In this document: positions 1 to 64,000 of the stretch, piece by piece
How positions within the stretch are numbered: the stretch's first letter is position 1
How the letters are laid out: every line of letters starts with the position of its first letter
DNA from: an uncultured Pelagibacteraceae bacterium
Lineage (GTDB): Bacteria; Pseudomonadota; Alphaproteobacteria; Pelagibacterales; Pelagibacteraceae
Assembly (NCBI GenBank): GCA_902613065.1
Contig: CACMFU010000002.1
Span: 1-64,000 of the forward strand
DNA: 64,000 bases
Direction of reading: 5' to 3'
The notes under the pieces: generated by a model
Databases searched by the model: none
What the model was told of the DNA's origin: nothing
What the model saw: the letters and a program-made list of their open reading frames with translations, nothing else
Translations under genes and position numbers: made by a program

Positions 1-1
1 T

Positions 2-82
2 CACCCATCTTCAACAAATAGAATTAATAATATTACAAATTGGATAAACGAAATTATTATTAAATATCCGCCTATTGCTTAA
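2..82 (+). CDS. possible C-terminal end of an upstream gene (partial)
   Basis: Plus frame 2 is open from the window edge to a TAA at 80-82 and would encode about 26 residues ending in KYPPIA. The stop falls just before the tRNA-Lys gene, which is where a neighbouring gene could end. The peptide is too short to assign to a family, and an open frame this short can occur by chance. This is an inference from position only. Confidence 0.3.
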   Translation, partial: HPSSTNRINNITNWINEIIIKYPPIA

Positions 83-83
83 G

Positions 84-159
<76 letters not shown>

Positions 160-209
160 CCAAGAAGCGTTTTTATATTGATTTTTTTTTATTAATCAAT
201 GTTAAAAAT

Positions 210-1322
210 TTACAATTTCTTGATGTACTTATCGTGAAATTCATCAAAAGTACCATGTTTTATATTGTCTCTGATATTTCTCATTAAATCTTGATAAAAG
301 TTGATGTTATTAAGGGTCAGAATCATTGAGGCCAACATTTCGTTGGTATTAAATAAATGATTTAAATAATTCTTAGAATATTTATTTAAATTGAACTTTG
401 TGACACTTCTATCCAGTGGAGTATTATCATTTTTATATTTTGAGTTTCTAATTTGAATTTGTCCTTCCCATGTAAAAGCCAAGCCAGTTCTCCCCGATCT
501 CGTTGGCATTACACAGTCAAACATATCAACACCTCTCTTAACTGCACCGAGTATATCAGATGGAGTACCAACACCCATTAAATATCTTGGTTTTTCTTTA
601 GGCATATGATCTTTTATTCCATCAAGAACATCAAACATTTCATCTTGTGTTTCCCCTACTGCCAATCCTCCTAGAGCATATCCATTAAATCCAATATCGA
701 TAAGATTGTTTAAAGATTTGATTCTTAGATCATTAAATAATCCACCTTGTACAATTCCAAATAAACCTTTGTGGTCATTTATTCCAAATGCATCTTTTGA
801 TCTTTTTGCCCACTCTGATGATAATTCCATTGATTTTTTAATTTTATCATAATCTTTTGTATTTTTAGGGCATTCATCCATAACCATTACTATGTCTGAG
901 TTCAAACCTTTTTGAATTCTTATGCTTTCTTCAGGGCTTAAAATAAAAGTTTTACCATCTATATGTGATTGAAAAATTGCACCTTTATCTCTATCGATTT
1001 TATTTAATTTTGACAGAGACATAACTTGAAAACCACCTGAGTCCGTTAAAATTGGTAAATCACAATTCATAAATTCATGAAGTCCTCCAACGCTTTCAAT
1101 TCTTTCAACACCAGGCCTTATCATTAAATGATATGTATTTGATAAAATTATCTCACTACCTGTTTTTTTTATATCTTCTAAAAATACACCTTTAACAGTT
1201 GCTTGTGTACCAACAGGCATAAATGCAGGAGTGTTTATATTGCCTCTATGGGTCTCTATAACTCCTACTCTTGCATAATTTTGAGTATGATGAACATTAA
1301 AATTGAAATCTTTTAATGACAT
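210..1322 (-). CDS. tgt: tRNA-guanine transglycosylase without zinc ligands
   Basis: Tgt exchanges guanine-34 for preQ1 in tRNAs with GUN anticodons, a step of queuosine synthesis. The protein is 370 aa, normal for the family. DSGGFQ at about 94-99 supplies the general-base Asp94, and FDCVMPTR at about 268-275 supplies the nucleophile Asp269. The C-terminal zinc site is abnormal. Where the family has C-x-C-x2-C just before YSRAYLHHL, this protein has VTKFNL before YSKNYLNHL. The later His ligand (HN before YYQ in E. coli) is Asn338. The fold landmarks around the site remain, so the enzyme probably works without zinc. It is the last gene of the ssb-gyrA-coaD-ppi-tgt run, 11 bases after ppi. 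Confidence 0.96.
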   Translation of the reverse strand: MSLKDFNFNVHHTQNYARVGVIETHRGNINTPAFMPVGTQATVKGVFLEDIKKTGSEIILSNTYHLMIRPGVERIESVGGLHEFMNCDLPILTDSGGFQVMSLSKLNKIDRDKGAIFQSHIDGKTFILSPEESIRIQKGLNSDIVMVMDECPKNTKDYDKIKKSMELSSEWAKRSKDAFGINDHKGLFGIVQGGLFNDLRIKSLNNLIDIGFNGYALGGLAVGETQDEMFDVLDGIKDHMPKEKPRYLMGVGTPSDILGAVKRGVDMFDCVMPTRSGRTGLAFTWEGQIQIRNSKYKNDNTPLDRSVTKFNLNKYSKNYLNHLFNTNEMLASMILTLNNINFYQDLMRNIRDNIKHGTFDEFHDKYIKKL

Positions 1323-1333
1323 TCATTATTTAA

Positions 1334-1891
1334 TTATTGAGATTTAAAACTAATAATTTTATCTGGATTTGAAACTGCTCCGTTATCTCCATCACCTTTT
1401 GTAATCATATCAACAAATTCCATTCCTTCTATTACTTTTCCAAAAACAGTATATTGTCTATCTAGGAAAGGTGCTGGTTTAAAACAAATAAAAAATTGAC
1501 TATTGGCGCTATTAGGATCTGATGATCTTGCCATAGAAACAGTCCCTCTATCATGAGGAAGGTCATTAAATTCTTGATTTAAATCTGGTAAATCGGATCC
1601 ACCTATACCTGCCCTTCTTAAATCGAAATCTTTAGAAGATGAATTTCCAAATTTTACATCACCTGTTTGTGCCATAAACCCATCAATTACTCTGTGAAAA
1701 ACAACATTATCATATTGTCCTGAGTCTGCTAACTCTTGTATTCTTTTTACATGATTTGGTGCAACATCTGGGTACATTTCAATTTTTACATCACCATCTT
1801 TTAATTTTAAAATCATTATATTCTCCTTTGCTATTAAATTTGTTGATAAAAAAATAAAAAAAATAATTAAAATATTTAAAAATTTATTCAT
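1334..1891 (-). CDS. periplasmic cyclophilin-type peptidyl-prolyl isomerase
   Basis: This 185-aa cyclophilin catalyses cis-trans isomerisation of Xaa-Pro bonds. The core carries the cyclophilin landmarks FHRVIDGFMAQTGD, NSANSQFFI and FLDRQYTVFGKV. A hydrophobic N-terminus (about residues 2-21, ending before AKEN) looks like a signal peptide, so the enzyme probably acts on exported proteins in the periplasm. An internal Met at MILKLKDGD would give a cytoplasmic form; the longer start is preferred because the leader is well formed. It overlaps coaD by 8 bases, indicating co-transcription. Confidence 0.93.
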   Translation of the reverse strand: MNKFLNILIIFFIFLSTNLIAKENIMILKLKDGDVKIEMYPDVAPNHVKRIQELADSGQYDNVVFHRVIDGFMAQTGDVKFGNSSSKDFDLRRAGIGGSDLPDLNQEFNDLPHDRGTVSMARSSDPNSANSQFFICFKPAPFLDRQYTVFGKVIEGMEFVDMITKGDGDNGAVSNPDKIISFKSQ

Positions 1892-2378
1892 AAACCTCTT
1901 TCAATGATTTAATTGTACTTTTGGTCGTAAATTTTTTCAAATCACCATTATGCTGAGCGATTTCTTTAACAAACCTAGATGATATTATTTGATTTTCAAC
2001 ATCTGACATTAAAAAAATTGTCTCAACTTGATTATTAAGTTTTCTATTCATTCCAGCAAGTTGGAATTCGTACTCAAAATCAGAAACTGCTCTTAAGCCT
2101 CTTAAGATTATATTTGATTTATATTTTTTACAAAGGTCTGTTGTCAAAGTATTAAATTTTATAACATCAACTTTATTTTTTTTAAATTTCAGATCTTTGT
2201 AAAGAGCTCTTTTAACAATTTCTATTCTTTCATCTAATGAAAATAGGAAGTTTTTCTGATTTCCATCTGAAATACCTACAATTACTTTATCTACTATCTT
2301 AAGTGATTTTTTAATGACATCTATATGACCAAAAGTAATTGGATCAAAAGTTCCTGGATAGATAGCTATATTTTTCAT
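1884..2378 (-). CDS. coaD: phosphopantetheine adenylyltransferase
   Basis: CoaD adenylates 4'-phosphopantetheine to dephospho-CoA, the penultimate step of coenzyme A synthesis, in the cytoplasm. The 164-aa protein has the nucleotidyltransferase signature YPGTFDPITFGHIDVI at residues 7-22 (the TxGH-type motif is FGH). It also has the substrate-binding stretch ILRGLRAVSDFEYEFQ and the C-terminal ISSRFVKE motif. Its start overlaps the gyrA stop by one base, and its end overlaps the cyclophilin gene by 8. Confidence 0.97.
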   Translation of the reverse strand: MKNIAIYPGTFDPITFGHIDVIKKSLKIVDKVIVGISDGNQKNFLFSLDERIEIVKRALYKDLKFKKNKVDVIKFNTLTTDLCKKYKSNIILRGLRAVSDFEYEFQLAGMNRKLNNQVETIFLMSDVENQIISSRFVKEIAQHNGDLKKFTTKSTIKSLKEVYE

Positions 2379-4951
2379 TAAATAAGATTATCATCTAATT
2401 TAATAGCAGAAACTACTTTTTCATCCCCAGTCAGTTTAATTATTCTAACACCTTGCGTATTACGACCAGCTATTCTTATTTCTTTAACAGCTGTTCTTAT
2501 TACTCTACCTTTATTTGTTGAAATTAATATTTGATCTCCTTCAAAAACAGGAAAAGATGAAGAAACATTCCCGTTTCTTTGTGAATTGACAATACCAATA
2601 ATTCCCTTTCCTCCTCTATTTGTAACTCTATAATCATAGTGAGATGTTCTCTTACCATAACCATTTTCTGTAATAGACAGAATGAACTTTTCTTTAGCTT
2701 TAATTTCTGATTTTTGGTCTTTATTTTTTGCTTTCTTATTTGAATCATGATCAATAATAGACAAAGATACGATAGTATCATTTTCTGCTAAATTGATACC
2801 TCTTATACCTTTTGATGATCTACCTTTGAAAACTCTAAGTTTTTTTGATTCAAACCTAATGCATTTTCCTAATTTAGTACTTAAAATTATATCCTGATCA
2901 TCTCTACAAATTTTAACACCAATAATTTTATCATTACCGTCAAGTTTCATTGCAATTTTACCTGAAGCATTAATTGAGGTAAAATCTTCAAGATTATTCT
3001 TTCTGATTTTACCTTCACTTGTTGCAAAAATGATATGCATGTCTTTTGTATCAACATCACTATCTGGAAACGGCATAATTGAACTAATTGATTGATGATT
3101 TTTTAAAGGAAGAATATTAAATAAAGACTTACCTTTTGATGCGGCTGACCCTTCTGGAATTTTCCAAGCTTTAACTTTGTATGCTAATCCTTCTGTAGAG
3201 AAAAATAGAACAGATGTGTGAGTATTTACTGATAATGTTTGTACTACAGAGTCTTCATCCCTTGTCTTAATGCCTGTTTTACCCTTTCCGCCTCTTTTCT
3301 GTTGTTTAACATTACTTAATGCACCTCTTTTAATGTATCCTTGTAAAGTAATTGTAATTATTACAGACTCTTTTTGAATAGTTTCTTCAATATTATAGTT
3401 TAAAACAGCATCTATAATCTGTGTTCTTCTCGGAGATGAAAATTTCTCTTTAATTTGAGATAACTCATTACTAATTACTTTTAATAGTTCGCTTTTTGAA
3501 TTTATTATTTTTTTATACTTTGTAATCAATTCAGATAATTTTTTTATTTCTTCTTCAATTTCGTTAATTCCAAGAGCTGTTAATTTTTGTAATCTAAGTT
3601 CTAATATTGATGTAACCTGAGTTTCAGATAAATTATATGAACCTTTATAATTTTTACTATCAACTAATTTAATTAATTTTGCAGATTTTGCAATTTTCCA
3701 TTTAGTTTTTATAAGAGTATTTTTTGCTTCCTCTGGATTTTTTGAAGATCTAATAATTTTTATTACTTTATCAATATTTTCTACACTAACAGATAAACCA
3801 AGTAATACATGAACACGGTCTTCGGCTTTTTTTAAATCATATTTAGTTTTTTTAATGACTACATCTTCTCTAAATTTTAAAAAGTTCTCTAAAAAATCTT
3901 TTAGTGAACATGTTTTAGGTTTGTTATCAACAATGGCTAATGAATTAAAACCGAATGAAGTTTCAATGGATGTATATTTATAAAGTTGTCTTTTTATTGT
4001 CTCGGGCTCAACGCTTCTTCTTAGATCGATAGCAACTCTTATACCTTCTCTATTGGATTCATCTCTAATGTCACTTATACCCTCAATCTTTTTATCTCTA
4101 ACTAATTCTGCAATTTTTTCATTTAAGTTAGATTTGTTTACTTGATAAGGTATTGAAGTAATTACTAATCTATCTTTACCATTTTTAAGATTTTCTACAT
4201 TTATTTCACCCCTAATTTTAAAAGAACCTCTGCCTGTTTTGTATCCTTCTCGAATAATATCTTTACCGATAATAACTCCTCCTGTTGGAAAATCAGGGCC
4301 AGGTATATGCTTCATTAACTCTTTAACTTTAATATCTTTATTTTTTATAAGCGCTAAAGTTCCATCAATAATTTCACCAAGATTATGTGGTGGTATACTA
4401 GTAGCCATACCAACAGCTATACCTCCAGCTCCATTTACTAAAAGATTAGGATATTGAGCTGGCAATACTGTAGGCTCTTGCTCAGTTTCGTCGTAATTAC
4501 TTTTAAATGAGACAGTATTTTTTTCTATATCATCAATCAAAAATTGAGAAATTTTTGCAAGTTTGGTTTCTGTATACCTCATTGCTGCAGGTGGATCACC
4601 ATCGATTGAACCAAAATTGCCCTGACCATCAATTAAAGGAACGCTCATTGAAAAATCTTGAACCATTCTAACCAAGGCATCATACACAGCTTGATCACCA
4701 TGCGGATGATATTTACCAATTACGTCTCCAACAATTCTTGCAGATTTTCTAAATTGTTTTGACCAATCAAAACCACCTTTGTGCATTGCATATAAAATTC
4801 TTCTGTGAACAGGTTTAAGTCCGTCTCTTATGTCGGGTAATGCCCTACTAATTATTACGCTCATGGCGTAAGATAAATATGATGAACTCATTTCATCATA
4901 CATTGAAATTGGTTTGATATTTAAATCTTTAGTTACTTCGTTTTTTTGCAT
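2378..4951 (-). CDS. gyrA: DNA gyrase subunit A
   Basis: GyrA is the breakage-reunion subunit of gyrase, which introduces negative supercoils with GyrB. The 857-aa protein has the full layout: N-terminal catalytic domain with AAMRYTE, active Tyr at about residue 126; a long coiled arm at about 360-510; then a C-terminal beta-pinwheel. The pinwheel has repeated blocks and a GyrA-box-like QQKRGGKGK. In the quinolone region the sequence reads [12 protein letters not shown], so the position equivalent to E. coli Ser83 is Gln87, while the Asp87 equivalent is kept (Asp91). It is followed without a gap by coaD and preceded by ssb at 4 bases. Confidence 0.98.
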
Positions 4952-4955
4952 TTAT

Positions 4956-5402
4956 TTAGAAAGGGATATCATCGTCTAACTCGTTTTGAGCCATAGAACT
5001 ATCATCAAAACTTTGTTTGTTATCTTGAGATGGAATTGAATTTTGATTTCCCCCACCTAACATTGTTAATGATGAATTGTATCCTTGAATTAAAATTTCA
5101 GTAGAATATTTATCCTGACCTGATTGTTCATCTTTCCATTTTCTAGTAGTGAGTTGTCCTTCAACGTATACTTGTGCTCCTTTTTTTAAATATTGTTGAA
5201 CTACATTTACTAGTCCTTCATTGAAAACAACTACTCTATGCCATTCTGTTTTTTCCTTTTTTTCACCGGTATTTTTATCTTTCCATGATTGACTGGTAGC
5301 TAGGCTTAATCTTGCTACACTTTTACCGTTAACCATTTGTTTAACTTCTGGATCTGCGCCTAATCGACCGATTAAAAGTACTTTATTTAAGCTTCCTGCC
5401 AT
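4956..5402 (-). CDS. ssb: single-stranded DNA-binding protein
   Basis: SSB coats single-stranded DNA in replication, repair and recombination. The 148-aa protein has an N-terminal OB fold (about residues 4-110) with [17 protein letters not shown] and [10 protein letters not shown] polar linker follows, then the acidic tip DDDIPF that recruits partner proteins. It heads the gyrA-coaD-ppi-tgt run. It is divergent from uvrA with an 80-base gap that contains a perfect 18-bp dyad, so the two DNA-repair-related genes may share an operator. Confidence 0.97.
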
Positions 5403-5419
5403 AATATTTATATATTTGA

Positions 5420-5437
5420 AATGTTATTTATAACATT
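5420..5437. promoter_or_regulatory. perfect palindrome between ssb and uvrA
   Basis: The sequence AATGTTAT-TT-ATAACATT is an exact 8+2+8 dyad in the 80-base gap between the divergent ssb and uvrA starts. Its position fits a shared operator. It is not the GTTC-N7-GTTC direct repeat known for alphaproteobacterial LexA. It resembles the Zur boxes at 23107-23139 but has a 2-base rather than a 1-base centre. The binding protein is unknown, and an AT-rich dyad could also arise by chance. Confidence 0.45.
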
Positions 5438-5482
5438 AATAGGCTTGAATATTAATTTTATTAATCTAAAGCAACTAAAATT

Positions 5483-8359
5483 ATGCTTAAAAAGATACTT
5501 ATTAAGGGCGCAAAAGAGCACAATTTAAAGAATATTTCACTAGAGATTCCTAAAGACAAATTTGTTGTAATAACGGGTCTATCTGGGTCAGGAAAATCAT
5601 CATTAGCATTTGATACTGTCTATGCCGAAGGTCAAAGACGATATGTTGAAAGTTTATCTGCATATGCAAGACAGTTTTTAGACAAAATGAAAAAACCAAA
5701 TGTAGATTTAATCGAAGGTTTGAGTCCAGCAATTTCGATAGAACAAAAAAATACTTCGAAAAATCCAAGATCAACGGTTGCAACTGTAACCGAAATATAC
5801 GATTACATGAGAGTACTTTATGCAAGAGCTGGAATACCATACTCTCCATTCACTGGTAAACCAATTACTTCACAAACTATTAGTCAAATTGTTGATAAGA
5901 TTAAAGAATTACCAAAAAAATCTACAATATATTTATATGCTCCAGTCGTGCGAGGACGTAAGGGTGAATACAAAAAAGATATATTAGGATACAAAAAAAG
6001 AGGATTTAGAAAAATCAAAGTTGATGACCAATTGTATGATATTGAAAGTGTTCCAGAATTAAATAAAAAACTTAAACACGATATTTCAATCTTAGTTGAT
6101 AGAATTGTAATAAATTCCTCTTTAGGAAACAGATTAGCCGAAAGTGTTGAAACGGCAGTTAATTTAGCAAATGGATTACTTTTTGTAGAATATGAAAATG
6201 AAACACTTCCAAAAAAATACAGAAAAATTGAAAAACTAATTTTTTCTACCAAATTTGCTTGTCCTGAAAGTGGTTTCACTATTGAAGAAATTGAACCAAG
6301 ACTTTTTTCATTCAACAGTCCTTATGGAGCTTGTGAGGAATGTGAAGGTATTGGAATGAAACTAAATGTTGATCCAAATTTAGTTGTTCCAAATGAAAAA
6401 AAATCTATCGCAGATGGTGCAATCGAACCTTGGGCAAAATCTACATCAATGTATTACGCCCAAACATTGGCATCATTATCTAAACATTATGGTTTTTCAT
6501 TAGATGATAAATGGTCAAAATTACCAAAAAAAATTAAGGATGTAATTTTGTATGGATCTGATGATGAAGAAATTAAATTTACTTATGACGATGGCTATGA
6601 GAAGTATTCACATAAAAAAACCTTTGAAGGTGTTGTCAATAATCTAGAGAGAAGATATTTAGAAACAGATAGTGATTGGAAAAGAGAAGAAATTGCTCAA
6701 TATCAATCTGATACAAAATGTGAAAGATGCAATGGTTATCGATTAAAAGATGAAGCTCTGTGTGTTAAAATAAATGAATTAAACATAAGCCAAGTTACAG
6801 AAAAATCAATTTTTGATGCTAAGGAATGGTTTAGATCTTTAGAAGTTAAATTAGACAAAAGACAAATTAAAATTGCTCAACATATATTAAAAGAAATTAA
6901 TGAACGTTTAGATTTTCTTTTAAATGTTGGTCTTGATTATTTAACTTTATCTAGAGAGTCTGGAACATTATCTGGCGGAGAAGCACAAAGGATTAGACTG
7001 GCTTCACAAATTGGATCAGGTTTAACTGGAGTTCTATACGTTTTAGATGAACCATCAATTGGTTTACATCAAAAAGATAATGTTAAGCTTATAGATGCAT
7101 TAAAAAGATTAAGGGACTTAGGTAATACTGTTATTGTTGTTGAGCACGATACAGAAACAATGGAGAATGCAGATCATATAATAGATTTAGGACCTGAAGC
7201 TGGAAATAAAGGTGGAGAAATTGTTGCTGAAGGTACATATGAGCAAATTTTAAAAAATGATAAAAGTATTACTGGAAGATATTTATCAAATAAGAGTTTC
7301 ATACCTATTCCAAAAAACAGAAGACTTGCAAAAAATGGTAGATTTTTAGAAATCAATGGTGCATCAGGAAATAATTTAAATAACGTAAATTTAAAAATAC
7401 CTTTAGGTAATTTCACTTGTGTTACAGGTGTATCTGGAAGTGGTAAATCTACTTTGATACTACAAACTTTATACAATGCATTAAACCTTACTTTAAATAA
7501 TAATAAGTCTAGAAAAATTCCTCAGCCGTTTAGAGGATTTAAAGGAATAGAATTAATTGATAAAGTTATAGATATTGATCAATCACCTATTGGTAGAACT
7601 CCTAGATCAAATCCTGCTACATATACTGGAGCTTTTGGTCCTATCAGAGACTGGTTTACCAATTTACCTGAAGCAAAAAGTAGAGGCTATAAACCTGGAA
7701 GATTTTCTTTCAATGTAAAGGGTGGAAGATGTGAAGCATGTGAAGGAGATGGTGTAATTACTTACGAAATGCACTTTCTTCCTGATGTTTACATAACATG
7801 CGATGAATGCAAGGGCACTAGATACAACAGAGAAACATTAGAGATTAAATTCAAAGATAAGAGTATTGCAGATGTTTTAAATATGACTGTTGATGAAGGA
7901 TGTGAGTATTTTGAAAATATTTCAAACATCAAAACCAAACTTCTAACTTTAAAAAAAGTTGGTCTTGGCTACATAAAAATTGGTCAGCAAGCAACAACCC
8001 TATCTGGTGGAGAAGCTCAACGTATTAAACTTGCTAAAGAACTATCAAAAAGGTCTACAGGAAGAACAATGTATATATTAGACGAACCAACTACTGGATT
8101 GCATCAGCACGATATAAAAAAACTTTTGGAAATTTTACACACTTTTGTTGCAACGGGTAATTCAGTTGTAGTTATTGAGCATAATTTAGATGTTATTAAA
8201 ACTGCCGATTATATTGTAGATATGGGGCCCGAGGGTGGTGTTAAAGGAGGAAATATTATTGCTGAAGGCAAACCCGAGGAAGTTGCAAAAGTAAAAGATA
8301 GCTATACAGGTAAATTTTTAAAGCCTTTATTAGATACGAAATTTAAAAAAACCGCTTAA
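5483..8359 (+). CDS. uvrA: excinuclease ABC subunit A
   Basis: UvrA is the damage-recognition ATPase of nucleotide excision repair and loads UvrB. The 958-aa protein holds two ABC ATPase halves. Walker [10 protein letters not shown] is at about residue 33 with signature [12 protein letters not shown] near 495; the second Walker [10 protein letters not shown], is near 648 with [12 protein letters not shown] near 839. The C-terminal zinc module [11 protein letters not shown] ... CDECKG is complete. In the first zinc module the leading CxxC reads CPESG, so its second Cys is Ser, a change I recall as common in alphaproteobacterial UvrA. It is divergent from ssb. Confidence 0.98.
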
Positions 8360-8394
8360 TCTTTATAGAAAAATAATATAAAATCACATTATAG

Positions 8395-8997
8395 ATGACT
8401 TCGATATTACAATCATTATCAAAAACTGTTCATTTGTCATTGGCTATTGCAATACTACTATTCATTGGTCTTTACATCGGCAATGGTGGATTTGATTTTG
8501 ATGTTTTATTTTGGAGCTGGTTATTAAGATATGTCCATGTCACTGTAAGTATTATGTGGATTGGTTTACTGTGGTATTTCAATTTTGTTCAAATTCCTAA
8601 CATGGCTAAAATTCCAGACGAACAAAAACCAGCTATAGGCAAAGTTATAGCCCCTGCAGCATTATTTTGGTTTAGATGGGCAGCATTATTTACAATCATA
8701 TCCGGATTACTATTAGCCTATTTTAATGGATACGTTCATCAAGCGATGACATTAGGAATTGGATCAGGTGGAGGAAAAAATACTGCAATAGGAATTGGAA
8801 TGTGGTTAGGGTTAATAATGGCATTCAATGTTTGGTTTGTTATCTGGCCAAATCAAAAAAGAGCTTTAGGCATGGTTGAGTGTGAACCTGAAGTTAAAGC
8901 TAAATCAGCAAAGACTGCAATGCTGTTTTCTAGAACAAATACACTTTTATCATTACCAATGTTGTTAACAATGGTAGCAGCACAAAATCTTTATTAA
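8395..8997 (+). CDS. PuuD-like (urate oxidase N-terminal domain) membrane protein
   Basis: This 200-aa integral membrane protein has about five hydrophobic segments. It resembles the membrane domain of the PuuD / urate-oxidase N-terminal family: RYVHVTVSIMWIGLLWYFNF at residues 45-64, then ALFWFRWAALFTI and a GMWLGLIMAFNVWFVIWP segment. In characterised PuuD a C-terminal cytochrome c follows the membrane part; here it is absent and the protein stops after the last helix. Conserved His residues such as His48 could bind haem. No purine genes lie nearby, so urate oxidation is not supported by context. It follows uvrA by 35 bases and abuts the end of secF with no gap. Confidence 0.75.
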   Translation: MTSILQSLSKTVHLSLAIAILLFIGLYIGNGGFDFDVLFWSWLLRYVHVTVSIMWIGLLWYFNFVQIPNMAKIPDEQKPAIGKVIAPAALFWFRWAALFTIISGLLLAYFNGYVHQAMTLGIGSGGGKNTAIGIGMWLGLIMAFNVWFVIWPNQKRALGMVECEPEVKAKSAKTAMLFSRTNTLLSLPMLLTMVAAQNLY

Positions 8998-9891
8998 TTA
9001 TTCTTTTTCTTCCTTAACAATTGTTCTTTGGCTAACTTTTAAAGAGACTAGTACTGGGTTTGCAATATAAATTGATGAGTAAGTTCCAAAAATTACTCCC
9101 AATATCATTGCTAAAGAAAATCCTTTTAATATTTCTCCGCCAAAAATAAATATAGATAAAAGTGCTAACAATGTAGTAACTGAAGTTATTATTGTTCGGG
9201 ATAAAGTTTCATTTATTGAGATATTTGTTAATTCAAATATTTTAACATCTGCATATTTGCGCAAATTTTCTCTAACTCTATCGAATATTACAACTGTATC
9301 ATTCATTGAATATCCAACTATTGTTAAAACAGCTGCTACGATAGAAAGATTGATTTCTAATGAAAATACAGAAAATACTCCCAATGTTATTATTACGTCA
9401 TGAAATAACGCTAAAATGGCTCCAAGACTAAATTGCCACTCAAATCTGATCCAAATATATAAAAGCATAGCTGCCAAAGATAAAGCAATCGCTATTACCC
9501 CTGATCTCAAAAGTTCTGCACTAACTTTAGGTCCAACATTTTCTACTCTTCTAAAATCAACTGAACCTATAGAATTTGATAGCTTAGTTTTTATCTCTTC
9601 TATAAATTGTGGGTCATTTGAATTTTGTTTTTCAAACTTAATTACAAAATCAGTTTCATTTCCGAAGTTTTTCACAGAGACATCTCCAAGATTCATTTGA
9701 TTAAAACTATCTCTTATTTTTGTAATATTAGCAGATGATTTGTCAGTCCTTAGCTCTATTAAAGTACCCCCTTTAAAATCAACACCAAAATTCAATCCTT
9801 TAAAAATTAAGAAAACTAAGGAAGCAATAATTAATATACCTGAAAGTATATTAAAACTTTTATAAAACTTGTTAAAATAGATTGTTTTCAT
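8998..9891 (-). CDS. secF: protein translocase subunit SecF
   Basis: SecF, with SecD, uses the proton gradient to complete protein export through SecYEG. The 297-aa protein has an N-terminal transmembrane helix, a periplasmic domain beginning VDFKGGTLIEL, and a C-terminal five-helix bundle. That bundle carries the family motif YSMNDTVVIFDRVREN. Its start overlaps the secD stop by one base. It is the last gene of the dgt-to-secF operon and ends flush against the convergent PuuD-like gene, with no visible terminator hairpin. Confidence 0.97.
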   Translation of the reverse strand: MKTIYFNKFYKSFNILSGILIIASLVFLIFKGLNFGVDFKGGTLIELRTDKSSANITKIRDSFNQMNLGDVSVKNFGNETDFVIKFEKQNSNDPQFIEEIKTKLSNSIGSVDFRRVENVGPKVSAELLRSGVIAIALSLAAMLLYIWIRFEWQFSLGAILALFHDVIITLGVFSVFSLEINLSIVAAVLTIVGYSMNDTVVIFDRVRENLRKYADVKIFELTNISINETLSRTIITSVTTLLALLSIFIFGGEILKGFSLAMILGVIFGTYSSIYIANPVLVSLKVSQRTIVKEEKE

Positions 9892-11444
9892 TATATAAGT
9901 TTTTCCTTATGTTTATTTTTGATGACATAGTAAGCAGTAATCAAACGAGCAATGAAATATACTGAAAATAGTGTTGTAAGTATTCCAACTCCAAGAGTTA
10001 TAGAAAATCCTTTAATTGGACCTGAACCCATGAAAAAAAGGATTACTGCAGCGATTAAAGTTGTAATATTGGCATCTAAAATTGTTGTTCGTGATTTTGT
10101 ATAACCAGAATCAAAAGCTACAATTGAATTATTTTCATTTTTTAATTCTTCTTTAATTCTCTCAAAAATTAAAACATTTGCATCAACAGCCATACCTACT
10201 GTTAAAATAATACCTGCAATTCCAGGAAGTGTAAGAGTTGCCTCAAATAATGTTAGAATACCGACTAATAAAAATAAATTAGAAATTAAGGCTAAGTTAG
10301 CAATTAAGCCAAAAAATCTATATTTATAAAACATAAAGGCAACGACTAAGATAAATCCTATTATCAATGACATAATTCCTGCATTAATTGAGTCTTTTCC
10401 AAGGTCAGGACCTACAGTTCTTTCTTCGATAATATTAAGTGGAGCCGGCAAAGCACCTGATCTTAAAAGTAAAGCTAAATCTGTTGCTGATTGAAAGGTG
10501 AAATTACCAGATATCTGTCCATTTCCTCCAATAATTGGTTCTCTGACTTCAGGAGCACTAATAATTTTTCCATCCAAAACAATTGCTAACCTTTTTCCAA
10601 CACCATTTGAAGTCGCTTTACCAAACTTTTTTGCTCCTACCCTATCTAAACTAAATGAAACAACTGTCTCATTAGTTTGATTATTCATAGTTGGCTTGGC
10701 ATCCATAAGATTATCACCACTTAAAACAATTCGTTTACTAACAATGGCCTCACTAGAGCCATCCTCAAAAGAAAGTTTTTCTGTTCCAAATGATTCTTCA
10801 GAACTACTGGATATAAATTGGAATGTTAGGTTTGCTGTTTTACCTAATAAAGATTTAATTCTACCAGGATCGTCTAATCCTGGCAACTCAACAAGAATTC
10901 TATCATTACCTCTTTTTAAAATATTTGGCTCATTAGTTCCTACTTCATCAACTCTTCTTCTTACAATTTCAATTGCTTGATCTAATGAGGAATTTTTTAA
11001 CAATACTAATCCATAGTCAGAAAATTCTAACTTGAATGAGGTATCCATGTTTTCAAAGTTAAATTGATGTGATTTATATTGTTGAAAATAAGGATTTATC
11101 TCACTTTTATCATCATCTAAAAGAGATTTAACATCTTCAATCTTAGAATTTTCAACATCGAATATAATTGACTTATCCTCAATTACAAAATTTCTAACCT
11201 TAATATCTTTATCTTTGAAAAATTTTTTAAACTCTAATACTTTACTTTGCAATCTTTGAGTAATGACTGGTTCGTTATCTATCTCTAACAATAAATAAGA
11301 ACCACCTTGTAAATCTAATCCTAATTTTATATTTTTTGAGAAAAATTCATCATCAACTTTTGTAAAGTTGGAAATAGTAAAATATGAAATAATAAGTGTA
11401 AAAATTAAAACACTAAAAACTCTTAATTTAGAAAAATATAACAC
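9891..11444 (-). CDS. secD: protein translocase subunit SecD
   Basis: SecD is the larger partner of SecF in post-translocational pulling of exported proteins. The 517-aa protein has one N-terminal helix, then the periplasmic P1 domain beginning LGLDLQGGSYLLLEID. Its head region includes VRRRVDEVGTNEPNI. The C-terminal six-helix region contains the conserved GMAVDANVLIFERIKEE. It is translationally coupled to secF and lies 12 bases after yajC. Confidence 0.97.
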   Translation of the reverse strand: MLYFSKLRVFSVLIFTLIISYFTISNFTKVDDEFFSKNIKLGLDLQGGSYLLLEIDNEPVITQRLQSKVLEFKKFFKDKDIKVRNFVIEDKSIIFDVENSKIEDVKSLLDDDKSEINPYFQQYKSHQFNFENMDTSFKLEFSDYGLVLLKNSSLDQAIEIVRRRVDEVGTNEPNILKRGNDRILVELPGLDDPGRIKSLLGKTANLTFQFISSSSEESFGTEKLSFEDGSSEAIVSKRIVLSGDNLMDAKPTMNNQTNETVVSFSLDRVGAKKFGKATSNGVGKRLAIVLDGKIISAPEVREPIIGGNGQISGNFTFQSATDLALLLRSGALPAPLNIIEERTVGPDLGKDSINAGIMSLIIGFILVVAFMFYKYRFFGLIANLALISNLFLLVGILTLFEATLTLPGIAGIILTVGMAVDANVLIFERIKEELKNENNSIVAFDSGYTKSRTTILDANITTLIAAVILFFMGSGPIKGFSITLGVGILTTLFSVYFIARLITAYYVIKNKHKEKLI

Positions 11445-11456
11445 TTTAGGAAGTTA

Positions 11457-11741
11457 TTATTTTTTTGGTTCAGCGTTAGTAACTAGTCCTTGTATTCCTG
11501 TAGCTCGAACAATTTCAACTTTAACATTATCAGCTATCATAACTTCTACTTTTTCATTATCGATAACTCGTTCTACAGTGCCAACGATACCGCCAGACGT
11601 AATAACTTTATCTCCACGCTTTAAAGCTTCAACCATAGCCTTGTGTTCTTTAACTTTCTTTTGCTGGGGTCTAATTAAGAAAAAGTAAAATATTACGAAT
11701 ATTAAAATTAGGGGTATAAATTGTCCAATTCCTGCGTCCAT
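11457..11741 (-). CDS. yajC: Sec translocon accessory protein YajC
   Basis: YajC is a small single-span inner-membrane protein that associates with SecDF. The 94-aa protein has one helix (about residues 8-22) ending in the hallmark FLIRPQQKKVKEHKAM, then a small cytoplasmic domain with GDKVITSGGIVGTV. It leads the yajC-secD-secF trio. In many alphaproteobacteria surE and pcm-type genes lie between serS and yajC; here only a 57-base gap separates them. Confidence 0.96.
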   Translation of the reverse strand: MDAGIGQFIPLILIFVIFYFFLIRPQQKKVKEHKAMVEALKRGDKVITSGGIVGTVERVIDNEKVEVMIADNVKVEIVRATGIQGLVTNAEPKK

Positions 11742-11798
11742 GTTAAGTCCTTAAAAAGTTAACGATTATTTATACCATATACTTTTAGAAGACAACTC

Positions 11799-13058
11799 TT
11801 AATTGATACCTATTTTCTCCATATTGTTCATATATGGTCTTAGTTTTTCAGGAATAATTATTGAACCATCCTCAGTTTGATAATTTTCTAATATCGCAAT
11901 TAAAGTTCTACCAACGGCAAGTCCGCTCCCATTTAAAGTACCAACAAATTCATTTTCGTTATTATTATTTTTATATCTAGCTTTCATTCTTTTAGCCTGA
12001 AATGTTCCACATGAAGAACAGCTTGATATTTCTCTATATTTATTTTCAGATGGAAGCCAAACCTCTATGTCATAAGTTTTTTCTGCACTAAAACCCATAT
12101 CACCAGTGCTTAAAATAATTTTCCTGTAAGGTAATTGTAAATCATCTAAAATTTTAGTTGCACAATTAGTCATTCTCTCTAGTTCCTCAATACATTTGTT
12201 ATTTTCTACAATACTGACTAATTCAACTTTATAAAATTGATGTTGTCTAATCATGCCCTTGGTATCTTTACCATAACTTCCTGCTTCTTTTCTAAAACAA
12301 GGTGTTGATGCAACTAATCTCATTGGCAAAGATTTTAGATTTAATATCTGATTTTTAACCATATTAGTTAATATTACTTCTGCAGTAGGGATTAAAAACT
12401 TTCTATCATTTTTATCATCAAACTTAATTTCGAATTGATCATTTTCAAATTTGGGCAATTGACCAGTTCCAAACATAGTGTTGTCTGTAGCCATTAAAGG
12501 TGGAGAGATTTCAGTGTAGCCATTATTATTGACATGTGTATCAATCATAAAATTAGAAATTGCTCTTTCTAATGATGCTAATTTGTCTTTAACAAAAACA
12601 AATCTTGATCCAGTTGTTTTTGTTGCTAAATCAAAATCTAACATATTTAGTTTTTCACCAATTTCATAATGAGATTTTGGTTTAAAATTCATTTCTTTAA
12701 TTTCACCAGATTTTACAACCTCTTTATTGCTATTTTCATCCTTACCTACGGGGACATCATTCAATGGTAAATTAGGAATATTACTTAATATCTGATCAAG
12801 TTGGTCTTTAACATTTTTTTGATTTTTACTTAAATCATCTATTTTATTTGAAATTTCTTTTGACTTTTCAAAAAGGGTTTCATCTTTAGATTTAGAAATA
12901 GATTTTTTTTCCATTTCTAATTTTTCTTTTTCTTGAATTAATTTTCTATTTTCTTCATCAAGATTTAATATTTGGTCAAAGTCTACATCAACGTTTCGAT
13001 TTTTAATTGTATTTTTAAAATTATCGATATCTTTTCTAATATCCTTAATATTGTGCAT
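11799..13058 (-). CDS. serS: seryl-tRNA synthetase
   Basis: SerRS charges tRNA-Ser with serine and also serves selenocysteine tRNA where present. The 419-aa class II enzyme has an N-terminal long antiparallel coiled coil (about residues 30-100) that grips the tRNA, then the catalytic core. Motif 2 is around FRKEAGSYGKDTKGMIRQHQF and motif 3 around GSGLAVGRTLIAILENYQ. Its start overlaps the tatC end by 14 bases, the usual alphaproteobacterial order. Confidence 0.97.
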   Translation of the reverse strand: MHNIKDIRKDIDNFKNTIKNRNVDVDFDQILNLDEENRKLIQEKEKLEMEKKSISKSKDETLFEKSKEISNKIDDLSKNQKNVKDQLDQILSNIPNLPLNDVPVGKDENSNKEVVKSGEIKEMNFKPKSHYEIGEKLNMLDFDLATKTTGSRFVFVKDKLASLERAISNFMIDTHVNNNGYTEISPPLMATDNTMFGTGQLPKFENDQFEIKFDDKNDRKFLIPTAEVILTNMVKNQILNLKSLPMRLVASTPCFRKEAGSYGKDTKGMIRQHQFYKVELVSIVENNKCIEELERMTNCATKILDDLQLPYRKIILSTGDMGFSAEKTYDIEVWLPSENKYREISSCSSCGTFQAKRMKARYKNNNNENEFVGTLNGSGLAVGRTLIAILENYQTEDGSIIIPEKLRPYMNNMEKIGIN

Positions 13059-13818
13059 TTCTCTCTTGAGCTTTCTTTTCGATAATATTTACAGAAAAAA
13101 TTGATAATTCATATAAAATTAACAAAGGTATTGCTAAACCTATTTGCGTAATTGGATCTGGTGGAGTTAATATTGCAGCAGCAGCAAATATTATTACAAC
13201 AAAATATTTTCTTCTTTCTCTTAAATAAGTTGAATTTACAACTCCTATTCTTGCAAGCAAACTTAATACAACTGGTAGCTGAAAACTTAATCCAAATGCA
13301 AAAATTAACTTCATCACAAGAGATAAGTATTCATTTACTTTAGCTTCTAACTGAATCGGTAAGCTAGTCCCAAGTCCCGCACTTTCAAATGATAAAAAGA
13401 ATTTAAATGCTAGTGGCATAATTAGATAATAAACAAGCATACCTCCTAGTAAAAAAAGTATTGGTGTAATTACTAAGTAAGGCATAATTGCTTTCTTTTC
13501 ATGTGTGTATAATCCTGGTGCAATAAATTTCCAAATTTGAATAAGGATATATGGACTGGTCACAAAGAAAGCAGCAAAAAAAGAAACTTTAAGATATGTT
13601 AAAAATGTTTCTTGAAGTGCGGTAAAGATTAATCTTCTATCAACATTATCATTCTTGACAGCATTAGCGTAAGGTTCAACTAAAAATCCATATATGTATT
13701 CAGAAAAATAGTAACAAACTACAAATAATACTGCTAAGAAGATAAATGAATGTATTAGTCTTTGTCTTAATTCGGTAAGATGACTTATAAAACCTGTTTC
13801 TTTTTTTTTAGCTGTCAT
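13045..13818 (-). CDS. tatC: Sec-independent translocase protein TatC
   Basis: TatC is the twin-arginine signal receptor and core of the Tat translocase, which exports folded proteins. The 257-aa protein has six predicted helices. It carries the N-terminal HLTELRQRLIHSF motif, the periplasmic/loop region after YAFKFF-type helices, and the late LSLLARIGVV and ILTPPDPITQIGLAIPLLILYE segments typical of TatC. It overlaps tatB by 11 bases upstream and serS by 14 downstream. Confidence 0.97.
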   Translation of the reverse strand: MTAKKKETGFISHLTELRQRLIHSFIFLAVLFVVCYYFSEYIYGFLVEPYANAVKNDNVDRRLIFTALQETFLTYLKVSFFAAFFVTSPYILIQIWKFIAPGLYTHEKKAIMPYLVITPILFLLGGMLVYYLIMPLAFKFFLSFESAGLGTSLPIQLEAKVNEYLSLVMKLIFAFGLSFQLPVVLSLLARIGVVNSTYLRERRKYFVVIIFAAAAILTPPDPITQIGLAIPLLILYELSIFSVNIIEKKAQERNAQY

Positions 13819-14044
13819 CTTTAGGCTTGTCCTCTTTCATAATTTCAGTGTTTTTTTTTAATTCTTCTTTAATTGAAACATCCGTTATTTCTGTAACTTG
13901 ATTTTGAACATCTGAAAAATATCTCTTAGCAGAACCTATCCATGATCCAACTTTTTTTAACATTACAGGAAAGTCTTTTGGTCCTACAACTATTATTGCA
14001 ATAGATACTATTATTAATATTTCAAACCAGCCGATCTGTGGCAT
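13808..14044 (-). CDS. tatB: Sec-independent translocase protein TatB (short)
   Basis: TatB joins TatC in the signal-peptide receptor. The 78-aa protein begins with one helix containing WFEILIIVSIAIIVVGPKDFP, whose VGPKDFP edge marks it as TatB rather than TatA. An amphipathic helix and a charged tail follow. It is about half the usual TatB length because the C-terminal tail is reduced, in keeping with genome streamlining. It lies between tatA (3-base gap) and tatC (11-base overlap). Confidence 0.92.
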   Translation of the reverse strand: MPQIGWFEILIIVSIAIIVVGPKDFPVMLKKVGSWIGSAKRYFSDVQNQVTEITDVSIKEELKKNTEIMKEDKPKDDS

Positions 14045-14047
14045 TGA

Positions 14048-14245
14048 TTACTCTTTTTTGTCTGAGTCTTGATTTTCAGATATATTTTTTGGTTGGCTAT
14101 CTTCTGTAGCATCTGTAGCCATACCCTTTTTAAAACTTTTAATTCCTTTAGCAACATCACCCATTAAACTAGAGATTTTACCTCTACCAAAAAGTAATAC
14201 TACTAAAATTACTACAATTGCAATTTGCCAAAATCCTATACTCAT
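14048..14245 (-). CDS. tatA: Sec-independent translocase protein TatA
   Basis: TatA oligomerises to form the passage for folded substrates of the Tat pathway. The 65-aa protein has an N-terminal helix ([20 protein letters not shown]) followed by the [24 protein letters not shown] amphipathic segment that defines TatA. The charged tail is short. It is the first of the tatABC set, 42 bases after scpB. Confidence 0.95.
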
Positions 14246-14287
14246 AATTACTTATAACCTTATAATTTTAGTTTTAAAACTATTTTT

Positions 14288-14980
14288 TTATTTATCGTTA
14301 TCGGTATTAAGAGTGCTATTAAGCATCTCATCTATATCAGAGTATATATTTTCCTTTTTATCCTCTTGTTTTTCTTTATAGAATTTGCCTGTTCCAAATA
14401 TAGACGCATCTACACTAGATGTATCAATAAGACCTGCGGTTCCTAATTCATCAACGGTTGGAAGATCTGACAATTTTTGGAGATTGAAATGACTTAAAAA
14501 GTCATCTGTTGTTCCATATTGAATAGGTTTACCAGGGGCATCTTTTCGACCTTGAGGTCTAACCCAGTTCAATTCCATCAATATCTCAAGTGTATTATTT
14601 CCAAACGCAACTCCACGAATTTCTTCTATTTCAGCTCTAGTGACTGGTTGATGATAAACAATAATTGCAAGTGTTTCTATCGCAGCCTTTGATAATTTTT
14701 TTTCAACAGTTTTTTGTTGAGACATTAATGAGGATAAATTTGGTGAAGTTCTAAAAGACCATTTATTGGATATACATACTAAATTTATTCCACGATCAGA
14801 ATAAAAATTCTGAAGTTTTAGTAAAGATTTTTCAACATCTGTCTTTTTTGAAATTTTATTTTCAATAGTTTCAATATTTAAAGGCTCTGCTGCTGCAAAA
14901 ACAATAGCTTCTATTTCTTTATCAACATCACTTAATTTAGATGGAAATGATACAACATTATTTTTTTTTAATTTATTCAT
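14288..14980 (-). CDS. scpB: segregation and condensation protein B
   Basis: ScpB binds the ScpA kleisin in the SMC-ScpAB complex that organises and segregates chromosomes. The 230-aa protein has tandem winged-helix domains. The landmarks are EIEAIVFAAAEPLNIETIE near the N-terminus, ALETLAIIVYHQPVTRAEIEEIRGV in the middle, and WVRPQGRKDAPGKPIQYGTTDDFL after it. The charged C-terminal tail is variable in the family. It shares one base with scpA. Confidence 0.95.
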   Translation of the reverse strand: MNKLKKNNVVSFPSKLSDVDKEIEAIVFAAAEPLNIETIENKISKKTDVEKSLLKLQNFYSDRGINLVCISNKWSFRTSPNLSSLMSQQKTVEKKLSKAAIETLAIIVYHQPVTRAEIEEIRGVAFGNNTLEILMELNWVRPQGRKDAPGKPIQYGTTDDFLSHFNLQKLSDLPTVDELGTAGLIDTSSVDASIFGTGKFYKEKQEDKKENIYSDIDEMLNSTLNTDNDK

Positions 14981-15711
14981 TAGATTTTTTTAATATATAT
15001 ATCCTCAAATAAATTATCTTGTTTAATAGATATATTGCCTTCTTTTGCAAGCTCTAAAGATCCAGCAAAAATTCCTGCATTACCTGTCTTACTTAAAGTT
15101 TTAGAATTTCTAAAATTTTTTGGTATTAGATCAGTCATATTTTTCCAATCATTTAAATTATTGTAAAACTCTTTTATGACTTTAATACCCTCTTCAGTAG
15201 TAAATACTGGTAGTTTTGGAATATTCATTCTCTGAAAATCTTTTGTCATTACGATATTTGAATACGTTTTTAATAATTCAAACAATGTTAATGAATATTG
15301 AGAATTATAAATTGATCTCATTCCACTTTTTGAACCTCTCATAAAAATATCTTTGCCTAATCTTTTTCTGCTCAACATCTGAGAAGACAATAATCTTATT
15401 AATTCTAGTTTTTTAAGTTGGAGCTTTAATTTCTCTGCTACTTCAAGAGCTTTAAATTCCTCTTCTTCTGTTTCTGGTAATAGTAGTTTAGATTTAAGAT
15501 AAGTTAACCAAGTAGCCATTAGCAAATATTCTGAGGCTAATTCTAAATTTAAATTTTCAGTTTTTGTTATAAAATCATGAAATTGATCTGCTAATTTTGT
15601 GATTGATATATTTTCCAAATCAACTTTTTGTGATTTTGCCAAATCTAAAAGTATTTCTAATGATCCAGAGTAATTACTAAGATCAACATTAAATTCTAAA
15701 GAATCACTCAT
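14980..15711 (-). CDS. scpA: segregation and condensation protein A
   Basis: ScpA is the kleisin subunit bridging the SMC heads. The 243-aa protein has the family N-terminus YSGSLEILLDLAKSQKVDLENISI and the AEYLLMATWLTYLKSKLLLP segment, followed by a C-terminal winged-helix region. It lies 10 bases after the nagZ-like gene and is coupled to scpB by a one-base stop/start overlap. Confidence 0.95.
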   Translation of the reverse strand: MSDSLEFNVDLSNYSGSLEILLDLAKSQKVDLENISITKLADQFHDFITKTENLNLELASEYLLMATWLTYLKSKLLLPETEEEEFKALEVAEKLKLQLKKLELIRLLSSQMLSRKRLGKDIFMRGSKSGMRSIYNSQYSLTLFELLKTYSNIVMTKDFQRMNIPKLPVFTTEEGIKVIKEFYNNLNDWKNMTDLIPKNFRNSKTLSKTGNAGIFAGSLELAKEGNISIKQDNLFEDIYIKKI

Positions 15712-15721
15712 GGATTTAAAT

Positions 15722-16672
15722 TTAACTTATTATTTGAATTAATTTAGAAGTTTTTTTTACAATAAAATCATCGATATAAGGTGAATTTTGACCTACCACA
15801 TTCATTTCGCTCATTTTTCCATTGCAATGAAGCACCAAATTACAACCTGCACGAAAAGATTTAATAACGTTATTTTTTAAATTACCTTTAAGAGCACCCA
15901 TTGAAATATCATCTGACATTAATATTCCCTTGAATGATATTTCTCTTCTAATCATTTTTATGATTTTTTTAGAATGTGATACGTTATTTATCGGATCAAG
16001 TTTCTTAAACAACAAGTGACCGGTCATACCTAAAACAGATTTTTTTGTGGTAAATGGAAAAAAATCATATTTTTTAAGATACTTTAGATCTTTGTCTATA
16101 ACTGGTAATTTATAATGACTATCAACTTTAGCTAAACCATGACCTGGAAGATGTTTAATTACTGTACCAACCCTATTTTCGTGAAATTTTTCGATAGATA
16201 TATCGCCAATTTTAGACAGAGTTTTTTTATCATTTGAATAGGATCGATCACCTATAATTTTATGAGACTTATTTCGTCTTAAATCCAATACGGGAACTGT
16301 ATTAATATTAATACCAATAAGTCTTAACAAATAGGATATTTGCTTAACATAAACATTGAAATAAATATCAAATTTTTTTCTATCTTTTGAATATAAATCA
16401 CCAAAATATTTTGCACTAAAAATGGAATTATCTATGAATTTTCTTAATCTACTTACTCTTCCACCTTCTTCATCAATTAGAATTGGATAATTAGAGTTTT
16501 TAAATATTTTTTTAATCGAACCAGTTAATTTTTGAACTTGATTGATTGTTTTTATATTTCTTGAAAAAAGGATTATTCCCCATGGCTTATATTTTTTTAA
16601 AAAACTTACTTCACTTTTTTTTAAATTATGTCCACTAATGCCACATATAAAAGCTCTAGTTCTTTTAATCAT
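15722..16672 (-). CDS. nagZ: beta-N-acetylhexosaminidase (NagZ-type)
   Basis: NagZ is a family 3 glycoside hydrolase that removes GlcNAc from muropeptides during cell-wall recycling in the cytoplasm. The 316-aa protein has LIDEEGGRVSRLR (substrate pocket), the catalytic loop KHLPGHGLAKVDSHYKLP and the nucleophile Asp in MSDDISMGAL. The lack of a signal peptide fits a cytoplasmic enzyme. It overlaps the preceding 85-aa gene by 8 bases and sits in the conserved argS-(SPOR)-nagZ-scpA order. Confidence 0.93.
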   Translation of the reverse strand: MIKRTRAFICGISGHNLKKSEVSFLKKYKPWGIILFSRNIKTINQVQKLTGSIKKIFKNSNYPILIDEEGGRVSRLRKFIDNSIFSAKYFGDLYSKDRKKFDIYFNVYVKQISYLLRLIGININTVPVLDLRRNKSHKIIGDRSYSNDKKTLSKIGDISIEKFHENRVGTVIKHLPGHGLAKVDSHYKLPVIDKDLKYLKKYDFFPFTTKKSVLGMTGHLLFKKLDPINNVSHSKKIIKMIRREISFKGILMSDDISMGALKGNLKNNVIKSFRAGCNLVLHCNGKMSEMNVVGQNSPYIDDFIVKKTSKLIQIIS

Positions 16673-16922
16673 TATATAACAATTCCCAAAAAGAATATTT
16701 TTTTGTGTTTTTATTTTTGTATTCTACATATTCAATAATGTTGTCCGTGTCATTTTTAAGAATAAATAGATTATTTTCGTTAGATGATATTTTTTCATCA
16801 ATACTTGAAACTGCTCTATATGATTTTTTATAATTATCGTCTGAAAAATAATATCTTAGAGTAAAAAATAGAAAGAAAAATATAATTATTAAATAAAATA
16901 GATATTTGAGCTCTTTTAGCAT
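16665..16922 (-). CDS. small single-span membrane protein of unknown function
   Basis: I do not recognise this 85-aa protein. It has one hydrophobic helix (about residues 8-24) and a short polar remainder rich in Asn, Ser and Lys. In other alphaproteobacteria the gene between argS and nagZ encodes a longer membrane-anchored protein ending in a peptidoglycan-binding SPOR domain. Here the position and topology (cytoplasmic tip, one helix, periplasmic tail) are kept but no SPOR domain is visible. A reduced remnant is therefore possible. It is coupled to argS by a one-base overlap. Confidence 0.7.
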   Translation of the reverse strand: MLKELKYLFYLIIIFFFLFFTLRYYFSDDNYKKSYRAVSSIDEKISSNENNLFILKNDTDNIIEYVEYKNKNTKKYSFWELLYND

Positions 16923-18652
16923 TACATTTTTTCAGGTGTATCAACACCTATAATATCCATTCCAGTTTTAATTGTTTTTGCAATAGATTTTAAAAATATT
17001 AGTTTTTCTATATTTATTGTTTTATCATCATTGATAAATCTTTTTTCAACATCATCTTTTCCCATATTCCAATAGGAATGAAACTGAGATGATAACTCAT
17101 ATAAATATACAGGGATTCTATGAGGTTCTAGTTTTTTAGTGGAAATTTCTACACATTTAGGCCATTCAGATATTTTTTTAAAAATTTCAATTTCTTCATT
17201 ATTAAATTGCATATTATTATTTTCATTATCAATCTTGTCATCAATATTTTTATTTATATTTCTAAAAACCGATGAAATTCTAGCATAACAATATTGAACA
17301 TAATAAAGCGGATTGTCTTTAGATTTTTCTTTTACTTTTGTAAAATCAAAATCTAATTCAGCATCATTACTTCTACTTAGCATAATAAATCTTGTTGCAT
17401 CTTTTCCAACCTCAGAAATTAAATCTTCAACGGTAATGTAATCACCTTTTCTTTTAGACATTTTAAAAGGTTTGCCATCTTTTATTAACTTAACAAGTTG
17501 GCTTACTTTACAAATTAATTTATTTTTTTCTCCAGATAATGCTTCAACAACAGATGTAATTCTTTTTATATAACCCGCGTGATCCGCTCCTAAAATATTT
17601 ATTAATTTATCAAAGTTTCTGTTTAGTTTTGTATTATGATACGCAACATCTCCAGCAAAATAAGTCCATGTGTTGTCAGATTTTTGTAATGCCCTATCCT
17701 TATCATCCCCAAAATCTGTTGATCTAAAAAGTAATTGATCTCTTTCTACCCAATTAGTTGTGTCTTCTCCTTCGGGAGCTTTGATTTTTCCTATATATAC
17801 AAATTTATCTTTTTTAAGTTTCTCAATAACCTTATCAACCTCTTTATTTTCAACTATTTCAGTCTCACTCGTAAAATTATCATGAATAATTCCCAAATTA
17901 TTTAAATTAGTCTTAATGAGTTTAAGTGACTCTGTAATTGCTAATTTAGTAAGTGTTAACTTTATTTTTTCATAATCATCAAATTGTAAATCTTTATTAT
18001 TATCTATAATATGTTGGGCTATATCTTTGATGTATTCTCCTGGATATAAATCATCCTCATTTACTGGAAACGTTTGATTATCTAATTTTTCTTTTATTCT
18101 CAAATATACAGATCTAGTAAAATGTAAAATTTGATTACCATGATCATTTACATAATATTCTTTTACAACTTCTTGATTGTTAAATTTTAACAAATTAGAG
18201 ATAACATCACCTAGAATAGCACCTCTACAATGACCAACGTGTAATGGTCCAGTAGGATTTGCAGACACGAATTCAATTAAATGCTTCTTTTTAGAGCCAT
18301 TAAGAGCTGCACCAAAATTATTAAGGTTATTTATATTTAAGAGAAATGAAGTCCAAAACTCTTTTTTTAAAATAATATTTATAAATCCAGGCTTTGCTAT
18401 TTCTATCTTCTCAATATTATTATCGTCTTTAAAAATAATATCTTTTAATTTTTCAGCAATTTTAATTGGTGGTTCATTATTTGTTTTAGATAAAACCATT
18501 GCAACATTAGTTGACAGATCGCACTTAAATTTTTTAGGAGGTATGTCTACGTTTATACCAGATAAACTTTCAGGTAATAAAATTAGCTTTTCTTCACTTG
18601 CTAATTTAATTTTATCTAAAATTTTATTTAGGTATTCCTCAAATATATTCAT
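16922..18652 (-). CDS. argS: arginyl-tRNA synthetase
   Basis: ArgRS charges tRNA-Arg. The 576-aa class I enzyme has an N-terminal Add-1 tRNA-binding domain, then the HIGH motif as SANPTGPLHVGHCRGAILGD at about residue 130. The KMSKS-equivalent is FKMSKRKGDYI, and a C-terminal DALR anticodon-binding domain follows with YVQYCYARISS. It overlaps the dgt stop by 4 bases (ATGA). Confidence 0.97.
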   Translation of the reverse strand: MNIFEEYLNKILDKIKLASEEKLILLPESLSGINVDIPPKKFKCDLSTNVAMVLSKTNNEPPIKIAEKLKDIIFKDDNNIEKIEIAKPGFINIILKKEFWTSFLLNINNLNNFGAALNGSKKKHLIEFVSANPTGPLHVGHCRGAILGDVISNLLKFNNQEVVKEYYVNDHGNQILHFTRSVYLRIKEKLDNQTFPVNEDDLYPGEYIKDIAQHIIDNNKDLQFDDYEKIKLTLTKLAITESLKLIKTNLNNLGIIHDNFTSETEIVENKEVDKVIEKLKKDKFVYIGKIKAPEGEDTTNWVERDQLLFRSTDFGDDKDRALQKSDNTWTYFAGDVAYHNTKLNRNFDKLINILGADHAGYIKRITSVVEALSGEKNKLICKVSQLVKLIKDGKPFKMSKRKGDYITVEDLISEVGKDATRFIMLSRSNDAELDFDFTKVKEKSKDNPLYYVQYCYARISSVFRNINKNIDDKIDNENNNMQFNNEEIEIFKKISEWPKCVEISTKKLEPHRIPVYLYELSSQFHSYWNMGKDDVEKRFINDDKTINIEKLIFLKSIAKTIKTGMDIIGVDTPEKM

Positions 18653-19767
18653 TTTGATGCTCTATATAATTGTATGGCGTACCTATCAGTCATACCAGAA
18701 ATATAATCAGATATAGCTCTTTCTTTGTTAGTTTTTAAATATTTAGTTTTAATGTACTTTTTTGGTTTTTTGTTAATTACATTAAAAAGCTTTTTAATTA
18801 TCTTTTTTCCTTCGTTATTTTTTTTTAGCACATCTTTATTATTGTACATAGTTATTCTAAGGAAATCTCTAATCTCATTTATAGTTATTTTTAATTTGTT
18901 GGAAAAATCAACAATTTGATTTTTTTTATTTGATACATCTTTTTTTGTAGATATTTTATTCACTAAAATGTTTCTTGTCGTTGTTTTTATTAAGTCTTGA
19001 ACCATTAAATTTATAGAGTCTCTTATAGTTTGATATACAAGAATATCATTATTTTCACTCTTTAATTTATTTTTATATGATTTTAAAATTTCATCAAAAA
19101 AAGAGATTTGTTTAAGATCGTTTAACTTAAACAATTTAGCTTTTATTCCATCTTGAATATCATGGTTATTGTATGCAACGTCATCGGATATAGATGCAAT
19201 TTGAGCCTCCAGTGAGGAGTTTTTTGAAAAATTAATTTTATTTTTTAAATTTTTCAAACCAATTAAATTATTGATTTTGACTAGCTTTGTTACCGGACCA
19301 TTATGTTTAATAAGTCCATCTAATGTTTCTAATGTTAAATTAAGACCTTCAAATTTGAAATATTTATTTTCAATGAACATTACTATCCTAAGTGTTTGAA
19401 GGTTGTGGTCAAATCCCCCATATTCATACATACATTCATTTAGGGACTCTTCTCCCGCATGACCAAAAGGGGTATGACCTAAATCATGAGCTAAACTTAA
19501 TGTTTCAGCTAAATCATCATTTAAACCTAAGTATTTAGCAATTGTTCTAGCAATTTGTGAAACTTCAATGGAATGCGTGATTCTGGTTCTATAATGATCT
19601 CCTTCAGTATTCACAAATACCTGAGTTTTGTGCTTCAATCTTCTAAAAGAGGTAGAATGAATTATTCTATCTCTATCTCTTTGAAAAGGTGATCTGAAAT
19701 GATTGCTCGCTTCTTTGAACAGTCTACCTTTTGAAGCAAATGTTCCTAATTTTGAGTAATTTTTCAT
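18649..19767 (-). CDS. dgt: dGTPase-like HD-domain triphosphohydrolase
   Basis: This family hydrolyses dNTPs to nucleoside and triphosphate. The 372-aa protein starts with GRLFKEASNHFRSPFQRDRDRIIHS and has the metal-binding HD motif RITHSIEVSQIARTI ... LSLAHDLGHTPFGHAGEESL. It is the first gene of the long minus-strand operon ending at secF and is divergent from erpA with a 50-base gap. The dgt/erpA/xth arrangement is typical of alphaproteobacteria. Substrate preference among dNTPs cannot be read from sequence. Confidence 0.93.
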   Translation of the reverse strand: MKNYSKLGTFASKGRLFKEASNHFRSPFQRDRDRIIHSTSFRRLKHKTQVFVNTEGDHYRTRITHSIEVSQIARTIAKYLGLNDDLAETLSLAHDLGHTPFGHAGEESLNECMYEYGGFDHNLQTLRIVMFIENKYFKFEGLNLTLETLDGLIKHNGPVTKLVKINNLIGLKNLKNKINFSKNSSLEAQIASISDDVAYNNHDIQDGIKAKLFKLNDLKQISFFDEILKSYKNKLKSENNDILVYQTIRDSINLMVQDLIKTTTRNILVNKISTKKDVSNKKNQIVDFSNKLKITINEIRDFLRITMYNNKDVLKKNNEGKKIIKKLFNVINKKPKKYIKTKYLKTNKERAISDYISGMTDRYAIQLYRASK

Positions 19768-19817
19768 TCTTTAAAAATGGCAAAATATTATTATATTGTT
19801 TTTATCAATGTTTAATT

Positions 19818-20135
19818 ATGATTAAAGAAATTAAATTTACAGATAATGCTATAAAGCAGATAAACCATCTTCTATCATCAAAAGATAAAGGGTCATTTTT
19901 TAGAATCGCCATTAAAGGTGGTGGATGCTCTGGATTTCAATATGATTTCTCATTTGATAACTCTGCTAATGATGATGATCTACAACAAGACAATATTCTT
20001 ATCGACAAAACATCGGCTGATTTACTAAAAGGATCTGAAGTTGATTTTGTAAAAGAATTGATCGGAGATTCTTTTAAAATAAACAACCCACAAAGTAAAT
20101 CTTCTTGTGGTTGTGGCGTATCTTTCTCGCTTTAA
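19818..20135 (+). CDS. erpA: iron-sulfur cluster insertion protein (ErpA/IscA type)
   Basis: A-type carriers deliver Fe-S clusters to apoproteins. From the ATG at 19818 the protein is 105 aa, IKEIKFTDNAIKQI at its start, with the three conserved Cys in GGGCSGFQYDF and SSCGCGVSF. The ORF-track start at 19731 adds 29 residues that run into the dgt coding region and have no family counterpart. Its TAA overlaps the xth ATG by one base. Confidence 0.95.
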   Translation: MIKEIKFTDNAIKQINHLLSSKDKGSFFRIAIKGGGCSGFQYDFSFDNSANDDDLQQDNILIDKTSADLLKGSEVDFVKELIGDSFKINNPQSKSSCGCGVSFSL

Positions 20136-20911
20136 TGATAATTAGTTCCTGGAATGTTAACTCTGTAAGAGCAAGAATTGAAAATATTAAAGAGTATCTA
20201 AAAAAATATTCACCAGATATTTTAATGATGCAAGAGATCAAAGCTCAAGATGAAAACTATCCTTACGAAGACTTTGAAAAATCAAATTACCAAAATTATG
20301 TATTTGGTCAAAAATCATATAATGGGGTTGCAATAATTTCTAAAAAAAAATTAGACAAAATTGAAAAAGATATTTTTAAAGATAAAAATAAACAATCAAG
20401 AATTATTACAGCAGATATAAAACATAAATCAAAAACAATTAAATTAATAAATATATACACACCCAATGGAAATCCAGTTGATACGGAAAAATATACTTAC
20501 AAATTATATTGGCTAGAAAATTTAATTAAGAAATTAAAAGCTTATTTAAAAAAAAAAGAGAATATAATTATTGGTGGTGATTTTAATATAATTCCTTCAG
20601 CTGAAGATGTTCATAATCCTAAAGGATATGAAAATGATGCATTGTTTAGACTAGAGATAAGAAAAAAATTAAGGGAATTATTAAGTTTAGGTTTTCATGA
20701 TGCATATAGATATGTTCATCCTGACAAAGAAGGATATACGTTTTGGGATTATACAAGCGCTGCATGGCAAAAAAATAATGGCATGAGAATTGATCATTTC
20801 TTAGTTTCAAACTCAATTATAAATCTTGTGAAAGATGTAAAAATTAATAAATTTCCTCGTGGCAGACAAAAACCTTCGGATCACACACCAATTGAAATTG
20901 AATTAACTTAA
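20135..20911 (+). CDS. xth: exodeoxyribonuclease III family AP endonuclease
   Basis: Xth nicks DNA at abasic sites and trims 3' ends in base excision repair. From the ATG at 20135 the protein is 258 aa. It has SWNVNSVRARI (metal site), MMQEIKAQ with the catalytic Glu, IIGGDFNIIP and the C-terminal RIDHFLVS ... PSDHTPIEIEL. The longer ORF-track start (20105) lies inside erpA. The TAATG overlap with erpA suggests translational coupling, and it ends 9 bases into the convergent dehydrogenase gene. Confidence 0.96.
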   Translation: MIISSWNVNSVRARIENIKEYLKKYSPDILMMQEIKAQDENYPYEDFEKSNYQNYVFGQKSYNGVAIISKKKLDKIEKDIFKDKNKQSRIITADIKHKSKTIKLINIYTPNGNPVDTEKYTYKLYWLENLIKKLKAYLKKKENIIIGGDFNIIPSAEDVHNPKGYENDALFRLEIRKKLRELLSLGFHDAYRYVHPDKEGYTFWDYTSAAWQKNNGMRIDHFLVSNSIINLVKDVKINKFPRGRQKPSDHTPIEIELT

Positions 20912-21901
20912 AGATTTTATTTTATTAACAAGTTCCTCATTAATATTTCTAGGTCCAGTATCTAATCTGTTTTTGTGACGTCTTTCACCTGGTAATCTAA
21001 CCTCTCCCATTGATTTCATTTTCTCAAAGAATTTATTTGAATGACTATCCCAATTAGAATTTGATAATTTGTCAGGAGATATAGCTAAAATAAACTCTCC
21101 ACCACTTGGTGGTCCACCATCATTTGTATCCTTCTCAGCCGTCTCATAACTAAAATTATCACCTACTAAGGCTCCAGCAAGTAATTCAACCATCATTGCT
21201 ATTCCTGAGCCTTTATAGCCGCCAAATGGCAACAAAACTCCACCATCTGCTATTTCACCAGGATCTGTTGTTTCTTTTCCATCTTTATTTAAACCGGTTC
21301 CAATTGGAACCTTGTGCCCTTCCCTTTTTGCAACTTGAACTTCTCCCATTGCCATTGATGCAGTAGCCATATCATAAACTACAGGTGGTTTATTTTTTCT
21401 TGGCCAAGCAAATGAAATTGGGTTTGTTCCAAATAAAGGTTTAATTGCTCCTGCTGGTGCAACTGCTGGCTTGTATGATGTACAGGCAAAAGCAACAAGT
21501 CCTTGCTCTGCTATTGCTTCAGTCTCAGGCCACATAGCAGCCATATGATGAGAATTAGTAATTGCTAAAACCGCTACTCCATTTTCTTTTGCAGCTTTTA
21601 CGAGTTCTGGTATTCCATATTTTAAAACCATTGGGGCAAGACTATTTTTTCCATCTGCTTTAACAACACTTGGGGTTAATTTTGAAATCACTGGTCTAGC
21701 CTTACCATTAATTTTTCCGCTTTTTAAACCAGATACATAAGCGGGTAATCTAAATAGACCATGAGATAATGATCCATCTCTTTCAGCATTTTTGATTAAA
21801 GTAGATAAAGTATCTGCTGTTTCTTCATCGCATCCGTTAGCTATTAATGTTTTTTTAGCTAAATGAAAAATTTCTTCTAAACTTAAAGGAACGGTTGCCA
21901 T
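20903..21901 (-). CDS. Ldh_2 (malate/L-lactate/ureidoglycolate-type) dehydrogenase
   Basis: This 332-aa protein belongs to the NAD(P)-dependent malate/L-lactate dehydrogenase superfamily, unrelated to classical LDH. It has the family's SHGLFRLPAYV near residue 58, the NSHHMAAMWPETE active-site region, and the cofactor segment FGTNPISFAWPR. GGYKGSGIAMMVELLAGAL is near the C-terminus. Members include ureidoglycolate, sulfolactate and delta1-piperideine-2-carboxylate reductases, so the substrate is not assignable here. It lies 43 bases downstream of znuA and may be read with it. Confidence 0.88.
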   Translation of the reverse strand: MATVPLSLEEIFHLAKKTLIANGCDEETADTLSTLIKNAERDGSLSHGLFRLPAYVSGLKSGKINGKARPVISKLTPSVVKADGKNSLAPMVLKYGIPELVKAAKENGVAVLAITNSHHMAAMWPETEAIAEQGLVAFACTSYKPAVAPAGAIKPLFGTNPISFAWPRKNKPPVVYDMATASMAMGEVQVAKREGHKVPIGTGLNKDGKETTDPGEIADGGVLLPFGGYKGSGIAMMVELLAGALVGDNFSYETAEKDTNDGGPPSGGEFILAISPDKLSNSNWDSHSNKFFEKMKSMGEVRLPGERRHKNRLDTGPRNINEELVNKIKSLS

Positions 21902-21944
21902 AAATAATATTAGATATTATTTACGGCAAAAGTTCAATTTTTAA

Positions 21945-23087
21945 TTAACAACCTTTAAAAGATTTAGACATATTTCTGATTAAATCAAAATATAAGTCTT
22001 TTCCAGGATCCAAAGTAGCTCCTAATGGGTCTACAACACCAGTTTTAATATTCATATCTTTTGCTACAGCTTTAATGATATTTGGATTAAACTGTGGTTC
22101 AGAAAATACACAAGCTACTTTATCATGCTCAATTATTTCTCTGATTTCAGCCAATTGTTCTGCTCCTGGCATTACATCTGTATTAACTGTAAAAGCACCC
22201 AATATATTAACATTAAATCTTTTCTCAAAATATTGGTAAGCATCATGGAAAACAATTGATGCAACACTCTGATTTAATTCAGAAGAGACGTCACTAACAA
22301 GTTTATCAATATCTTTTAGTGCTTTCTTTAAATTGCTTTTATATTTTGATGCGTTCTTAGCATCATTTTCAATTAAATGCTCTGCCATTTCATTTAATAT
22401 AACTTTAGCATTCATTGGATCTAACCAAATATGTGGGTCATGCTCACCGTGGTGGTGACCTTCATGTCCTGCATGATCATCGTGGTCATCATGGTCATCT
22501 TTCTTTTTATGTCCATGGTCATCATGATCGTCATGCCCATCTTTCTTTTTATGGTCATGATCATCGTGGTCGTCTTCTTTATGACCGTCTTTTTTTTTGT
22601 GGTCGTGATCATCGTGGTCGTCATGTCCATCTTTCTTTTTATGGTCATGATCATCGTGATCATCTTCTTTATGGCCATCTTCTTTATGTCCGTGATCGTC
22701 ATGATCATCATGATCACCAAAAATATTTCGTTCTCTGAATTTTAATTTATTAAGACCTTTAATTTCCATTAATTCAATTTTTTCAGCTTTTTTTGCAATT
22801 GAATCTAATGGTTTTTCCATGAAGTTTTCTAGATCTTCACCTACCCAAAAAATAAGATCAGCTTCTTGTAACATCTTTGCATGAGATGGTTTTAACGGAA
22901 ATCCATGTGGTGAAGAATATCCATCGACTATTAGGTCTGGTTTAGCAACTCCATCCATCAGATAGCTAGCTAAAGAGTGTATAGGCTTAATTGAAGCTAC
23001 AACTTTTATTTCTGCTTTTGCTGATGTAAAAAGAGCTAAAAAAGATAATATTGTAATTATTAATGTTGATTTTTTTAAGTTTTTCAT
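21945..23087 (-). CDS. znuA: zinc ABC transporter substrate-binding protein with His/Asp-rich loop
   Basis: ZnuA captures zinc in the periplasm for ZnuBC. The 380-aa protein has a signal peptide (about residues 1-25, ending AKA). Metal-ligand regions are KPIHSLAS and SSPHGFPLKPSH, followed by an extended His/Asp/Lys-rich stretch (about residues 125-220), then HDPHIWLDP and FHDAYQYF. The loop is much longer than in a standard ZnuA of roughly 310 aa and contains a repeated 30-residue unit. Two Zur boxes lie just upstream, shared with the divergent znuC, so expression should rise under zinc limitation. Confidence 0.96.
   Translation of the reverse strand: MKNLKKSTLIITILSFLALFTSAKAEIKVVASIKPIHSLASYLMDGVAKPDLIVDGYSSPHGFPLKPSHAKMLQEADLIFWVGEDLENFMEKPLDSIAKKAEKIELMEIKGLNKLKFRERNIFGDHDDHDDHGHKEDGHKEDDHDDHDHKKKDGHDDHDDHDHKKKDGHKEDDHDDHDHKKKDGHDDHDDHGHKKKDDHDDHDDHAGHEGHHHGEHDPHIWLDPMNAKVILNEMAEHLIENDAKNASKYKSNLKKALKDIDKLVSDVSSELNQSVASIVFHDAYQYFEKRFNVNILGAFTVNTDVMPGAEQLAEIREIIEHDKVACVFSEPQFNPNIIKAVAKDMNIKTGVVDPLGATLDPGKDLYFDLIRNMSKSFKGC
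22501..22680 (-). repeat. 90-bp tandem repeat inside znuA (two copies)
   Basis: Bases 22501-22590 and 22591-22680 match at about 77 of 90 positions by eye. The period equals 30 codons and encodes the unit with DHDDHDHKKKDGH in the metal-binding loop. The length is a multiple of three, so copy-number change would keep the frame. The three long plus- and minus-strand ORFs over this area are by-products of the repeat. Confidence 0.85.
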
Positions 23088-23106
23088 AATTTAATTTAGT
23101 GTTAAT

Positions 23107-23121
23107 TGTTATAATATAACA
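23107..23121. promoter_or_regulatory. Zur box 1
   Basis: TGTTATAATATAACA is a perfect 7-1-7 palindrome that matches the known proteobacterial Zur operator core. It lies 20 bases before the znuA start and 38 before the znuC start. The zur gene is in the same cluster, supporting autoregulated zinc-dependent repression. Confidence 0.88.
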
Positions 23122-23124
23122 TTG

Positions 23125-23139
23125 TGTAATAATATAACA
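23125..23139. promoter_or_regulatory. Zur box 2
   Basis: TGTAATAATATAACA differs from box 1 at one position and is centred 18 bases from it. The tandem arrangement between divergent znuA and znuC suggests two Zur dimers controlling both directions. Confidence 0.78.
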
Positions 23140-23159
23140 TTAATAAGTCAAGGTAATAA

Positions 23160-23906
23160 ATGACAATTGAGAACAATGTATTAGTAAAATTAACTGAAGT
23201 TGGATTAAAACAACGGAATAAATGGCTTGTAAAAGGCGTTTCTTTAATTGTTGAAAGAAGAAAGATAGTAACATTAATTGGGCCAAATGGTTCTGGCAAA
23301 AGCACAACTGCAAAAATTGCGATAGGACTTCATAAGAATATAGAAGGCAATGTAGAAAAATTTACTGATAAAATTGGATATGTTCCTCAAAAGATTTCAA
23401 TTGACTGGACATTGCCACTTAAAGTGAGTGATTTTATGGTTTTAACAGATGAACTCGATGAAGAAAAAATAAATGAAGCTTTAAAATTAACGGGTGCAGA
23501 TCATCTTAAAAACCAGAATTTAGGAAATTTATCTGGTGGAGAATTTCAAAGAGTGCTTCTTGCAAGAGCAGTTTCAAAAAAACCTGATCTTTTAGTATTG
23601 GATGAGCCGGTTCAAGGAGTTGATTTTACTGGGGAGATTGCATTGTATAAATTAATAAAAGAAATAGCAGATAAATTAAATTGTGGAATTTTATTAATTT
23701 CTCATGATTTGCATACTGTTATGACAGCAACAGATCATGTTATTTGTTTAAATGGCCACGTGTGTTGTTCAGGAACACCAAAAGACGTTGCAATGAATAA
23801 TGAGTATAAACTGTTATTTGGCGAACAAGCTTCACAAACTCTTTCTATATATGAACATAAGCATGATCATGTTCATTCAAATGATGGGGATATAAAAAAA
23901 AATTAA
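23160..23906 (+). CDS. znuC: zinc ABC transporter ATP-binding protein
   Basis: ZnuC energises zinc import through ZnuB. The 248-aa protein has Walker A LIGPNGSGKST near residue 40, the Q-loop around GYVPQK, the signature LSGGEFQRVLLARA, Walker B LLVLDEP and the switch His in LISHDLH. The C-terminal tail is His-rich (EHKHDHVHSN), as in other ZnuC proteins. Its stop is immediately followed by the znuB ATG. The start codon lies 21 bases after the second Zur box. Confidence 0.96.
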   Translation: MTIENNVLVKLTEVGLKQRNKWLVKGVSLIVERRKIVTLIGPNGSGKSTTAKIAIGLHKNIEGNVEKFTDKIGYVPQKISIDWTLPLKVSDFMVLTDELDEEKINEALKLTGADHLKNQNLGNLSGGEFQRVLLARAVSKKPDLLVLDEPVQGVDFTGEIALYKLIKEIADKLNCGILLISHDLHTVMTATDHVICLNGHVCCSGTPKDVAMNNEYKLLFGEQASQTLSIYEHKHDHVHSNDGDIKKN

Positions 23907-24710
23907 ATGTTTGATGATTTTTTTATAAGAGCTTTAATTGCTGGTATAGGTGTTGCTTTTGTAACAGGTCCTTTGGGCTGCTTTGTAGTTTGGAGAAGAT
24001 TATCTTATTTCGGAGATACATTAGCACATTCAGCATTACTTGGTGTTACAATGGCATTGGCATTCGAAATTAATATAGCAATTTCGATATTTATCATTTC
24101 ATCAGTAATAGCAATCATATTAGTTAAACTTGAAAAAAATACTAATTTGCCCGGTGATGCTTTACTTGGTCTTTTAGCTCACTCAGCATTAGCAGTTGGC
24201 TTAGTGGTAATTGGTTTTCTCTCATTTATAAGATTTGATGTCATGGGACTATTATTTGGAGACATATTAGCTGTTAATGTTGATGATTTGATAATTATAT
24301 GGGGAGGAGGAGCAATAATTTTAATTGTATTAAAAATAATTTGGAAACCTTTATTTGCTTCAACAGTAAATTATGAACTTGCAGAAGCAGAAGGATTAAA
24401 TCCTGATAGAGCAAAAGCAATATTTACTATTTTAATGGCAGCAATAATTGCAATTTCTATAAAAATTGTAGGACTTTTATTAATAACTGGGATGTTAATT
24501 ATACCAACGGCTATGGCTCGTAACATATCAGATACTCCCAAAAAGATGGTAATTTTTTCTATATGTGGAGGATTATTATCAGTAATCATGGGTTTATTTT
24601 CTTCATTGCAATTCAATACTCCTTCGGGTCCATCTATCATTGCTGCAGCGTTATTATTATTTGTAATATCTCTATTTAAAATTAAACAGACGATACAATT
24701 GAAAAACTAA
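23907..24710 (+). CDS. znuB: zinc ABC transporter permease
   Basis: ZnuB is the membrane channel of the zinc importer. The 267-aa protein is hydrophobic throughout with about eight helices. It shows the ABC-3 family landmarks GCFVVWRRLSYFGDTLAHSALLG near the N-terminus and a coupling region around NYELAEAEGLNPDRAKAIF, followed by GLLLITGMLIIPTAMARN. It is contiguous with znuC and 24 bases before zur. Confidence 0.96.
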   Translation: MFDDFFIRALIAGIGVAFVTGPLGCFVVWRRLSYFGDTLAHSALLGVTMALAFEINIAISIFIISSVIAIILVKLEKNTNLPGDALLGLLAHSALAVGLVVIGFLSFIRFDVMGLLFGDILAVNVDDLIIIWGGGAIILIVLKIIWKPLFASTVNYELAEAEGLNPDRAKAIFTILMAAIIAISIKIVGLLLITGMLIIPTAMARNISDTPKKMVIFSICGGLLSVIMGLFSSLQFNTPSGPSIIAAALLLFVISLFKIKQTIQLKN

Positions 24711-24734
24711 TGGGAAATTGATAAAAGAAAAACT

Positions 24735-25133
24735 ATGCTTAAACAGGAAACACTATCAAAAAATCAACAAATAGTTCTTGATTACATTGAAAAAGTAAAT
24801 GAGCCCATAAAAGCTTATTCAATTTTACATAATGTGCAAAAAAAAGGTATTAAAGCCCCTCTTCAAGTTTATAGAGCGCTTGATAAATTGGTTGAAATTG
24901 GAAAAATTCACAAAATTGAAAGTAGAAATGCTTTCGTTGCATGTAAAAATTCAAATTGTCAGATTTCAAAGGCAACAGCATTTTCAATATGTGAAAGCTG
25001 TGAAGAAGTAAGTGAAATTAGTGACAGCAAACTTTCAAAATATTTAAAAAATTTTCAAGACAAAGCGGGTATGAAATTCAATAAATATAATCTTGAATTC
25101 TTTGGGCTTTGTAAAAAATGCTCTATCAAATGA
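24735..25133 (+). CDS. zur: Fur-family zinc regulator
   Basis: This 132-aa protein has the Fur layout: an N-terminal winged helix (about residues 5-80, with KAPLQVYRALDKLVEIGKI) and a C-terminal dimerisation domain. That domain carries two structural Cys pairs, CESC and CKKC. Its place behind znuCB and the Zur boxes at the znuA/znuC gap identify it as Zur rather than Fur. It ends ATGA-overlapped with the peroxiredoxin-like gene, so that gene is probably in the same zinc-responsive transcript. Confidence 0.92.
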   Translation: MLKQETLSKNQQIVLDYIEKVNEPIKAYSILHNVQKKGIKAPLQVYRALDKLVEIGKIHKIESRNAFVACKNSNCQISKATAFSICESCEEVSEISDSKLSKYLKNFQDKAGMKFNKYNLEFFGLCKKCSIK

Positions 25134-25669
25134 AGATCTCCAAAGGAGATAAAATAGAAGAAATTACACTTCCAAGAGATGACGGGTCTACATTTAATTT
25201 ATCAGAAACACATGGAAAGAAAGTTCTTTTAACTTTTTACAGAATAGCTGGATGTAGTTTTTGCAATCTTAGATTAAACGAAATTAATAAAAGATTTAAT
25301 GAGTTAGGAAATAATTTTACACATGTTGCAATATTTCACTCGCCGGTTGATAATTTAAGGTCATATATGAAAAAACATAACAATTTACCTTTTACTGTAC
25401 TGGCCGATGAAGATTTTAAATATTTTCAAAAATATGAAATTGAAAGATCAATTATGAAAACATTATCTGCAATGCTATTTAAATCTCATAAAATAATACC
25501 TGCAATGTTAAAGGGATATATTCCTTTAAAAATTAAAGGTCATTTTGATATAGCTGTTACAGATGTTTTGATAAACGAACAAGGCACAGTTGATGAAGTA
25601 TACTACGCTAAGAAAGATATAGCCGATCACTTCAGTTTTGAGAAAATTAAAGAATTTGCAACAAGCTAA
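25130..25669 (+). CDS. AhpC/TSA-family peroxiredoxin-like protein
   Basis: From the ATG at 25130 (overlapping the zur stop as ATGA) the protein is 179 aa. The ORF-track start four codons earlier is inside zur. It has a thioredoxin-like fold with LTFYRIAGCSFCNLRLNEI, giving a CxxC at about residues 43-46, and a conserved NLRSYMKKHNNLPFTVLADED segment. This is the 'peroxiredoxin-like' branch; peroxide reduction is plausible but the substrate is unproven. Coupling to zur hints at a link between zinc status and thiol redox defence. Confidence 0.85.
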   Translation: MKISKGDKIEEITLPRDDGSTFNLSETHGKKVLLTFYRIAGCSFCNLRLNEINKRFNELGNNFTHVAIFHSPVDNLRSYMKKHNNLPFTVLADEDFKYFQKYEIERSIMKTLSAMLFKSHKIIPAMLKGYIPLKIKGHFDIAVTDVLINEQGTVDEVYYAKKDIADHFSFEKIKEFATS

Positions 25670-25675
25670 AAACAG

Positions 25676-26014
25676 ATGTTATTTTTTATTTTTAAAGTTG
25701 TAGCAGCAGGTTTAATTGTTGCTTTTTCAAGTTGGTTGGCTGGTCAAAATCCTAAGCTCGCTGGATTTATTATTGCATTACCGTTGGTATCACTAATAGC
25801 GATACTATTTTCGTATTATGAGCACAATGATACAGAGAAAACAGTAATGTTTACAAAAAGTATATTTATTGCAGTACCAGCAAGTTATTTATTTTTTGTA
25901 CCCTTCTTTTTTGCAAAATCATTGAATATGAATTTTTTCATAATTTATATCGCAGGTTTAATATTGCTAATCGGAGGATATTTTATCCATAGATACATAA
26001 TCAATTTAATATAA
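25676..26014 (+). CDS. small integral membrane protein (DUF3147-like)
   Basis: This 112-aa protein has four predicted helices. The segment KVVAAGLIVAFSSWLA followed by AGFIIALPLVSLIAIL and a polar EHNDTEK loop resembles the DUF3147 family of unknown function. It starts 6 bases after the peroxiredoxin-like gene, so it probably ends the znuCB-zur transcript. No catalytic residues are evident. Confidence 0.75.
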   Translation: MLFFIFKVVAAGLIVAFSSWLAGQNPKLAGFIIALPLVSLIAILFSYYEHNDTEKTVMFTKSIFIAVPASYLFFVPFFFAKSLNMNFFIIYIAGLILLIGGYFIHRYIINLI

Positions 26015-26072
26015 AATAATAATTTTAATAAATCTTTAACATAACTGTCATAAGTATAGAGAAAGGAGTTTT

Positions 26073-26294
26073 ATGTTTTTAAAAAAATATCTCAAATGGA
26101 TAAGTACGTTTTTAGTCTTAACCGGAATATTGCTTACAAATTTAAATATATATCCAATTAATATATATTTTCATGGTCTTGGTGTAGTTGGATGGACAAT
26201 ATCGGGTTTTTTATTAAAAGATAAGGCCATATTAACTAATTTTGGATTACAAATTCCATTATTTGTAATTGGTATTTATAAAATTATTTTTTAA
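26073..26294 (+). CDS. small membrane protein, unknown function
   Basis: This 73-aa protein has two or three hydrophobic segments (about residues 10-25, 32-47 and 56-72) and no recognised motif. The start is supported by a strong AAGGAG Shine-Dalgarno sequence 6 bases before ATG. Its TAA overlaps the arsC start, so it heads the arsC-aquaporin-NUDIX group. Confidence 0.72.
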   Translation: MFLKKYLKWISTFLVLTGILLTNLNIYPINIYFHGLGVVGWTISGFLLKDKAILTNFGLQIPLFVIGIYKIIF

Positions 26295-26725
26295 TGAAAA
26301 ATATTTTATTTGTATGCACAGGAAATTCAGCGAGAAGCATTATTGCTGAGAGTATTATTAATAACGAATACTCAAATAAATTTAATGCTTTCAGTGCTGG
26401 TAGTAATCCATCTGGAAAAATCAATGAAGATGTTAAAAGTTTTTTAGAGAAAAATAAAAGTTATGATCTAACTAATTATAGTTCTAAAAACTTTGAAGAA
26501 TTTATTAATAAAGAATTAAAAATGGATCATGTAATAACAGTATGCAACAACGCAAATAATGAGGTATGTCCTATTTGGCCTGATAAAAATCAAATTATAC
26601 ACTGGGATATAGAAGATCCGGTAGCTAAACTTCAAAATGTAAATGACGAAGAAAAGCAAATAATCATTAGAAAAACTTTCAATATTATAAGTAATAAAAT
26701 TAAAGATTGGATAGATGAAAAATAA
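26294..26725 (+). CDS. arsC: low-molecular-weight-phosphatase-type arsenate reductase
   Basis: This ArsC class reduces arsenate to arsenite using a cascade of three Cys. The 143-aa protein has the phosphatase loop VCTGNSARS with catalytic Cys8. The relay pair is Cys84 and Cys92 in VCNNANNEVCP, and HWDIEDPVAKL follows. The relay spacing matches proteobacterial LMW-type ArsC rather than a plain tyrosine phosphatase. It overlaps the aquaporin gene by 11 bases, fitting an arsenite-export pair. No arsR or arsB is seen nearby. Confidence 0.9.
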   Translation: MKNILFVCTGNSARSIIAESIINNEYSNKFNAFSAGSNPSGKINEDVKSFLEKNKSYDLTNYSSKNFEEFINKELKMDHVITVCNNANNEVCPIWPDKNQIIHWDIEDPVAKLQNVNDEEKQIIIRKTFNIISNKIKDWIDEK

Positions 26726-27374
26726 AAATAGATATTTTCTTTCAGAGTTTATTGGAAGTTGCTTTCTGGTCATGATCATAGTTGGATCAGGTTTAATGGC
26801 AGAAAATCTAACTAATGATATAGCAGTAATGCTAATAGCCAACACATTGGCAACAGGAGCTGGATTGTTTGTGCTAATAACAGTATTTGCTGATGTATCT
26901 GGGGCTCATTTCAATCCATTTGTAAGTATTGCTATGACAATTACAGGAAAGTTAAAAAAAAACCTTTTACCCTTTTATATTTCTGCTCAGATACTTGGAT
27001 GTTTACTAGGTGTAGCATTAGCTAATTTCTTTTTTGAACATCAGGTTTTTGAATTATCAACAAAGTCAAGGAATGGGATTTATATTTTTACTTCTGAAAT
27101 AGTTGCTACGTTAGGTCTTATTTTAATTATTTTTGGTTCAATGAAATCAGGTAAATTAGCTGTTGCTGGATCAGTAGGCTTATATATCACTGCTGGTTAT
27201 TGGTTTACCTCTTCAACTTCTTTTGCAAATCCTGCTGTAGCAATAGCAAGAACATTTACAGAGTCGTTTACCGGTATAAGTTATTTAAACACTCCTTTTT
27301 ATATAATTGCAGAATTAATTGGTATGTTAATTGCTGTTTATATCGCAAAAAAATTATTCTTAGAAAAAGATTGA
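26715..27374 (+). CDS. aquaporin-family channel, probable arsenite exporter (AqpS-like)
   Basis: This 219-aa major intrinsic protein has six helices. The first NPA motif reads NPF (residues 67-69, AHFNPFVS) and the second is intact (ANPAVAIAR, 172-174). The residue after the second NPA is Val rather than the Arg that normally forms the selectivity filter, which suggests a wider pore. In Sinorhizobium meliloti an aquaporin with such a filter (AqpS) sits beside arsC and releases arsenite. The arsC overlap here supports the same role by inference. Confidence 0.85.
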   Translation: MKNKNRYFLSEFIGSCFLVMIIVGSGLMAENLTNDIAVMLIANTLATGAGLFVLITVFADVSGAHFNPFVSIAMTITGKLKKNLLPFYISAQILGCLLGVALANFFFEHQVFELSTKSRNGIYIFTSEIVATLGLILIIFGSMKSGKLAVAGSVGLYITAGYWFTSSTSFANPAVAIARTFTESFTGISYLNTPFYIIAELIGMLIAVYIAKKLFLEKD

Positions 27375-27859
27375 AAAATTTAAAACTAACAAACAATATT
27401 AAATTAATTAATAAAAAATTTAAAAAAAATGAATTTTATCATTTTTTAAAAACCTCAAACCTTTCAATCGTAATACCCAAAATTAAGAACAAGTATATTT
27501 TGGTTTCACAAAAAAGAATTCCTATAAATCAAATTAATTTTGAGTTTCCATCTGGTATAATTGAAAAACATGAAACAGCTTTAATATCTGCTAAAAAAGA
27601 ATTAATTGAAGAAACAGGATATAAATCAAGAAATAAATTGAGAAAAATTACTTCATTTTATTCTGAACCAGGTCGACTCACCACTAAAATTACTGGTTTT
27701 TTTTGTAATAATCTTATTAAAATTTCAAAGCCTGAAAAAGGAATAAAAATCCACATAGTTTCAGATCATCAAATAATTAAATTAATTAAGAATGGTAAAT
27801 TTAATAACGCCTCTCATATTGGTATGTTTTTGTTTTATAAAAAGAAATACGCTCAATAA
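27371..27859 (+). CDS. NUDIX hydrolase
   Basis: This is a 162-aa NUDIX protein with the box PSGIIEKHETALISAKKELIEETGY, close to GX5EX7REUXEEXGU, followed by the FYSEPGRLTTKI segment seen in ADP-ribose pyrophosphatase-like members. There is no ATG in a sensible position. The only good start is TTG at 27371, overlapping the aquaporin TGA; the ORF-track start at 27200 is a shadow inside that gene. The substrate cannot be named. The last codons lie within a hairpin that serves as terminator for the opposite strand. Confidence 0.85.
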   Translation: MKNLKLTNNIKLINKKFKKNEFYHFLKTSNLSIVIPKIKNKYILVSQKRIPINQINFEFPSGIIEKHETALISAKKELIEETGYKSRNKLRKITSFYSEPGRLTTKITGFFCNNLIKISKPEKGIKIHIVSDHQIIKLIKNGKFNNASHIGMFLFYKKKYAQ

Positions 27860-27877
27860 TAATACCGAGCGTATTTC
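27844..27877 (-). terminator. rho-independent terminator of ppk-ppx
   Basis: GAAATACGCTC and GAGCGTATTTC form a perfect 11-bp stem with a 12-base loop. On the minus strand the stem is followed by TTTTTATAAAA, so it terminates transcripts coming from ppx, whose stop is 133 bases upstream. On the plus strand no T tract follows. The left arm overlaps the stop region of the NUDIX gene. Confidence 0.85.
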
Positions 27878-28009
27878 AGGGGTTTAATGTTTACAATTTA
27901 ATCAAAGAAGAATATTACATTTGGATTAAAGATATGTTTCAATAAAATTAAAAATATATTAAAGAAGAAAAATCACTAACCTGTAAGTTGTAATAAATTA
28001 AATTATATA

Positions 28010-29521
28010 TTAATTATTTGAATAAATTACTCTTGGTTCTAAAAATAATTCTCTCGCCAGAGCTTTAAATCTTTTTGTGGCTTGTTTAGAAATTATTTCT
28101 TGGTGTTGTGCTGGAATTTTTAAAAATACAGAGTTACCTCTTTTATACAATTTAAATTCCTCTAAGAAGATAGTTGAAATAGATGTAAGTGAATGTGCAA
28201 ATCTTAAGGCTGCACCAACTTGTTTACTAGAAAAAATTTCATTATTATTTAAAAAAGTTAAATATTCTATTTTAGGGTTGTATTTAATGCTGCAGTACCT
28301 CCAATAACATGAAAGAGCTATTTGAATTCTTTCTTTATGTGAAAGTCTCAATAATGGAGTATTTAATGTTTCTTGAAAAACTAATTCTGCTTTTTGAAAA
28401 GCACCAAGTCCCCAATCCATATGACTTAAAACACAAGCTAAATTAAGCAATTTTTCATCAAAATGTTCATTACCATCAAATACAGGTTTGATAAATTCAT
28501 GATACTTTTTGTAGGTTAATCCCAAATCACCTCTCTTCTTCGAAATATATTCTAATGATTTTTCAAAAACTTGAGAGTTATCAATATTTTTAAAGTAATC
28601 TTTTGCTAGAGATCCCTCTCTAATACCGCTTATGGAACATATTATGTTTTTTGGATTTGTTGCTCTCATGATCTCATCTAAAATTATAGAGCTATATGGT
28701 AGATAAGGTGTTCTAGATTTAGATATATATTCAACTGTTTTTAGTTTTGCTTTATTGAACGATGCTATTTTTTCTATAAATGTTGATAAAGTTTCATAAT
28801 TTACTGAATACTGATGGATTATGTGGACAGGGTGTTTATTTTGAAAAAGATGAAGTTTAAATAAAGCTCTCCATGTTCCGCCAACTAAATAAAGATTTTC
28901 AAATTTTTTTTTAGATAACCATTTTTCATCTCTCAAAAGTTTTTTTATATATTTAGAAAGGTTTCTCTTTTTTACAATTGGATTATTAATTAATCTTAAA
29001 ACACCTAAGGGTAAAGATGTTTTATTAGTGATCAAACCATTTTCAACTCGAGCTAATTCTAAACTACCTCCACCAAGATCAGCAACTAACCCATCTACAT
29101 TATCAAATCCAATTTTTACACCTTCTGCTGAACAAATTGCTTCTTCCTCTCCACTTAAGATTTCTATTTTTTTCTTAAAAAGATTTTCTACGTATTCAAC
29201 AAATGGTTTTGCATCAGTTGCTTCTCTTAAAACTGCAGTTGCTATTATTTTTAAATTAGAAATTTTAGAAACATTTAAAATCTCTGAAAATCTCTTCAAT
29301 ACTTTTTGAGCATAATCAACACCAGACTTATGAAGTTTTCTTGACTTATCTAAATTTTTACCAAGTTCACAAACAGCTTTTTCATTGAAAAAAGGCACAC
29401 GAGAAGAGCTAAAATCTTCATAAATTAGCATCCTAATAGAATTAGAGCCTATATCAATAACTGCTAATTTAGCAGGTTTTAATTTTAAATTTTGTTTATT
29501 TTTAAAAACTTTAATTTCCAC
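28010..29521 (-). CDS. ppx: exopolyphosphatase / GppA family phosphatase
   Basis: Ppx releases phosphate from polyphosphate chains; the family also includes pppGpp phosphatases. The 503-aa protein has the actin-like ATPase fold with AVIDIGSNSIRMLIYE near residue 20, AVLREATDA, ILSGEEEAICS, and the phosphate loop LVADLGGGSLELARV. A C-terminal helical HD-like region follows. It overlaps ppk by 11 bases, so synthesis and breakdown of polyphosphate are co-transcribed. Confidence 0.95.
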   Translation of the reverse strand: MEIKVFKNKQNLKLKPAKLAVIDIGSNSIRMLIYEDFSSSRVPFFNEKAVCELGKNLDKSRKLHKSGVDYAQKVLKRFSEILNVSKISNLKIIATAVLREATDAKPFVEYVENLFKKKIEILSGEEEAICSAEGVKIGFDNVDGLVADLGGGSLELARVENGLITNKTSLPLGVLRLINNPIVKKRNLSKYIKKLLRDEKWLSKKKFENLYLVGGTWRALFKLHLFQNKHPVHIIHQYSVNYETLSTFIEKIASFNKAKLKTVEYISKSRTPYLPYSSIILDEIMRATNPKNIICSISGIREGSLAKDYFKNIDNSQVFEKSLEYISKKRGDLGLTYKKYHEFIKPVFDGNEHFDEKLLNLACVLSHMDWGLGAFQKAELVFQETLNTPLLRLSHKERIQIALSCYWRYCSIKYNPKIEYLTFLNNNEIFSSKQVGAALRFAHSLTSISTIFLEEFKLYKRGNSVFLKIPAQHQEIISKQATKRFKALARELFLEPRVIYSNN

Positions 29522-31661
29522 TTTTAATAAGTCTTAAGTTTAATTTTTTCGGTTTCATTTTTAATTTAGCTTTACCTCTTCCAGATAAACTAGGATTATT
29601 CATAAAATAATCATGGGCTGAAAAAGAATCATTTTCACTATATTTAATTTTTGTATAATTTCCACTAGCATCAAGTTCCCAACTTTGTTTTTTATCTAAA
29701 TAATTAGCTAACATAATTTGATCAAGAACTTGTTCGTGGACTGTTTGGTTTTCAATTGGAACTAGAAGTTCTACTCTTCGATTTAAATTTCTTGGCATTA
29801 AATCTGCTGATGAAATAAAAACTTTTGCATCTCTACTAGGCATTGTTTTTCCATTTGCAAAACAATAAATTCTTGAGTGTTCCAAAAATCTTCCAATCAT
29901 GCTTTTAACTATTATATTTTCAGATTTATCTTTAACTCCAGGTCTTAAACAACAAACACCTCTTACAAATAAAAATATCTTTACTCCAGCATTTGAAGCT
30001 TCGTAAAATTTATCAATTATCGCTGGGTCTACTAAGGAATTCATTTTGGCCCATATTTCACCTTTTTTACCTTTTTTGACATTTGTTATCTCGTTAGCAA
30101 TACATTTGTTCAAGGTTTCCCTAAGATTAATTGGTGATATAGATATTTTACTAAGATTTCGTGGTTTTGAATAACCAGTTACATAATTAAAAAATTTTTC
30201 CACATCAGTTGCTATTTTTTTATCAGAGCTAAATAAAGATAAGTCAGTATAAATTTTTGCATTAACTGGGTGATAATTACCAGTTCCCAGATGTATATAA
30301 GTTTGAATTTTTCCCTGCTCTTTTCTTAATATTAAAGATGATTTTGCATGTGTTTTATATTTTGCAAAACCATAAACTATTTGAATTCCTGCATTTTCTA
30401 AACTTCTTGAAAGTTGAATGTTTGCTTCTTCATCAAATCTTGCTTTGATCTCTATTAAAGCGGTTACTGTCTTTCCATTTTCAGCTGCTGTTATTAAGGC
30501 TTTAACAATTGGAGAATCTAGCGTTGTTCTGTATAGAGTTTGTTTAATTGCTATAACTTTTTTATCATATGCAGCTTGATTTAAAAACTCAACGACAGCA
30601 TCAAATGTTTCAAAAGGGTGATGAACTATTAAATCTTTTTTTCTTATAGTATCAAAAAAATTATTATTAAACTCCTTTAATCTCTCAACCTCCCTGGGAT
30701 TAAAATTTTTAAATCTTAATTTAGAATTTTTAATTTTACAAACTTGGTCTATATCTTGAATTCCAACAATGCCTTCAATTTCATAGATGTATTCAGATTT
30801 TACGTTTAACTTATTGGTTATAAACTTAATTAAGTCATTATTACTATTTTTCAAAATTTCTAAACGTACTATGTCACCTGTTCTTCTTCTTTTTAATGCC
30901 AATTCAAAAGATCTTACTAAATCTTCGGCCTCCTCTTGAATTTCTACATCGCTATCTCTTATAACTCTAAATAACATTTTTTTATCTAAATCATGATCAG
31001 GAAATATTTCAGAAGCAAAAAAACTTATAACATCATCTATAATTAAAAATTTTTTAAAACTTTTATTTCCATCTATTTCAATAAATCTTGATAAAGCTTT
31101 TGGAATTACTATTATTGCATTTAAAGTCCTTTTTTTATTTTTCTTATTTAATCTCATAACTAATGCTCTTCCTTGATTTGCAATAAATGGAAAGGGATGA
31201 GCTGGGTCTATTGCTGATGGGGTTAGCAGAGGGTAAATTTCTTCATTAAAAATTTTAAATAATTTTTTTTGTTCAGTTTTACTTAAATTTTCAGGTTTAA
31301 CTATACTTATATTTGCTTTTTTTAATTGAAGAATTAAATCTCTAAATATTTTATTTTGTTTATTAAGAAGATTATTTGTTTCCAAAATAACTTCACTCAT
31401 TTGTTCATCAGGAGTAAGACCATCAGAACTAAGTGAATCTACATCTTGTTTGATTTGACTATATAAACCTGCAACACGAACCATGAAAAATTCATCTAAA
31501 TTTGATCCAGCTATAGATAAAAATTTAATTCTTTCATAAAGAGGATTTTCAAAATTTTGGGCCTCAAGAAGAACTCTGTCGTTGAATTTTAGCCAAGACA
31601 GCTCTCTATTTATGTATTTAGATTTTAGTGTTTCTTTATCTTGTTTTTTTAATGCAGTCAT
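29511..31661 (-). CDS. ppk: polyphosphate kinase 1
   Basis: Ppk1 reversibly transfers the gamma-phosphate of ATP to polyphosphate. The 716-aa protein begins with the family N-terminal NRELSWLKFNDRVLLEAQ. It has PHPFPFIANQGRAL, the catalytic-His region YGFAKYKTHAKSSLILR, and HLGTGNYHPVNAKIYTDLS. The start is 13 bases from the divergent sixA-like gene. The location next to phoB/pst fits phosphate storage. Confidence 0.97.
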   Translation of the reverse strand: MTALKKQDKETLKSKYINRELSWLKFNDRVLLEAQNFENPLYERIKFLSIAGSNLDEFFMVRVAGLYSQIKQDVDSLSSDGLTPDEQMSEVILETNNLLNKQNKIFRDLILQLKKANISIVKPENLSKTEQKKLFKIFNEEIYPLLTPSAIDPAHPFPFIANQGRALVMRLNKKNKKRTLNAIIVIPKALSRFIEIDGNKSFKKFLIIDDVISFFASEIFPDHDLDKKMLFRVIRDSDVEIQEEAEDLVRSFELALKRRRTGDIVRLEILKNSNNDLIKFITNKLNVKSEYIYEIEGIVGIQDIDQVCKIKNSKLRFKNFNPREVERLKEFNNNFFDTIRKKDLIVHHPFETFDAVVEFLNQAAYDKKVIAIKQTLYRTTLDSPIVKALITAAENGKTVTALIEIKARFDEEANIQLSRSLENAGIQIVYGFAKYKTHAKSSLILRKEQGKIQTYIHLGTGNYHPVNAKIYTDLSLFSSDKKIATDVEKFFNYVTGYSKPRNLSKISISPINLRETLNKCIANEITNVKKGKKGEIWAKMNSLVDPAIIDKFYEASNAGVKIFLFVRGVCCLRPGVKDKSENIIVKSMIGRFLEHSRIYCFANGKTMPSRDAKVFISSADLMPRNLNRRVELLVPIENQTVHEQVLDQIMLANYLDKKQSWELDASGNYTKIKYSENDSFSAHDYFMNNPSLSGRGKAKLKMKPKKLNLRLIKSGN

Positions 31662-31674
31662 ATATTTAAAATTT

Positions 31675-32199
31675 ATGCTTAAATTATACGTTATGCGTCA
31701 TGCAAAATCTAGCTGGGACCACCCAAATCTTGATGATCATGAAAGACCATTAAGTAAGCGTGGCGAGAAAAATGCAAAAAAGATTTGTGAATTTTTTGTT
31801 AAAAACAATTATAAGTTTGATTACATATTACTTTCATCATCAAAAAGAACAAAGAAAACCCTAAAAATTTTATTAAAAAAAATAGATAAACCAAAAAAAA
31901 TTATTTCTTCAAAAAAATTATACTTATCAAGTGAAGATAAAATTATAGATATAATAAAAAAAATACCAAAAAAATATAAATCAGTGCTTTTAATTAACCA
32001 TGAACCTACTGTTAGAAATCTAATACGATCACTGACAAAAAATCACAACAACAACCATTTTAAATTATTAAACTACAAATTTCCGACATCGGCATTTGCA
32101 AAAATTTATTTTGATTTTAATGAATGGAATAAATTAGATGGAAATGGTTTAATTAAAGAATTTACTAGACCTAAAGACCTTCAAGATTCTAAAGAATAA
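31675..32199 (+). CDS. SixA-type histidine phosphatase
   Basis: From the ATG at 31675 this is a 174-aa phosphohistidine phosphatase-like protein. It has the RHG-type motif YVMRHAKSSWDHP near the N-terminus, DHERPLSKRGEKNA, SSSKRTKKT and the second catalytic His in INHEPTVRNLI. The ORF-track start (31582) extends antisense into ppk and is not credible. Only 13 bases separate it from the ppk start, so its promoter must lie within ppk. Its end overlaps the phoB end by 19 bases. SixA proteins dephosphorylate phosphotransfer domains, but the target here is unknown. Confidence 0.88.
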   Translation: MLKLYVMRHAKSSWDHPNLDDHERPLSKRGEKNAKKICEFFVKNNYKFDYILLSSSKRTKKTLKILLKKIDKPKKIISSKKLYLSSEDKIIDIIKKIPKKYKSVLLINHEPTVRNLIRSLTKNHNNNHFKLLNYKFPTSAFAKIYFDFNEWNKLDGNGLIKEFTRPKDLQDSKE

Positions 32200-32864
32200 C
32201 CTGCTGATCTTACAGTTCTAATTAAAGGCTTAGTATTATCTATATTAATAGCCTGTCTTAATCTTCTGATATGCACATCGACAGTTCTAGTTTCAACGTA
32301 AATATTTTCTCCCCAAACATTGTTTAAGAGTTGTTCTCTTGAATATACCCTTTTTGGATTTTTGATAAAAAAATCTAATAATTTAAATTCTGTAGGTCCT
32401 AGAGATATTTCAATGTTATTTCTATAAACTCTTTTTGTTATTCTATCTATTTTTAGATCTGTAAACTCAACAACATCAAAGGTGGATTGTGGTTTTGATC
32501 TTCTGAGTAAAGATTTAATTCTTGCATTAAGTTCTTTTTGACTAAATGGTTTTGTTACATAATCATCTGCACCTGTATCAAAAGCTCTTAATTTGTCCTC
32601 CTCCTCGCCTTTTGCTGTTAACATTATTACTGGTATGTCATTATGCTTTTTGTCTTTTTTTAAATTTTTACATATTTCAACGCCTGACAAATCGGGCAAC
32701 ATCCAATCCATTAATATTAAGTCAGGAAGCTTATCTTTAATTTGTTTAAGCGCATCTTCACCATTTTCACAGAAACTTACTTTGTAACCTTCTTTTTCAA
32801 GGTTATACTTTAGTAGAGTTATTATAGCAGCCTCGTCCTCAGCTATAAAAATGTGAGCCGACAT
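32181..32864 (-). CDS. phoB: phosphate regulon response regulator PhoB
   Basis: PhoB activates the Pho regulon when phosphorylated by PhoR. The 227-aa protein has a receiver domain with phospho-acceptor Asp53 (LMDWMLPD) and Lys105 (VTKPFS). The OmpR-type winged helix follows, with LGPTEFKLLDFFIKNPKRVYSREQLL and VDVHIRRLRQAI. It is the last gene of the pstSCAB-phoU-phoB series. phoR is not adjacent but lies about 6 kb away upstream of pstS on the same strand. Confidence 0.96.
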   Translation of the reverse strand: MSAHIFIAEDEAAIITLLKYNLEKEGYKVSFCENGEDALKQIKDKLPDLILMDWMLPDLSGVEICKNLKKDKKHNDIPVIMLTAKGEEEDKLRAFDTGADDYVTKPFSQKELNARIKSLLRRSKPQSTFDVVEFTDLKIDRITKRVYRNNIEISLGPTEFKLLDFFIKNPKRVYSREQLLNNVWGENIYVETRTVDVHIRRLRQAINIDNTKPLIRTVRSAGYSLES

Positions 32865-32867
32865 ATT

Positions 32868-33575
32868 TTACTTTTCTCCAGTAACAATAGGTTCTGTGCC
32901 TTTTGGTCGATCACCCTCTAGATATTCTCCCTTAACTAAATAATATACTTGCTCAGCAATGTTGGTTGTATGATCACCTATTCTCTCTATATTTTTAGTT
33001 ACAAATAATAAGTGGGTTCCATCACTTAAGTTATTTTCGTTATCTTTTAAATATCTAATCACTTCTTGCATGCATAAATTTGTTAAATCATCAATTTGTT
33101 CGTCGCTTTCCCATACATTAATTGCCATACTCGAAGATCTTTCTAAATATGCATCTAATATTGATTTCAATTGTTTTTGAGCATCCGAAGATACTCTTAT
33201 AATAGCATCTACTAAATTTTTTGGTAAATTTTCATTTAACAAAAGAGTTCTTTTAGAAATATTTTTTGCTAAATCACCTATTCTCTCAAGGTCAGAAGAT
33301 ATCTTTAAAGCAGTGACTGTTTCTCTAAGATCTATGGCCATAGGTTGTCTTAAAGCAATTAAATTTACTACTTGCTGTTCAATTAAAGTCTCAAATTTAT
33401 CAATTTTTTCATCATCTTTAATTACTGCCTCAGCATTATCACTATTTCTTGTAGTAATTGCTTGAATAGCTTTACCCAAAGCTTCTTCACAAAATCCGCC
33501 CATTTTAATTATATTGCTATTTAAATTTTTAAGTTCTTCTTCGTAAGACTTTACTGTATGTGGTGCTTCGGTCAT
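32868..33575 (-). CDS. phoU: phosphate transport system regulator PhoU
   Basis: PhoU links the Pst transporter to PhoR and keeps the Pho regulon off when phosphate is ample. The 235-aa protein is built of two similar three-helix repeats with the E/D-containing metal motifs DLRETVTALKISSDLERIGDLAKNI and VTKNIERIGDHTTNIAEQV. It shares one base with pstB and is 3 bases upstream of phoB. Confidence 0.96.
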   Translation of the reverse strand: MTEAPHTVKSYEEELKNLNSNIIKMGGFCEEALGKAIQAITTRNSDNAEAVIKDDEKIDKFETLIEQQVVNLIALRQPMAIDLRETVTALKISSDLERIGDLAKNISKRTLLLNENLPKNLVDAIIRVSSDAQKQLKSILDAYLERSSSMAINVWESDEQIDDLTNLCMQEVIRYLKDNENNLSDGTHLLFVTKNIERIGDHTTNIAEQVYYLVKGEYLEGDRPKGTEPIVTGEK

Positions 33576-34330
33576 TATCCAAACCTCCCTGTGATATAAT
33601 CCTGAGTTTTTTTGTTTTCTGGATTCTTAAATATTTTATCAGTAGAACCATGTTCTATCAATTCTCCAAGGTGAAAAAAACCTGTATTTTGAGAAACTCT
33701 TGCAGCTTGTGCCATTGAGTGAGTGACTATTATAATAGTATGGTCTTTTTTTAACTCATCAATTAGTTCTTCTATTTGAGCTGTAGCAATAGGATCTAAA
33801 GCAGAACAAGGCTCGTCCATTAGAATAACTTCAGGTTTAACTGAAATTGCCCTTGCTATACATAATCTTTGTTGTTGACCACCAGACAAACCAGTACCTG
33901 GTTCATGAAGTCTATCTTTCACCTCTTCCCATAATGCTGCCTTTTTTAAGCTAGTTTCAACTATTTCATCCATTTCATTCTTTGATTGAGCCATACCATG
34001 AATTGTTGGACCATAAGAAATATTTTCATAAATAGTTTTAGGAAAAGGATTTGGTTTTTGAAAAACCATACCAATTTTTTCTCTTAATCTAACAACATCA
34101 CAACTTTTATCATTGATATCAAAATCATTAATTATAATCTGCCCTTTTACTCTACATATATCAATAACGTCATTCATTCGGTTTAGACATCTTAAATAAG
34201 TAGATTTACCACAACCTGAAGGACCAATTAATGCAGTAACTTGATTTTCTTCAATATCTAAATTTATATTGAATAGAGCTTGTTTTTTTCCATAGTAAAC
34301 ATCTACATTTTTTGAATTTATCTTTATCAT
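33575..34330 (-). CDS. pstB: phosphate ABC transporter ATP-binding protein
   Basis: PstB powers phosphate import. The protein has Walker [12 protein letters not shown]-loop [16 protein letters not shown], signature [14 protein letters not shown], Walker [13 protein letters not shown] and switch VTHSM. The ORF track begins at 34351. I prefer ATG 34330 (MIKINSKN, 251 aa) because a GGAG sits 5 bases before it, it follows the pstA stop closely, and its length fits the family. The longer start would overlap pstA by 20 bases. Confidence 0.95.
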
Positions 34331-34331
34331 C

Positions 34332-35600
34332 TTAACTCCATTTTTTTTCAAATTTATGTCTAATTATTTGTGCAAATAAGTTCATTATAATTAAAAATCC
34401 TAATAGAACCATAATACAAGCAGAAACTTTCTCGACAAAACCTCTTTCAGCGCTCTCTGCCCAAATATAAATTTGCACTGGCAAACTTGCAGCTGGATCT
34501 AAAGGAGATCCTGGTATTGTATTTACAAAAGCCACCATGCCAATCAATATCAAAGGTGCGGTTTCGCCTAAAGCTTGGGCCAAACCAATTATTGTACCGG
34601 ATAAAGTCCCTGGCATAGATAACGGAACTGTATGATGCATTGTAGTTTGCATTTTACTAGCACCCATTGCAAGTGCTGCCTCTCTTATACTTGGAGGAAC
34701 TGCTTTTAAAGATGCTCTACAAGCAATAATAATTGTTGGTAAAGTCATCAACGATAAAGTTATTCCACCGACTAGAGGTGTTGACCTAGGTAATTGAAAT
34801 ACAGCAAGTAAAATACCCAGTCCTAAAAGACCAAAAACAATTGAAGGTACTGCTGCTAAATTATTTATATTTACCTCAATAAAATCAGTAAATCTGTTTT
34901 TAGGAGCAAATTCCTCTAAATAAATAGCTGCTAGAACTGCTACAGGAAAAGCTATCATTAAACAAACAAGTATAGAAAATATTGATCCCATAAATGAACT
35001 TGCTATACCAGCTAATTCAGCTTCTCTTGAATCAGGATATGTAAAAAAACTTAAATTGAATTTACTTTCAACTTTTCCTAGTTCTACAAGTTGATCAAAA
35101 ATCTTTAATTGATAATCCGTAACTCTTCTTTGATCTTCAGGTAAATCTCTTGGATAATTGCCTTTAAATACTTGATCTAAATCATCTGAGGCAGTTAAAT
35201 AAACATCTTTAGTTTTTCCAATTAATGAAGGGTCGTTTAAAAGTTCCCTTTTAATCTCTCTTTCGAAAAAGTAAGAGACCATTCTCTTCAGCTCATTTTC
35301 TTGATCCTCATTAGCATTTGGATCCAAATCAGCCATTGATTTTAATGCTATATCGTAATAATCAGCATCTTTTAAATCCTCTTTAGAAGGATTTTGCTCT
35401 AACATCATTAATTCAGCATCAAAAGTAACTGGAACAATAAGCCAAGTTTTTTGAAAGGCTGAATAGCCTGTCGAAAAAATTTTAAAAATAAAGATTGTTA
35501 AAAATAAAAGTGCCATAAAAATTGCACTTTGACCGTATAATCGAAATCTCTTTTCAGCTTTATATCTTTTATTTAATAATTGTTCTTTATTTTTATTCAT
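34332..35600 (-). CDS. pstA: phosphate ABC transporter permease PstA
   Basis: PstA is one of the two membrane subunits of the phosphate importer. The 422-aa protein has an early helix, a periplasmic insert of about 150 residues (about 60-200), and a C-terminal permease domain with [24 protein letters not shown] as the EAA coupling loop. The long N-terminal insert is usual for the alphaproteobacterial form. It overlaps pstC by 8 bases. Confidence 0.95.
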
Positions 35601-36978
35601 ATTTTTCTCTATATTTTTTAACTACTCTTAAGGCCACAATATTCAAACAGAGCGTTACTAAAAATAATGACATACCTAAAGCAAATGCAGCTTGCGTTTT
35701 TGGGTCGCCAAAAGCTTGATCTCCAATTAATATTACAACAATTTGCGCTGTAATTGTTGAAGTAGATTCTAATGGATTTAAAGTTAAATTAGCAGCTAAA
35801 CCAGAGGCCATAACAACTATCATTGTTTCTCCAATTGCTCTTGAAACACCAAGCAAAATAGATCCAACTATACCAGGCAATGCTGCAGGAAAAATAACTT
35901 TTTTTATTGTTTCTGATTTGGTTGCTCCCATGGCATAACTTCCATCTCTTAAACTTTGAGGTACACTTGTAATCACATCGTCACTTAAACTTGAAATGAA
36001 TGGTATAATCATAATGCCCATTACTCCGCCTGCCGCTAAAGCGCTTTCAGCTGAAACGTCTAAACCCATGCTATTACCTATTTCCTTTAAAAAAGGTCCA
36101 ACTGTTAGAGCAGCAAAAAATCCATAAACAACTGTTGGTATACCAGCTAAAATTTCAATTAAAGGTTTTGCGTATTGTCTAACTTTAACTGATGCATACT
36201 CAGCCAAATAAATTCCACTCATTAGTCCAATAGGAATAGCAACACACATAGCTATGAAAGCAATAAAAAAGGTACCAGCAAAAATAGGGACTGCTCCAAA
36301 AGTATCGGAGTACATTGTCGGATCTAAAGCCTCTGAAGAATCTCTAACAAAAGCTTTTGCAGGATACCAATGAGTTCCAAAGACAAAATCAAATAATGGA
36401 ATTACTTTAAAAAAATCTATAGTTTGAAATATAAGTGAAAATACTATTCCAACAGTAGTTAATATTGCAGCTAAAGAAGCTGTAAATAAAACTGCTTTCA
36501 AAAATTTTTCAACTGGTTCCCTTGTTCTAGAATTAGATGAAATTTTTTTATAAGCGTAAGCAACAGAGGCAATAATTATAGATAATACTATAACAGCTTT
36601 TGAACTTTGAGCTATTGATCGAAGACTTAAATATTTTTCAGCTGAAGCCTCAATAAAAGGTGTAATTTCTCCGGTAAATTGTCCTCGAGACAATGCTTTT
36701 GTTTTTTCGTAAATTAAATTTAATTCATCATCAAGATAGCCTTGATTTGAATAATCACTTAAGATTAATAATTTTACAATTGTGGGCTCAAAAATTGCCC
36801 ATAAAGAAAAAATTATAAAAGCTGGTATTGCACACCAAATTGCAAGATAATAACCATAAAATTGTGGTAATGCAGTTAATCTTTTATTTGTAGATTGAAT
36901 TGTATAAGCTTTTCTACGTCCAAAATAATAACTTGTGAAACCCAGAAGAACAATAAATGTAAACAATATTAAGTTCAA
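35593..36978 (-). CDS. pstC: phosphate ABC transporter permease PstC
   Basis: PstC pairs with PstA in the membrane. The 461-aa protein has several N-terminal helices and a periplasmic insert, then the permease domain. Its coupling loop reads SVPQSLRDGSYAMGATKSETI, and SRAIGETMIVVMASG is in a later helix. It is separated from pstS by 91 bases holding a terminator hairpin, so it is probably transcribed at a lower level than pstS. Confidence 0.95.
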   Translation of the reverse strand: MNLILFTFIVLLGFTSYYFGRRKAYTIQSTNKRLTALPQFYGYYLAIWCAIPAFIIFSLWAIFEPTIVKLLILSDYSNQGYLDDELNLIYEKTKALSRGQFTGEITPFIEASAEKYLSLRSIAQSSKAVIVLSIIIASVAYAYKKISSNSRTREPVEKFLKAVLFTASLAAILTTVGIVFSLIFQTIDFFKVIPLFDFVFGTHWYPAKAFVRDSSEALDPTMYSDTFGAVPIFAGTFFIAFIAMCVAIPIGLMSGIYLAEYASVKVRQYAKPLIEILAGIPTVVYGFFAALTVGPFLKEIGNSMGLDVSAESALAAGGVMGIMIIPFISSLSDDVITSVPQSLRDGSYAMGATKSETIKKVIFPAALPGIVGSILLGVSRAIGETMIVVMASGLAANLTLNPLESTSTITAQIVVILIGDQAFGDPKTQAAFALGMSLFLVTLCLNIVALRVVKKYREKYE

Positions 36979-37013
36979 AGAATCTCCTTTATTGAGGACT
37001 TTACTCTTATTTC

Positions 37014-37040
37014 AAAAAAAAGGGGTCTAAAAAGACCCCT
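37014..37040 (-). terminator. terminator/attenuator between pstS and pstC
   Basis: AGGGGTCT and AGACCCCT form an 8-bp GC-rich stem with a 4-base loop. On the minus strand the stem is followed by TTTTTTT. It lies 30 bases after the pstS stop and before pstC, fitting partial read-through with higher expression of the binding protein. Flanking A/T tracts on both sides could extend the stem. Confidence 0.85.
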
Positions 37041-37069
37041 TTTTTAATTATTTGTTAACAGAGTAATAA

Positions 37070-38101
37070 TTAATTACCCATAGCAACTAGCTTCGTAGCA
37101 TTAGTTCTAGTTGTTTTATACAATTTAGAGTCTAATGGAACTAAACCAATATCTGCTAAGTAACCACCTTTTCCAATAGCTTTCTTAGTTGTGAATTCTT
37201 TCACAAACTCATGTAATCCTGGGATTACTCCAACGTGAGCTTTTTTCACATAGAAAAATAATGGTCTTGCAACTGCATAACTGTAGTCTTGAATACTCGC
37301 TAGAGAGGGTTGTCCACCATCTATGCTAGCAGCTTGTAATTTATCTTTAGCAGCTAAGAAATAGCTGAAACCAAAGAAACCAAACATATCTTTATCTTGA
37401 GTTAACTTTTGGATGATTAAACTATCGTTTTCTCCTACTTCAATAGCAGCTCCATCTTCTCTGTAAAGTTTTTGTGGTTTTTTGTATTTTTTATTTCCAG
37501 CCTCATAACCAGCTTTATAAAGAGCTTTAGCTTCTTTAGTCATACCTTTTTTCATTACTAAAGAATTCCAAGCATCTCTAGTTCCTGATGTTCCTGGTGG
37601 GATCATTACTGAAATTTTTTGTTTTGGTAAGCTAGGGTCAATTTGGTCCCAAGTTTTATAAATATTTGGAACTAACTTACCATCAACTACTGTATGAGCA
37701 GCTAATGCTAAATATAATTGTTCTTTAGTAAAGTTTACTGGTTTTGCATCTTTGCTGTAAGCTAATGTAATACCATCGTTACCAATTACGATCTCAACAA
37801 TATCATTTACACCATTTTTCTTACATAGGGCTTTCTCTTTGTCTTTCATAGCTCTTGATGCATTTGTAATATCTGGATGTTGCTCACCAACACCAGCACA
37901 GAATAGTTTAGCTCCTCCACCAGTACCAGTCGACTCGATTACAGGAGTTTTGAATCCTGAACCACCAAATCTTTCAGCAACAACAGTCGCGTAAGGGAAT
38001 ACTGTAGACGAACCAACTATCTTAATTTGATCTCTTGCTTGAGCAACAGTTGCTATTGATAGAGCAACTAAAGAAGCAATCACTATAGTTAGTTTTTTCA
38101 T
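37070..38101 (-). CDS. pstS: phosphate-binding protein PstS
   Basis: PstS binds phosphate in the periplasm and passes it to PstCAB. The 343-aa protein has a signal peptide (residues 1-22, cut after AQA). It has the phosphate-loop regions IKIVGSSTVFPYATVVAE and ESTGTGGGAKLFCAG, and SVMIPPGTSGTRDAWNS in the second lobe. A Pho box lies 71-88 bases upstream, and a terminator follows the gene, so it should be strongly induced by phosphate starvation. Confidence 0.96.
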   Translation of the reverse strand: MKKLTIVIASLVALSIATVAQARDQIKIVGSSTVFPYATVVAERFGGSGFKTPVIESTGTGGGAKLFCAGVGEQHPDITNASRAMKDKEKALCKKNGVNDIVEIVIGNDGITLAYSKDAKPVNFTKEQLYLALAAHTVVDGKLVPNIYKTWDQIDPSLPKQKISVMIPPGTSGTRDAWNSLVMKKGMTKEAKALYKAGYEAGNKKYKKPQKLYREDGAAIEVGENDSLIIQKLTQDKDMFGFFGFSYFLAAKDKLQAASIDGGQPSLASIQDYSYAVARPLFFYVKKAHVGVIPGLHEFVKEFTTKKAIGKGGYLADIGLVPLDSKLYKTTRTNATKLVAMGN

Positions 38102-38171
38102 TATCTTTAATCCTTTCGTTATTTATTAATTAAAAGATGCCTGACTCGTATAAATTTATTGAATCTTTAAT

Positions 38172-38189
38172 ATTACAGAATTATTACAG
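38172..38189 (-). promoter_or_regulatory. Pho box of pstS
   Basis: On the minus strand the sequence reads CTGTAAT-AATT-CTGTAAT, two identical 7-mers spaced by 11 as in the PhoB operator (CTGTCAT-AWAW-CTGTCAT). It lies 71-88 bases upstream of the pstS start, in the gap before the unknown exported gene, and points toward pstS. Confidence 0.9.
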
Positions 38190-38210
38190 TTTTGTTAAAA
38201 ACCTAACTTT

Positions 38211-38819
38211 TTAGTTGTATTTCATTGAGACAATAATCTCACTATTTTCAGTTTCTAGACCACCTTTGCATGAAACTGGATTTACGTTATCCTTAAAAGC
38301 AAGATCTGGGGTTGGTCTTAAGACAACTTCCAGTTTTACCAAATTAACTAATTCCTCAAGAACACTTTGGTCATAACGCCATTTTGGCCAACTAGTAGGA
38401 GTAGAAAAAATAGATGTTAAATAGCTTGTCGCCATAGTAAACCTATAATTACTCATATTTTCATTTCTCAGTAAATGATCTCTAACAGAATTAAATATGT
38501 TTCGACATCTCAATGAATCTGACATGTAGTTCTCTTTTTTTAAATTTTCATTTACTGGAATTGAAACAATTAAATCTACTGTATTTCTCCAATAGGAACT
38601 GAGAACATCTATATATATATCTTCGTATGGTACATCTTTATGTTTTTTTATTTCAGGATATGCACTTTTTAAGTCTTCCTGTAATCTAAAGATACCAATA
38701 TCAAAAACAGTTAATTGCTGGTTTCTTAAAATTGTAGAAATATCAGATGCATTACTTTTAGTAATGATCGACATTAAAAAAAAAATAATAATTAAAATAC
38801 TATGTAATATCTTAATCAT
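38211..38819 (-). CDS. exported protein of unknown function in the pho locus
   Basis: I do not recognise this 202-aa protein. It has a signal peptide (about residues 1-25, ending SNA before SDIS) and no other membrane helix, so it is probably periplasmic or surface-exposed. The mature part is mixed alpha/beta-looking, with two Cys (in LRCRNIF and PVSCKGG) and the motif-like stretches SSYWRNTVDLIVSIPV and PTSWPKWRYDQS. It lies between phoR and pstS, on the same strand, with the pstS Pho box just downstream of its stop. Location suggests a phosphate-related role, but function is unknown. Confidence 0.85.
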   Translation of the reverse strand: MIKILHSILIIIFFLMSIITKSNASDISTILRNQQLTVFDIGIFRLQEDLKSAYPEIKKHKDVPYEDIYIDVLSSYWRNTVDLIVSIPVNENLKKENYMSDSLRCRNIFNSVRDHLLRNENMSNYRFTMATSYLTSIFSTPTSWPKWRYDQSVLEELVNLVKLEVVLRPTPDLAFKDNVNPVSCKGGLETENSEIIVSMKYN

Positions 38820-38913
38820 AAACTAATTTTAAATAAACTAAGATACGAATCAACAAAAGATTTGTTAAATCTTGGTTGAATGAGAGTTAATTTTAAACAA
38901 TTTTTTAAATTAA

Positions 38914-40062
38914 TTATTTTGTTGGAAGATATATCTTAATTTCAGTACCTTCATTAACTTTACTGAGAATCTCATAGTCACCTCTGTGTTGAGATATAAT
39001 ATGTTTCATTATAGCTAAACCTAAACCTGTACCACCAACCTTTTTACTTTTTTCTGTATCTACTCTAAAAAATCTCTCAGTTATTCTTGGAATTAGCTGG
39101 TGAGGTATTCCGACACCTTCATCTTTAATGCTAATGGCAATATTTTTATCAATTAATTTACCTTCACTATTTTGACTTTTTACGTATATATTTTTTCCAT
39201 CTTGTGAATATTTAATTGAATTATCAATTAAATTTGAAAATACAGTTAACAATTTATCATTATCACCAAAAACTAAGGTTGGTTCCATAAGTTCAATATG
39301 TAAATTGATTTTCTTTTTTTTAAGAATTAATTCAAAGTTACTTTTAATATTTGTAAAAAGATCATTTAAGCTCACAATTTTATTAGGCTTGATATGTTCT
39401 TCCAATTCAATTCTACTTAAAATCAATAAATCATTGATTAGGTTTTCCATTCTTAATACTTGATCAGACATGATAGACATAAATTTTTTTTGCGCCTCTT
39501 GGTCTTTTGAAGCTGGTCCAAGAATAGTTTCTAAAGAACCTTTAATCGAAACTAAAGGTGTTCTTAATTCATGACTCACATTTGCAACAAAATCAGTTTT
39601 TAGTTTTTGTGCTTTTGTTATTTCTGTAAAATCTTTTAGAAACAATACGACAGAGTTTATTTCTGGAAACAAATAGGTCGGACCAGGAATAACATAGATT
39701 TTGTAAAGTTGATAAGATGGTAAATTTATTTCTACATTGACATTTTTTGTAGTTTGATCTTTGATAGCCTCTTCAATCGTTTCTAATAATTTTGTATCTC
39801 TTATTACACTTGAAATATTTTTATCAATTAAGTTTTCTCCAAAACGTTGTTTTGCACTTTTGTTTAGATATTTGATTAAATTATATTTATCTAAAGCAAA
39901 GAATTGATCTTCTAATTCTTCAATAATTACTCTTTTTCCTAAATCATCCTTATTGGTCTTATTTACAACTGGAGCTGTATTTTCTGGCTTAATATTTTTT
40001 TTAAATAAAAAATATAATAAAATAATTATTACAACTATGAGTATCAACTCTGTCCAAAACAT
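38914..40062 (-). CDS. phoR: phosphate regulon sensor kinase PhoR
   Basis: PhoR phosphorylates PhoB when Pst/PhoU signal phosphate shortage. The 382-aa protein has one short N-terminal helix (about residues 4-20), a PAS-like region (about 45-145), the HisKA box FVANVSHELRTPL with His164, and a HATPase domain with NLIDNSIKYS, DEGVGIP and GTGLGLAIMKH. There is no periplasmic sensing domain, as usual for PhoR. It is 34 bases after agt, so phoR is likely expressed with plcP-agt rather than next to phoB. Confidence 0.94.
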   Translation of the reverse strand: MFWTELILIVVIIILLYFLFKKNIKPENTAPVVNKTNKDDLGKRVIIEELEDQFFALDKYNLIKYLNKSAKQRFGENLIDKNISSVIRDTKLLETIEEAIKDQTTKNVNVEINLPSYQLYKIYVIPGPTYLFPEINSVVLFLKDFTEITKAQKLKTDFVANVSHELRTPLVSIKGSLETILGPASKDQEAQKKFMSIMSDQVLRMENLINDLLILSRIELEEHIKPNKIVSLNDLFTNIKSNFELILKKKKINLHIELMEPTLVFGDNDKLLTVFSNLIDNSIKYSQDGKNIYVKSQNSEGKLIDKNIAISIKDEGVGIPHQLIPRITERFFRVDTEKSKKVGGTGLGLAIMKHIISQHRGDYEILSKVNEGTEIKIYLPTK

Positions 40063-40096
40063 GGATATGTTTTAACAAATGTAATGAATATTGTCT

Positions 40097-41104
40097 TTAA
40101 TAATTAGGTGAAATATTTTCAAAAAATATTTTTGCTGTTTCTTCCCATGAATATTTTTTTGCAAAATCAAGACAATCTTGGCGACTTACCTTCAAAGCTT
40201 TTAAAGCAGAAGCCTTCAAATCATCATCTAAAGTATCAATATTAGTACCCCCTAATATATCTTTAGGTCCCGGCACAGGGTAAGCTGCAACTGGTGTACC
40301 ACAATTTAATGATTCCAAAACAACAATACCAAATGTATCAGTTTTACTAGGAAAAACAAAAACGTCTGATGATGCAAAATGAGATGCTAATTCTCCATTA
40401 GTCTTTTCACCTAAAAAAATATCATTTGGATATTTTTTTTTCAAATTGTTTAGGTCTGGACCTTTTCCAATAATAACTTTAGTACCTTCAAGATCGAGAT
40501 CTAAAAATGCTTTAATATTTTTTTCAACTGCAATCCTACCAACATATATCCATATAGGTCTTTTATAAGGTAAGTCTCTCTTAATGGGGTTTTTAAACGC
40601 GCCATGATTACCTCCCCTGGTCCATGTAACCATTTTATTGTTATCAATACCTAAAGAAATTAACTCTTCACGCATGGATTCTGTTGTCACTAAAATTCTT
40701 TCAGCTTTATTATGAAAATTGCATAAAAATTTTTCTGACCATTTAGCTGGAATGATAGGCATATAAAGTTTCATGTATTTATCAAATCTTGTGTGAAAAC
40801 TTGTGGTAAATTTTAAGCCATTTTTAATGCAATGTCTTCGTGCCATAAACCCTAAGGGTCCTTCTGTTGCAATATGTATTGCATCAGGTTTAATTGAATT
40901 AATTAAATTACTTACACGGGGCCAAACATTTAAGGACAATCTAATTTCATTATATTTTGGCATTGGCACGGTAAGAAATTGTTGAGGAGTAATATATTCA
41001 ATAGTTTGACCTTGTGACTTAAGAATTTCACCAGTTTCGTGGAGAGTTCTTACAACACCATTAACTTGAGGGTAATAAGCATCGGTAACAATTAATATTT
41101 TCAT
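40097..41104 (-). CDS. agt: GT4-type glycosyltransferase (Agt-like, glycolipid synthesis)
   Basis: This 335-aa GT-B glycosyltransferase has the N-terminal KILIVTDAYYPQVNGVVRTLHETGEIL, the linker region IWVYVGRIAVEKNIKAF, and the donor-binding motif FPSKTDTFGIVVLESLNCGTP. It lies 3 bases after the plcP-like gene. In SAR11 and other marine bacteria an adjacent PlcP-Agt pair converts phospholipids to mono- or glucuronosyl-diacylglycerols during phosphate starvation. The role here is inferred from that context; a mannosyltransferase role cannot be excluded by sequence. Confidence 0.85.
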   Translation of the reverse strand: MKILIVTDAYYPQVNGVVRTLHETGEILKSQGQTIEYITPQQFLTVPMPKYNEIRLSLNVWPRVSNLINSIKPDAIHIATEGPLGFMARRHCIKNGLKFTTSFHTRFDKYMKLYMPIIPAKWSEKFLCNFHNKAERILVTTESMREELISLGIDNNKMVTWTRGGNHGAFKNPIKRDLPYKRPIWIYVGRIAVEKNIKAFLDLDLEGTKVIIGKGPDLNNLKKKYPNDIFLGEKTNGELASHFASSDVFVFPSKTDTFGIVVLESLNCGTPVAAYPVPGPKDILGGTNIDTLDDDLKASALKALKVSRQDCLDFAKKYSWEETAKIFFENISPNY

Positions 41105-41107
41105 TCT

Positions 41108-41914
41108 TTAAGATGCTTTTTTGAATGAACCGATCCTGTTATTATCAATATTTTCTGAAATATATTCGTTTCTTTTTTTATCCCAATAAATTATCTCAAA
41201 AGTTCCATCATATTTTTCTGCCAAGGCTGTACATGACTCAACCCAATCGCCACAATTTAAATAATTAACACCATCAAGATTTAAATTTTCAGCATGATGT
41301 ATGTGTCCACAAATTATTCCATCAAATTTTTTCCTTTTTGCATATGAAGAAAGTGTGTTTTCATATTCACCTATAAATTTTACAGCATTTTTTACCTTAT
41401 ATTTTAAAAATTTTGCTAATGACCAATAGTCTTTACCTCTCAATTTTCTAAAAAAATTTATAATAACATTAATTTTAAGTAATAATTCATAGGCAATGGC
41501 TCCTAATTTAGAAAGCCATTTAGCATATTTCATTACTCCATCCCAAGCATCACCATGAACAACTAAATATTTTTTTCCTAACTGCGTTTCATGAATAACT
41601 CTATTTACTATTTTAATATCACCTAAATGCATTGGAATAAATTTTCTAAATATCTCATCATGATTTCCAATTATGTAAAATACTTTTGTCCCGTGCCTGG
41701 CTTTTCTCAATATTTTTTGTATGACATCATTATGCTCTTGAGGCCAATAGAAATTCTTTTGCATTGCCCAAACATCGATTATATCTCCAACTAAATAAAG
41801 GTTCTCGGATCTTGAATTCTTAAAAAATTCTAAAAGCTTGTTAGCTTGACAACCTTTGGTACCAAGATGCACATCAGATATAAATATACTCTTATATTTT
41901 AATAACGGAGGCAT
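41108..41914 (-). CDS. plcP: PlcP-like metallophosphatase (phospholipase C type)
   Basis: This 268-aa calcineurin-like metallophosphoesterase has the five metal motifs: FISDVHLGTKG, LVGDIIDVW, IIGNHDE, VVHGDAWDG and ICGHIHHAE. It resembles LpxH-family UDP-diacylglucosamine hydrolases. The PlcP branch, however, cleaves phospholipid head groups to give diacylglycerol, and the direct coupling to a glycosyltransferase and phoR favours PlcP. The ATG is 14 bases from a Pho-box-like element in the gap shared with dgk. Confidence 0.86.
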   Translation of the reverse strand: MPPLLKYKSIFISDVHLGTKGCQANKLLEFFKNSRSENLYLVGDIIDVWAMQKNFYWPQEHNDVIQKILRKARHGTKVFYIIGNHDEIFRKFIPMHLGDIKIVNRVIHETQLGKKYLVVHGDAWDGVMKYAKWLSKLGAIAYELLLKINVIINFFRKLRGKDYWSLAKFLKYKVKNAVKFIGEYENTLSSYAKRKKFDGIICGHIHHAENLNLDGVNYLNCGDWVESCTALAEKYDGTFEIIYWDKKRNEYISENIDNNRIGSFKKAS

Positions 41915-41928
41915 TAAAAAAACCTATT

Positions 41929-41946
41929 TTGTAACACAACTGTAAC
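41929..41946 (+). promoter_or_regulatory. Pho box between plcP and dgk
   Basis: The plus strand reads TTGTAAC-ACAA-CTGTAAC, two near-identical 7-mers at an 11-base period, close to the pstS element. Orientation points to dgk (start 68 bases downstream). It is only 14 bases from the plcP start, so its effect on plcP would need a promoter on the far side of the gap. Confidence 0.75.
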
Positions 41947-41964
41947 TCGAATCATTTAATTCTT

Positions 41965-41982
41965 ATGTCATTGAAATGTTAA
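41965..41982 (+). promoter_or_regulatory. second, weaker Pho-box candidate
   Basis: ATGTCAT-TGAA-ATGTTAA repeats at an 11-base period 36 bases after the first element, and is followed by an AT-rich stretch suitable for a -10 region before dgk. Match quality is moderate in this AT-rich background. Confidence 0.45.
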
Positions 41983-42013
41983 AGATTTATTAAAAATTAG
42001 TTACGAAAAAATT

Positions 42014-42898
42014 ATGCATTATTGTTTGATTTATAACCTTAATTCTTCAACAGGGAAAAAAATAAAATTTGTAAATAAGATTTATGAAAAATTAAAAATT
42101 AACAACTCTGTAGATTATTTCAAAACTAAATCTGAAAAAGAGGCGAAAGAAATATTTTTGGAATTTAAAAATAAAAATTATGATAGATTGATAGTTGCTG
42201 GTGGAGATGGATCAGTATCATTTGCAATCAATGAATTGATAAAAAATGACTTTGATTTTAATGATAAATTTGCAATTGGGTATATACCAGCTGGAACAGC
42301 CAATTTACTTCAAGCAGAGTTATCGATAAATAAAAAAGTAGATGATATTTGTAATATTTTAACATCAAATAACTATAAACAATCTAATCTTATAAAAATA
42401 AATAAAAATTATTTTTTTTTAATGGCTGGTATTGGTTGGGATGCTAAAATTGTTCACTCTATTGATACACGTATAAAAAAAATACTTGGTAAGATAATAT
42501 TTGGTTTAAAAGGGTTTCAGCATTTTTTATTTATGAAAAATAATAAACTTGATGTTTTCTTTGATGGTCAAAAACATCAAGCTGATTGGATATTAAGTTC
42601 TAATACCAAATATTATGCTGGTCATCATAAGATAAATAAGTCAAACATTTTTGATGATAGATTAATAACTTATGTCTTTAAAGATTTAAGTAGGCTAAAA
42701 CTAATGTATTATATTATTTTGATAATTATTTATGGAGATTTATCAAGAAACAAATCTGTTATAACTACCTATTCAAAAAGTATCCAAATTAATTGCAATA
42801 ATTTTGAAATTCCCGTTCAGGTTGATGGAGATAATTTTGGATGTCACAATAAGATTGATATTGAATTTTCAAAAAAAAAAGTAAATTTTTTACTATAA
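42014..42898 (+). CDS. diacylglycerol kinase-family lipid kinase
   Basis: This 294-aa protein belongs to the DAGK catalytic family (YegS/DgkB-type). It has the nucleotide loop LIVAGGDGSVSFAIN, the GTAN motif in YIPAGTANLLQ and a C-terminal beta domain ending PVQVDGDNFG. It is divergent from plcP with Pho-box-like repeats in the gap. A kinase that turns diacylglycerol into phosphatidate would recycle PlcP product, so it fits the lipid-remodelling set. A sphingoid or other lipid substrate is not excluded. Confidence 0.9.
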   Translation: MHYCLIYNLNSSTGKKIKFVNKIYEKLKINNSVDYFKTKSEKEAKEIFLEFKNKNYDRLIVAGGDGSVSFAINELIKNDFDFNDKFAIGYIPAGTANLLQAELSINKKVDDICNILTSNNYKQSNLIKINKNYFFLMAGIGWDAKIVHSIDTRIKKILGKIIFGLKGFQHFLFMKNNKLDVFFDGQKHQADWILSSNTKYYAGHHKINKSNIFDDRLITYVFKDLSRLKLMYYIILIIIYGDLSRNKSVITTYSKSIQINCNNFEIPVQVDGDNFGCHNKIDIEFSKKKVNFLL

Positions 42899-42982
42899 TT
42901 TAAATAACAAAATTTTAGACAAATTATTTTACTTATAAATTTAAATTAAATATAATAATTTAAATTTTCATAGGAGGTGATG

Positions 42983-43192
42983 ATGGGTAAGAAGTTAAAG
43001 AAAAATGAAAGAAGAAAAAAAAAGTTTATCAAATCAATAGATAAACTTAAAAATAAAATTAATTTAAAGGAAAAAAAACTAGCTAAAATTAATATAAAAA
43101 TCGCAGGTATTGAAAAAAAAGTTGCCGAAAAAAAAGCAAAAAAATTAGCTAAAAAGAAAACCAGTGAGAGTCCTGCGTCTGTAAATAATTAA
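42983..43192 (+). CDS. small lysine-rich coiled-coil protein
   Basis: I do not recognise this 69-aa protein. It is extremely basic (Lys-rich throughout), with a heptad-like helix from about residue 12 to 60 and an uncharged tail SPASVNN. The start is ATG 42983, with an unusually strong TAGGAGG ribosome site 5 bases upstream; GTG 42977 in the ORF track overlaps that site and is not credible. It may bind nucleic acid or polyphosphate. It follows dgk by 84 bases and precedes a hairpin. Confidence 0.72.
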   Translation: MGKKLKKNERRKKKFIKSIDKLKNKINLKEKKLAKINIKIAGIEKKVAEKKAKKLAKKKTSESPASVNN

Positions 43193-43207
43193 TATATAAA
43201 AATTGTC

Positions 43208-43237
43208 CCTCCCCTTTTTTATAACAAAAAGGGGAAG
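43208..43237. terminator. GC-headed hairpin, possible bidirectional terminator
   Basis: CCCCTTTTT and AAAAAGGGG form a 9-bp stem with a 6-base loop; the flanks add a few pairs around one mismatch. It is about 16 bases after the lysine-rich gene on plus, and 120 bases past the EamA gene on minus. On the minus strand the stem is followed within a few bases by TTTTT. The plus side has no T tract. Confidence 0.6.
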
Positions 43238-43271
43238 GTAGTTAATCAACAAAATCTTAAACAAAGAGGAA

Positions 43272-43325
43272 ATGAAGATGTTTTATTATTTAAGATTTCT
43301 GTTAGTCATTTTTAGTAAACTTTAA
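43272..43325 (+). CDS. possible 17-aa hydrophobic micropeptide
   Basis: An ATG at 43272 (or 43278) opens a short frame, MKMFYYLRFLLVIFSKL, ending TAA at 43323-43325. An AGAGGAA Shine-Dalgarno-like sequence precedes it with good spacing to the second ATG. The peptide would be a single hydrophobic segment with Lys/Arg near the ends. Short frames with partial ribosome sites occur by chance, so this is tentative. The rest of this 166-base gap shows nothing else beyond the hairpin. Confidence 0.3.
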   Translation: MKMFYYLRFLLVIFSKL

Positions 43326-43358
43326 TGACAAAAATATTTATAGATTGTTACAATTTAA

Positions 43359-44198
43359 TTAAAATAATTTAATCCCAATCACACCTATTAAAATAAATAA
43401 AATTGATATGATTTTTTTTAAATTGATACTTTCTTTTAATAAAAAATATCCAATAAATATTGATAATAAAATACTTGTTTCTCTTAAGGATGTAACAACA
43501 GGTATTGGAGCTTTTGTAAATGCCCATACAGCCAAGGCATAACTAGCATATGATAATGTTACACCATAAAAAAATATCATCTTACCGTCTCTATAAACCT
43601 TTTTAATAATATCCTTTTGACCTCTTAAACTAAGAATAAATGGGAAAATCATAGCATTTAATATGAAAGACCAACTGACAAAAGATATTGCAGAATTACT
43701 TATTCTTGCTCCATATCCATCTACAAGTGAGTATGATCCAATAAACAAACCTGTAATTATCGAAAATTTAATAACATTTAAGCTACTGTTTTTATAATCG
43801 GAAATACCAAGAAAAAAAATACCAAAACATATTAAGAAAATAGAGATCAGTATTAATTTATTTAACACTACTCCTAACAATAAAATTGAAATTACAGTTA
43901 CAAATAAAGGTCCCGTCCCTCTTGCTATGGGATAGACTTTTGTCAAATCTCCAATTTCATATGATTTAAGCAAGAACCATTGATAGCCGATGTGAACAAC
44001 AATACTTGCGAAGATATAAGGTATACTTTCTATTGAGGGTGCGGGTAACAAGATGATTGCAACAATTGAAAAAGGTATATGACCTAAAATTATACCTGCT
44101 AGAGCAACTGCTTTATCCGAGTGTTTTTTGACCATGCCATTCCAAGTGGCATGAAGTAGTGCTGCCAATAAAACGACAGAAAATACTAATGTATCCAT
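43359..44198 (-). CDS. EamA/DMT-superfamily transporter
   Basis: This 279-aa protein has about ten hydrophobic helices in two similar halves, as in drug/metabolite transporters of the EamA type. Landmarks are LLAALLHATWNGMVKK at the start, YPIARGTGPLFVTVISILLLG in the first half and TSLRETSILLSIFIGYFLLKE in the second. The substrate is unknown; such carriers often move amino acids or metabolites. It lies 8 bases after manC. Confidence 0.88.
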   Translation of the reverse strand: MDTLVFSVVLLAALLHATWNGMVKKHSDKAVALAGIILGHIPFSIVAIILLPAPSIESIPYIFASIVVHIGYQWFLLKSYEIGDLTKVYPIARGTGPLFVTVISILLLGVVLNKLILISIFLICFGIFFLGISDYKNSSLNVIKFSIITGLFIGSYSLVDGYGARISNSAISFVSWSFILNAMIFPFILSLRGQKDIIKKVYRDGKMIFFYGVTLSYASYALAVWAFTKAPIPVVTSLRETSILLSIFIGYFLLKESINLKKIISILFILIGVIGIKLF

Positions 44199-44206
44199 AA
44201 AGAGTA

Positions 44207-45412
44207 TTAATTCACTCTACCGTAAATATCTTGATATCTAACTATATCTGTCTCTTTTAAAATAGGTCCAGTTTGTATTTCGAAAATTTTTACTTTTTTT
44301 TTAAATTTATTTTCTATTCTATGAATTGCTTCTCTTGGGATAAATATTTTTTCTCCTGGTTTTTTAAAGAAATTTTTCTTGTTTAATGTAATTAGAGGTT
44401 TTCCATCAGTAATGGTCCAATATTCAGATCGATGAAAATGCTTTTGTAAGCTTAATTTAGACTTAGAATTGACCACTAATTCTTTTACCAAAAAGTTTTT
44501 ACCCTCGTATAGGTTTGTATATCTTCCCCATGGTCTATGAAAAACATTTTTTTTCTTAAAATATTTATTTTTATTTTTTTTATATATTTTTGATATTTCA
44601 AACCAATTTCCAAGGTCTGACCATTGAATACTAAGCTTTATTGCATTTATATTCTTTGATTTTTCAAGAATTGCATAATCAAAAGAAATTTCCTTACATT
44701 TATCAAAGAATTTTTTACTCAAAAAATATGTATTATTTCTAATCTTCGATTTTTCTAAAGATTTTAGACATGCTTTATAAATATTAGGCTGATATTTTTT
44801 AAAGTTATTAATTATTGATGATTTTTTTAAGTAAAACATACCAGAGTTCCAATAACCTCCAGATTTAATTATCTTTTTGGCTTTTTGCTCTGTTGGTTTT
44901 TCAATAAATTTAGTAACTTTATTTAACTTATTTTTGCTTTTTGTTTTAAGATATCCGTACTCATTGGATGGTCTAGTTGGTTTAATCCCAAATATAAATA
45001 TATTTTCATCACTTAAATTTTTAACATTAGTTTTTAAAGATCTTGTTAAAATACTTGGATTTTCAATTAAATGATCTGAAGTAAAAAACATTATTGGCTG
45101 ATCATATGGAATTTCTTTAATTAAAGCACTTACTAAAATTGCTGGTGCTGTGTTTTTTTTTGCTGGTTCTAATATTATTTTATATTTTTTTATTTTAGAT
45201 TTTTTCAATGTTTTCTTAACATCTTTTAAATACTTCAGATTTGTGCTGATAATTGGAAAATCGTAAGAGTTATTATTTATTCTTTCAAAAGCTTTTTGTA
45301 ATAAAGTCCAACCACCAAAATCAATAAATTGTTTTGCTTGAGTATTTTTTAAATTGGGCCAAAGTCGTGTTCCTGCACCACCACAAAGTATTACAGGTCT
45401 AATTTTCATCAA
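44207..45412 (-). CDS. manC: mannose-1-phosphate guanylyltransferase / mannose-6-phosphate isomerase
   Basis: This 401-aa protein makes GDP-mannose for surface polysaccharides. The N-terminal nucleotidyltransferase domain has [35 protein letters not shown] and [10 protein letters not shown]. The C-terminal cupin (about residues 290-400) has [27 protein letters not shown] and [13 protein letters not shown], matching a type II phosphomannose isomerase. It is shorter than a typical bifunctional ManC of roughly 470 aa. It overlaps the ilvD stop by 4 bases. Confidence 0.92.
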
Positions 45413-47127
45413 ATATCTGCGTAAGTTTTAACCTCGTTTTTACCACCTGGATGAGTAGGTGCACCTAAATAAGCTGGACCTACTGTTTGAGCATATTTCC
45501 AAAGAGTTCCGTTTCCAAAGTTCATTTTTCTTTGTTTCCATTTCTTTTTTCTCAAACTAAGCTCTTTTTTACTTAATCTAACGTTAATAGTCCCCTTCTT
45601 TGCATCTATATCAATAATGTCTCCATTCTTTAAAAGGGCTATTGGACCGCCTATAGAGGCCTCAGGACCCACATGACCTATACAGAAGCCTCTGGTAGCC
45701 CCAGAGAACCTACCGTCTGTGATAAGGGCTACTTTCTCTCCTTTTCCTTGTCCATAAATTGCAGCTGTTGTCTGCAACATTTCTCTCATTCCTGGACCAC
45801 CCTTTGGACCTTCGTATCTAATTATAATTATATCACCATCTTTGTATTTTCTTTCTTTTACAGCTTTGTAAGCTTTTTCCTCAGAGTCAAAACATCTTGC
45901 TCTTCCTGTAAATTGTAATTTTTTCAAACCTGCAATTTTAACAATTCCACCTTCTGGAGCTAAATTACCTCTTAATCCAACAACACCACCAGTTGGCGTG
46001 ATTGGATTTTTATAACTTCTCATAACTTTTTGTTTTGGATTAAATTTCACATTTTTTAAATTTTCTTTCATTGTCTTTCCTGTAACGGTCATACAATCTC
46101 CATGAATATATCCACCATCGTAAAGTGTTTTTAAAAGCATTGGAACACCACCTGCTTCCCACATATCTTTTGCAACATATTTTCCACCAGGTTTTAAATC
46201 GGCAAGATAAGGAGTTCTTTTAAAAATTTTTGCAACATCCATTAAATCAAATTTAATTCCAATTTCATTTGCAATAGCTGGTAAGTGCAAACCTGCATTA
46301 GTAGATCCGCCTGTTGCAGCAACAACTGTAGCAGCATTTTCTAATGCTTTTCTTGTAACAATATCTCTTGGTCTGATATTTTTTTCTAAAAGTTTCATTA
46401 CAGCTTTGCCGCTATTAATGGCATACTTATGTCTTTCTTTATAAGGAGCAGGAGTTCCTGCTGAATATGGTAGGGCTAATCCAATTGCTTCTGAAACACA
46501 TGCCATCGTGTTTGCAGTAAATTGACCTCCGCAAGCACCTGCACTTGGGCAAGCTTTTAATTCTAATTTTCTAAGAGCATGAGCTGTCATTTTTTTTGAT
46601 GTATATTTTCCAACACCTTCAAAAACATCAACAACAGTTACATCTTTACCTTCAAATCTACCTGGAAGTATTGATCCACCATAAATAAATACACTAGGAA
46701 TATTTAATCTCACCATAGACATCATAAGACCTGGTAAAGATTTATCGCATCCTGCTAAACCAACTAAAGCATCATAACAATGGCCTCTTACAGTTAATTC
46801 AGTAGAGTCTGCAATTACATCTCTTGAAATCAATGAAGATTTCATACCTTCATGACCCATAGCAATACCATCAGTAACAGTTATTGTACAAAATTCTCTA
46901 GGTGTTCCTCCTGATGAATTTACACCTTGTTTTACAAATTGAGCTTGTTTCATTAAATTAATGTTACATGGTGCAGCCTCATTCCATGTTGATACAACAC
47001 CAACAAAAGGTTTTGCTACATCTTTTTCGGTTAAATCCATTGCATAATAAAAGGATCTTTGTGGTGCTCTATCAGCACCTACAGTTGTATATCTGCTTGG
47101 TAGTTTTTTTTTATTAAATTTCCGCAT
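45409..47127 (-). CDS. ilvD: dihydroxy-acid dehydratase
   Basis: IlvD dehydrates 2,3-dihydroxy acids to 2-keto acids in valine and isoleucine synthesis using an Fe-S cluster. The 572-aa protein has cluster Cys in [21 protein letters not shown] and [14 protein letters not shown], with substrate motifs [21 protein letters not shown] near the C-terminus. It shares one base with valS, so branched-chain amino-acid synthesis is coupled to valyl-tRNA charging. Confidence 0.96.
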
Positions 47128-49754
47128 TATAGACTTTCTAAAGTATAATTTAATTTATTAACATCTTTTTTTAAATTAATAAAGTTAGACTTTTCTTGCT
47201 CAACAATATAATTTGGAGCTCTTTCAATAAAACTTTTATTATTTAGCCTTGTATTAATTTTTTCCATCTCTTTCTCAATTTTATTCTTTTTATTTAATAA
47301 TGTTTCTTTAATTTTTGACAAATCTACATCTTCATCAAAGTAAATTTTAAATATTTCACCTTTAATGACCAAGTTTGCTGAAGGTTTTTTAATATCTTCA
47401 GTTACAAATTCATTAATTCTGCCAATTTTTTTTAATGTATTAGAGTTATTTTCAATAAATTTCTTAATTTCAGGATTTATTTTATTCACTAGTATTTTAA
47501 CAAATGATCCAGGGCTTATTTCTATTTCATTTTTAAAAGACCTTATAGATGAAACAAATTCAATTATTTCATTTACTTCATCAGAGTCTTTATCTTTATT
47601 AGAAATGGCTTCAGACCAGTTTTTTAACATTAGAAAGTCTTTTCCATCTTTATCCAATTTATTTTTCAACCATATTTCCTCGGTTAGAAAAGGTATGAAT
47701 GGGTGTAAAATAACTAGAATTTGAGTAAATATGAAGCTAGCTACATTTCTTGTTTCTTCGATATTTTCATTATTTTCTGAATAAAAAACAGTTTTAGATA
47801 ATTCTAAGTACCAATCGCAGAACGAATGCCATACAAATTGATATGCAATTCTTGCAGCCTCATCAAATCGATAACTATCTATTGATTTTTTGATCTTTGC
47901 ATTAGTGTTAGTGAATTCAACAAAAATCCATTTATTAATATTTAGTTTTAAATCATTAGGCGTTTCTATATTTTCAAATTTACAATCATTTTGAATTAGA
48001 AAATTGTTAGCGTTCCATATTTTATTTAAAAAATTTCTATAACCTTTAACTCTATCCTCTGATAATTTTACATCTCGTCCAGGGGATGCCATTGACAAAA
48101 GTGTAAATCTTAAAGCATCAGCACTATATTTTTCTATTAATTCTAATGGATCAATAACATTACCTTTAGACTTAGACATTTTTTGACCTTTTTCATCTCT
48201 AACTAATGCATGAACATAAATATTTTTAAAAGGTTCTTTGTTTTGAAATTCCATTCCAAACATAATCATTCTTGCAACCCAAAAGAAAATAATATCAAAT
48301 CCTGTTACCAATACTGAAGTTGGATAAAATTTATCTAAATATTCATTTTTTTCTGGCCATCCTAGAGTTGCAAAAGGCCATAGGCCTGATGAAAACCATG
48401 TATCAAGAACGTCTGGATCTCTAATTAATTCAACATCTTTTTTATAGTGTTCTTTAGCTAATTTATTTGCACCTTCTTCTGTTTCATCTACAAATATTTC
48501 ACCATCAGGTCCATACCATGCAGGTATTTGATGTCCCCACCAAAGCTGCCTAGAAATACACCAAGGCTCTATATTATCCATCCATTGAAAATATGTTTTT
48601 GTCCAATTAACAGGAAAAAAATTAGTTGTTTTATTATTTACTATTTCTTTTGCTTTTATTGAAAGTTTCTTAGCATCTGCAAACCATTGCTCCGTTAAAT
48701 AGGGTTCAATTATAGAATTAGATCTATCGCCATAAGGAACTTTATTTTTAATTTTCTCATCTTTAACAAATAAGTTTTTATCAGTTAGTTCATTTAAAAT
48801 TCTTTTTCTAGCTTCAAATCTATCAAGTCCAACATAATTATCAGGAGCATTTTCATTAATTTTACCATCTGGTGTAAAAACATTTATGATTTCTAAATTG
48901 TTTCTCTCCCCTACTTCATAATCATTGAAATCATGTGCTGGAGTAATTTTAACAGCTCCAGTACCTTGTTCAGGATCTGCATAATCATCTTCTATAATTT
49001 TTATTTTTCTATCAACTATTGGAACTATTACATTTTTATTTACTAATGATTTATATCTTTCATCTGATGGATTAACTGCAACAGCTGTATCTCCTAACAT
49101 GGTTTCTGGTCTAGTAGTTGCAATAGTTATAAATTTATCTGTTCCTTCGATTGGATATTTGATGTGATATAGTTTTGAATTAACTTCTCTTTGATCTACT
49201 TCTAAATCTGATATAGCTGTTTTTAAAACAGTGTCCCAATTTACTAATTTTTTTGATTTATAAATTAATCCATTTTTGTACATTTCAACAAAAACTTTTA
49301 ATACAGATTTTGATAGATTTTCGTCCATGGTGAAGGCATTTCTAGACCAATCACACGAACAGCCTAATTTTTTTAATTGATTAATAATAATATCACCATA
49401 CTGACCTTTCCATTCCCAAACTTTTTCTATGAATTTTTCTCTACCTAAATCATTTTTATCGATACCTTCAGATTTAAGCTTTTTCTCTACTAATGCTTGT
49501 GTAGCAATACCCGCATGGTCGGTTCCAGGTTGCCATAAAGTTTCAAAATTATTCATTCGATGGTAACGAGTTAATAAGTCTTGAATAGAATTATTTAATG
49601 CATGACCCATATGAAGACTACCAGTTACATTTGGTGGCGGGATAACTATAGAAAATTGTTTTTTGTTAGATTTTGGTTTAAATAATTTTTTTTCTTCCCA
49701 ATAAGAATAAATCTTATTTTCAACATTTTCGTGAATATATTTGTCTGAACTCAT
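47127..49754 (-). CDS. valS: valyl-tRNA synthetase
   Basis: ValRS charges tRNA-Val. The 875-aa class I enzyme has the HIGH motif in [19 protein letters not shown] at about residue 40. The CP1 editing domain shows [23 protein letters not shown] appears as [15 protein letters not shown], then an anticodon-binding helical domain and a C-terminal coiled-coil arm (about 810-875). It starts 115 bases from tRNA-Cys on the opposite strand. Confidence 0.97.
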
Positions 49755-49869
49755 GGATAATTATTTTATAAATTAATCATATCAATAAACAACAATGAAA
49801 TTATCCGTTAAATTTATAGACTAAATTATAAAATTAATTATATATGTCCTCATTGAATATTTAATTCAT

Positions 49870-49943
49870 GGCAACGTGGCGGAATGGTTACGCAGAGGAT
49901 TGCAAATCCTTGTATCCCGGTTCGATTCCGGGCGTTGCCTCCA
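49870..49943 (+). tRNA. tRNA-Cys(GCA)
   Basis: The acceptor stem is GGCAACG/CGTTGCC with discriminator T and encoded CCA. The anticodon loop is in AGGATTGCAAATCCT (anticodon GCA), and the T-arm has CCCGG TTCGATT CCGGG. It is divergent from valS. Confidence 0.97.
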
Positions 49944-49996
49944 CAATTTATTTTTGTTGAGATAATATAAAAAAAAAGTAAGTTGTGATTTTACAT

Positions 49997-50072
49997 TCCT
50001 CGGTAGCTCAGTTGGTAGAGCAGTTGACTGTTAATCAATTGGTCGCAGGTTCGAGTCCTGCCCGAGGAGCCA
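49997..50072 (+). tRNA. tRNA-Asn(GUU)
   Basis: The acceptor stem is TCCTCGG/CCGAGGA with discriminator G and encoded CCA. The D-arm is AGCTCAGTTGGTAGAGC, the anticodon loop CTGTTAA (anticodon GTT), and the T-arm GCAGG TTCGAGT CCTGC. It lies 53 bases after tRNA-Cys and may share its transcript. GUN anticodons are the Tgt substrate class. Confidence 0.97.
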
Positions 50073-50084
50073 ATTAAAATTAAT

Positions 50085-50456
50085 TTATCCTGTTTTAGAA
50101 ATATTTACCTGGTTGATTTGTATGTTTTTAGCAAACTTAATTTTTTGATCTTGAGTAAGTTCAGAATAAACTTTCACTAAAAAATTATAGTTTACGTTCA
50201 TGTGACCTTCTTTAGATTTTTCTAAATTTATTAAGTATTCTGAAAAATCCTCAAAAAAATAGTTTATTGGCACTTTAAGATAATTAGATAGTTGTAGTAA
50301 TCTAATAGAACTTACACCATTTGTTCCTTTTTCATATTTTTGAATTTGTTGAAATGTTACATTTATTGCTTTTGCGACTTTAGTTTGAGTTAAACCTAAA
50401 GCCAAACGTCTAAGTTTTAATTTATTACCTAGATGTTTATTGAAATTTTCTTCCAT
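50085..50456 (-). CDS. Xre-family helix-turn-helix regulator
   Basis: This protein has an N-terminal HTH_3 domain with LGNKLKLRRLALGLTQTKVAKAINVTFQQIQKYEKGTNGV, the common alphaproteobacterial Xre form, and a C-terminal helix pair of unknown ligand. The ORF track starts at TTG 50459; ATG 50456 follows in frame and is the better start (123 aa), with a GAGGGG upstream. It lies downstream of aapP on the same strand, 142 bases away, with its own possible promoter in the gap. The target is unknown. Confidence 0.88.
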   Translation of the reverse strand: MEENFNKHLGNKLKLRRLALGLTQTKVAKAINVTFQQIQKYEKGTNGVSSIRLLQLSNYLKVPINYFFEDFSEYLINLEKSKEGHMNVNYNFLVKVYSELTQDQKIKFAKNIQINQVNISKTG

Positions 50457-50601
50457 CAAAGACCCCTCTTTAATTAAAAATAATAAGTTGAGTTAATAGA
50501 AATCAAAAAGTTATTTCAAGTAAAATAATTTTAAAAAGAATAATAATTTTTAGGATTTTATAAACCTGTCAAGCGACTTTTTAGCAATTTAGTTATAATT
50601 T

Positions 50602-51336
50602 TTATAATATTTGGCTCAAAAAAAGCTTTGTTCTATCGCTTTTTGGGTTAGCAAAAAACTCTTTTGTTTCTGCTTGTTCTACAATCATGCCTTCATCCAT
50701 AAAAATAACTTCATCTGCAACTTCTTTTGCAAACCCCATTTCGTGTGTTACAACAATCATAGTCATACCAGCCTTAGCTAAATTAACCATTGCATCTAAA
50801 ACTTCTTTAATCATTTCAGGATCTAGTGCTGATGTTGGTTCATCAAAAAGCATTATTTTTGGCTCCATACATAATGCTCTAGCTATTGCACATCTTTGTT
50901 GTTGACCACCAGAAAGTTGGCCTGGGTATTTATATGCTTGATCAGCAATCTGAACTTTTTCTAAATGCTTTAAAGCTAATGCTTCAGCATCTTTTTTAGG
51001 CATTTTTTTTACCCAAATAGGAGCAAGAGTACAATTATCTAATATTGATAAATGAGGAAATAAATTAAATTGTTGAAATACCATTCCAACCTCAGCTCTA
51101 ATTTGCTCTATATTTTTTGTTTCTTCAGTTAATTCAGTTCCATCAACTATTATTGATCCTTCTTGATGTTCCTCTAGTCTATTAATACATCTAATTAATG
51201 TTGATTTACCTGAACCTGAGGGACCACAAACAACAATTTTTTTATTCTTTTCAACATCTAAATTAATGTTTTTTAAGACTTGGAAATCTCCAAACCATTT
51301 ATTCATTTCTTTAATTTGAATTATTTTATCCGACAT
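50602..51336 (-). CDS. aapP: general L-amino acid ABC transporter ATP-binding protein
   Basis: AapP drives uptake of a broad range of L-amino acids. The 244-aa protein has Walker [12 protein letters not shown]-loop [17 protein letters not shown], signature [14 protein letters not shown], Walker [16 protein letters not shown] and switch VVTHEM, which match the polar amino-acid ATPase group. It shares one base with aapM and ends the aapJQMP order. Confidence 0.95.
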
Positions 51337-52778
51337 TATCTCTCAGTTTTATATTTTTGCTCTAAATTATAACTATATTTACTCATTGCATAGCAAATAA
51401 TAAAAAATACTATTGATGCAAACACATACCCTTCCATTGCAAAACCTAACCATTCAGGATTTGTTTTTGCTAAATTAAGCATTCCTACAATCTCCAGAAG
51501 ACCTACAACAAAAATTAGAGGTGTATCTTTGACAAGAGCTAAGAATGTATTTGCTATACCTGGTATGACTAATTTAAGAGCTTGAGGTAAAATAACAAAT
51601 ATATGCATTTTCCAGTAACCCATTCCTAAAGATTTTGCAGCATCATATTGTCCTCTTGGTAAAGCCTGTAAACCCCCTCGTATTACCTCAGCTACATAAG
51701 CAGCTTCAAACAATGATATAGCAATTATAACTCTTACTAGTTTATCAATAAACATGTCCTCTGGTAGAAACATTGGAAACATAACAGACGACATAAATAA
51801 AACGGTGATTAACGGTACACCTCTCCAAAATTCTATAAATCCAATAGAAATGTATTTAATTATTGGTAAATCAGATCTTCTTCCTAAAGATAAGAATAAT
51901 CCAACTGGAAAACAGAATATTAAACAGAAAAATGAAACTATAAAAGTTAGTGATAATCCGCCCCAAGCTCCTGTTTCGACCCATTCGAAAGCTTGTATCT
52001 TACCTAATTCAATTAGTTCTTCGTAAAAAAACACATACTTTAATAATATATAAATTGTGATCGGTATTATTAGAAAATAATACATCTTAAATTTTGAGGG
52101 TATAAAAAAACCTATTACAATCGATATAACAGCAGCAATAATTCCATATGAAAAATCAAAAAATATTGGACCACCTGAAATAAAAAAGAATATAAATAAA
52201 AAGGCAATTACTGGATAAACAACAACATAATACAGTGTTAAATATTTTTTAAATTTTTCGGTTGCAAAAAAACCTACTCCGCCAAGAAAAGCAAGAGCTA
52301 TAAATGATAAATTTATTCTCCACTGTTCTGCATTTGGATACATTCCATACATAAATCTATTAAACCAAGTTTTTATATAGGCCCAGCATGCTCCAGATCC
52401 AGAACATGCATCTTTTGAATCGCCAGCAAAATTTGCATCAATTATGAACCAACTTAACAATGGTGGTAACGATTTGATAACAGCAAATATAATTAATAAT
52501 GATAAAAGAGCATTAAAGTTATTTGTATTAATATTTTTGTTAACAATGTCTAAAAATTTTATACCTGAATATTCAATTCTAATTAAATGCAAAGCAATAA
52601 AACCAATTATTAGAGGCAAAAAGTAACTTATTGTTCCTGGTAGAAAGCTAGTCAAATCTAAACTAAAAAAAGAGTTTAAGAATACAATTAAAATACTTAT
52701 AGAAAATAAACTAATACCTGAATACAAATATGCATAAAGATTATTTTTGTCTGGTGATAAAAAATTTAATTTATTCAT
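51336..52778 (-). CDS. aapM: general L-amino acid ABC transporter permease AapM
   Basis: AapM is a permease subunit of the polar amino-acid transporter. The 480-aa protein has extra N-terminal helices (about residues 20-250) before the permease domain. That domain carries the family motifs [17 protein letters not shown] and [29 protein letters not shown], with coupling loop residues. It is longer than typical AapM, with an inserted region after [21 protein letters not shown]. It is one base from aapQ and aapP. Confidence 0.93.
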
Positions 52779-53923
52779 TATTTTTCTTTAATAGCTATTT
52801 TTTTATTATACCAATTCATAAATATTGAGATTGTTATGCTTAAAGTTAAATAAGTTAACATTGTAATTGAAACAATTTCAATTGCTCTTCCTGTTTGCAT
52901 CAAAGCAGTTCCTGCAAAAACAAGTACTAAATCTGGGTATGCAATCGCAGCAGCAAGTGAGGAATTTTTTGTTAAATTTAAATATTGATTAGTTGTTGGA
53001 GGAATTATAATTCTCAATGCTTGAGGCATAACGACTAATTTAAGAACTTGATTAGGTGTTAAACCAATTGAAGCTGCAGCTTCTTTTTGACCTTTGCTAA
53101 CACCCTGAACACCAGCTCTTACACATTCAGCTATAAAAGTTGCAGTATATAAAGATAAAGCTAATGCTAATGAAATTAATTCTGGAGGTAATTTAAGACC
53201 TCCTTTATAAGTAAACGATGTTTTTGATAGTTGTTCAATAACTGGTATTTCAATTGATGCATCAACCCCGCCTAGTAAAAAACTTAATAATGGTAAGATA
53301 ATTAAAAGGCCAATTGATATTAATAAAACGGGAGTTTGAGTTCCTTGATTTTCTTGCTTTTTTTTAGCGTATGCTCTTACAAAAAATATTGCAATTATTG
53401 CTGCAATTACTGAATAAATAAAAATATCTAGATTATTCCAAATAAAAGCTGGAATAAAAAAACCTTTAATTGTTAAAAAGAAAACTCCAAACATGGGTTC
53501 TGCTTTTTCTGGTAAAGGTAATGCTCTTAAAGCAGCAAAATACCAAAAAAATATTTGTAGTAATAAAGGAATGTTTCTAAAAAATTCCACATATATTGCT
53601 GCAGTTCGTTCAATAAGATAATTGCTTGATAATCTGGCTATTCCAACAACAACTCCAATAATTGTAGCAAATATAATTCCAATAACAGAAACTAGAATAG
53701 TATTTAATAATCCAACTAAATAAGCTCTAAAATAGGAATGCGACCCATCATATTCTATTAACGAAAACTGAACATCAAATGAAGATTCTTGAGTTAAAAA
53801 ACCATAACCAAACGTAATACCCCTATTTTCCATATTAACTTGGGCGTTATAAGAAAAGAAACCAAATACTAGTATAACAACTACTAGCGTAAGTAACTGG
53901 GGTAATATTTTCTTAAAATTCAC
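52778..53923 (-). CDS. aapQ: general L-amino acid ABC transporter permease AapQ
   Basis: AapQ is the partner permease. The 381-aa protein begins with an N-terminal helix and the GFLTQESSFDVQF-type periplasmic stretch seen in AapQ/YhdX. The His/Gln/Glu-type permease motifs follow: YVEFFRNIPLLLQIFFWY and ATFIAECVRAGVQGVSKGQKEAAASIGLT. It is preceded by the aapJ terminator, which probably lowers its expression relative to aapJ. Confidence 0.94.
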   Translation of the reverse strand: MNFKKILPQLLTLVVVILVFGFFSYNAQVNMENRGITFGYGFLTQESSFDVQFSLIEYDGSHSYFRAYLVGLLNTILVSVIGIIFATIIGVVVGIARLSSNYLIERTAAIYVEFFRNIPLLLQIFFWYFAALRALPLPEKAEPMFGVFFLTIKGFFIPAFIWNNLDIFIYSVIAAIIAIFFVRAYAKKKQENQGTQTPVLLISIGLLIILPLLSFLLGGVDASIEIPVIEQLSKTSFTYKGGLKLPPELISLALALSLYTATFIAECVRAGVQGVSKGQKEAAASIGLTPNQVLKLVVMPQALRIIIPPTTNQYLNLTKNSSLAAAIAYPDLVLVFAGTALMQTGRAIEIVSITMLTYLTLSITISIFMNWYNKKIAIKEK

Positions 53924-53939
53924 TGTTATTAAGGTTTAT

Positions 53940-53968
53940 AAAAAAAAGGGCTAGAAAAATCTAGCCCT
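53940..53968 (-). terminator. terminator between aapJ and aapQ
   Basis: AGGGCTAGA and TCTAGCCCT form a perfect 9-bp stem with a 4-base loop. On the minus strand the stem runs into TTTTTTT, a classic rho-independent form. It lies 23 bases after the aapJ stop and just before aapQ, so read-through would set the permease-to-binding-protein ratio. Confidence 0.9.
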
Positions 53969-53991
53969 CTTTATATTCTTTTTAAAAAGAA

Positions 53992-55032
53992 TTATCTTGC
54001 TGGTGGTACGTAAAGTATTCCACCTTTAGTCCATAACTCATTTGGACCTCTATCAGGTAGAATTCCTGTGTCAGCTATATTTCTTTTATAGCTTTCACCG
54101 TAATTTCCAACTTGCTTGATTATTCTTAAACTCCACTCATTATCTAAACCTAAAGCGGCTCCTAATTCACCTTCAGCTCCAACTAGTCTTTTTACAGCTG
54201 GATTATCTGAAGTTTTCATCATGTCAGCATTTGCTGATGTTACGCCATACTCTTCAGCTTCGATCATAGTATTTAGTGACCATCTTACGATATCTTCCCA
54301 AACAGAATCACCTTGTCTAACAACTGGGCCTAATGGCTCTTTTGAAATTGTTTCAGGTAATACCATATGATCATCTGGATTGCTCAATTTAATTCTTTGA
54401 GCGGCTAGACCAGATTTATCTGTAGTATATGTATCACATCTTCCGGCATCATATGCGGCCACAACTTCGTCAGCTTTTTCAAAAGTAACTGGCTCATATT
54501 TGATTCCTTTTGAATTAAAGAAATCTCTCATATTAAGCTCTGTTGTAGTTCCAAGGTTAGTACATGCAGAAACACCAGCTTTGAAATCATTAACCGATGA
54601 AATTCCTGAATTTTTTCTAACCATAAAACCTTGACCATCATAGAAGTTTACTCCTACGAAAGTAAGACCGATATCCGCATCCCTTGAAAGAGTCCAAGTA
54701 GTATTTCTAGATAGAATATCTATCTCGTTAGAAGTTAATGCAGTAAATCTTTCTTTAGCACTTAGTGGAGTAAATTTAACTTTACTCGAGTCACCTAAAA
54801 CAGCAGCGGCTACTGCTCTACATACATCAACGTCAACACCAGTCCAGTTTCCTGCGGCATCAGCATTAGAAAATCCTGGTAAACCTTGTGAAACACCACA
54901 TCTCACAAAACCTTTTTTCTGAGTGTTTTTAAGAGTTTTTGACTTTTTTGCAGCCATTGTTTCTGTTGTAAAAGTAAATAAAACAGCAAACATTGCAACA
55001 AATGAAGTCAATCGTTTTACTAATTTAAACAT
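53992..55032 (-). CDS. aapJ: general L-amino acid binding protein AapJ
   Basis: AapJ captures amino acids in the periplasm. The 346-aa protein has a signal peptide (about residues 1-27, ending TMAA) and the YhdW/AapJ-type features KGFVRCGVSQGLPGFSNAD at the start, RFTALTSNEIDILSRNTTWTLSRD and VSACTNLGTTTELNMRDFF. Amino-acid binding proteins of this kind are among the most abundant proteins in SAR11 cells. It is followed by a terminator and preceded by about 130 bases with tRNA-Arg on the same strand. Confidence 0.95.
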   Translation of the reverse strand: MFKLVKRLTSFVAMFAVLFTFTTETMAAKKSKTLKNTQKKGFVRCGVSQGLPGFSNADAAGNWTGVDVDVCRAVAAAVLGDSSKVKFTPLSAKERFTALTSNEIDILSRNTTWTLSRDADIGLTFVGVNFYDGQGFMVRKNSGISSVNDFKAGVSACTNLGTTTELNMRDFFNSKGIKYEPVTFEKADEVVAAYDAGRCDTYTTDKSGLAAQRIKLSNPDDHMVLPETISKEPLGPVVRQGDSVWEDIVRWSLNTMIEAEEYGVTSANADMMKTSDNPAVKRLVGAEGELGAALGLDNEWSLRIIKQVGNYGESYKRNIADTGILPDRGPNELWTKGGILYVPPAR

Positions 55033-55163
55033 TATTTATTCCTCTTGTTTATTTATTTGTTAACAAATAATTCAAATTAATTTTTGAATTGACCAAGTAA
55101 AGCAGAAAGTATGAAACGCATCAATATTAAATTAATCGCAAAATTTATACCTTATTTGGTATT

Positions 55164-55240
55164 TGGCGCGCTCTGAAGGATTCGAACCTTCGACCTACGG
55201 TTTAGAAAACCGTTGCTCTATCCAGCTGAGCTAAGAGCGC
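55164..55240 (-). tRNA. tRNA-Arg(UCU)
   Basis: The minus strand has acceptor GCGCTCT/AGAGCGC with discriminator G and encoded CCA (minus strand of 55164-55166). The D-arm is AGCTCAGCTGGATAGAGC, the anticodon loop is in ACGGTTTTCTAAACCGT (anticodon TCT), and the T-arm is GAAGG TTCGAAT CCTTC. Confidence 0.97.
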
Positions 55241-55264
55241 ACATTATTTATTTATAATACTAAT

Positions 55265-56674
55265 TTAATTTTTGAAAAGAAATTTTTTTAATAAAATAAT
55301 AACTGATAATAGTTCAATTCGTCCAATAATCATAAATATAATTAATGAAATTTTACCAAATATACTAAAGTTATAAAAATTCATGTTGGCCAAATCATAC
55401 ATTTCAGAGTTAACAGTGTTCATTATTGTTAAGATACCTAGTTTAAAAGACGATTCAAAATCTAAATTAGAAACTGTTAAAAGAATTGATATTGAAAATA
55501 AAGAAATAATAAAAATTATAATTGCAAAAAAATATTTATTTATATCATGGATATTCACACTCATTTTATTTAAAGATAGTTTATTAGAATAAACTTGATT
55601 AGGTTTTGAATGAGATAACAAATTATTTATTGAGAATTTTATTAAAGTTAAAACTTTTATTACTCTTAAACCTGAACTAGTTGAAAAAAAAGATCCACCA
55701 AGTATAACAAGAATAAGAAATACAAATACGAGATTTTTAGGAACTTGTTCAAATGAAATTCCAATATTTGAAACGCTACTTGATATAGAAACTAATACAT
55801 TTAAAAAATTATTATCATAATTAAAAAATATAAATGATAATACAATTACAATTAAAAGATAAATTAAAATATTAAAATCTTCACTTAAATAATTAATATT
55901 TTTTTTTTTAAAAAAAATTAAATTAAAAATAAAAAAAAGACTAAAGTATGCAAATAACATTGATATAGATAAAATAATTTTACTTATGTCTGTACTAAAA
56001 GTGTTATCAAAATTATCATTCGGTAAAAAACCTCCAGATGATATTATTGTTAGAGCATAATTATAAGAGTCATATGATCGTAAATTTACTAATTTTAACA
56101 TTATAAAAATAAGAATTGTCATAAATAAATAGATAATTATTATTTTAAAGTATTGTTTAAATATTTCAGAAGAATTTAATGAAATATAATTTGTCAAAGA
56201 TCTTTTTAAATTTTCATCAAATAAATCTATAAGCAATAAAATTGAAAATAGAAAATACAAACCACCTATCCATTGAGAGCTGGATCGCCACAAAATTAAA
56301 GTTTGATCTAATTGATCCAAATTATTAAAAATTGTAAATCCTGTAGATGTAAAGCCCGAAATAGCTTCAAAATAACAGTTAATTATTTCGATATTATCAA
56401 TACTAAGATAATAAGGAATTGATATTGCCACAGGCAAAATTAGATAACCAATTAAAACAATTATAATTCTCTCAAATAAATTAATTTTTTCAAATCTATA
56501 TTTTTTGAATATTAATAAAAAAAGTCCAATAATAAGAGTAATAACAAATGTAAAAATATAATTACCAAGATTATTTAAAAGATTAAAATAATATGTGTAA
56601 ATAATATTAAAGAATGAAAAAAAACTTATAACTAAAAAAAAAATACCAAAGTATTTTAGGGCAAATATATTCAT
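55265..56674 (-). CDS. trkH: Trk-type potassium uptake membrane protein
   Basis: TrkH conducts K+ with TrkA as its nucleotide-sensing gate. The 469-aa protein has about ten helices. It has the pore-loop sequences AISGFTSTGFTIF, IISSGGFLP and, later, VSNIGISFEQ and GGSFFSTSSGLRVIK, which follow the four-repeat Trk selectivity pattern. It lies 3 bases after trkA. Confidence 0.92.
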   Translation of the reverse strand: MNIFALKYFGIFFLVISFFSFFNIIYTYYFNLLNNLGNYIFTFVITLIIGLFLLIFKKYRFEKINLFERIIIVLIGYLILPVAISIPYYLSIDNIEIINCYFEAISGFTSTGFTIFNNLDQLDQTLILWRSSSQWIGGLYFLFSILLLIDLFDENLKRSLTNYISLNSSEIFKQYFKIIIIYLFMTILIFIMLKLVNLRSYDSYNYALTIISSGGFLPNDNFDNTFSTDISKIILSISMLFAYFSLFFIFNLIFFKKKNINYLSEDFNILIYLLIVIVLSFIFFNYDNNFLNVLVSISSSVSNIGISFEQVPKNLVFVFLILVILGGSFFSTSSGLRVIKVLTLIKFSINNLLSHSKPNQVYSNKLSLNKMSVNIHDINKYFFAIIIFIISLFSISILLTVSNLDFESSFKLGILTIMNTVNSEMYDLANMNFYNFSIFGKISLIIFMIIGRIELLSVIILLKKFLFKN

Positions 56675-56677
56675 TAA

Positions 56678-58051
56678 TTAGATTGAGCTTATTCTAAATA
56701 AATTTTCTACCAGGGGTAATTGATCTCTTTTTGCTAACAATACTACGGTATCATTTTTTTGAAATATATATTTTGATGAAGGCAGAATAAATTTATTATT
56801 CCTTAAAATTGCTCCCACACGAATTTCATCTGGTAAATCAGCATTTTTTAATTCTTTATTAACTAATTCTGAAGTTTCTAAAATATCAGCTTCTATAACT
56901 TCATACTCACCATTCAAAATTGTATAAGCATTCTCAATTGTGCCTTTATGAACATGTTTTAATATACTCGATACTGTACTCATTCTAGGATCGATTAAAT
57001 CGTCAATTTTTAAAGATGATTGCAGTAATGAATAATTAGGTTTATTCACCAAAGCCATAGTTCTTTTATCTTTTGAAAACTTTTCTACAAGAACACTAAC
57101 CATTAAATTATCTTCATCATCATTTGTTAAAGCTAATACAGTTTCTACTTCATCTAAATTAGCTTCATTTAGCACGTCTTCATCTAAACCATTTCCATTA
57201 ATTACAATGGTGTCATTTAAATAATTTGCAATAAATTCAGCTCTATTTTTATCTTTTTCAATAATTTTAACTCTTGCCTCGTCAAAATTATTTTCTATGT
57301 TAGTTGCTAAATTAAATCCAATATTGCCTCCACCTATTATGAGTATTTTGCTTGAAATTTTTTCATTGTGTCCAAAAACTTTTAGCGTTTCTTCCATTTG
57401 ATTTGAATTAACAATTACATATGCTTTGTCATTATGTTTAAGTTTATCATCTTTTTTTAATATCTTAAAATTTTCTTCTCGAATAACACCTAAAATATAA
57501 GCATTTAAATTCGGAAATTTGTTTGTTAATTCTTTTAATTTTATTTCATGAATAGGGCATTTTTCATCAATTAAAATTTCAAGTAATCTAAGTTTATTCT
57601 CTGCAAAAGGAACATTATCCAGGGCTCCTGGTGCCTCTAATTTTCTTTGCAATGATTTTGCAATTTCTAGTTCTGGTGAAATAACATAGTCAATTGGTAA
57701 ATTTTCTTTATTAAAAAGTGTTGAAAATTTTGGATCTAAATATTCTTGGGATCTAATTCTTGCAATTTTTTTGGGTACTTTAAATAGTGAATATGCAATT
57801 TGACAAATAAGCATATTAATTTCGTCATTTCTCGTAACAGCTATTAACATATCTGCTTCTGCAGTATTAGCACGATCTAAAATTTCAGGAGATGTGGCTT
57901 TACCAACAATTGCTTTTACATCAAGAGACTCGTTAATTTTTTGAATATCTTCACTTGATTGATCAATAACAGTTATAGAGTGGTTTTGCTCTGTAAGTAA
58001 TTTGGCTATTGTGAAACCTACTCTACCTGCACCACATATTAATATATTCAT
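56678..58051 (-). CDS. trkA: Trk system potassium uptake protein TrkA
   Basis: TrkA is the cytoplasmic gating ring that binds NAD(H)/ATP. The 457-aa protein has two tandem RCK units, each with a Rossmann loop: ICGAGRVGFTIAKLL at the start and LIIGGGNIGFNLATNIE at about residue 235, each followed by a TrkA-C domain. It shares one base with ntrX, the conserved alphaproteobacterial ntrYX-trkA order. Confidence 0.95.
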   Translation of the reverse strand: MNILICGAGRVGFTIAKLLTEQNHSITVIDQSSEDIQKINESLDVKAIVGKATSPEILDRANTAEADMLIAVTRNDEINMLICQIAYSLFKVPKKIARIRSQEYLDPKFSTLFNKENLPIDYVISPELEIAKSLQRKLEAPGALDNVPFAENKLRLLEILIDEKCPIHEIKLKELTNKFPNLNAYILGVIREENFKILKKDDKLKHNDKAYVIVNSNQMEETLKVFGHNEKISSKILIIGGGNIGFNLATNIENNFDEARVKIIEKDKNRAEFIANYLNDTIVINGNGLDEDVLNEANLDEVETVLALTNDDEDNLMVSVLVEKFSKDKRTMALVNKPNYSLLQSSLKIDDLIDPRMSTVSSILKHVHKGTIENAYTILNGEYEVIEADILETSELVNKELKNADLPDEIRVGAILRNNKFILPSSKYIFQKNDTVVLLAKRDQLPLVENLFRISSI

Positions 58052-59406
58052 TAATTTAGATCCTTAACACCTAATAATTTTAATTTCCTGTGAAGAGCAG
58101 ATCTTTCCATACCAACAAATTTCGCAGTTTTTGAAATATTTCCTCCAAATTTTTTAATTTGAGAAATTAAATATTCTTTCTCAAAATTTTCTCTCGCTTC
58201 TCTCAATGGTATTGACAAATTTTCTGCAACTGAAAAAGTTTCAATTGCAGATTTTGATAATGTTTCTTTAATAATTTCCAATATTTTTTCATCGTCATTG
58301 CCTGGGGATAGTATAGCTATTCTTTCAATAAGATTACGTAATTCTCGCACATTACCTGGCCAATCATAATTTAAAAGGTAATTATAATCTTTAATTTTAA
58401 ATATTCTATAATTGTAAGTATTACAGATATTTTCTATAAAATATTCTACTAGCAATGGAATATCTTCTATTCTTTTATTTAAAGGTTCAATTTCAATATT
58501 AAAGACATTTAATCTGTGAAATAAATCTTCTCTAAAATTTCCATTTCTTATCTCGTTACTAATATTTTTACTAGATGCACAAATAATTCTAACATCAACT
58601 TCTATGTCATGATTACTATTAATTCTCTTAAATTTTTGATCTATAACAACTCTTAATATTTTAGACTGTGTTTCGAGAGGAATTTCTGTAACCTCATCAA
58701 TCAATAAAACACCACCAGATGCTTTTTCTAAAGCACCATAAACTATTGATCCATCTTTTTTTTCCTCACCGAACAATTCTAACTCATATTTTTTTGAGTC
58801 TAACAATGCGCCATTTATAATTATAAACGGTCCTTTTGATCGTTTAGAATTTTTATAAATTTTTCTGGAAATCAATTCTTTTCCTGATCCGGTTGGACCA
58901 CTAACAAAGACTCTACTTTCGGATTGAGATAATTTTTGGATCTGATCTTTTATAGAAGTAATATTTGAGCTTTTGCCTATTATTTCAAATGAATGGAATA
59001 ATTTATTTGATAAAGATTTATTTTCTTTTTTTAAATTAAAATTTTCTACAGCTCTCTTAACAAAATTGAGCAATCTTTCTTTATCAAAAGGCTTTTGGAT
59101 AAATTCAAAAGCTCCAGATCTTAACGAATTTATTGCCATCTCAATATTGGCATGTCCAGAAATAATTATTACTGGTATATCTGTATTTTTAGTTTTAATA
59201 TGTTCAAGAAGTTGAATTCCATCATTATCACCTTTATCTAATTTAACATCGATAATAGCTACGTTGGGTAATTTTTTATCTATTTCTGTTAGTCCTTGAT
59301 TAAAATTTGCTGCCAATCTTGTTTTATAACCAGCATCTTGAATAAGTTCATCAAGAATATTTCTAATATCTGCGTTGTCATCTATTATTAATATTTCTGT
59401 TGCCAT
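58051..59406 (-). CDS. ntrX: response regulator NtrX
   Basis: NtrX is the partner of NtrY, linked to nitrogen and redox control. The 451-aa protein has a receiver domain (Asp53), an AAA+ domain with Walker A GPTGSGKEL near 170, and a C-terminal Fis-type HTH (ISKTAKFVGMERSALHRKLK). Where sigma-54 activators have GAFTGA, this protein reads DGSIVYGAL, so sigma-54 contact is unlikely. That is a known feature of alphaproteobacterial NtrX. It is 3 bases after ntrY. Confidence 0.94.
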   Translation of the reverse strand: MATEILIIDDNADIRNILDELIQDAGYKTRLAANFNQGLTEIDKKLPNVAIIDVKLDKGDNDGIQLLEHIKTKNTDIPVIIISGHANIEMAINSLRSGAFEFIQKPFDKERLLNFVKRAVENFNLKKENKSLSNKLFHSFEIIGKSSNITSIKDQIQKLSQSESRVFVSGPTGSGKELISRKIYKNSKRSKGPFIIINGALLDSKKYELELFGEEKKDGSIVYGALEKASGGVLLIDEVTEIPLETQSKILRVVIDQKFKRINSNHDIEVDVRIICASSKNISNEIRNGNFREDLFHRLNVFNIEIEPLNKRIEDIPLLVEYFIENICNTYNYRIFKIKDYNYLLNYDWPGNVRELRNLIERIAILSPGNDDEKILEIIKETLSKSAIETFSVAENLSIPLREARENFEKEYLISQIKKFGGNISKTAKFVGMERSALHRKLKLLGVKDLN

Positions 59407-59409
59407 AAA

Positions 59410-61182
59410 TTACTTTGGAATTATGATTTGAACTCTAGCACCATTATTTGTATTTAAAAATTTAATTGATCCATTATGGTCATTTATGATTTTATCTACT
59501 ATTGATAATCCTAAGCCAGTCCCTTTTTCTTTGGTTGTATAATATGGTTTAATAATATCTTTGGTCTTTTTATCTTTAAAACCTTCACCTGTATCAATTA
59601 AATTAACTGTTATATAGTCTCTTCTTTGATTGATTTCTATATCAATATTTTTCAATGAATTTGTGGTTTTTTTTACTTTTTCCGTAATACTCTCAATAGA
59701 GTTTTTAATTAAATTAAAAAATAACCTATTGAATTGTTCATTATCAAAATTAATAATAACTTTTTTTCCTGTTTTGTTAATAATTTTAAAATTTATAGAA
59801 CTATCAATTTTTTTTAAAAGTTCTACATTTTCATTCAAAACTTTAATCAAATCATTATTTTTAAAATGAGGTTTTGGCATTCTTGCAAAATTAGAAAATT
59901 CATTTACTAAATTTTCAATTTGTTTTATTTGCTTTAAAATAGTTTTTAAATTATTTTGATATTTGAGTTTTTTTTCATCATTTAAATTAGGTAAATATTT
60001 AGAGTTAAGATTATCTATTGTTAATTGTATTGGAGTTAATGGATTTTTAATTTCATGAGCCATTTTTCTAGCAACTGTTTCCCATGCTTCGTGCCTTTCA
60101 TTTGAAAGAAGTTTGTCTTGCTGATTTTTTAGTTTTTCTATCATCGAATTAAAGTTTTTGTTTAATAACTCCATTTCTCTGTCTGCTTTTAATTCAGGAA
60201 CTTTGGCATCCAAATTTCCTTTTCCAATTTTTTCAGATGCGGTAATGAGATTATTGATTGAGATAAAAAATCTTGAGGAAAATCTGATTGCTATTGATAT
60301 TGATAAGAATAACAAAAGTGTAACTAAAGATATATATATAATAGCAAAAGAAATTCTTATTCCTAAACTTTGATTCTCAACAGTATAATAAAAATTTAAT
60401 GCCTCTTCCGACTCAATTAGATAATTAGATATATTCTTATCGAGACTTTTCACAACATATAAAAAAGTATCTTCAAAATTTTGTAATCTTATTACAGCTG
60501 CAGATCTATTTTCAGGAGCATTTATAATTTTTAATGGTCTATCATCAGATTTTACCATATTAATAGCTTGATCCTCAATTTTAATATAACTAGAATCATT
60601 TGCTGAAATAATTAATTCGCCTTCTGAATTAATCAAATAAAGTTGATCAATATCTCTAATTAAGTTTTGAGTATTTAAGAAGGCTTTAAATCTATCTGGA
60701 TCAGTTTTGTAAATATTAAAATACTTGTTTAGATCAAATGCAATTAAAACTATTTCAGACTGAATTTTATTTCTTTTTTCATCAACATAATTTTTAGCAA
60801 TTTCATAAGAATTATTAACAGCAGTTGTAATTTTTTTATCAAAATATTTCTCAAGAGCGAAAGAAAAAATAAATAGAGAAAATATTGCAATTAGTGATGA
60901 TGGAATTAGAGTAAAAAGTCCAAAAGATATTATATATTTTTTATTTGCAACAGAACCTCTGGTGTTTATATTATTTTTAATTGAATTCTTAATATCAACA
61001 AAAATTAAAATAAAAAATAATACCAAAAAAACAATGTTAATAATTAAAACTAACTGTAGGTTTTGTTCGTTCAATTCGATAAAACTTCTATCAATAAATG
61101 TTAAAAATGTAATAAAAGATAGAAATAAGGTTAGAAGAAATATTATTATAATAAATAAATTTCTTTTTATGAATGTTAGCAT
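59410..61182 (-). CDS. ntrY: sensor histidine kinase NtrY
   Basis: NtrY phosphorylates NtrX. The 590-aa protein has two N-terminal helices, a third near residue 95, a periplasmic sensor stretch (about 115-270), another helix, a HAMP domain, HisKA with KMAHEIKNPLTPIQLTI, and a HATPase with NLIKNSIESI, DTGEGF and GTGLGLSIVDKI. It is shorter than many NtrY proteins (about 700-770 aa) because no clear PAS domain lies between HAMP and HisKA. No ntrB or ntrC is adjacent. It is divergent from ispDF, 37 bases away. Confidence 0.92.
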   Translation of the reverse strand: MLTFIKRNLFIIIIFLLTLFLSFITFLTFIDRSFIELNEQNLQLVLIINIVFLVLFFILIFVDIKNSIKNNINTRGSVANKKYIISFGLFTLIPSSLIAIFSLFIFSFALEKYFDKKITTAVNNSYEIAKNYVDEKRNKIQSEIVLIAFDLNKYFNIYKTDPDRFKAFLNTQNLIRDIDQLYLINSEGELIISANDSSYIKIEDQAINMVKSDDRPLKIINAPENRSAAVIRLQNFEDTFLYVVKSLDKNISNYLIESEEALNFYYTVENQSLGIRISFAIIYISLVTLLLFLSISIAIRFSSRFFISINNLITASEKIGKGNLDAKVPELKADREMELLNKNFNSMIEKLKNQQDKLLSNERHEAWETVARKMAHEIKNPLTPIQLTIDNLNSKYLPNLNDEKKLKYQNNLKTILKQIKQIENLVNEFSNFARMPKPHFKNNDLIKVLNENVELLKKIDSSINFKIINKTGKKVIINFDNEQFNRLFFNLIKNSIESITEKVKKTTNSLKNIDIEINQRRDYITVNLIDTGEGFKDKKTKDIIKPYYTTKEKGTGLGLSIVDKIINDHNGSIKFLNTNNGARVQIIIPK

Positions 61183-61219
61183 AAACTATGAATATATATA
61201 AAAATTTATAAATAAATAC

Positions 61220-62311
61220 ATGAGTGATTGTTTTATATTATTAAGTGCAGGAAAAAGTAAGAGATTTAAATCAAAATTAAATAAGCAATTTATAACCTAT
61301 AAAAATAAGCCTTTATTTGAACATTCATTGAAAACTGCCTTAAACTCAAAACTGTTTAAAAAAATTTTAATAGTTTCAAATAAGAAAATTATTTATAAAA
61401 ATATAAGTGTAATAAAAGGTGGAAAAGAAAGACATAATTCAACCCAGAATGCTCTTAATTTTTTAAAAAATAAAAAAATTAAAAATGTATTTATTCATGA
61501 TGCAGCAAGACCAAATTTATCAATTAATTTACTAAAAAAATTAAAAAAAGAATTAAAATATAATAATGCAGTTGTTCCCTTTTTAAAATCTGAAAATTCA
61601 GTAAAGTATAAAATTAAAAATAAAATCTATAATTTGGATCGTAATAAAGTTTTGCTGACACAAACACCACAGTGTTTTAATTTTCAAGAACTTTTCAACT
61701 TATACAAAGCGAATAAAGAAAAAATTACAGATGAAGCTAGTTTGTACCTAAAAAATAATAGAAAAATTAAATTTATTCCTGGAGATAAAAGAAACTTTAA
61801 GATTACAACAATAGATGATTTAAATTATCTAGAATCAGAAACATATTTTGGTATAGGTTTCGATGTTCATAGATTAATTAAAAATAAAAAACTTTTTCTA
61901 GGGGGTGTAAAAATTCCTTTTCACTCAGGTCTCAAAGGTCATTCAGATGGTGACGTTGTTTTGCATGCAATTATAGATGCATTTTTAGGGGCAATGAGAA
62001 AAAGTGATATTGGCACACTGTTCCCAAGTAATTCAAGCAAATTTAAAAATATTAGGTCTAAGAATATGCTCTCACCAGTTCTTAAATTTTTAAATGATAA
62101 TAATTTTTCAATAAACAATATAGATATTAATTTAATATGTGAAAATCCAAAAGTTACAAAAATTAGAAACAAAATAATTAAGTCATTATCAAATTTACTA
62201 TCTATAAATAGAAATTTAATAAATTTAAAAGGCAAAACAGTTGAAAAATTAGGTATAATTGGAAAAGAACAAGCTATTGCATGTGAGGTTGTTTGCTCAT
62301 TATCAAAATGA
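61220..62311 (+). CDS. ispDF: bifunctional IspD/IspF isoprenoid enzyme
   Basis: The fusion carries out two steps of the MEP pathway: MEP cytidylyltransferase (IspD) and MEcPP synthase (IspF). Residues 1-205 form IspD with LSAGKSKRFKSKLNKQF, FIHDAARPN and TQTPQCF. Residues 207-363 form IspF with GIGFDVHRL, the metal ligands in GHSDGDVVLHAIIDAFLGA, and the C-terminal GKEQAIACEVVCSL. The 363-aa length is that of known alphaproteobacterial fusions. Its stop overlaps the pgpA ATG. Confidence 0.96.
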   Translation: MSDCFILLSAGKSKRFKSKLNKQFITYKNKPLFEHSLKTALNSKLFKKILIVSNKKIIYKNISVIKGGKERHNSTQNALNFLKNKKIKNVFIHDAARPNLSINLLKKLKKELKYNNAVVPFLKSENSVKYKIKNKIYNLDRNKVLLTQTPQCFNFQELFNLYKANKEKITDEASLYLKNNRKIKFIPGDKRNFKITTIDDLNYLESETYFGIGFDVHRLIKNKKLFLGGVKIPFHSGLKGHSDGDVVLHAIIDAFLGAMRKSDIGTLFPSNSSKFKNIRSKNMLSPVLKFLNDNNFSINNIDINLICENPKVTKIRNKIIKSLSNLLSINRNLINLKGKTVEKLGIIGKEQAIACEVVCSLSK

Positions 62312-62799
62312 AAAAAATAAATGTATTAATTTCAACTTTTTTTGGAAATGGATATATTTCCAAAATTCCTGGCACATTTACATCTCTAAGCACGTTAATA
62401 ATCCTTTATATATTCTTTGAGGTATTACACTTTAATAATCTAAATTATATTTTGATATTATATTCTATAATATTTTTTTATTCTTTTTATGCTGTAATGG
62501 ATTCTGAAACGGAATTTGACAATAAAGATCCTAGACAAATTGTCATTGATGAAGTTTTAGGTCAAGCAATGCCACTAATACTTTTAGTATATTTATCATC
62601 TAAAAATTTAATTAATATTCCAATTGAAATATATTATTTGTTATCTTTTATTCTTTTTAGATTTTTTGATATAGTTAAACCTTTTCCAGTAAGTTATTTT
62701 GATAAACAACATAAAAATTTTTTTGGTATTATTATGGACGATATAGTTGCTGGATTGTATACAATGTTAATAATATATCTTGTTTCATTTAAATTTTAA
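62308..62799 (+). CDS. pgpA: phosphatidylglycerophosphatase A
   Basis: PgpA dephosphorylates phosphatidylglycerol phosphate at the inner membrane. From the ATG at 62308 the protein is 163 aa (the ORF-track start is 5 codons earlier, inside ispDF). It has GYISKIPGTFTSL near the N-terminus and the metal-binding DPRQIVIDEVLGQAMPL, followed by membrane segments and FFGIIMDDIVAGLYTM. Stop and start codons overlap with both neighbours, so ispDF-pgpA-cinA form one unit. Confidence 0.94.
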   Translation: MKKINVLISTFFGNGYISKIPGTFTSLSTLIILYIFFEVLHFNNLNYILILYSIIFFYSFYAVMDSETEFDNKDPRQIVIDEVLGQAMPLILLVYLSSKNLINIPIEIYYLLSFILFRFFDIVKPFPVSYFDKQHKNFFGIIMDDIVAGLYTMLIIYLVSFKF

Positions 62800-63263
62800 T
62801 GAGTATCGATAAATTACACAAAAAGTTAATTAAAAAAAAAACTACTATATCTGTAGCTGAATCTTGTACCGGTGGTTTGCTATCAAGCAAATTAACTAAA
62901 TTAAGTGGCTCTTCAAAGTATTTTAAAATGGGATTAATTACATATTCCAATAATGCTAAAATAAATATTCTCAAAGTTAAGAAAAGTATAATTGATAAAT
63001 ATGGAGCAGTAAGCCAAGAATGTTGTAAATCTATGGTAGAAAATTTATCAAAATTATCAAAAAGTAAAATCAACTTATCAATTACAGGTGTTGCGGGTCC
63101 CAAAGGTGGTACAAAAAATAAACCTGTAGGTCTTGTATTTATTGGTATTAAAAAGAGAAATAAAATTCTTATTATAAAAAATTTATTTGGTAAAAAGAAA
63201 AGATCAATAATACAAAATAATACAGTTGAAAAATGTATTAATTTATTAATAAAAATTATTTAG
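62799..63263 (+). CDS. CinA C-terminal domain protein (nicotinamide-nucleotide amidase)
   Basis: This 154-aa protein is a stand-alone CinA C-terminal (PncC) domain, deamidating NMN to nicotinate mononucleotide. It has TISVAESCTGGLLSSKLTKLSG, the VKKSIIDKYGAVSQECCKSM segment and SITGVAGPKGGTKNKPVGLVFIGI. The N-terminal MoaB-like domain of full CinA is absent. It begins in the pgpA stop codon (TAATG). Confidence 0.93.
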   Translation: MSIDKLHKKLIKKKTTISVAESCTGGLLSSKLTKLSGSSKYFKMGLITYSNNAKINILKVKKSIIDKYGAVSQECCKSMVENLSKLSKSKINLSITGVAGPKGGTKNKPVGLVFIGIKKRNKILIIKNLFGKKKRSIIQNNTVEKCINLLIKII

Positions 63264-63270
63264 TTATTTA

Positions 63271-63708
63271 TTACAAATTTTCAGCTCTTTTTTGAAAAGC
63301 GTCGGCTATTTTATTAAGTCCATATTGAAAAGATTTTGACATTATAATATTAAGAAATTTATTCTTAATTTCAAAATCGACGTCAAAATGAACTTCGGTA
63401 AAATTATCTTTCTCCACAAACCTCCAATTATTTTCTAAATAATTCAACGGACCATCAATATTAGTCACATGAATGTGATCATTTTTTTTATCATACCTGA
63501 CATCACTTTTATAAGTGTCTGTAAAAGGTTTTTTACCTATAGTTAAATCTGCAATTATATTTATAGAATCTTCTACTTCTTTTTTTTCATAAACCTTAGA
63601 ATTTATACAAAAAGGAATAAATTCAGGATATTTTTCAATATCTAAAACAAAATTAATAAGTGTTTTTTTATCGCGTTCTATTAATCGCGTTACAGATGCT
63701 TTTGGCAT
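63271..63708 (-). CDS. RatA/Coq10-type START-domain protein
   Basis: This 145-aa protein matches the RatA/coenzyme-Q-binding COQ10 START family, with SVTRLIERDKKTLINFVLDIEKYPEFIPFCINSKV at the N-terminus and GLNKIADAFQKRAENL at the C-terminus. In bacteria such proteins are linked either to ubiquinone binding or to ribosome association; its role is not fixed by sequence. The lipA-ratA-cinA neighbourhood is common in alphaproteobacteria. It follows lipA by 4 bases. Confidence 0.88.
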   Translation of the reverse strand: MPKASVTRLIERDKKTLINFVLDIEKYPEFIPFCINSKVYEKKEVEDSINIIADLTIGKKPFTDTYKSDVRYDKKNDHIHVTNIDGPLNYLENNWRFVEKDNFTEVHFDVDFEIKNKFLNIIMSKSFQYGLNKIADAFQKRAENL

Positions 63709-63712
63709 TGAA

Positions 63713-64000
63713 TTAATTGTGTCTATTTTGTTTTAATTTGGCAAAATCTTCATCAGCATGATACGAAGATCTAGTCAATGGAGAAGATGAAACTAATAAA
63801 AAACCCTTTGACTTTGCAATTATTTCTAAATCTTTAAATTCATCAGGATGATAATATCTATCTAAAGGATGGTGTTTTACTGTTGGTTGAAGGTATTGAC
63901 CAATTGTTAAAAAATCAACATCTGCAGATCTCAAATCATCCATTACTTGGATCACCTCATCTTTTTCCTCACCCAGACCAACCATTATACCTGACTTAGT
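63713..64000 (-). CDS. lipA: lipoyl synthase, C-terminal part (cut by window edge)
   Basis: LipA is a radical-SAM enzyme that inserts two sulfurs into octanoyl groups on lipoyl domains. The window holds the last 95 codons or so. The frame is open from base 64000, reading [11 protein letters not shown], then the conserved [13 protein letters not shown] and [13 protein letters not shown], with the C-terminal [12 protein letters not shown]. The cluster Cys motifs lie upstream, outside the window. The Met at 63985 is internal. Confidence 0.96.

Follow-up and report, generated by a model that had tools for sequence, protein, structure and literature searches.

SAR11 bacteria are the most abundant group of heterotrophs in the surface ocean, and the plcP-agt gene pair of one of them, 'Ca. 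Pelagibacter' HTCC7211, was reportedly dealt with by Carini in 2015. In complementation, the HTCC7211 plcP can stand in for the defective gene of a plcP mutant, and the agt of this strain was tested by expression, leading in E. coli to the formation of both glycosyl-diacylglycerol (glycosyl-DAG) and glucuronosyl-DAG (PMC4796936; PMC8231724). Pho-box control of the pair, which represents the 'type 2' context of Sebastian (2016) and whose glycosyltransferase is the GTcp of Wei (2021), was proposed in the same studies. Besides, a kinase, a phosphatase and a glycosyltransferase were listed among the SAR11 genes found only in HTCC7211 and enriched at BATS in the Sargasso Sea (PMC3686209). The window, i.e. 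the whole stretch of 64 kb analysed here, shares both enzymes, and their order, with HTCC7211. In the available portions of the HTCC7211 literature, no discussion was found of a phoR behind agt, of a divergently oriented kinase gene preceded by a Pho box of its own, or of an alternative island in strains lacking plcP.

Phosphate islands related to this locus have been described as well. As far as the accessible part of the source goes, the island fGIp-C of HIMB59 contains nearly the same set, namely DGK, 'LpxH', 'RfaG', PhoR, PstSCAB-PhoU, PhoB, SixA, ppk, ppx, WzB, GlpF and an alkaline phosphatase, the last of which is missing from the window; the names LpxH and RfaG are used there for plcP and agt, and no role in lipid remodelling is put forward in that part (PMC10734472). 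In the SAR11 islands gMED and gWID, according to the sections available, pstSCAB-phoU and phoBR take the same island position with less than 60% identity between genomospecies (PMC7318151). That study stresses phosphonate genes, the word lipid being absent from its main text, and the sections available do not discuss a change of the upstream neighbour of phoR. Earlier work thus already covers the enzymes, the control of their genes by Pho and the island (PMC4796936, PMC8231724, PMC10734472, PMC7318151); what appears to be new, as far as the literature found shows, is the two-state upstream context of phoR, the strict linkage of the kinase to plcP, the two-sided Pho-box region and the agt scar.

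Organisation of the locus

The ORFs of the window were placed from their coordinates and translations, with domains assigned by Pfam and, where given, NCBIfam models; the source genome comprises 1.27 Mb in 37 contigs and is 95% complete. Its nearest named records are without exception single-cell or metagenome genomes of Pelagibacteraceae or Pelagibacterales, and it is accordingly treated as SAR11. On the minus strand, plcP (41108–41914), coding for a PlcP (phospholipase C)-type metallophosphoesterase (PF00149, 2e-12), is followed after 3 bases (41105–41107) by agt (40097–41104), coding for a GTcp-like GT4 diacylglycerol glycosyltransferase (Glyco_transf_4/Glycos_transf_1), and then after 34 bases (40063–40096) by phoR (38914–40062), coding for a PhoR-type sensor kinase of island type II (HisKA, HATPase_c), which confirms in every coordinate the three consecutive genes reported by the initial annotation. 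Across a gap of 99 bp (41915–42013), the plus-strand gene dgk (42014–42898) encodes a soluble lipid kinase of the DAGK_cat/YegS-BmrU-DgkB type (PF00781, 9.3e-23). The Pfam domains of all four products score above cut-off.

After phoR, the minus-strand run continues unbroken from 38819 down to 32181 through orf202 (38211–38819), which codes for a conserved protein with a signal peptide, and through pstS (37070–38101), pstC-pstA-pstB (33575–36978), phoU (32868–33575) and phoB (32181–32864), all recognised from their translations. The product of phoB, the final gene of the run and about 6 kb downstream of phoR, shows receiver and winged-helix domains. Next come a sixA-like phosphohistidine phosphatase gene on the plus strand (31681–32199, start approximate), assigned from its translation and its same position in relatives, and, on the minus strand of the same island, ppk-ppx for the polyphosphate enzymes (28010–31661; polyphosphate kinase 1 above cut-off, ppx by translation). 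A link of phoR to plcP-agt in place of phoB is not supported, and a separation of phoR from phoB is rejected by this gene order, in which pstSCAB, phoU and phoB follow phoR on the same strand; moreover, phoR also heads the pst-phoU-phoB run in relatives without plcP. The product of phoR is most similar to PhoR/PnpS models (PnpS, 8.3e-86; phoR_proteo, 9.5e-85), both matches staying below the curated cut-offs (284.5 against 334.2 bits and 288.4 against 400 bits for the PhoR equivalogs), and the name PhoR is supported by the linkage of the gene to pst-phoU-phoB.

In its 11-bp direct-repeat Pho boxes, its PhoR/PhoB pair and its Pst-PhoU genes, the locus resembles the Pho regulon of E. coli. However, phoB and phoR are adjacent in E. 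coli, whereas in the window the genes for lipid remodelling precede phoR, and phoB closes the pst operon.

Pho boxes and transcription signals

The 64 kb window was scanned with a weight matrix of 11-bp units trained on the pstS boxes of other genomes only, and the null distribution came from shuffling the window 60 times with dinucleotides preserved. The top three three-unit sites lie upstream of pstS (38169–38201, minus strand, 33.9 bits), facing plcP (41975–42007, minus strand, 25.3 bits; TTCGTAACTAA TTTTTAATAAA TCTTTAACATT) and upstream of arsC-aqpS (26022–26054), a small operon of arsenate-reductase-like and aquaporin-like genes. While the pstS site amounts to a training-like positive control, the plcP and arsC-aqpS sites are independent of the training, and their scores were reached in none of the 60 shuffles. 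Facing dgk on the plus strand, TGTAACACAACTGTAAC (41930–41946) is a mismatch-free TGTAAC-N5-TGTAAC repeat, one of only two perfect occurrences of TGTAAY-N5-TGTAAY in the 64 kb, the other being upstream of pstS; by the matrix, this repeat is weak (10.5 bits). It is retained across most of the genus (the main clades) and absent in the diverged clade L074/L086, where the plcP-facing box is retained upstream of plcP even so.

The 99-bp region between the two divergent genes therefore holds 11-bp repeats oriented both ways, and the PhoB-like repeats noticed there from the start exceed chance. They point to a putative control of both plcP and dgk by PhoB. On the minus strand, no terminator-like site was found from plcP to pstS, and no Pho box was found before phoR or within the agt-phoR gap; phoR thus stands behind plcP-agt with neither signal between, in line with the initial proposal that it may be expressed with the remodelling enzymes. 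Several relatives have Pho-box matches inside manC, which were discounted because they probably arise by coincidence from the coding sequence.

The divergent lipid kinase

The product of dgk contains a DAGK_cat domain with a GGDG motif, GGDGS being conserved in the alignment, and the structure closest to it by sequence is DgkB (2qv7, 8.4e-19). Its C-terminal motif reads DGD in 14 of 14 aligned homologues where S. aureus DgkB has DGE, a conservative change, and the enzyme is filed under the DAGK_cat family, with DAG as a putative substrate. In the source genome, dgk is the sole DAGK_cat gene. Across a genus sample of 120 genomes, each at least 80% complete, plcP is present in 54, dgk in 54 and both in 53, the mismatches being one each way and both at contig ends (Fisher p = 6.7e-32, a value inflated by kinship among the genomes). 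This pattern persists across plcP identities down to 81%, and no DAGK_cat gene was found in two complete genomes lacking plcP. The assignment of the kinase to the remodelling module accordingly holds, the gene tracking plcP in 53 of 54 genomes. Five genomes from a second family of the order, all of which carry plcP with agt behind it, gave no DAGK_cat match, so the chemistry does not depend on the kinase.

These data suggest that the kinase would return surplus DAG to phosphatidate. Kinases of the DAGK_cat type have varied substrates, and YegS has been reported to phosphorylate phosphatidylglycerol; an action on another lipid instead of DAG is therefore conceivable here as well, and would fit the DGD motif in place of DGE and the PlcP-containing genomes of the other family that do without the kinase. 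Since the nearest structure by sequence is a DAG kinase and the gene is strictly linked to a DAG-generating enzyme, we regard such a different substrate as rather unlikely.

phoR and its upstream neighbours in SAR11 genomes

Of the 54 genomes with plcP, 51 have a phoR of the window type (58–100% identity). The other type, at 41–47% identity, occurs in no plcP genome but in 15 genomes lacking plcP. The genomes without plcP (type I) harbour a different Pho island at the same site, adjoining valS-ilvD-manC and ordered phoR-pstSCAB-phoU-phoB, whose PstS, PstC and PstA share 60–67% identity with those of the window and whose PstB shares about 80%. There, phoR directly follows the housekeeping gene manC or eamA, and a Pho box before phoR is absent in eight of the nine cases examined and present in one. 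The type I/type II split agrees with that between gMED and gWID, as given in the available sections of PMC7318151. The gene orf202 is present in type II islands and was not detected in the type I islands of the relatives compared; its product has no Pfam or NCBIfam match, and a PDB fold search with its structure model (pLDDT 82.9) returned no match.

Of 49 contigs with both plcP and phoR, 46 have between the two a gap that fits one gene, agt. The gap is longer in the remaining three and contains olsBA in both of those examined (G101 and G109). Insertions of olsBA alone bring a separate Pho box for olsB, placed in a short gap common to olsB and phoR. In three genomes whose phoR does not adjoin agt, phoR is nonetheless preceded by the last 31 codons of an agt remnant and by the same spacer of 37 bases, which is direct evidence that the agt-phoR junction came first and was later split by an olsBA-phn island. 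In the second family of the order, plcP-agt is followed by sixA on the opposite strand and then by ppk-ppx-phoR-pst. The tie of phoR to plcP-agt is common, but it is not universal, olsBA, olsBA-phn or ppk-ppx intervening elsewhere, and the splitting of agt from phoR by olsBA or the olsBA-phn island in some relatives indicates that the coupling is dispensable rather than obligatory. OlsB, for ornithine lipid, was searched in the source genome and not found. An inverted arrangement with a truncated phoR, seen in L013 and L124 on contigs of equal length, was discounted as it is probably a chimera of amplification.

The suggested coupling of phosphate sensing to lipid change gains real support from this comparison, since phoR follows a housekeeping gene in the absence of plcP and a Pho-box unit in its presence; phoR would then be co-transcribed and induced with plcP-agt. 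Conversely, plcP-agt and dgk could form a remodelling module next to a phoR that has its own constitutive promoter, the adjacency reflecting island assembly with no regulatory coupling. The 34-base gap could indeed hide a weak phoR promoter, AT-rich DNA offers many promoter-like matches, phoR is the first gene before pst in islands of either type, and relatives tolerate the separation of agt and phoR. Nevertheless, the shortness of that gap, the lack of a terminator and of a Pho box proper to phoR, the retention of the order in those 46 contigs, and the fact that phoR still shares a gap with the olsB-facing Pho box where olsBA intervenes make independent transcription of phoR improbable.

Identity of PlcP and Agt

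PlcP, encoded by a single copy in the source genome, belongs to the calcineurin-like superfamily, and its metal-ligand motifs DVH, GD, GNHD, HGD and GHIH are present and conserved. The choice between PlcP and LpxH was made by curated model cut-offs together with motifs. The window protein scores far under both LpxH cut-offs (42.3 of 190.35 bits for TIGR01854, 48.8 of 134 for PRK05340), and it shows GNHD where the aligned LpxH structure chains show GNRD. The source genome contains LpxC, so that lipid A is probably made, and also LpxI (LpxI_C, 107.8 bits, over cut-off), by which the LpxH step of lipid A can be done; the outcome that the initial annotation named as refuting, a phosphatase of LpxH/LpxI function alongside lipid A genes, thus did not arise. 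In addition, plcP is coupled to a synthase of non-phosphorus lipids, agt, immediately downstream, and has a Pho box upstream. As for Agt, it agrees with the characterised SAR11 enzyme GTcp at 15 of 15 examined positions in the same numbering, including the catalytic dyad His104-Asp256 and donor and acceptor residues. The PlcP and Agt identities first proposed for the window genes are thus well supported by cut-offs, motifs and residues. Synthesis of glucosyl- and glucuronosyl-DAG by Agt would be expected in the window organism, the activity having been demonstrated for HTCC7211 only.

That the two genes are instead lpxH and an rfaG-like gene of lipid A/LPS synthesis, as the accessible part of PMC10734472 names them in HIMB59, can be rejected as very hard to credit: the best named relatives of the phosphatase are LpxH proteins, its public annotation is UDP-2,3-diacylglucosamine diphosphatase and the genome, with its LpxC, probably makes lipid A, but the cut-offs, the GNHD motif, the LpxI of the same genome, the Pho box, the full agreement of Agt with GTcp and the absence of plcP from about half of the genus sample, which makes it too dispensable for lipid A, all speak against it. 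The comparison also suggests that the lpxH and rfaG of the HIMB59 phosphate island are lipid-remodelling genes. Plasmid-borne relatives of plcP are likewise annotated as UDP-2,3-diacylglucosamine diphosphatase, and in Sphingomonas a plcP relative is again followed by a gene for a family 1 glycosyltransferase.

Phage-borne plcP-agt

In the isolated Pelagibacter phage Mosig, plcP is divergent from pstS. A scan of IMG/VR for plcP gave 109 stretches, and the analysis covered the 80 best of them. Among these best 80 of 109, an agt homologue lies behind plcP in about 45, mostly with an overlap of around 19 bases; the GNHD-type motif occurs in all 81 PlcP proteins when that of Mosig is added, and the near-full-length phage Agt proteins have His104, Arg190 and Lys195 in 43 of 43 and Asp256 in 40 of 43. 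Pho-box-like tandems were observed within 120 bases upstream of plcP in 32 of the best 80 of 109, many of them near-identical, and in 7 of 414 other upstream regions of those phage contigs. Phage replication or coat genes adjoin the cassette in L149, L172, L153 and L213. No description of phage plcP-agt was found in the literature, in a limited search that is no proof of novelty. It may be proposed, tentatively and at somewhat less than even odds, that plcP-agt is a mobile PhoB-controlled remodelling cassette common to SAR11 Pho islands and phages, which in SAR11 took the promoter position ahead of phoR and made a housekeeping-driven sensor feedback-controlled, and with which infecting aquatic phages may reshape the membranes of hosts starved of phosphate.

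Proposed mechanism and biological meaning

Gene order, motif identity, Pho boxes, co-occurrence and the alternative island lead to a joint model, to which we give a probability of roughly 0.78: plcP-agt-phoR would be driven by phosphorylated PhoB (PhoB-P) with feedback through PhoR, next to a divergent kinase returning DAG, the whole being a SAR11 remodelling module at the head of a flexible Pho island. When phosphate falls, PhoB-P would bind the 11-bp repeats of the divergent region and drive plcP-agt-phoR in one direction and dgk in the other, while the separate Pho box would drive pstS through phoU-phoB. PlcP would strip the phosphorylated head group from phospholipids to yield DAG, onto which Agt would transfer glucose or glucuronate, giving phosphorus-free lipids. 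The kinase would convert surplus DAG to phosphatidate, which would keep DAG from accumulating and allow recovery. As phoR would be read behind plcP-agt, the sensor would be made with the effectors, and the module would have a feedback loop.

Lipid substitution alters the phosphorus need of SAR11. If phoR is indeed expressed from the remodelling promoter, these strains would possess a phosphate-response circuit with sensor feedback, unlike close relatives in which phoR follows housekeeping genes, and measurable differences in threshold and memory between the two strain types would be predicted. Finally, if the proposal holds for the phages as well, lipid remodelling would, through their plcP-agt, become a trait of viruses too.

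Further features of the phosphate island

In the window, five Pho-box-like units and a terminator (27845-27965, minus strand) are probably the scar left by a deletion of phoX, an intact copy of which (10948-12864) is flanked by the corresponding units and terminator in the relative L132. No phoX was found in the window's genome, and the product of this remnant could be a short phosphate-responsive RNA. On the plus strand, what looks like a Pho-controlled arsenate-detoxification operon (26022-27374) comprises a three-unit Pho box, an ORF for a 73-aa membrane protein, an LMW-PTPase/arsenate-reductase-like gene and a MIP channel gene. Its relatives adjoin both the plcP-bearing type II islands and the type I islands that occupy the same site in plcP-less relatives, and the WzB and GlpF reported for HIMB59 (PMC10734472) are probably genes of these arsenate-reductase-like and MIP channel kinds.

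Between phoR and pstS, orf202 (38211-38819, minus strand) encodes a conserved protein with a signal peptide, detected in type II islands only, for which neither a family nor a PDB fold match was found. A GC-rich hairpin (GGGGTC...GACCCC with a T-run) lies between pstS and pstC (37016-37045), where it possibly reduces read-through to pstCAB-phoU-phoB.

The agt-phoR junction varies among relatives. In five of them (L114, L115, L075, L078 and L080), the ornithine lipid synthesis genes olsB-olsA are inserted there on the opposite strand, olsB having its own Pho box in L114, L115 and L075. In L128-L130, an agt remnant of 31 codons with the original spacer precedes phoR and is the trace of an olsBA-phn island insertion at this junction; the L071 genome carries such a remnant and an intact agt on one contig, ~17 kb apart.

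Viral plcP genes

Finally, plcP is also carried by Pelagibacter phage Mosig EXVC030M (MT647606.1, 5995-6732) and by viral contigs from IMG/VR. Among the best 80 of 109 such stretches (L138-L217), about 45 have an agt homologue behind plcP, and 32 show Pho-box-like 11-bp repeats 5' of plcP, compared to 7 of 414 control regions. The viral plcP and agt may constitute a lipid-remodelling cassette of phages.
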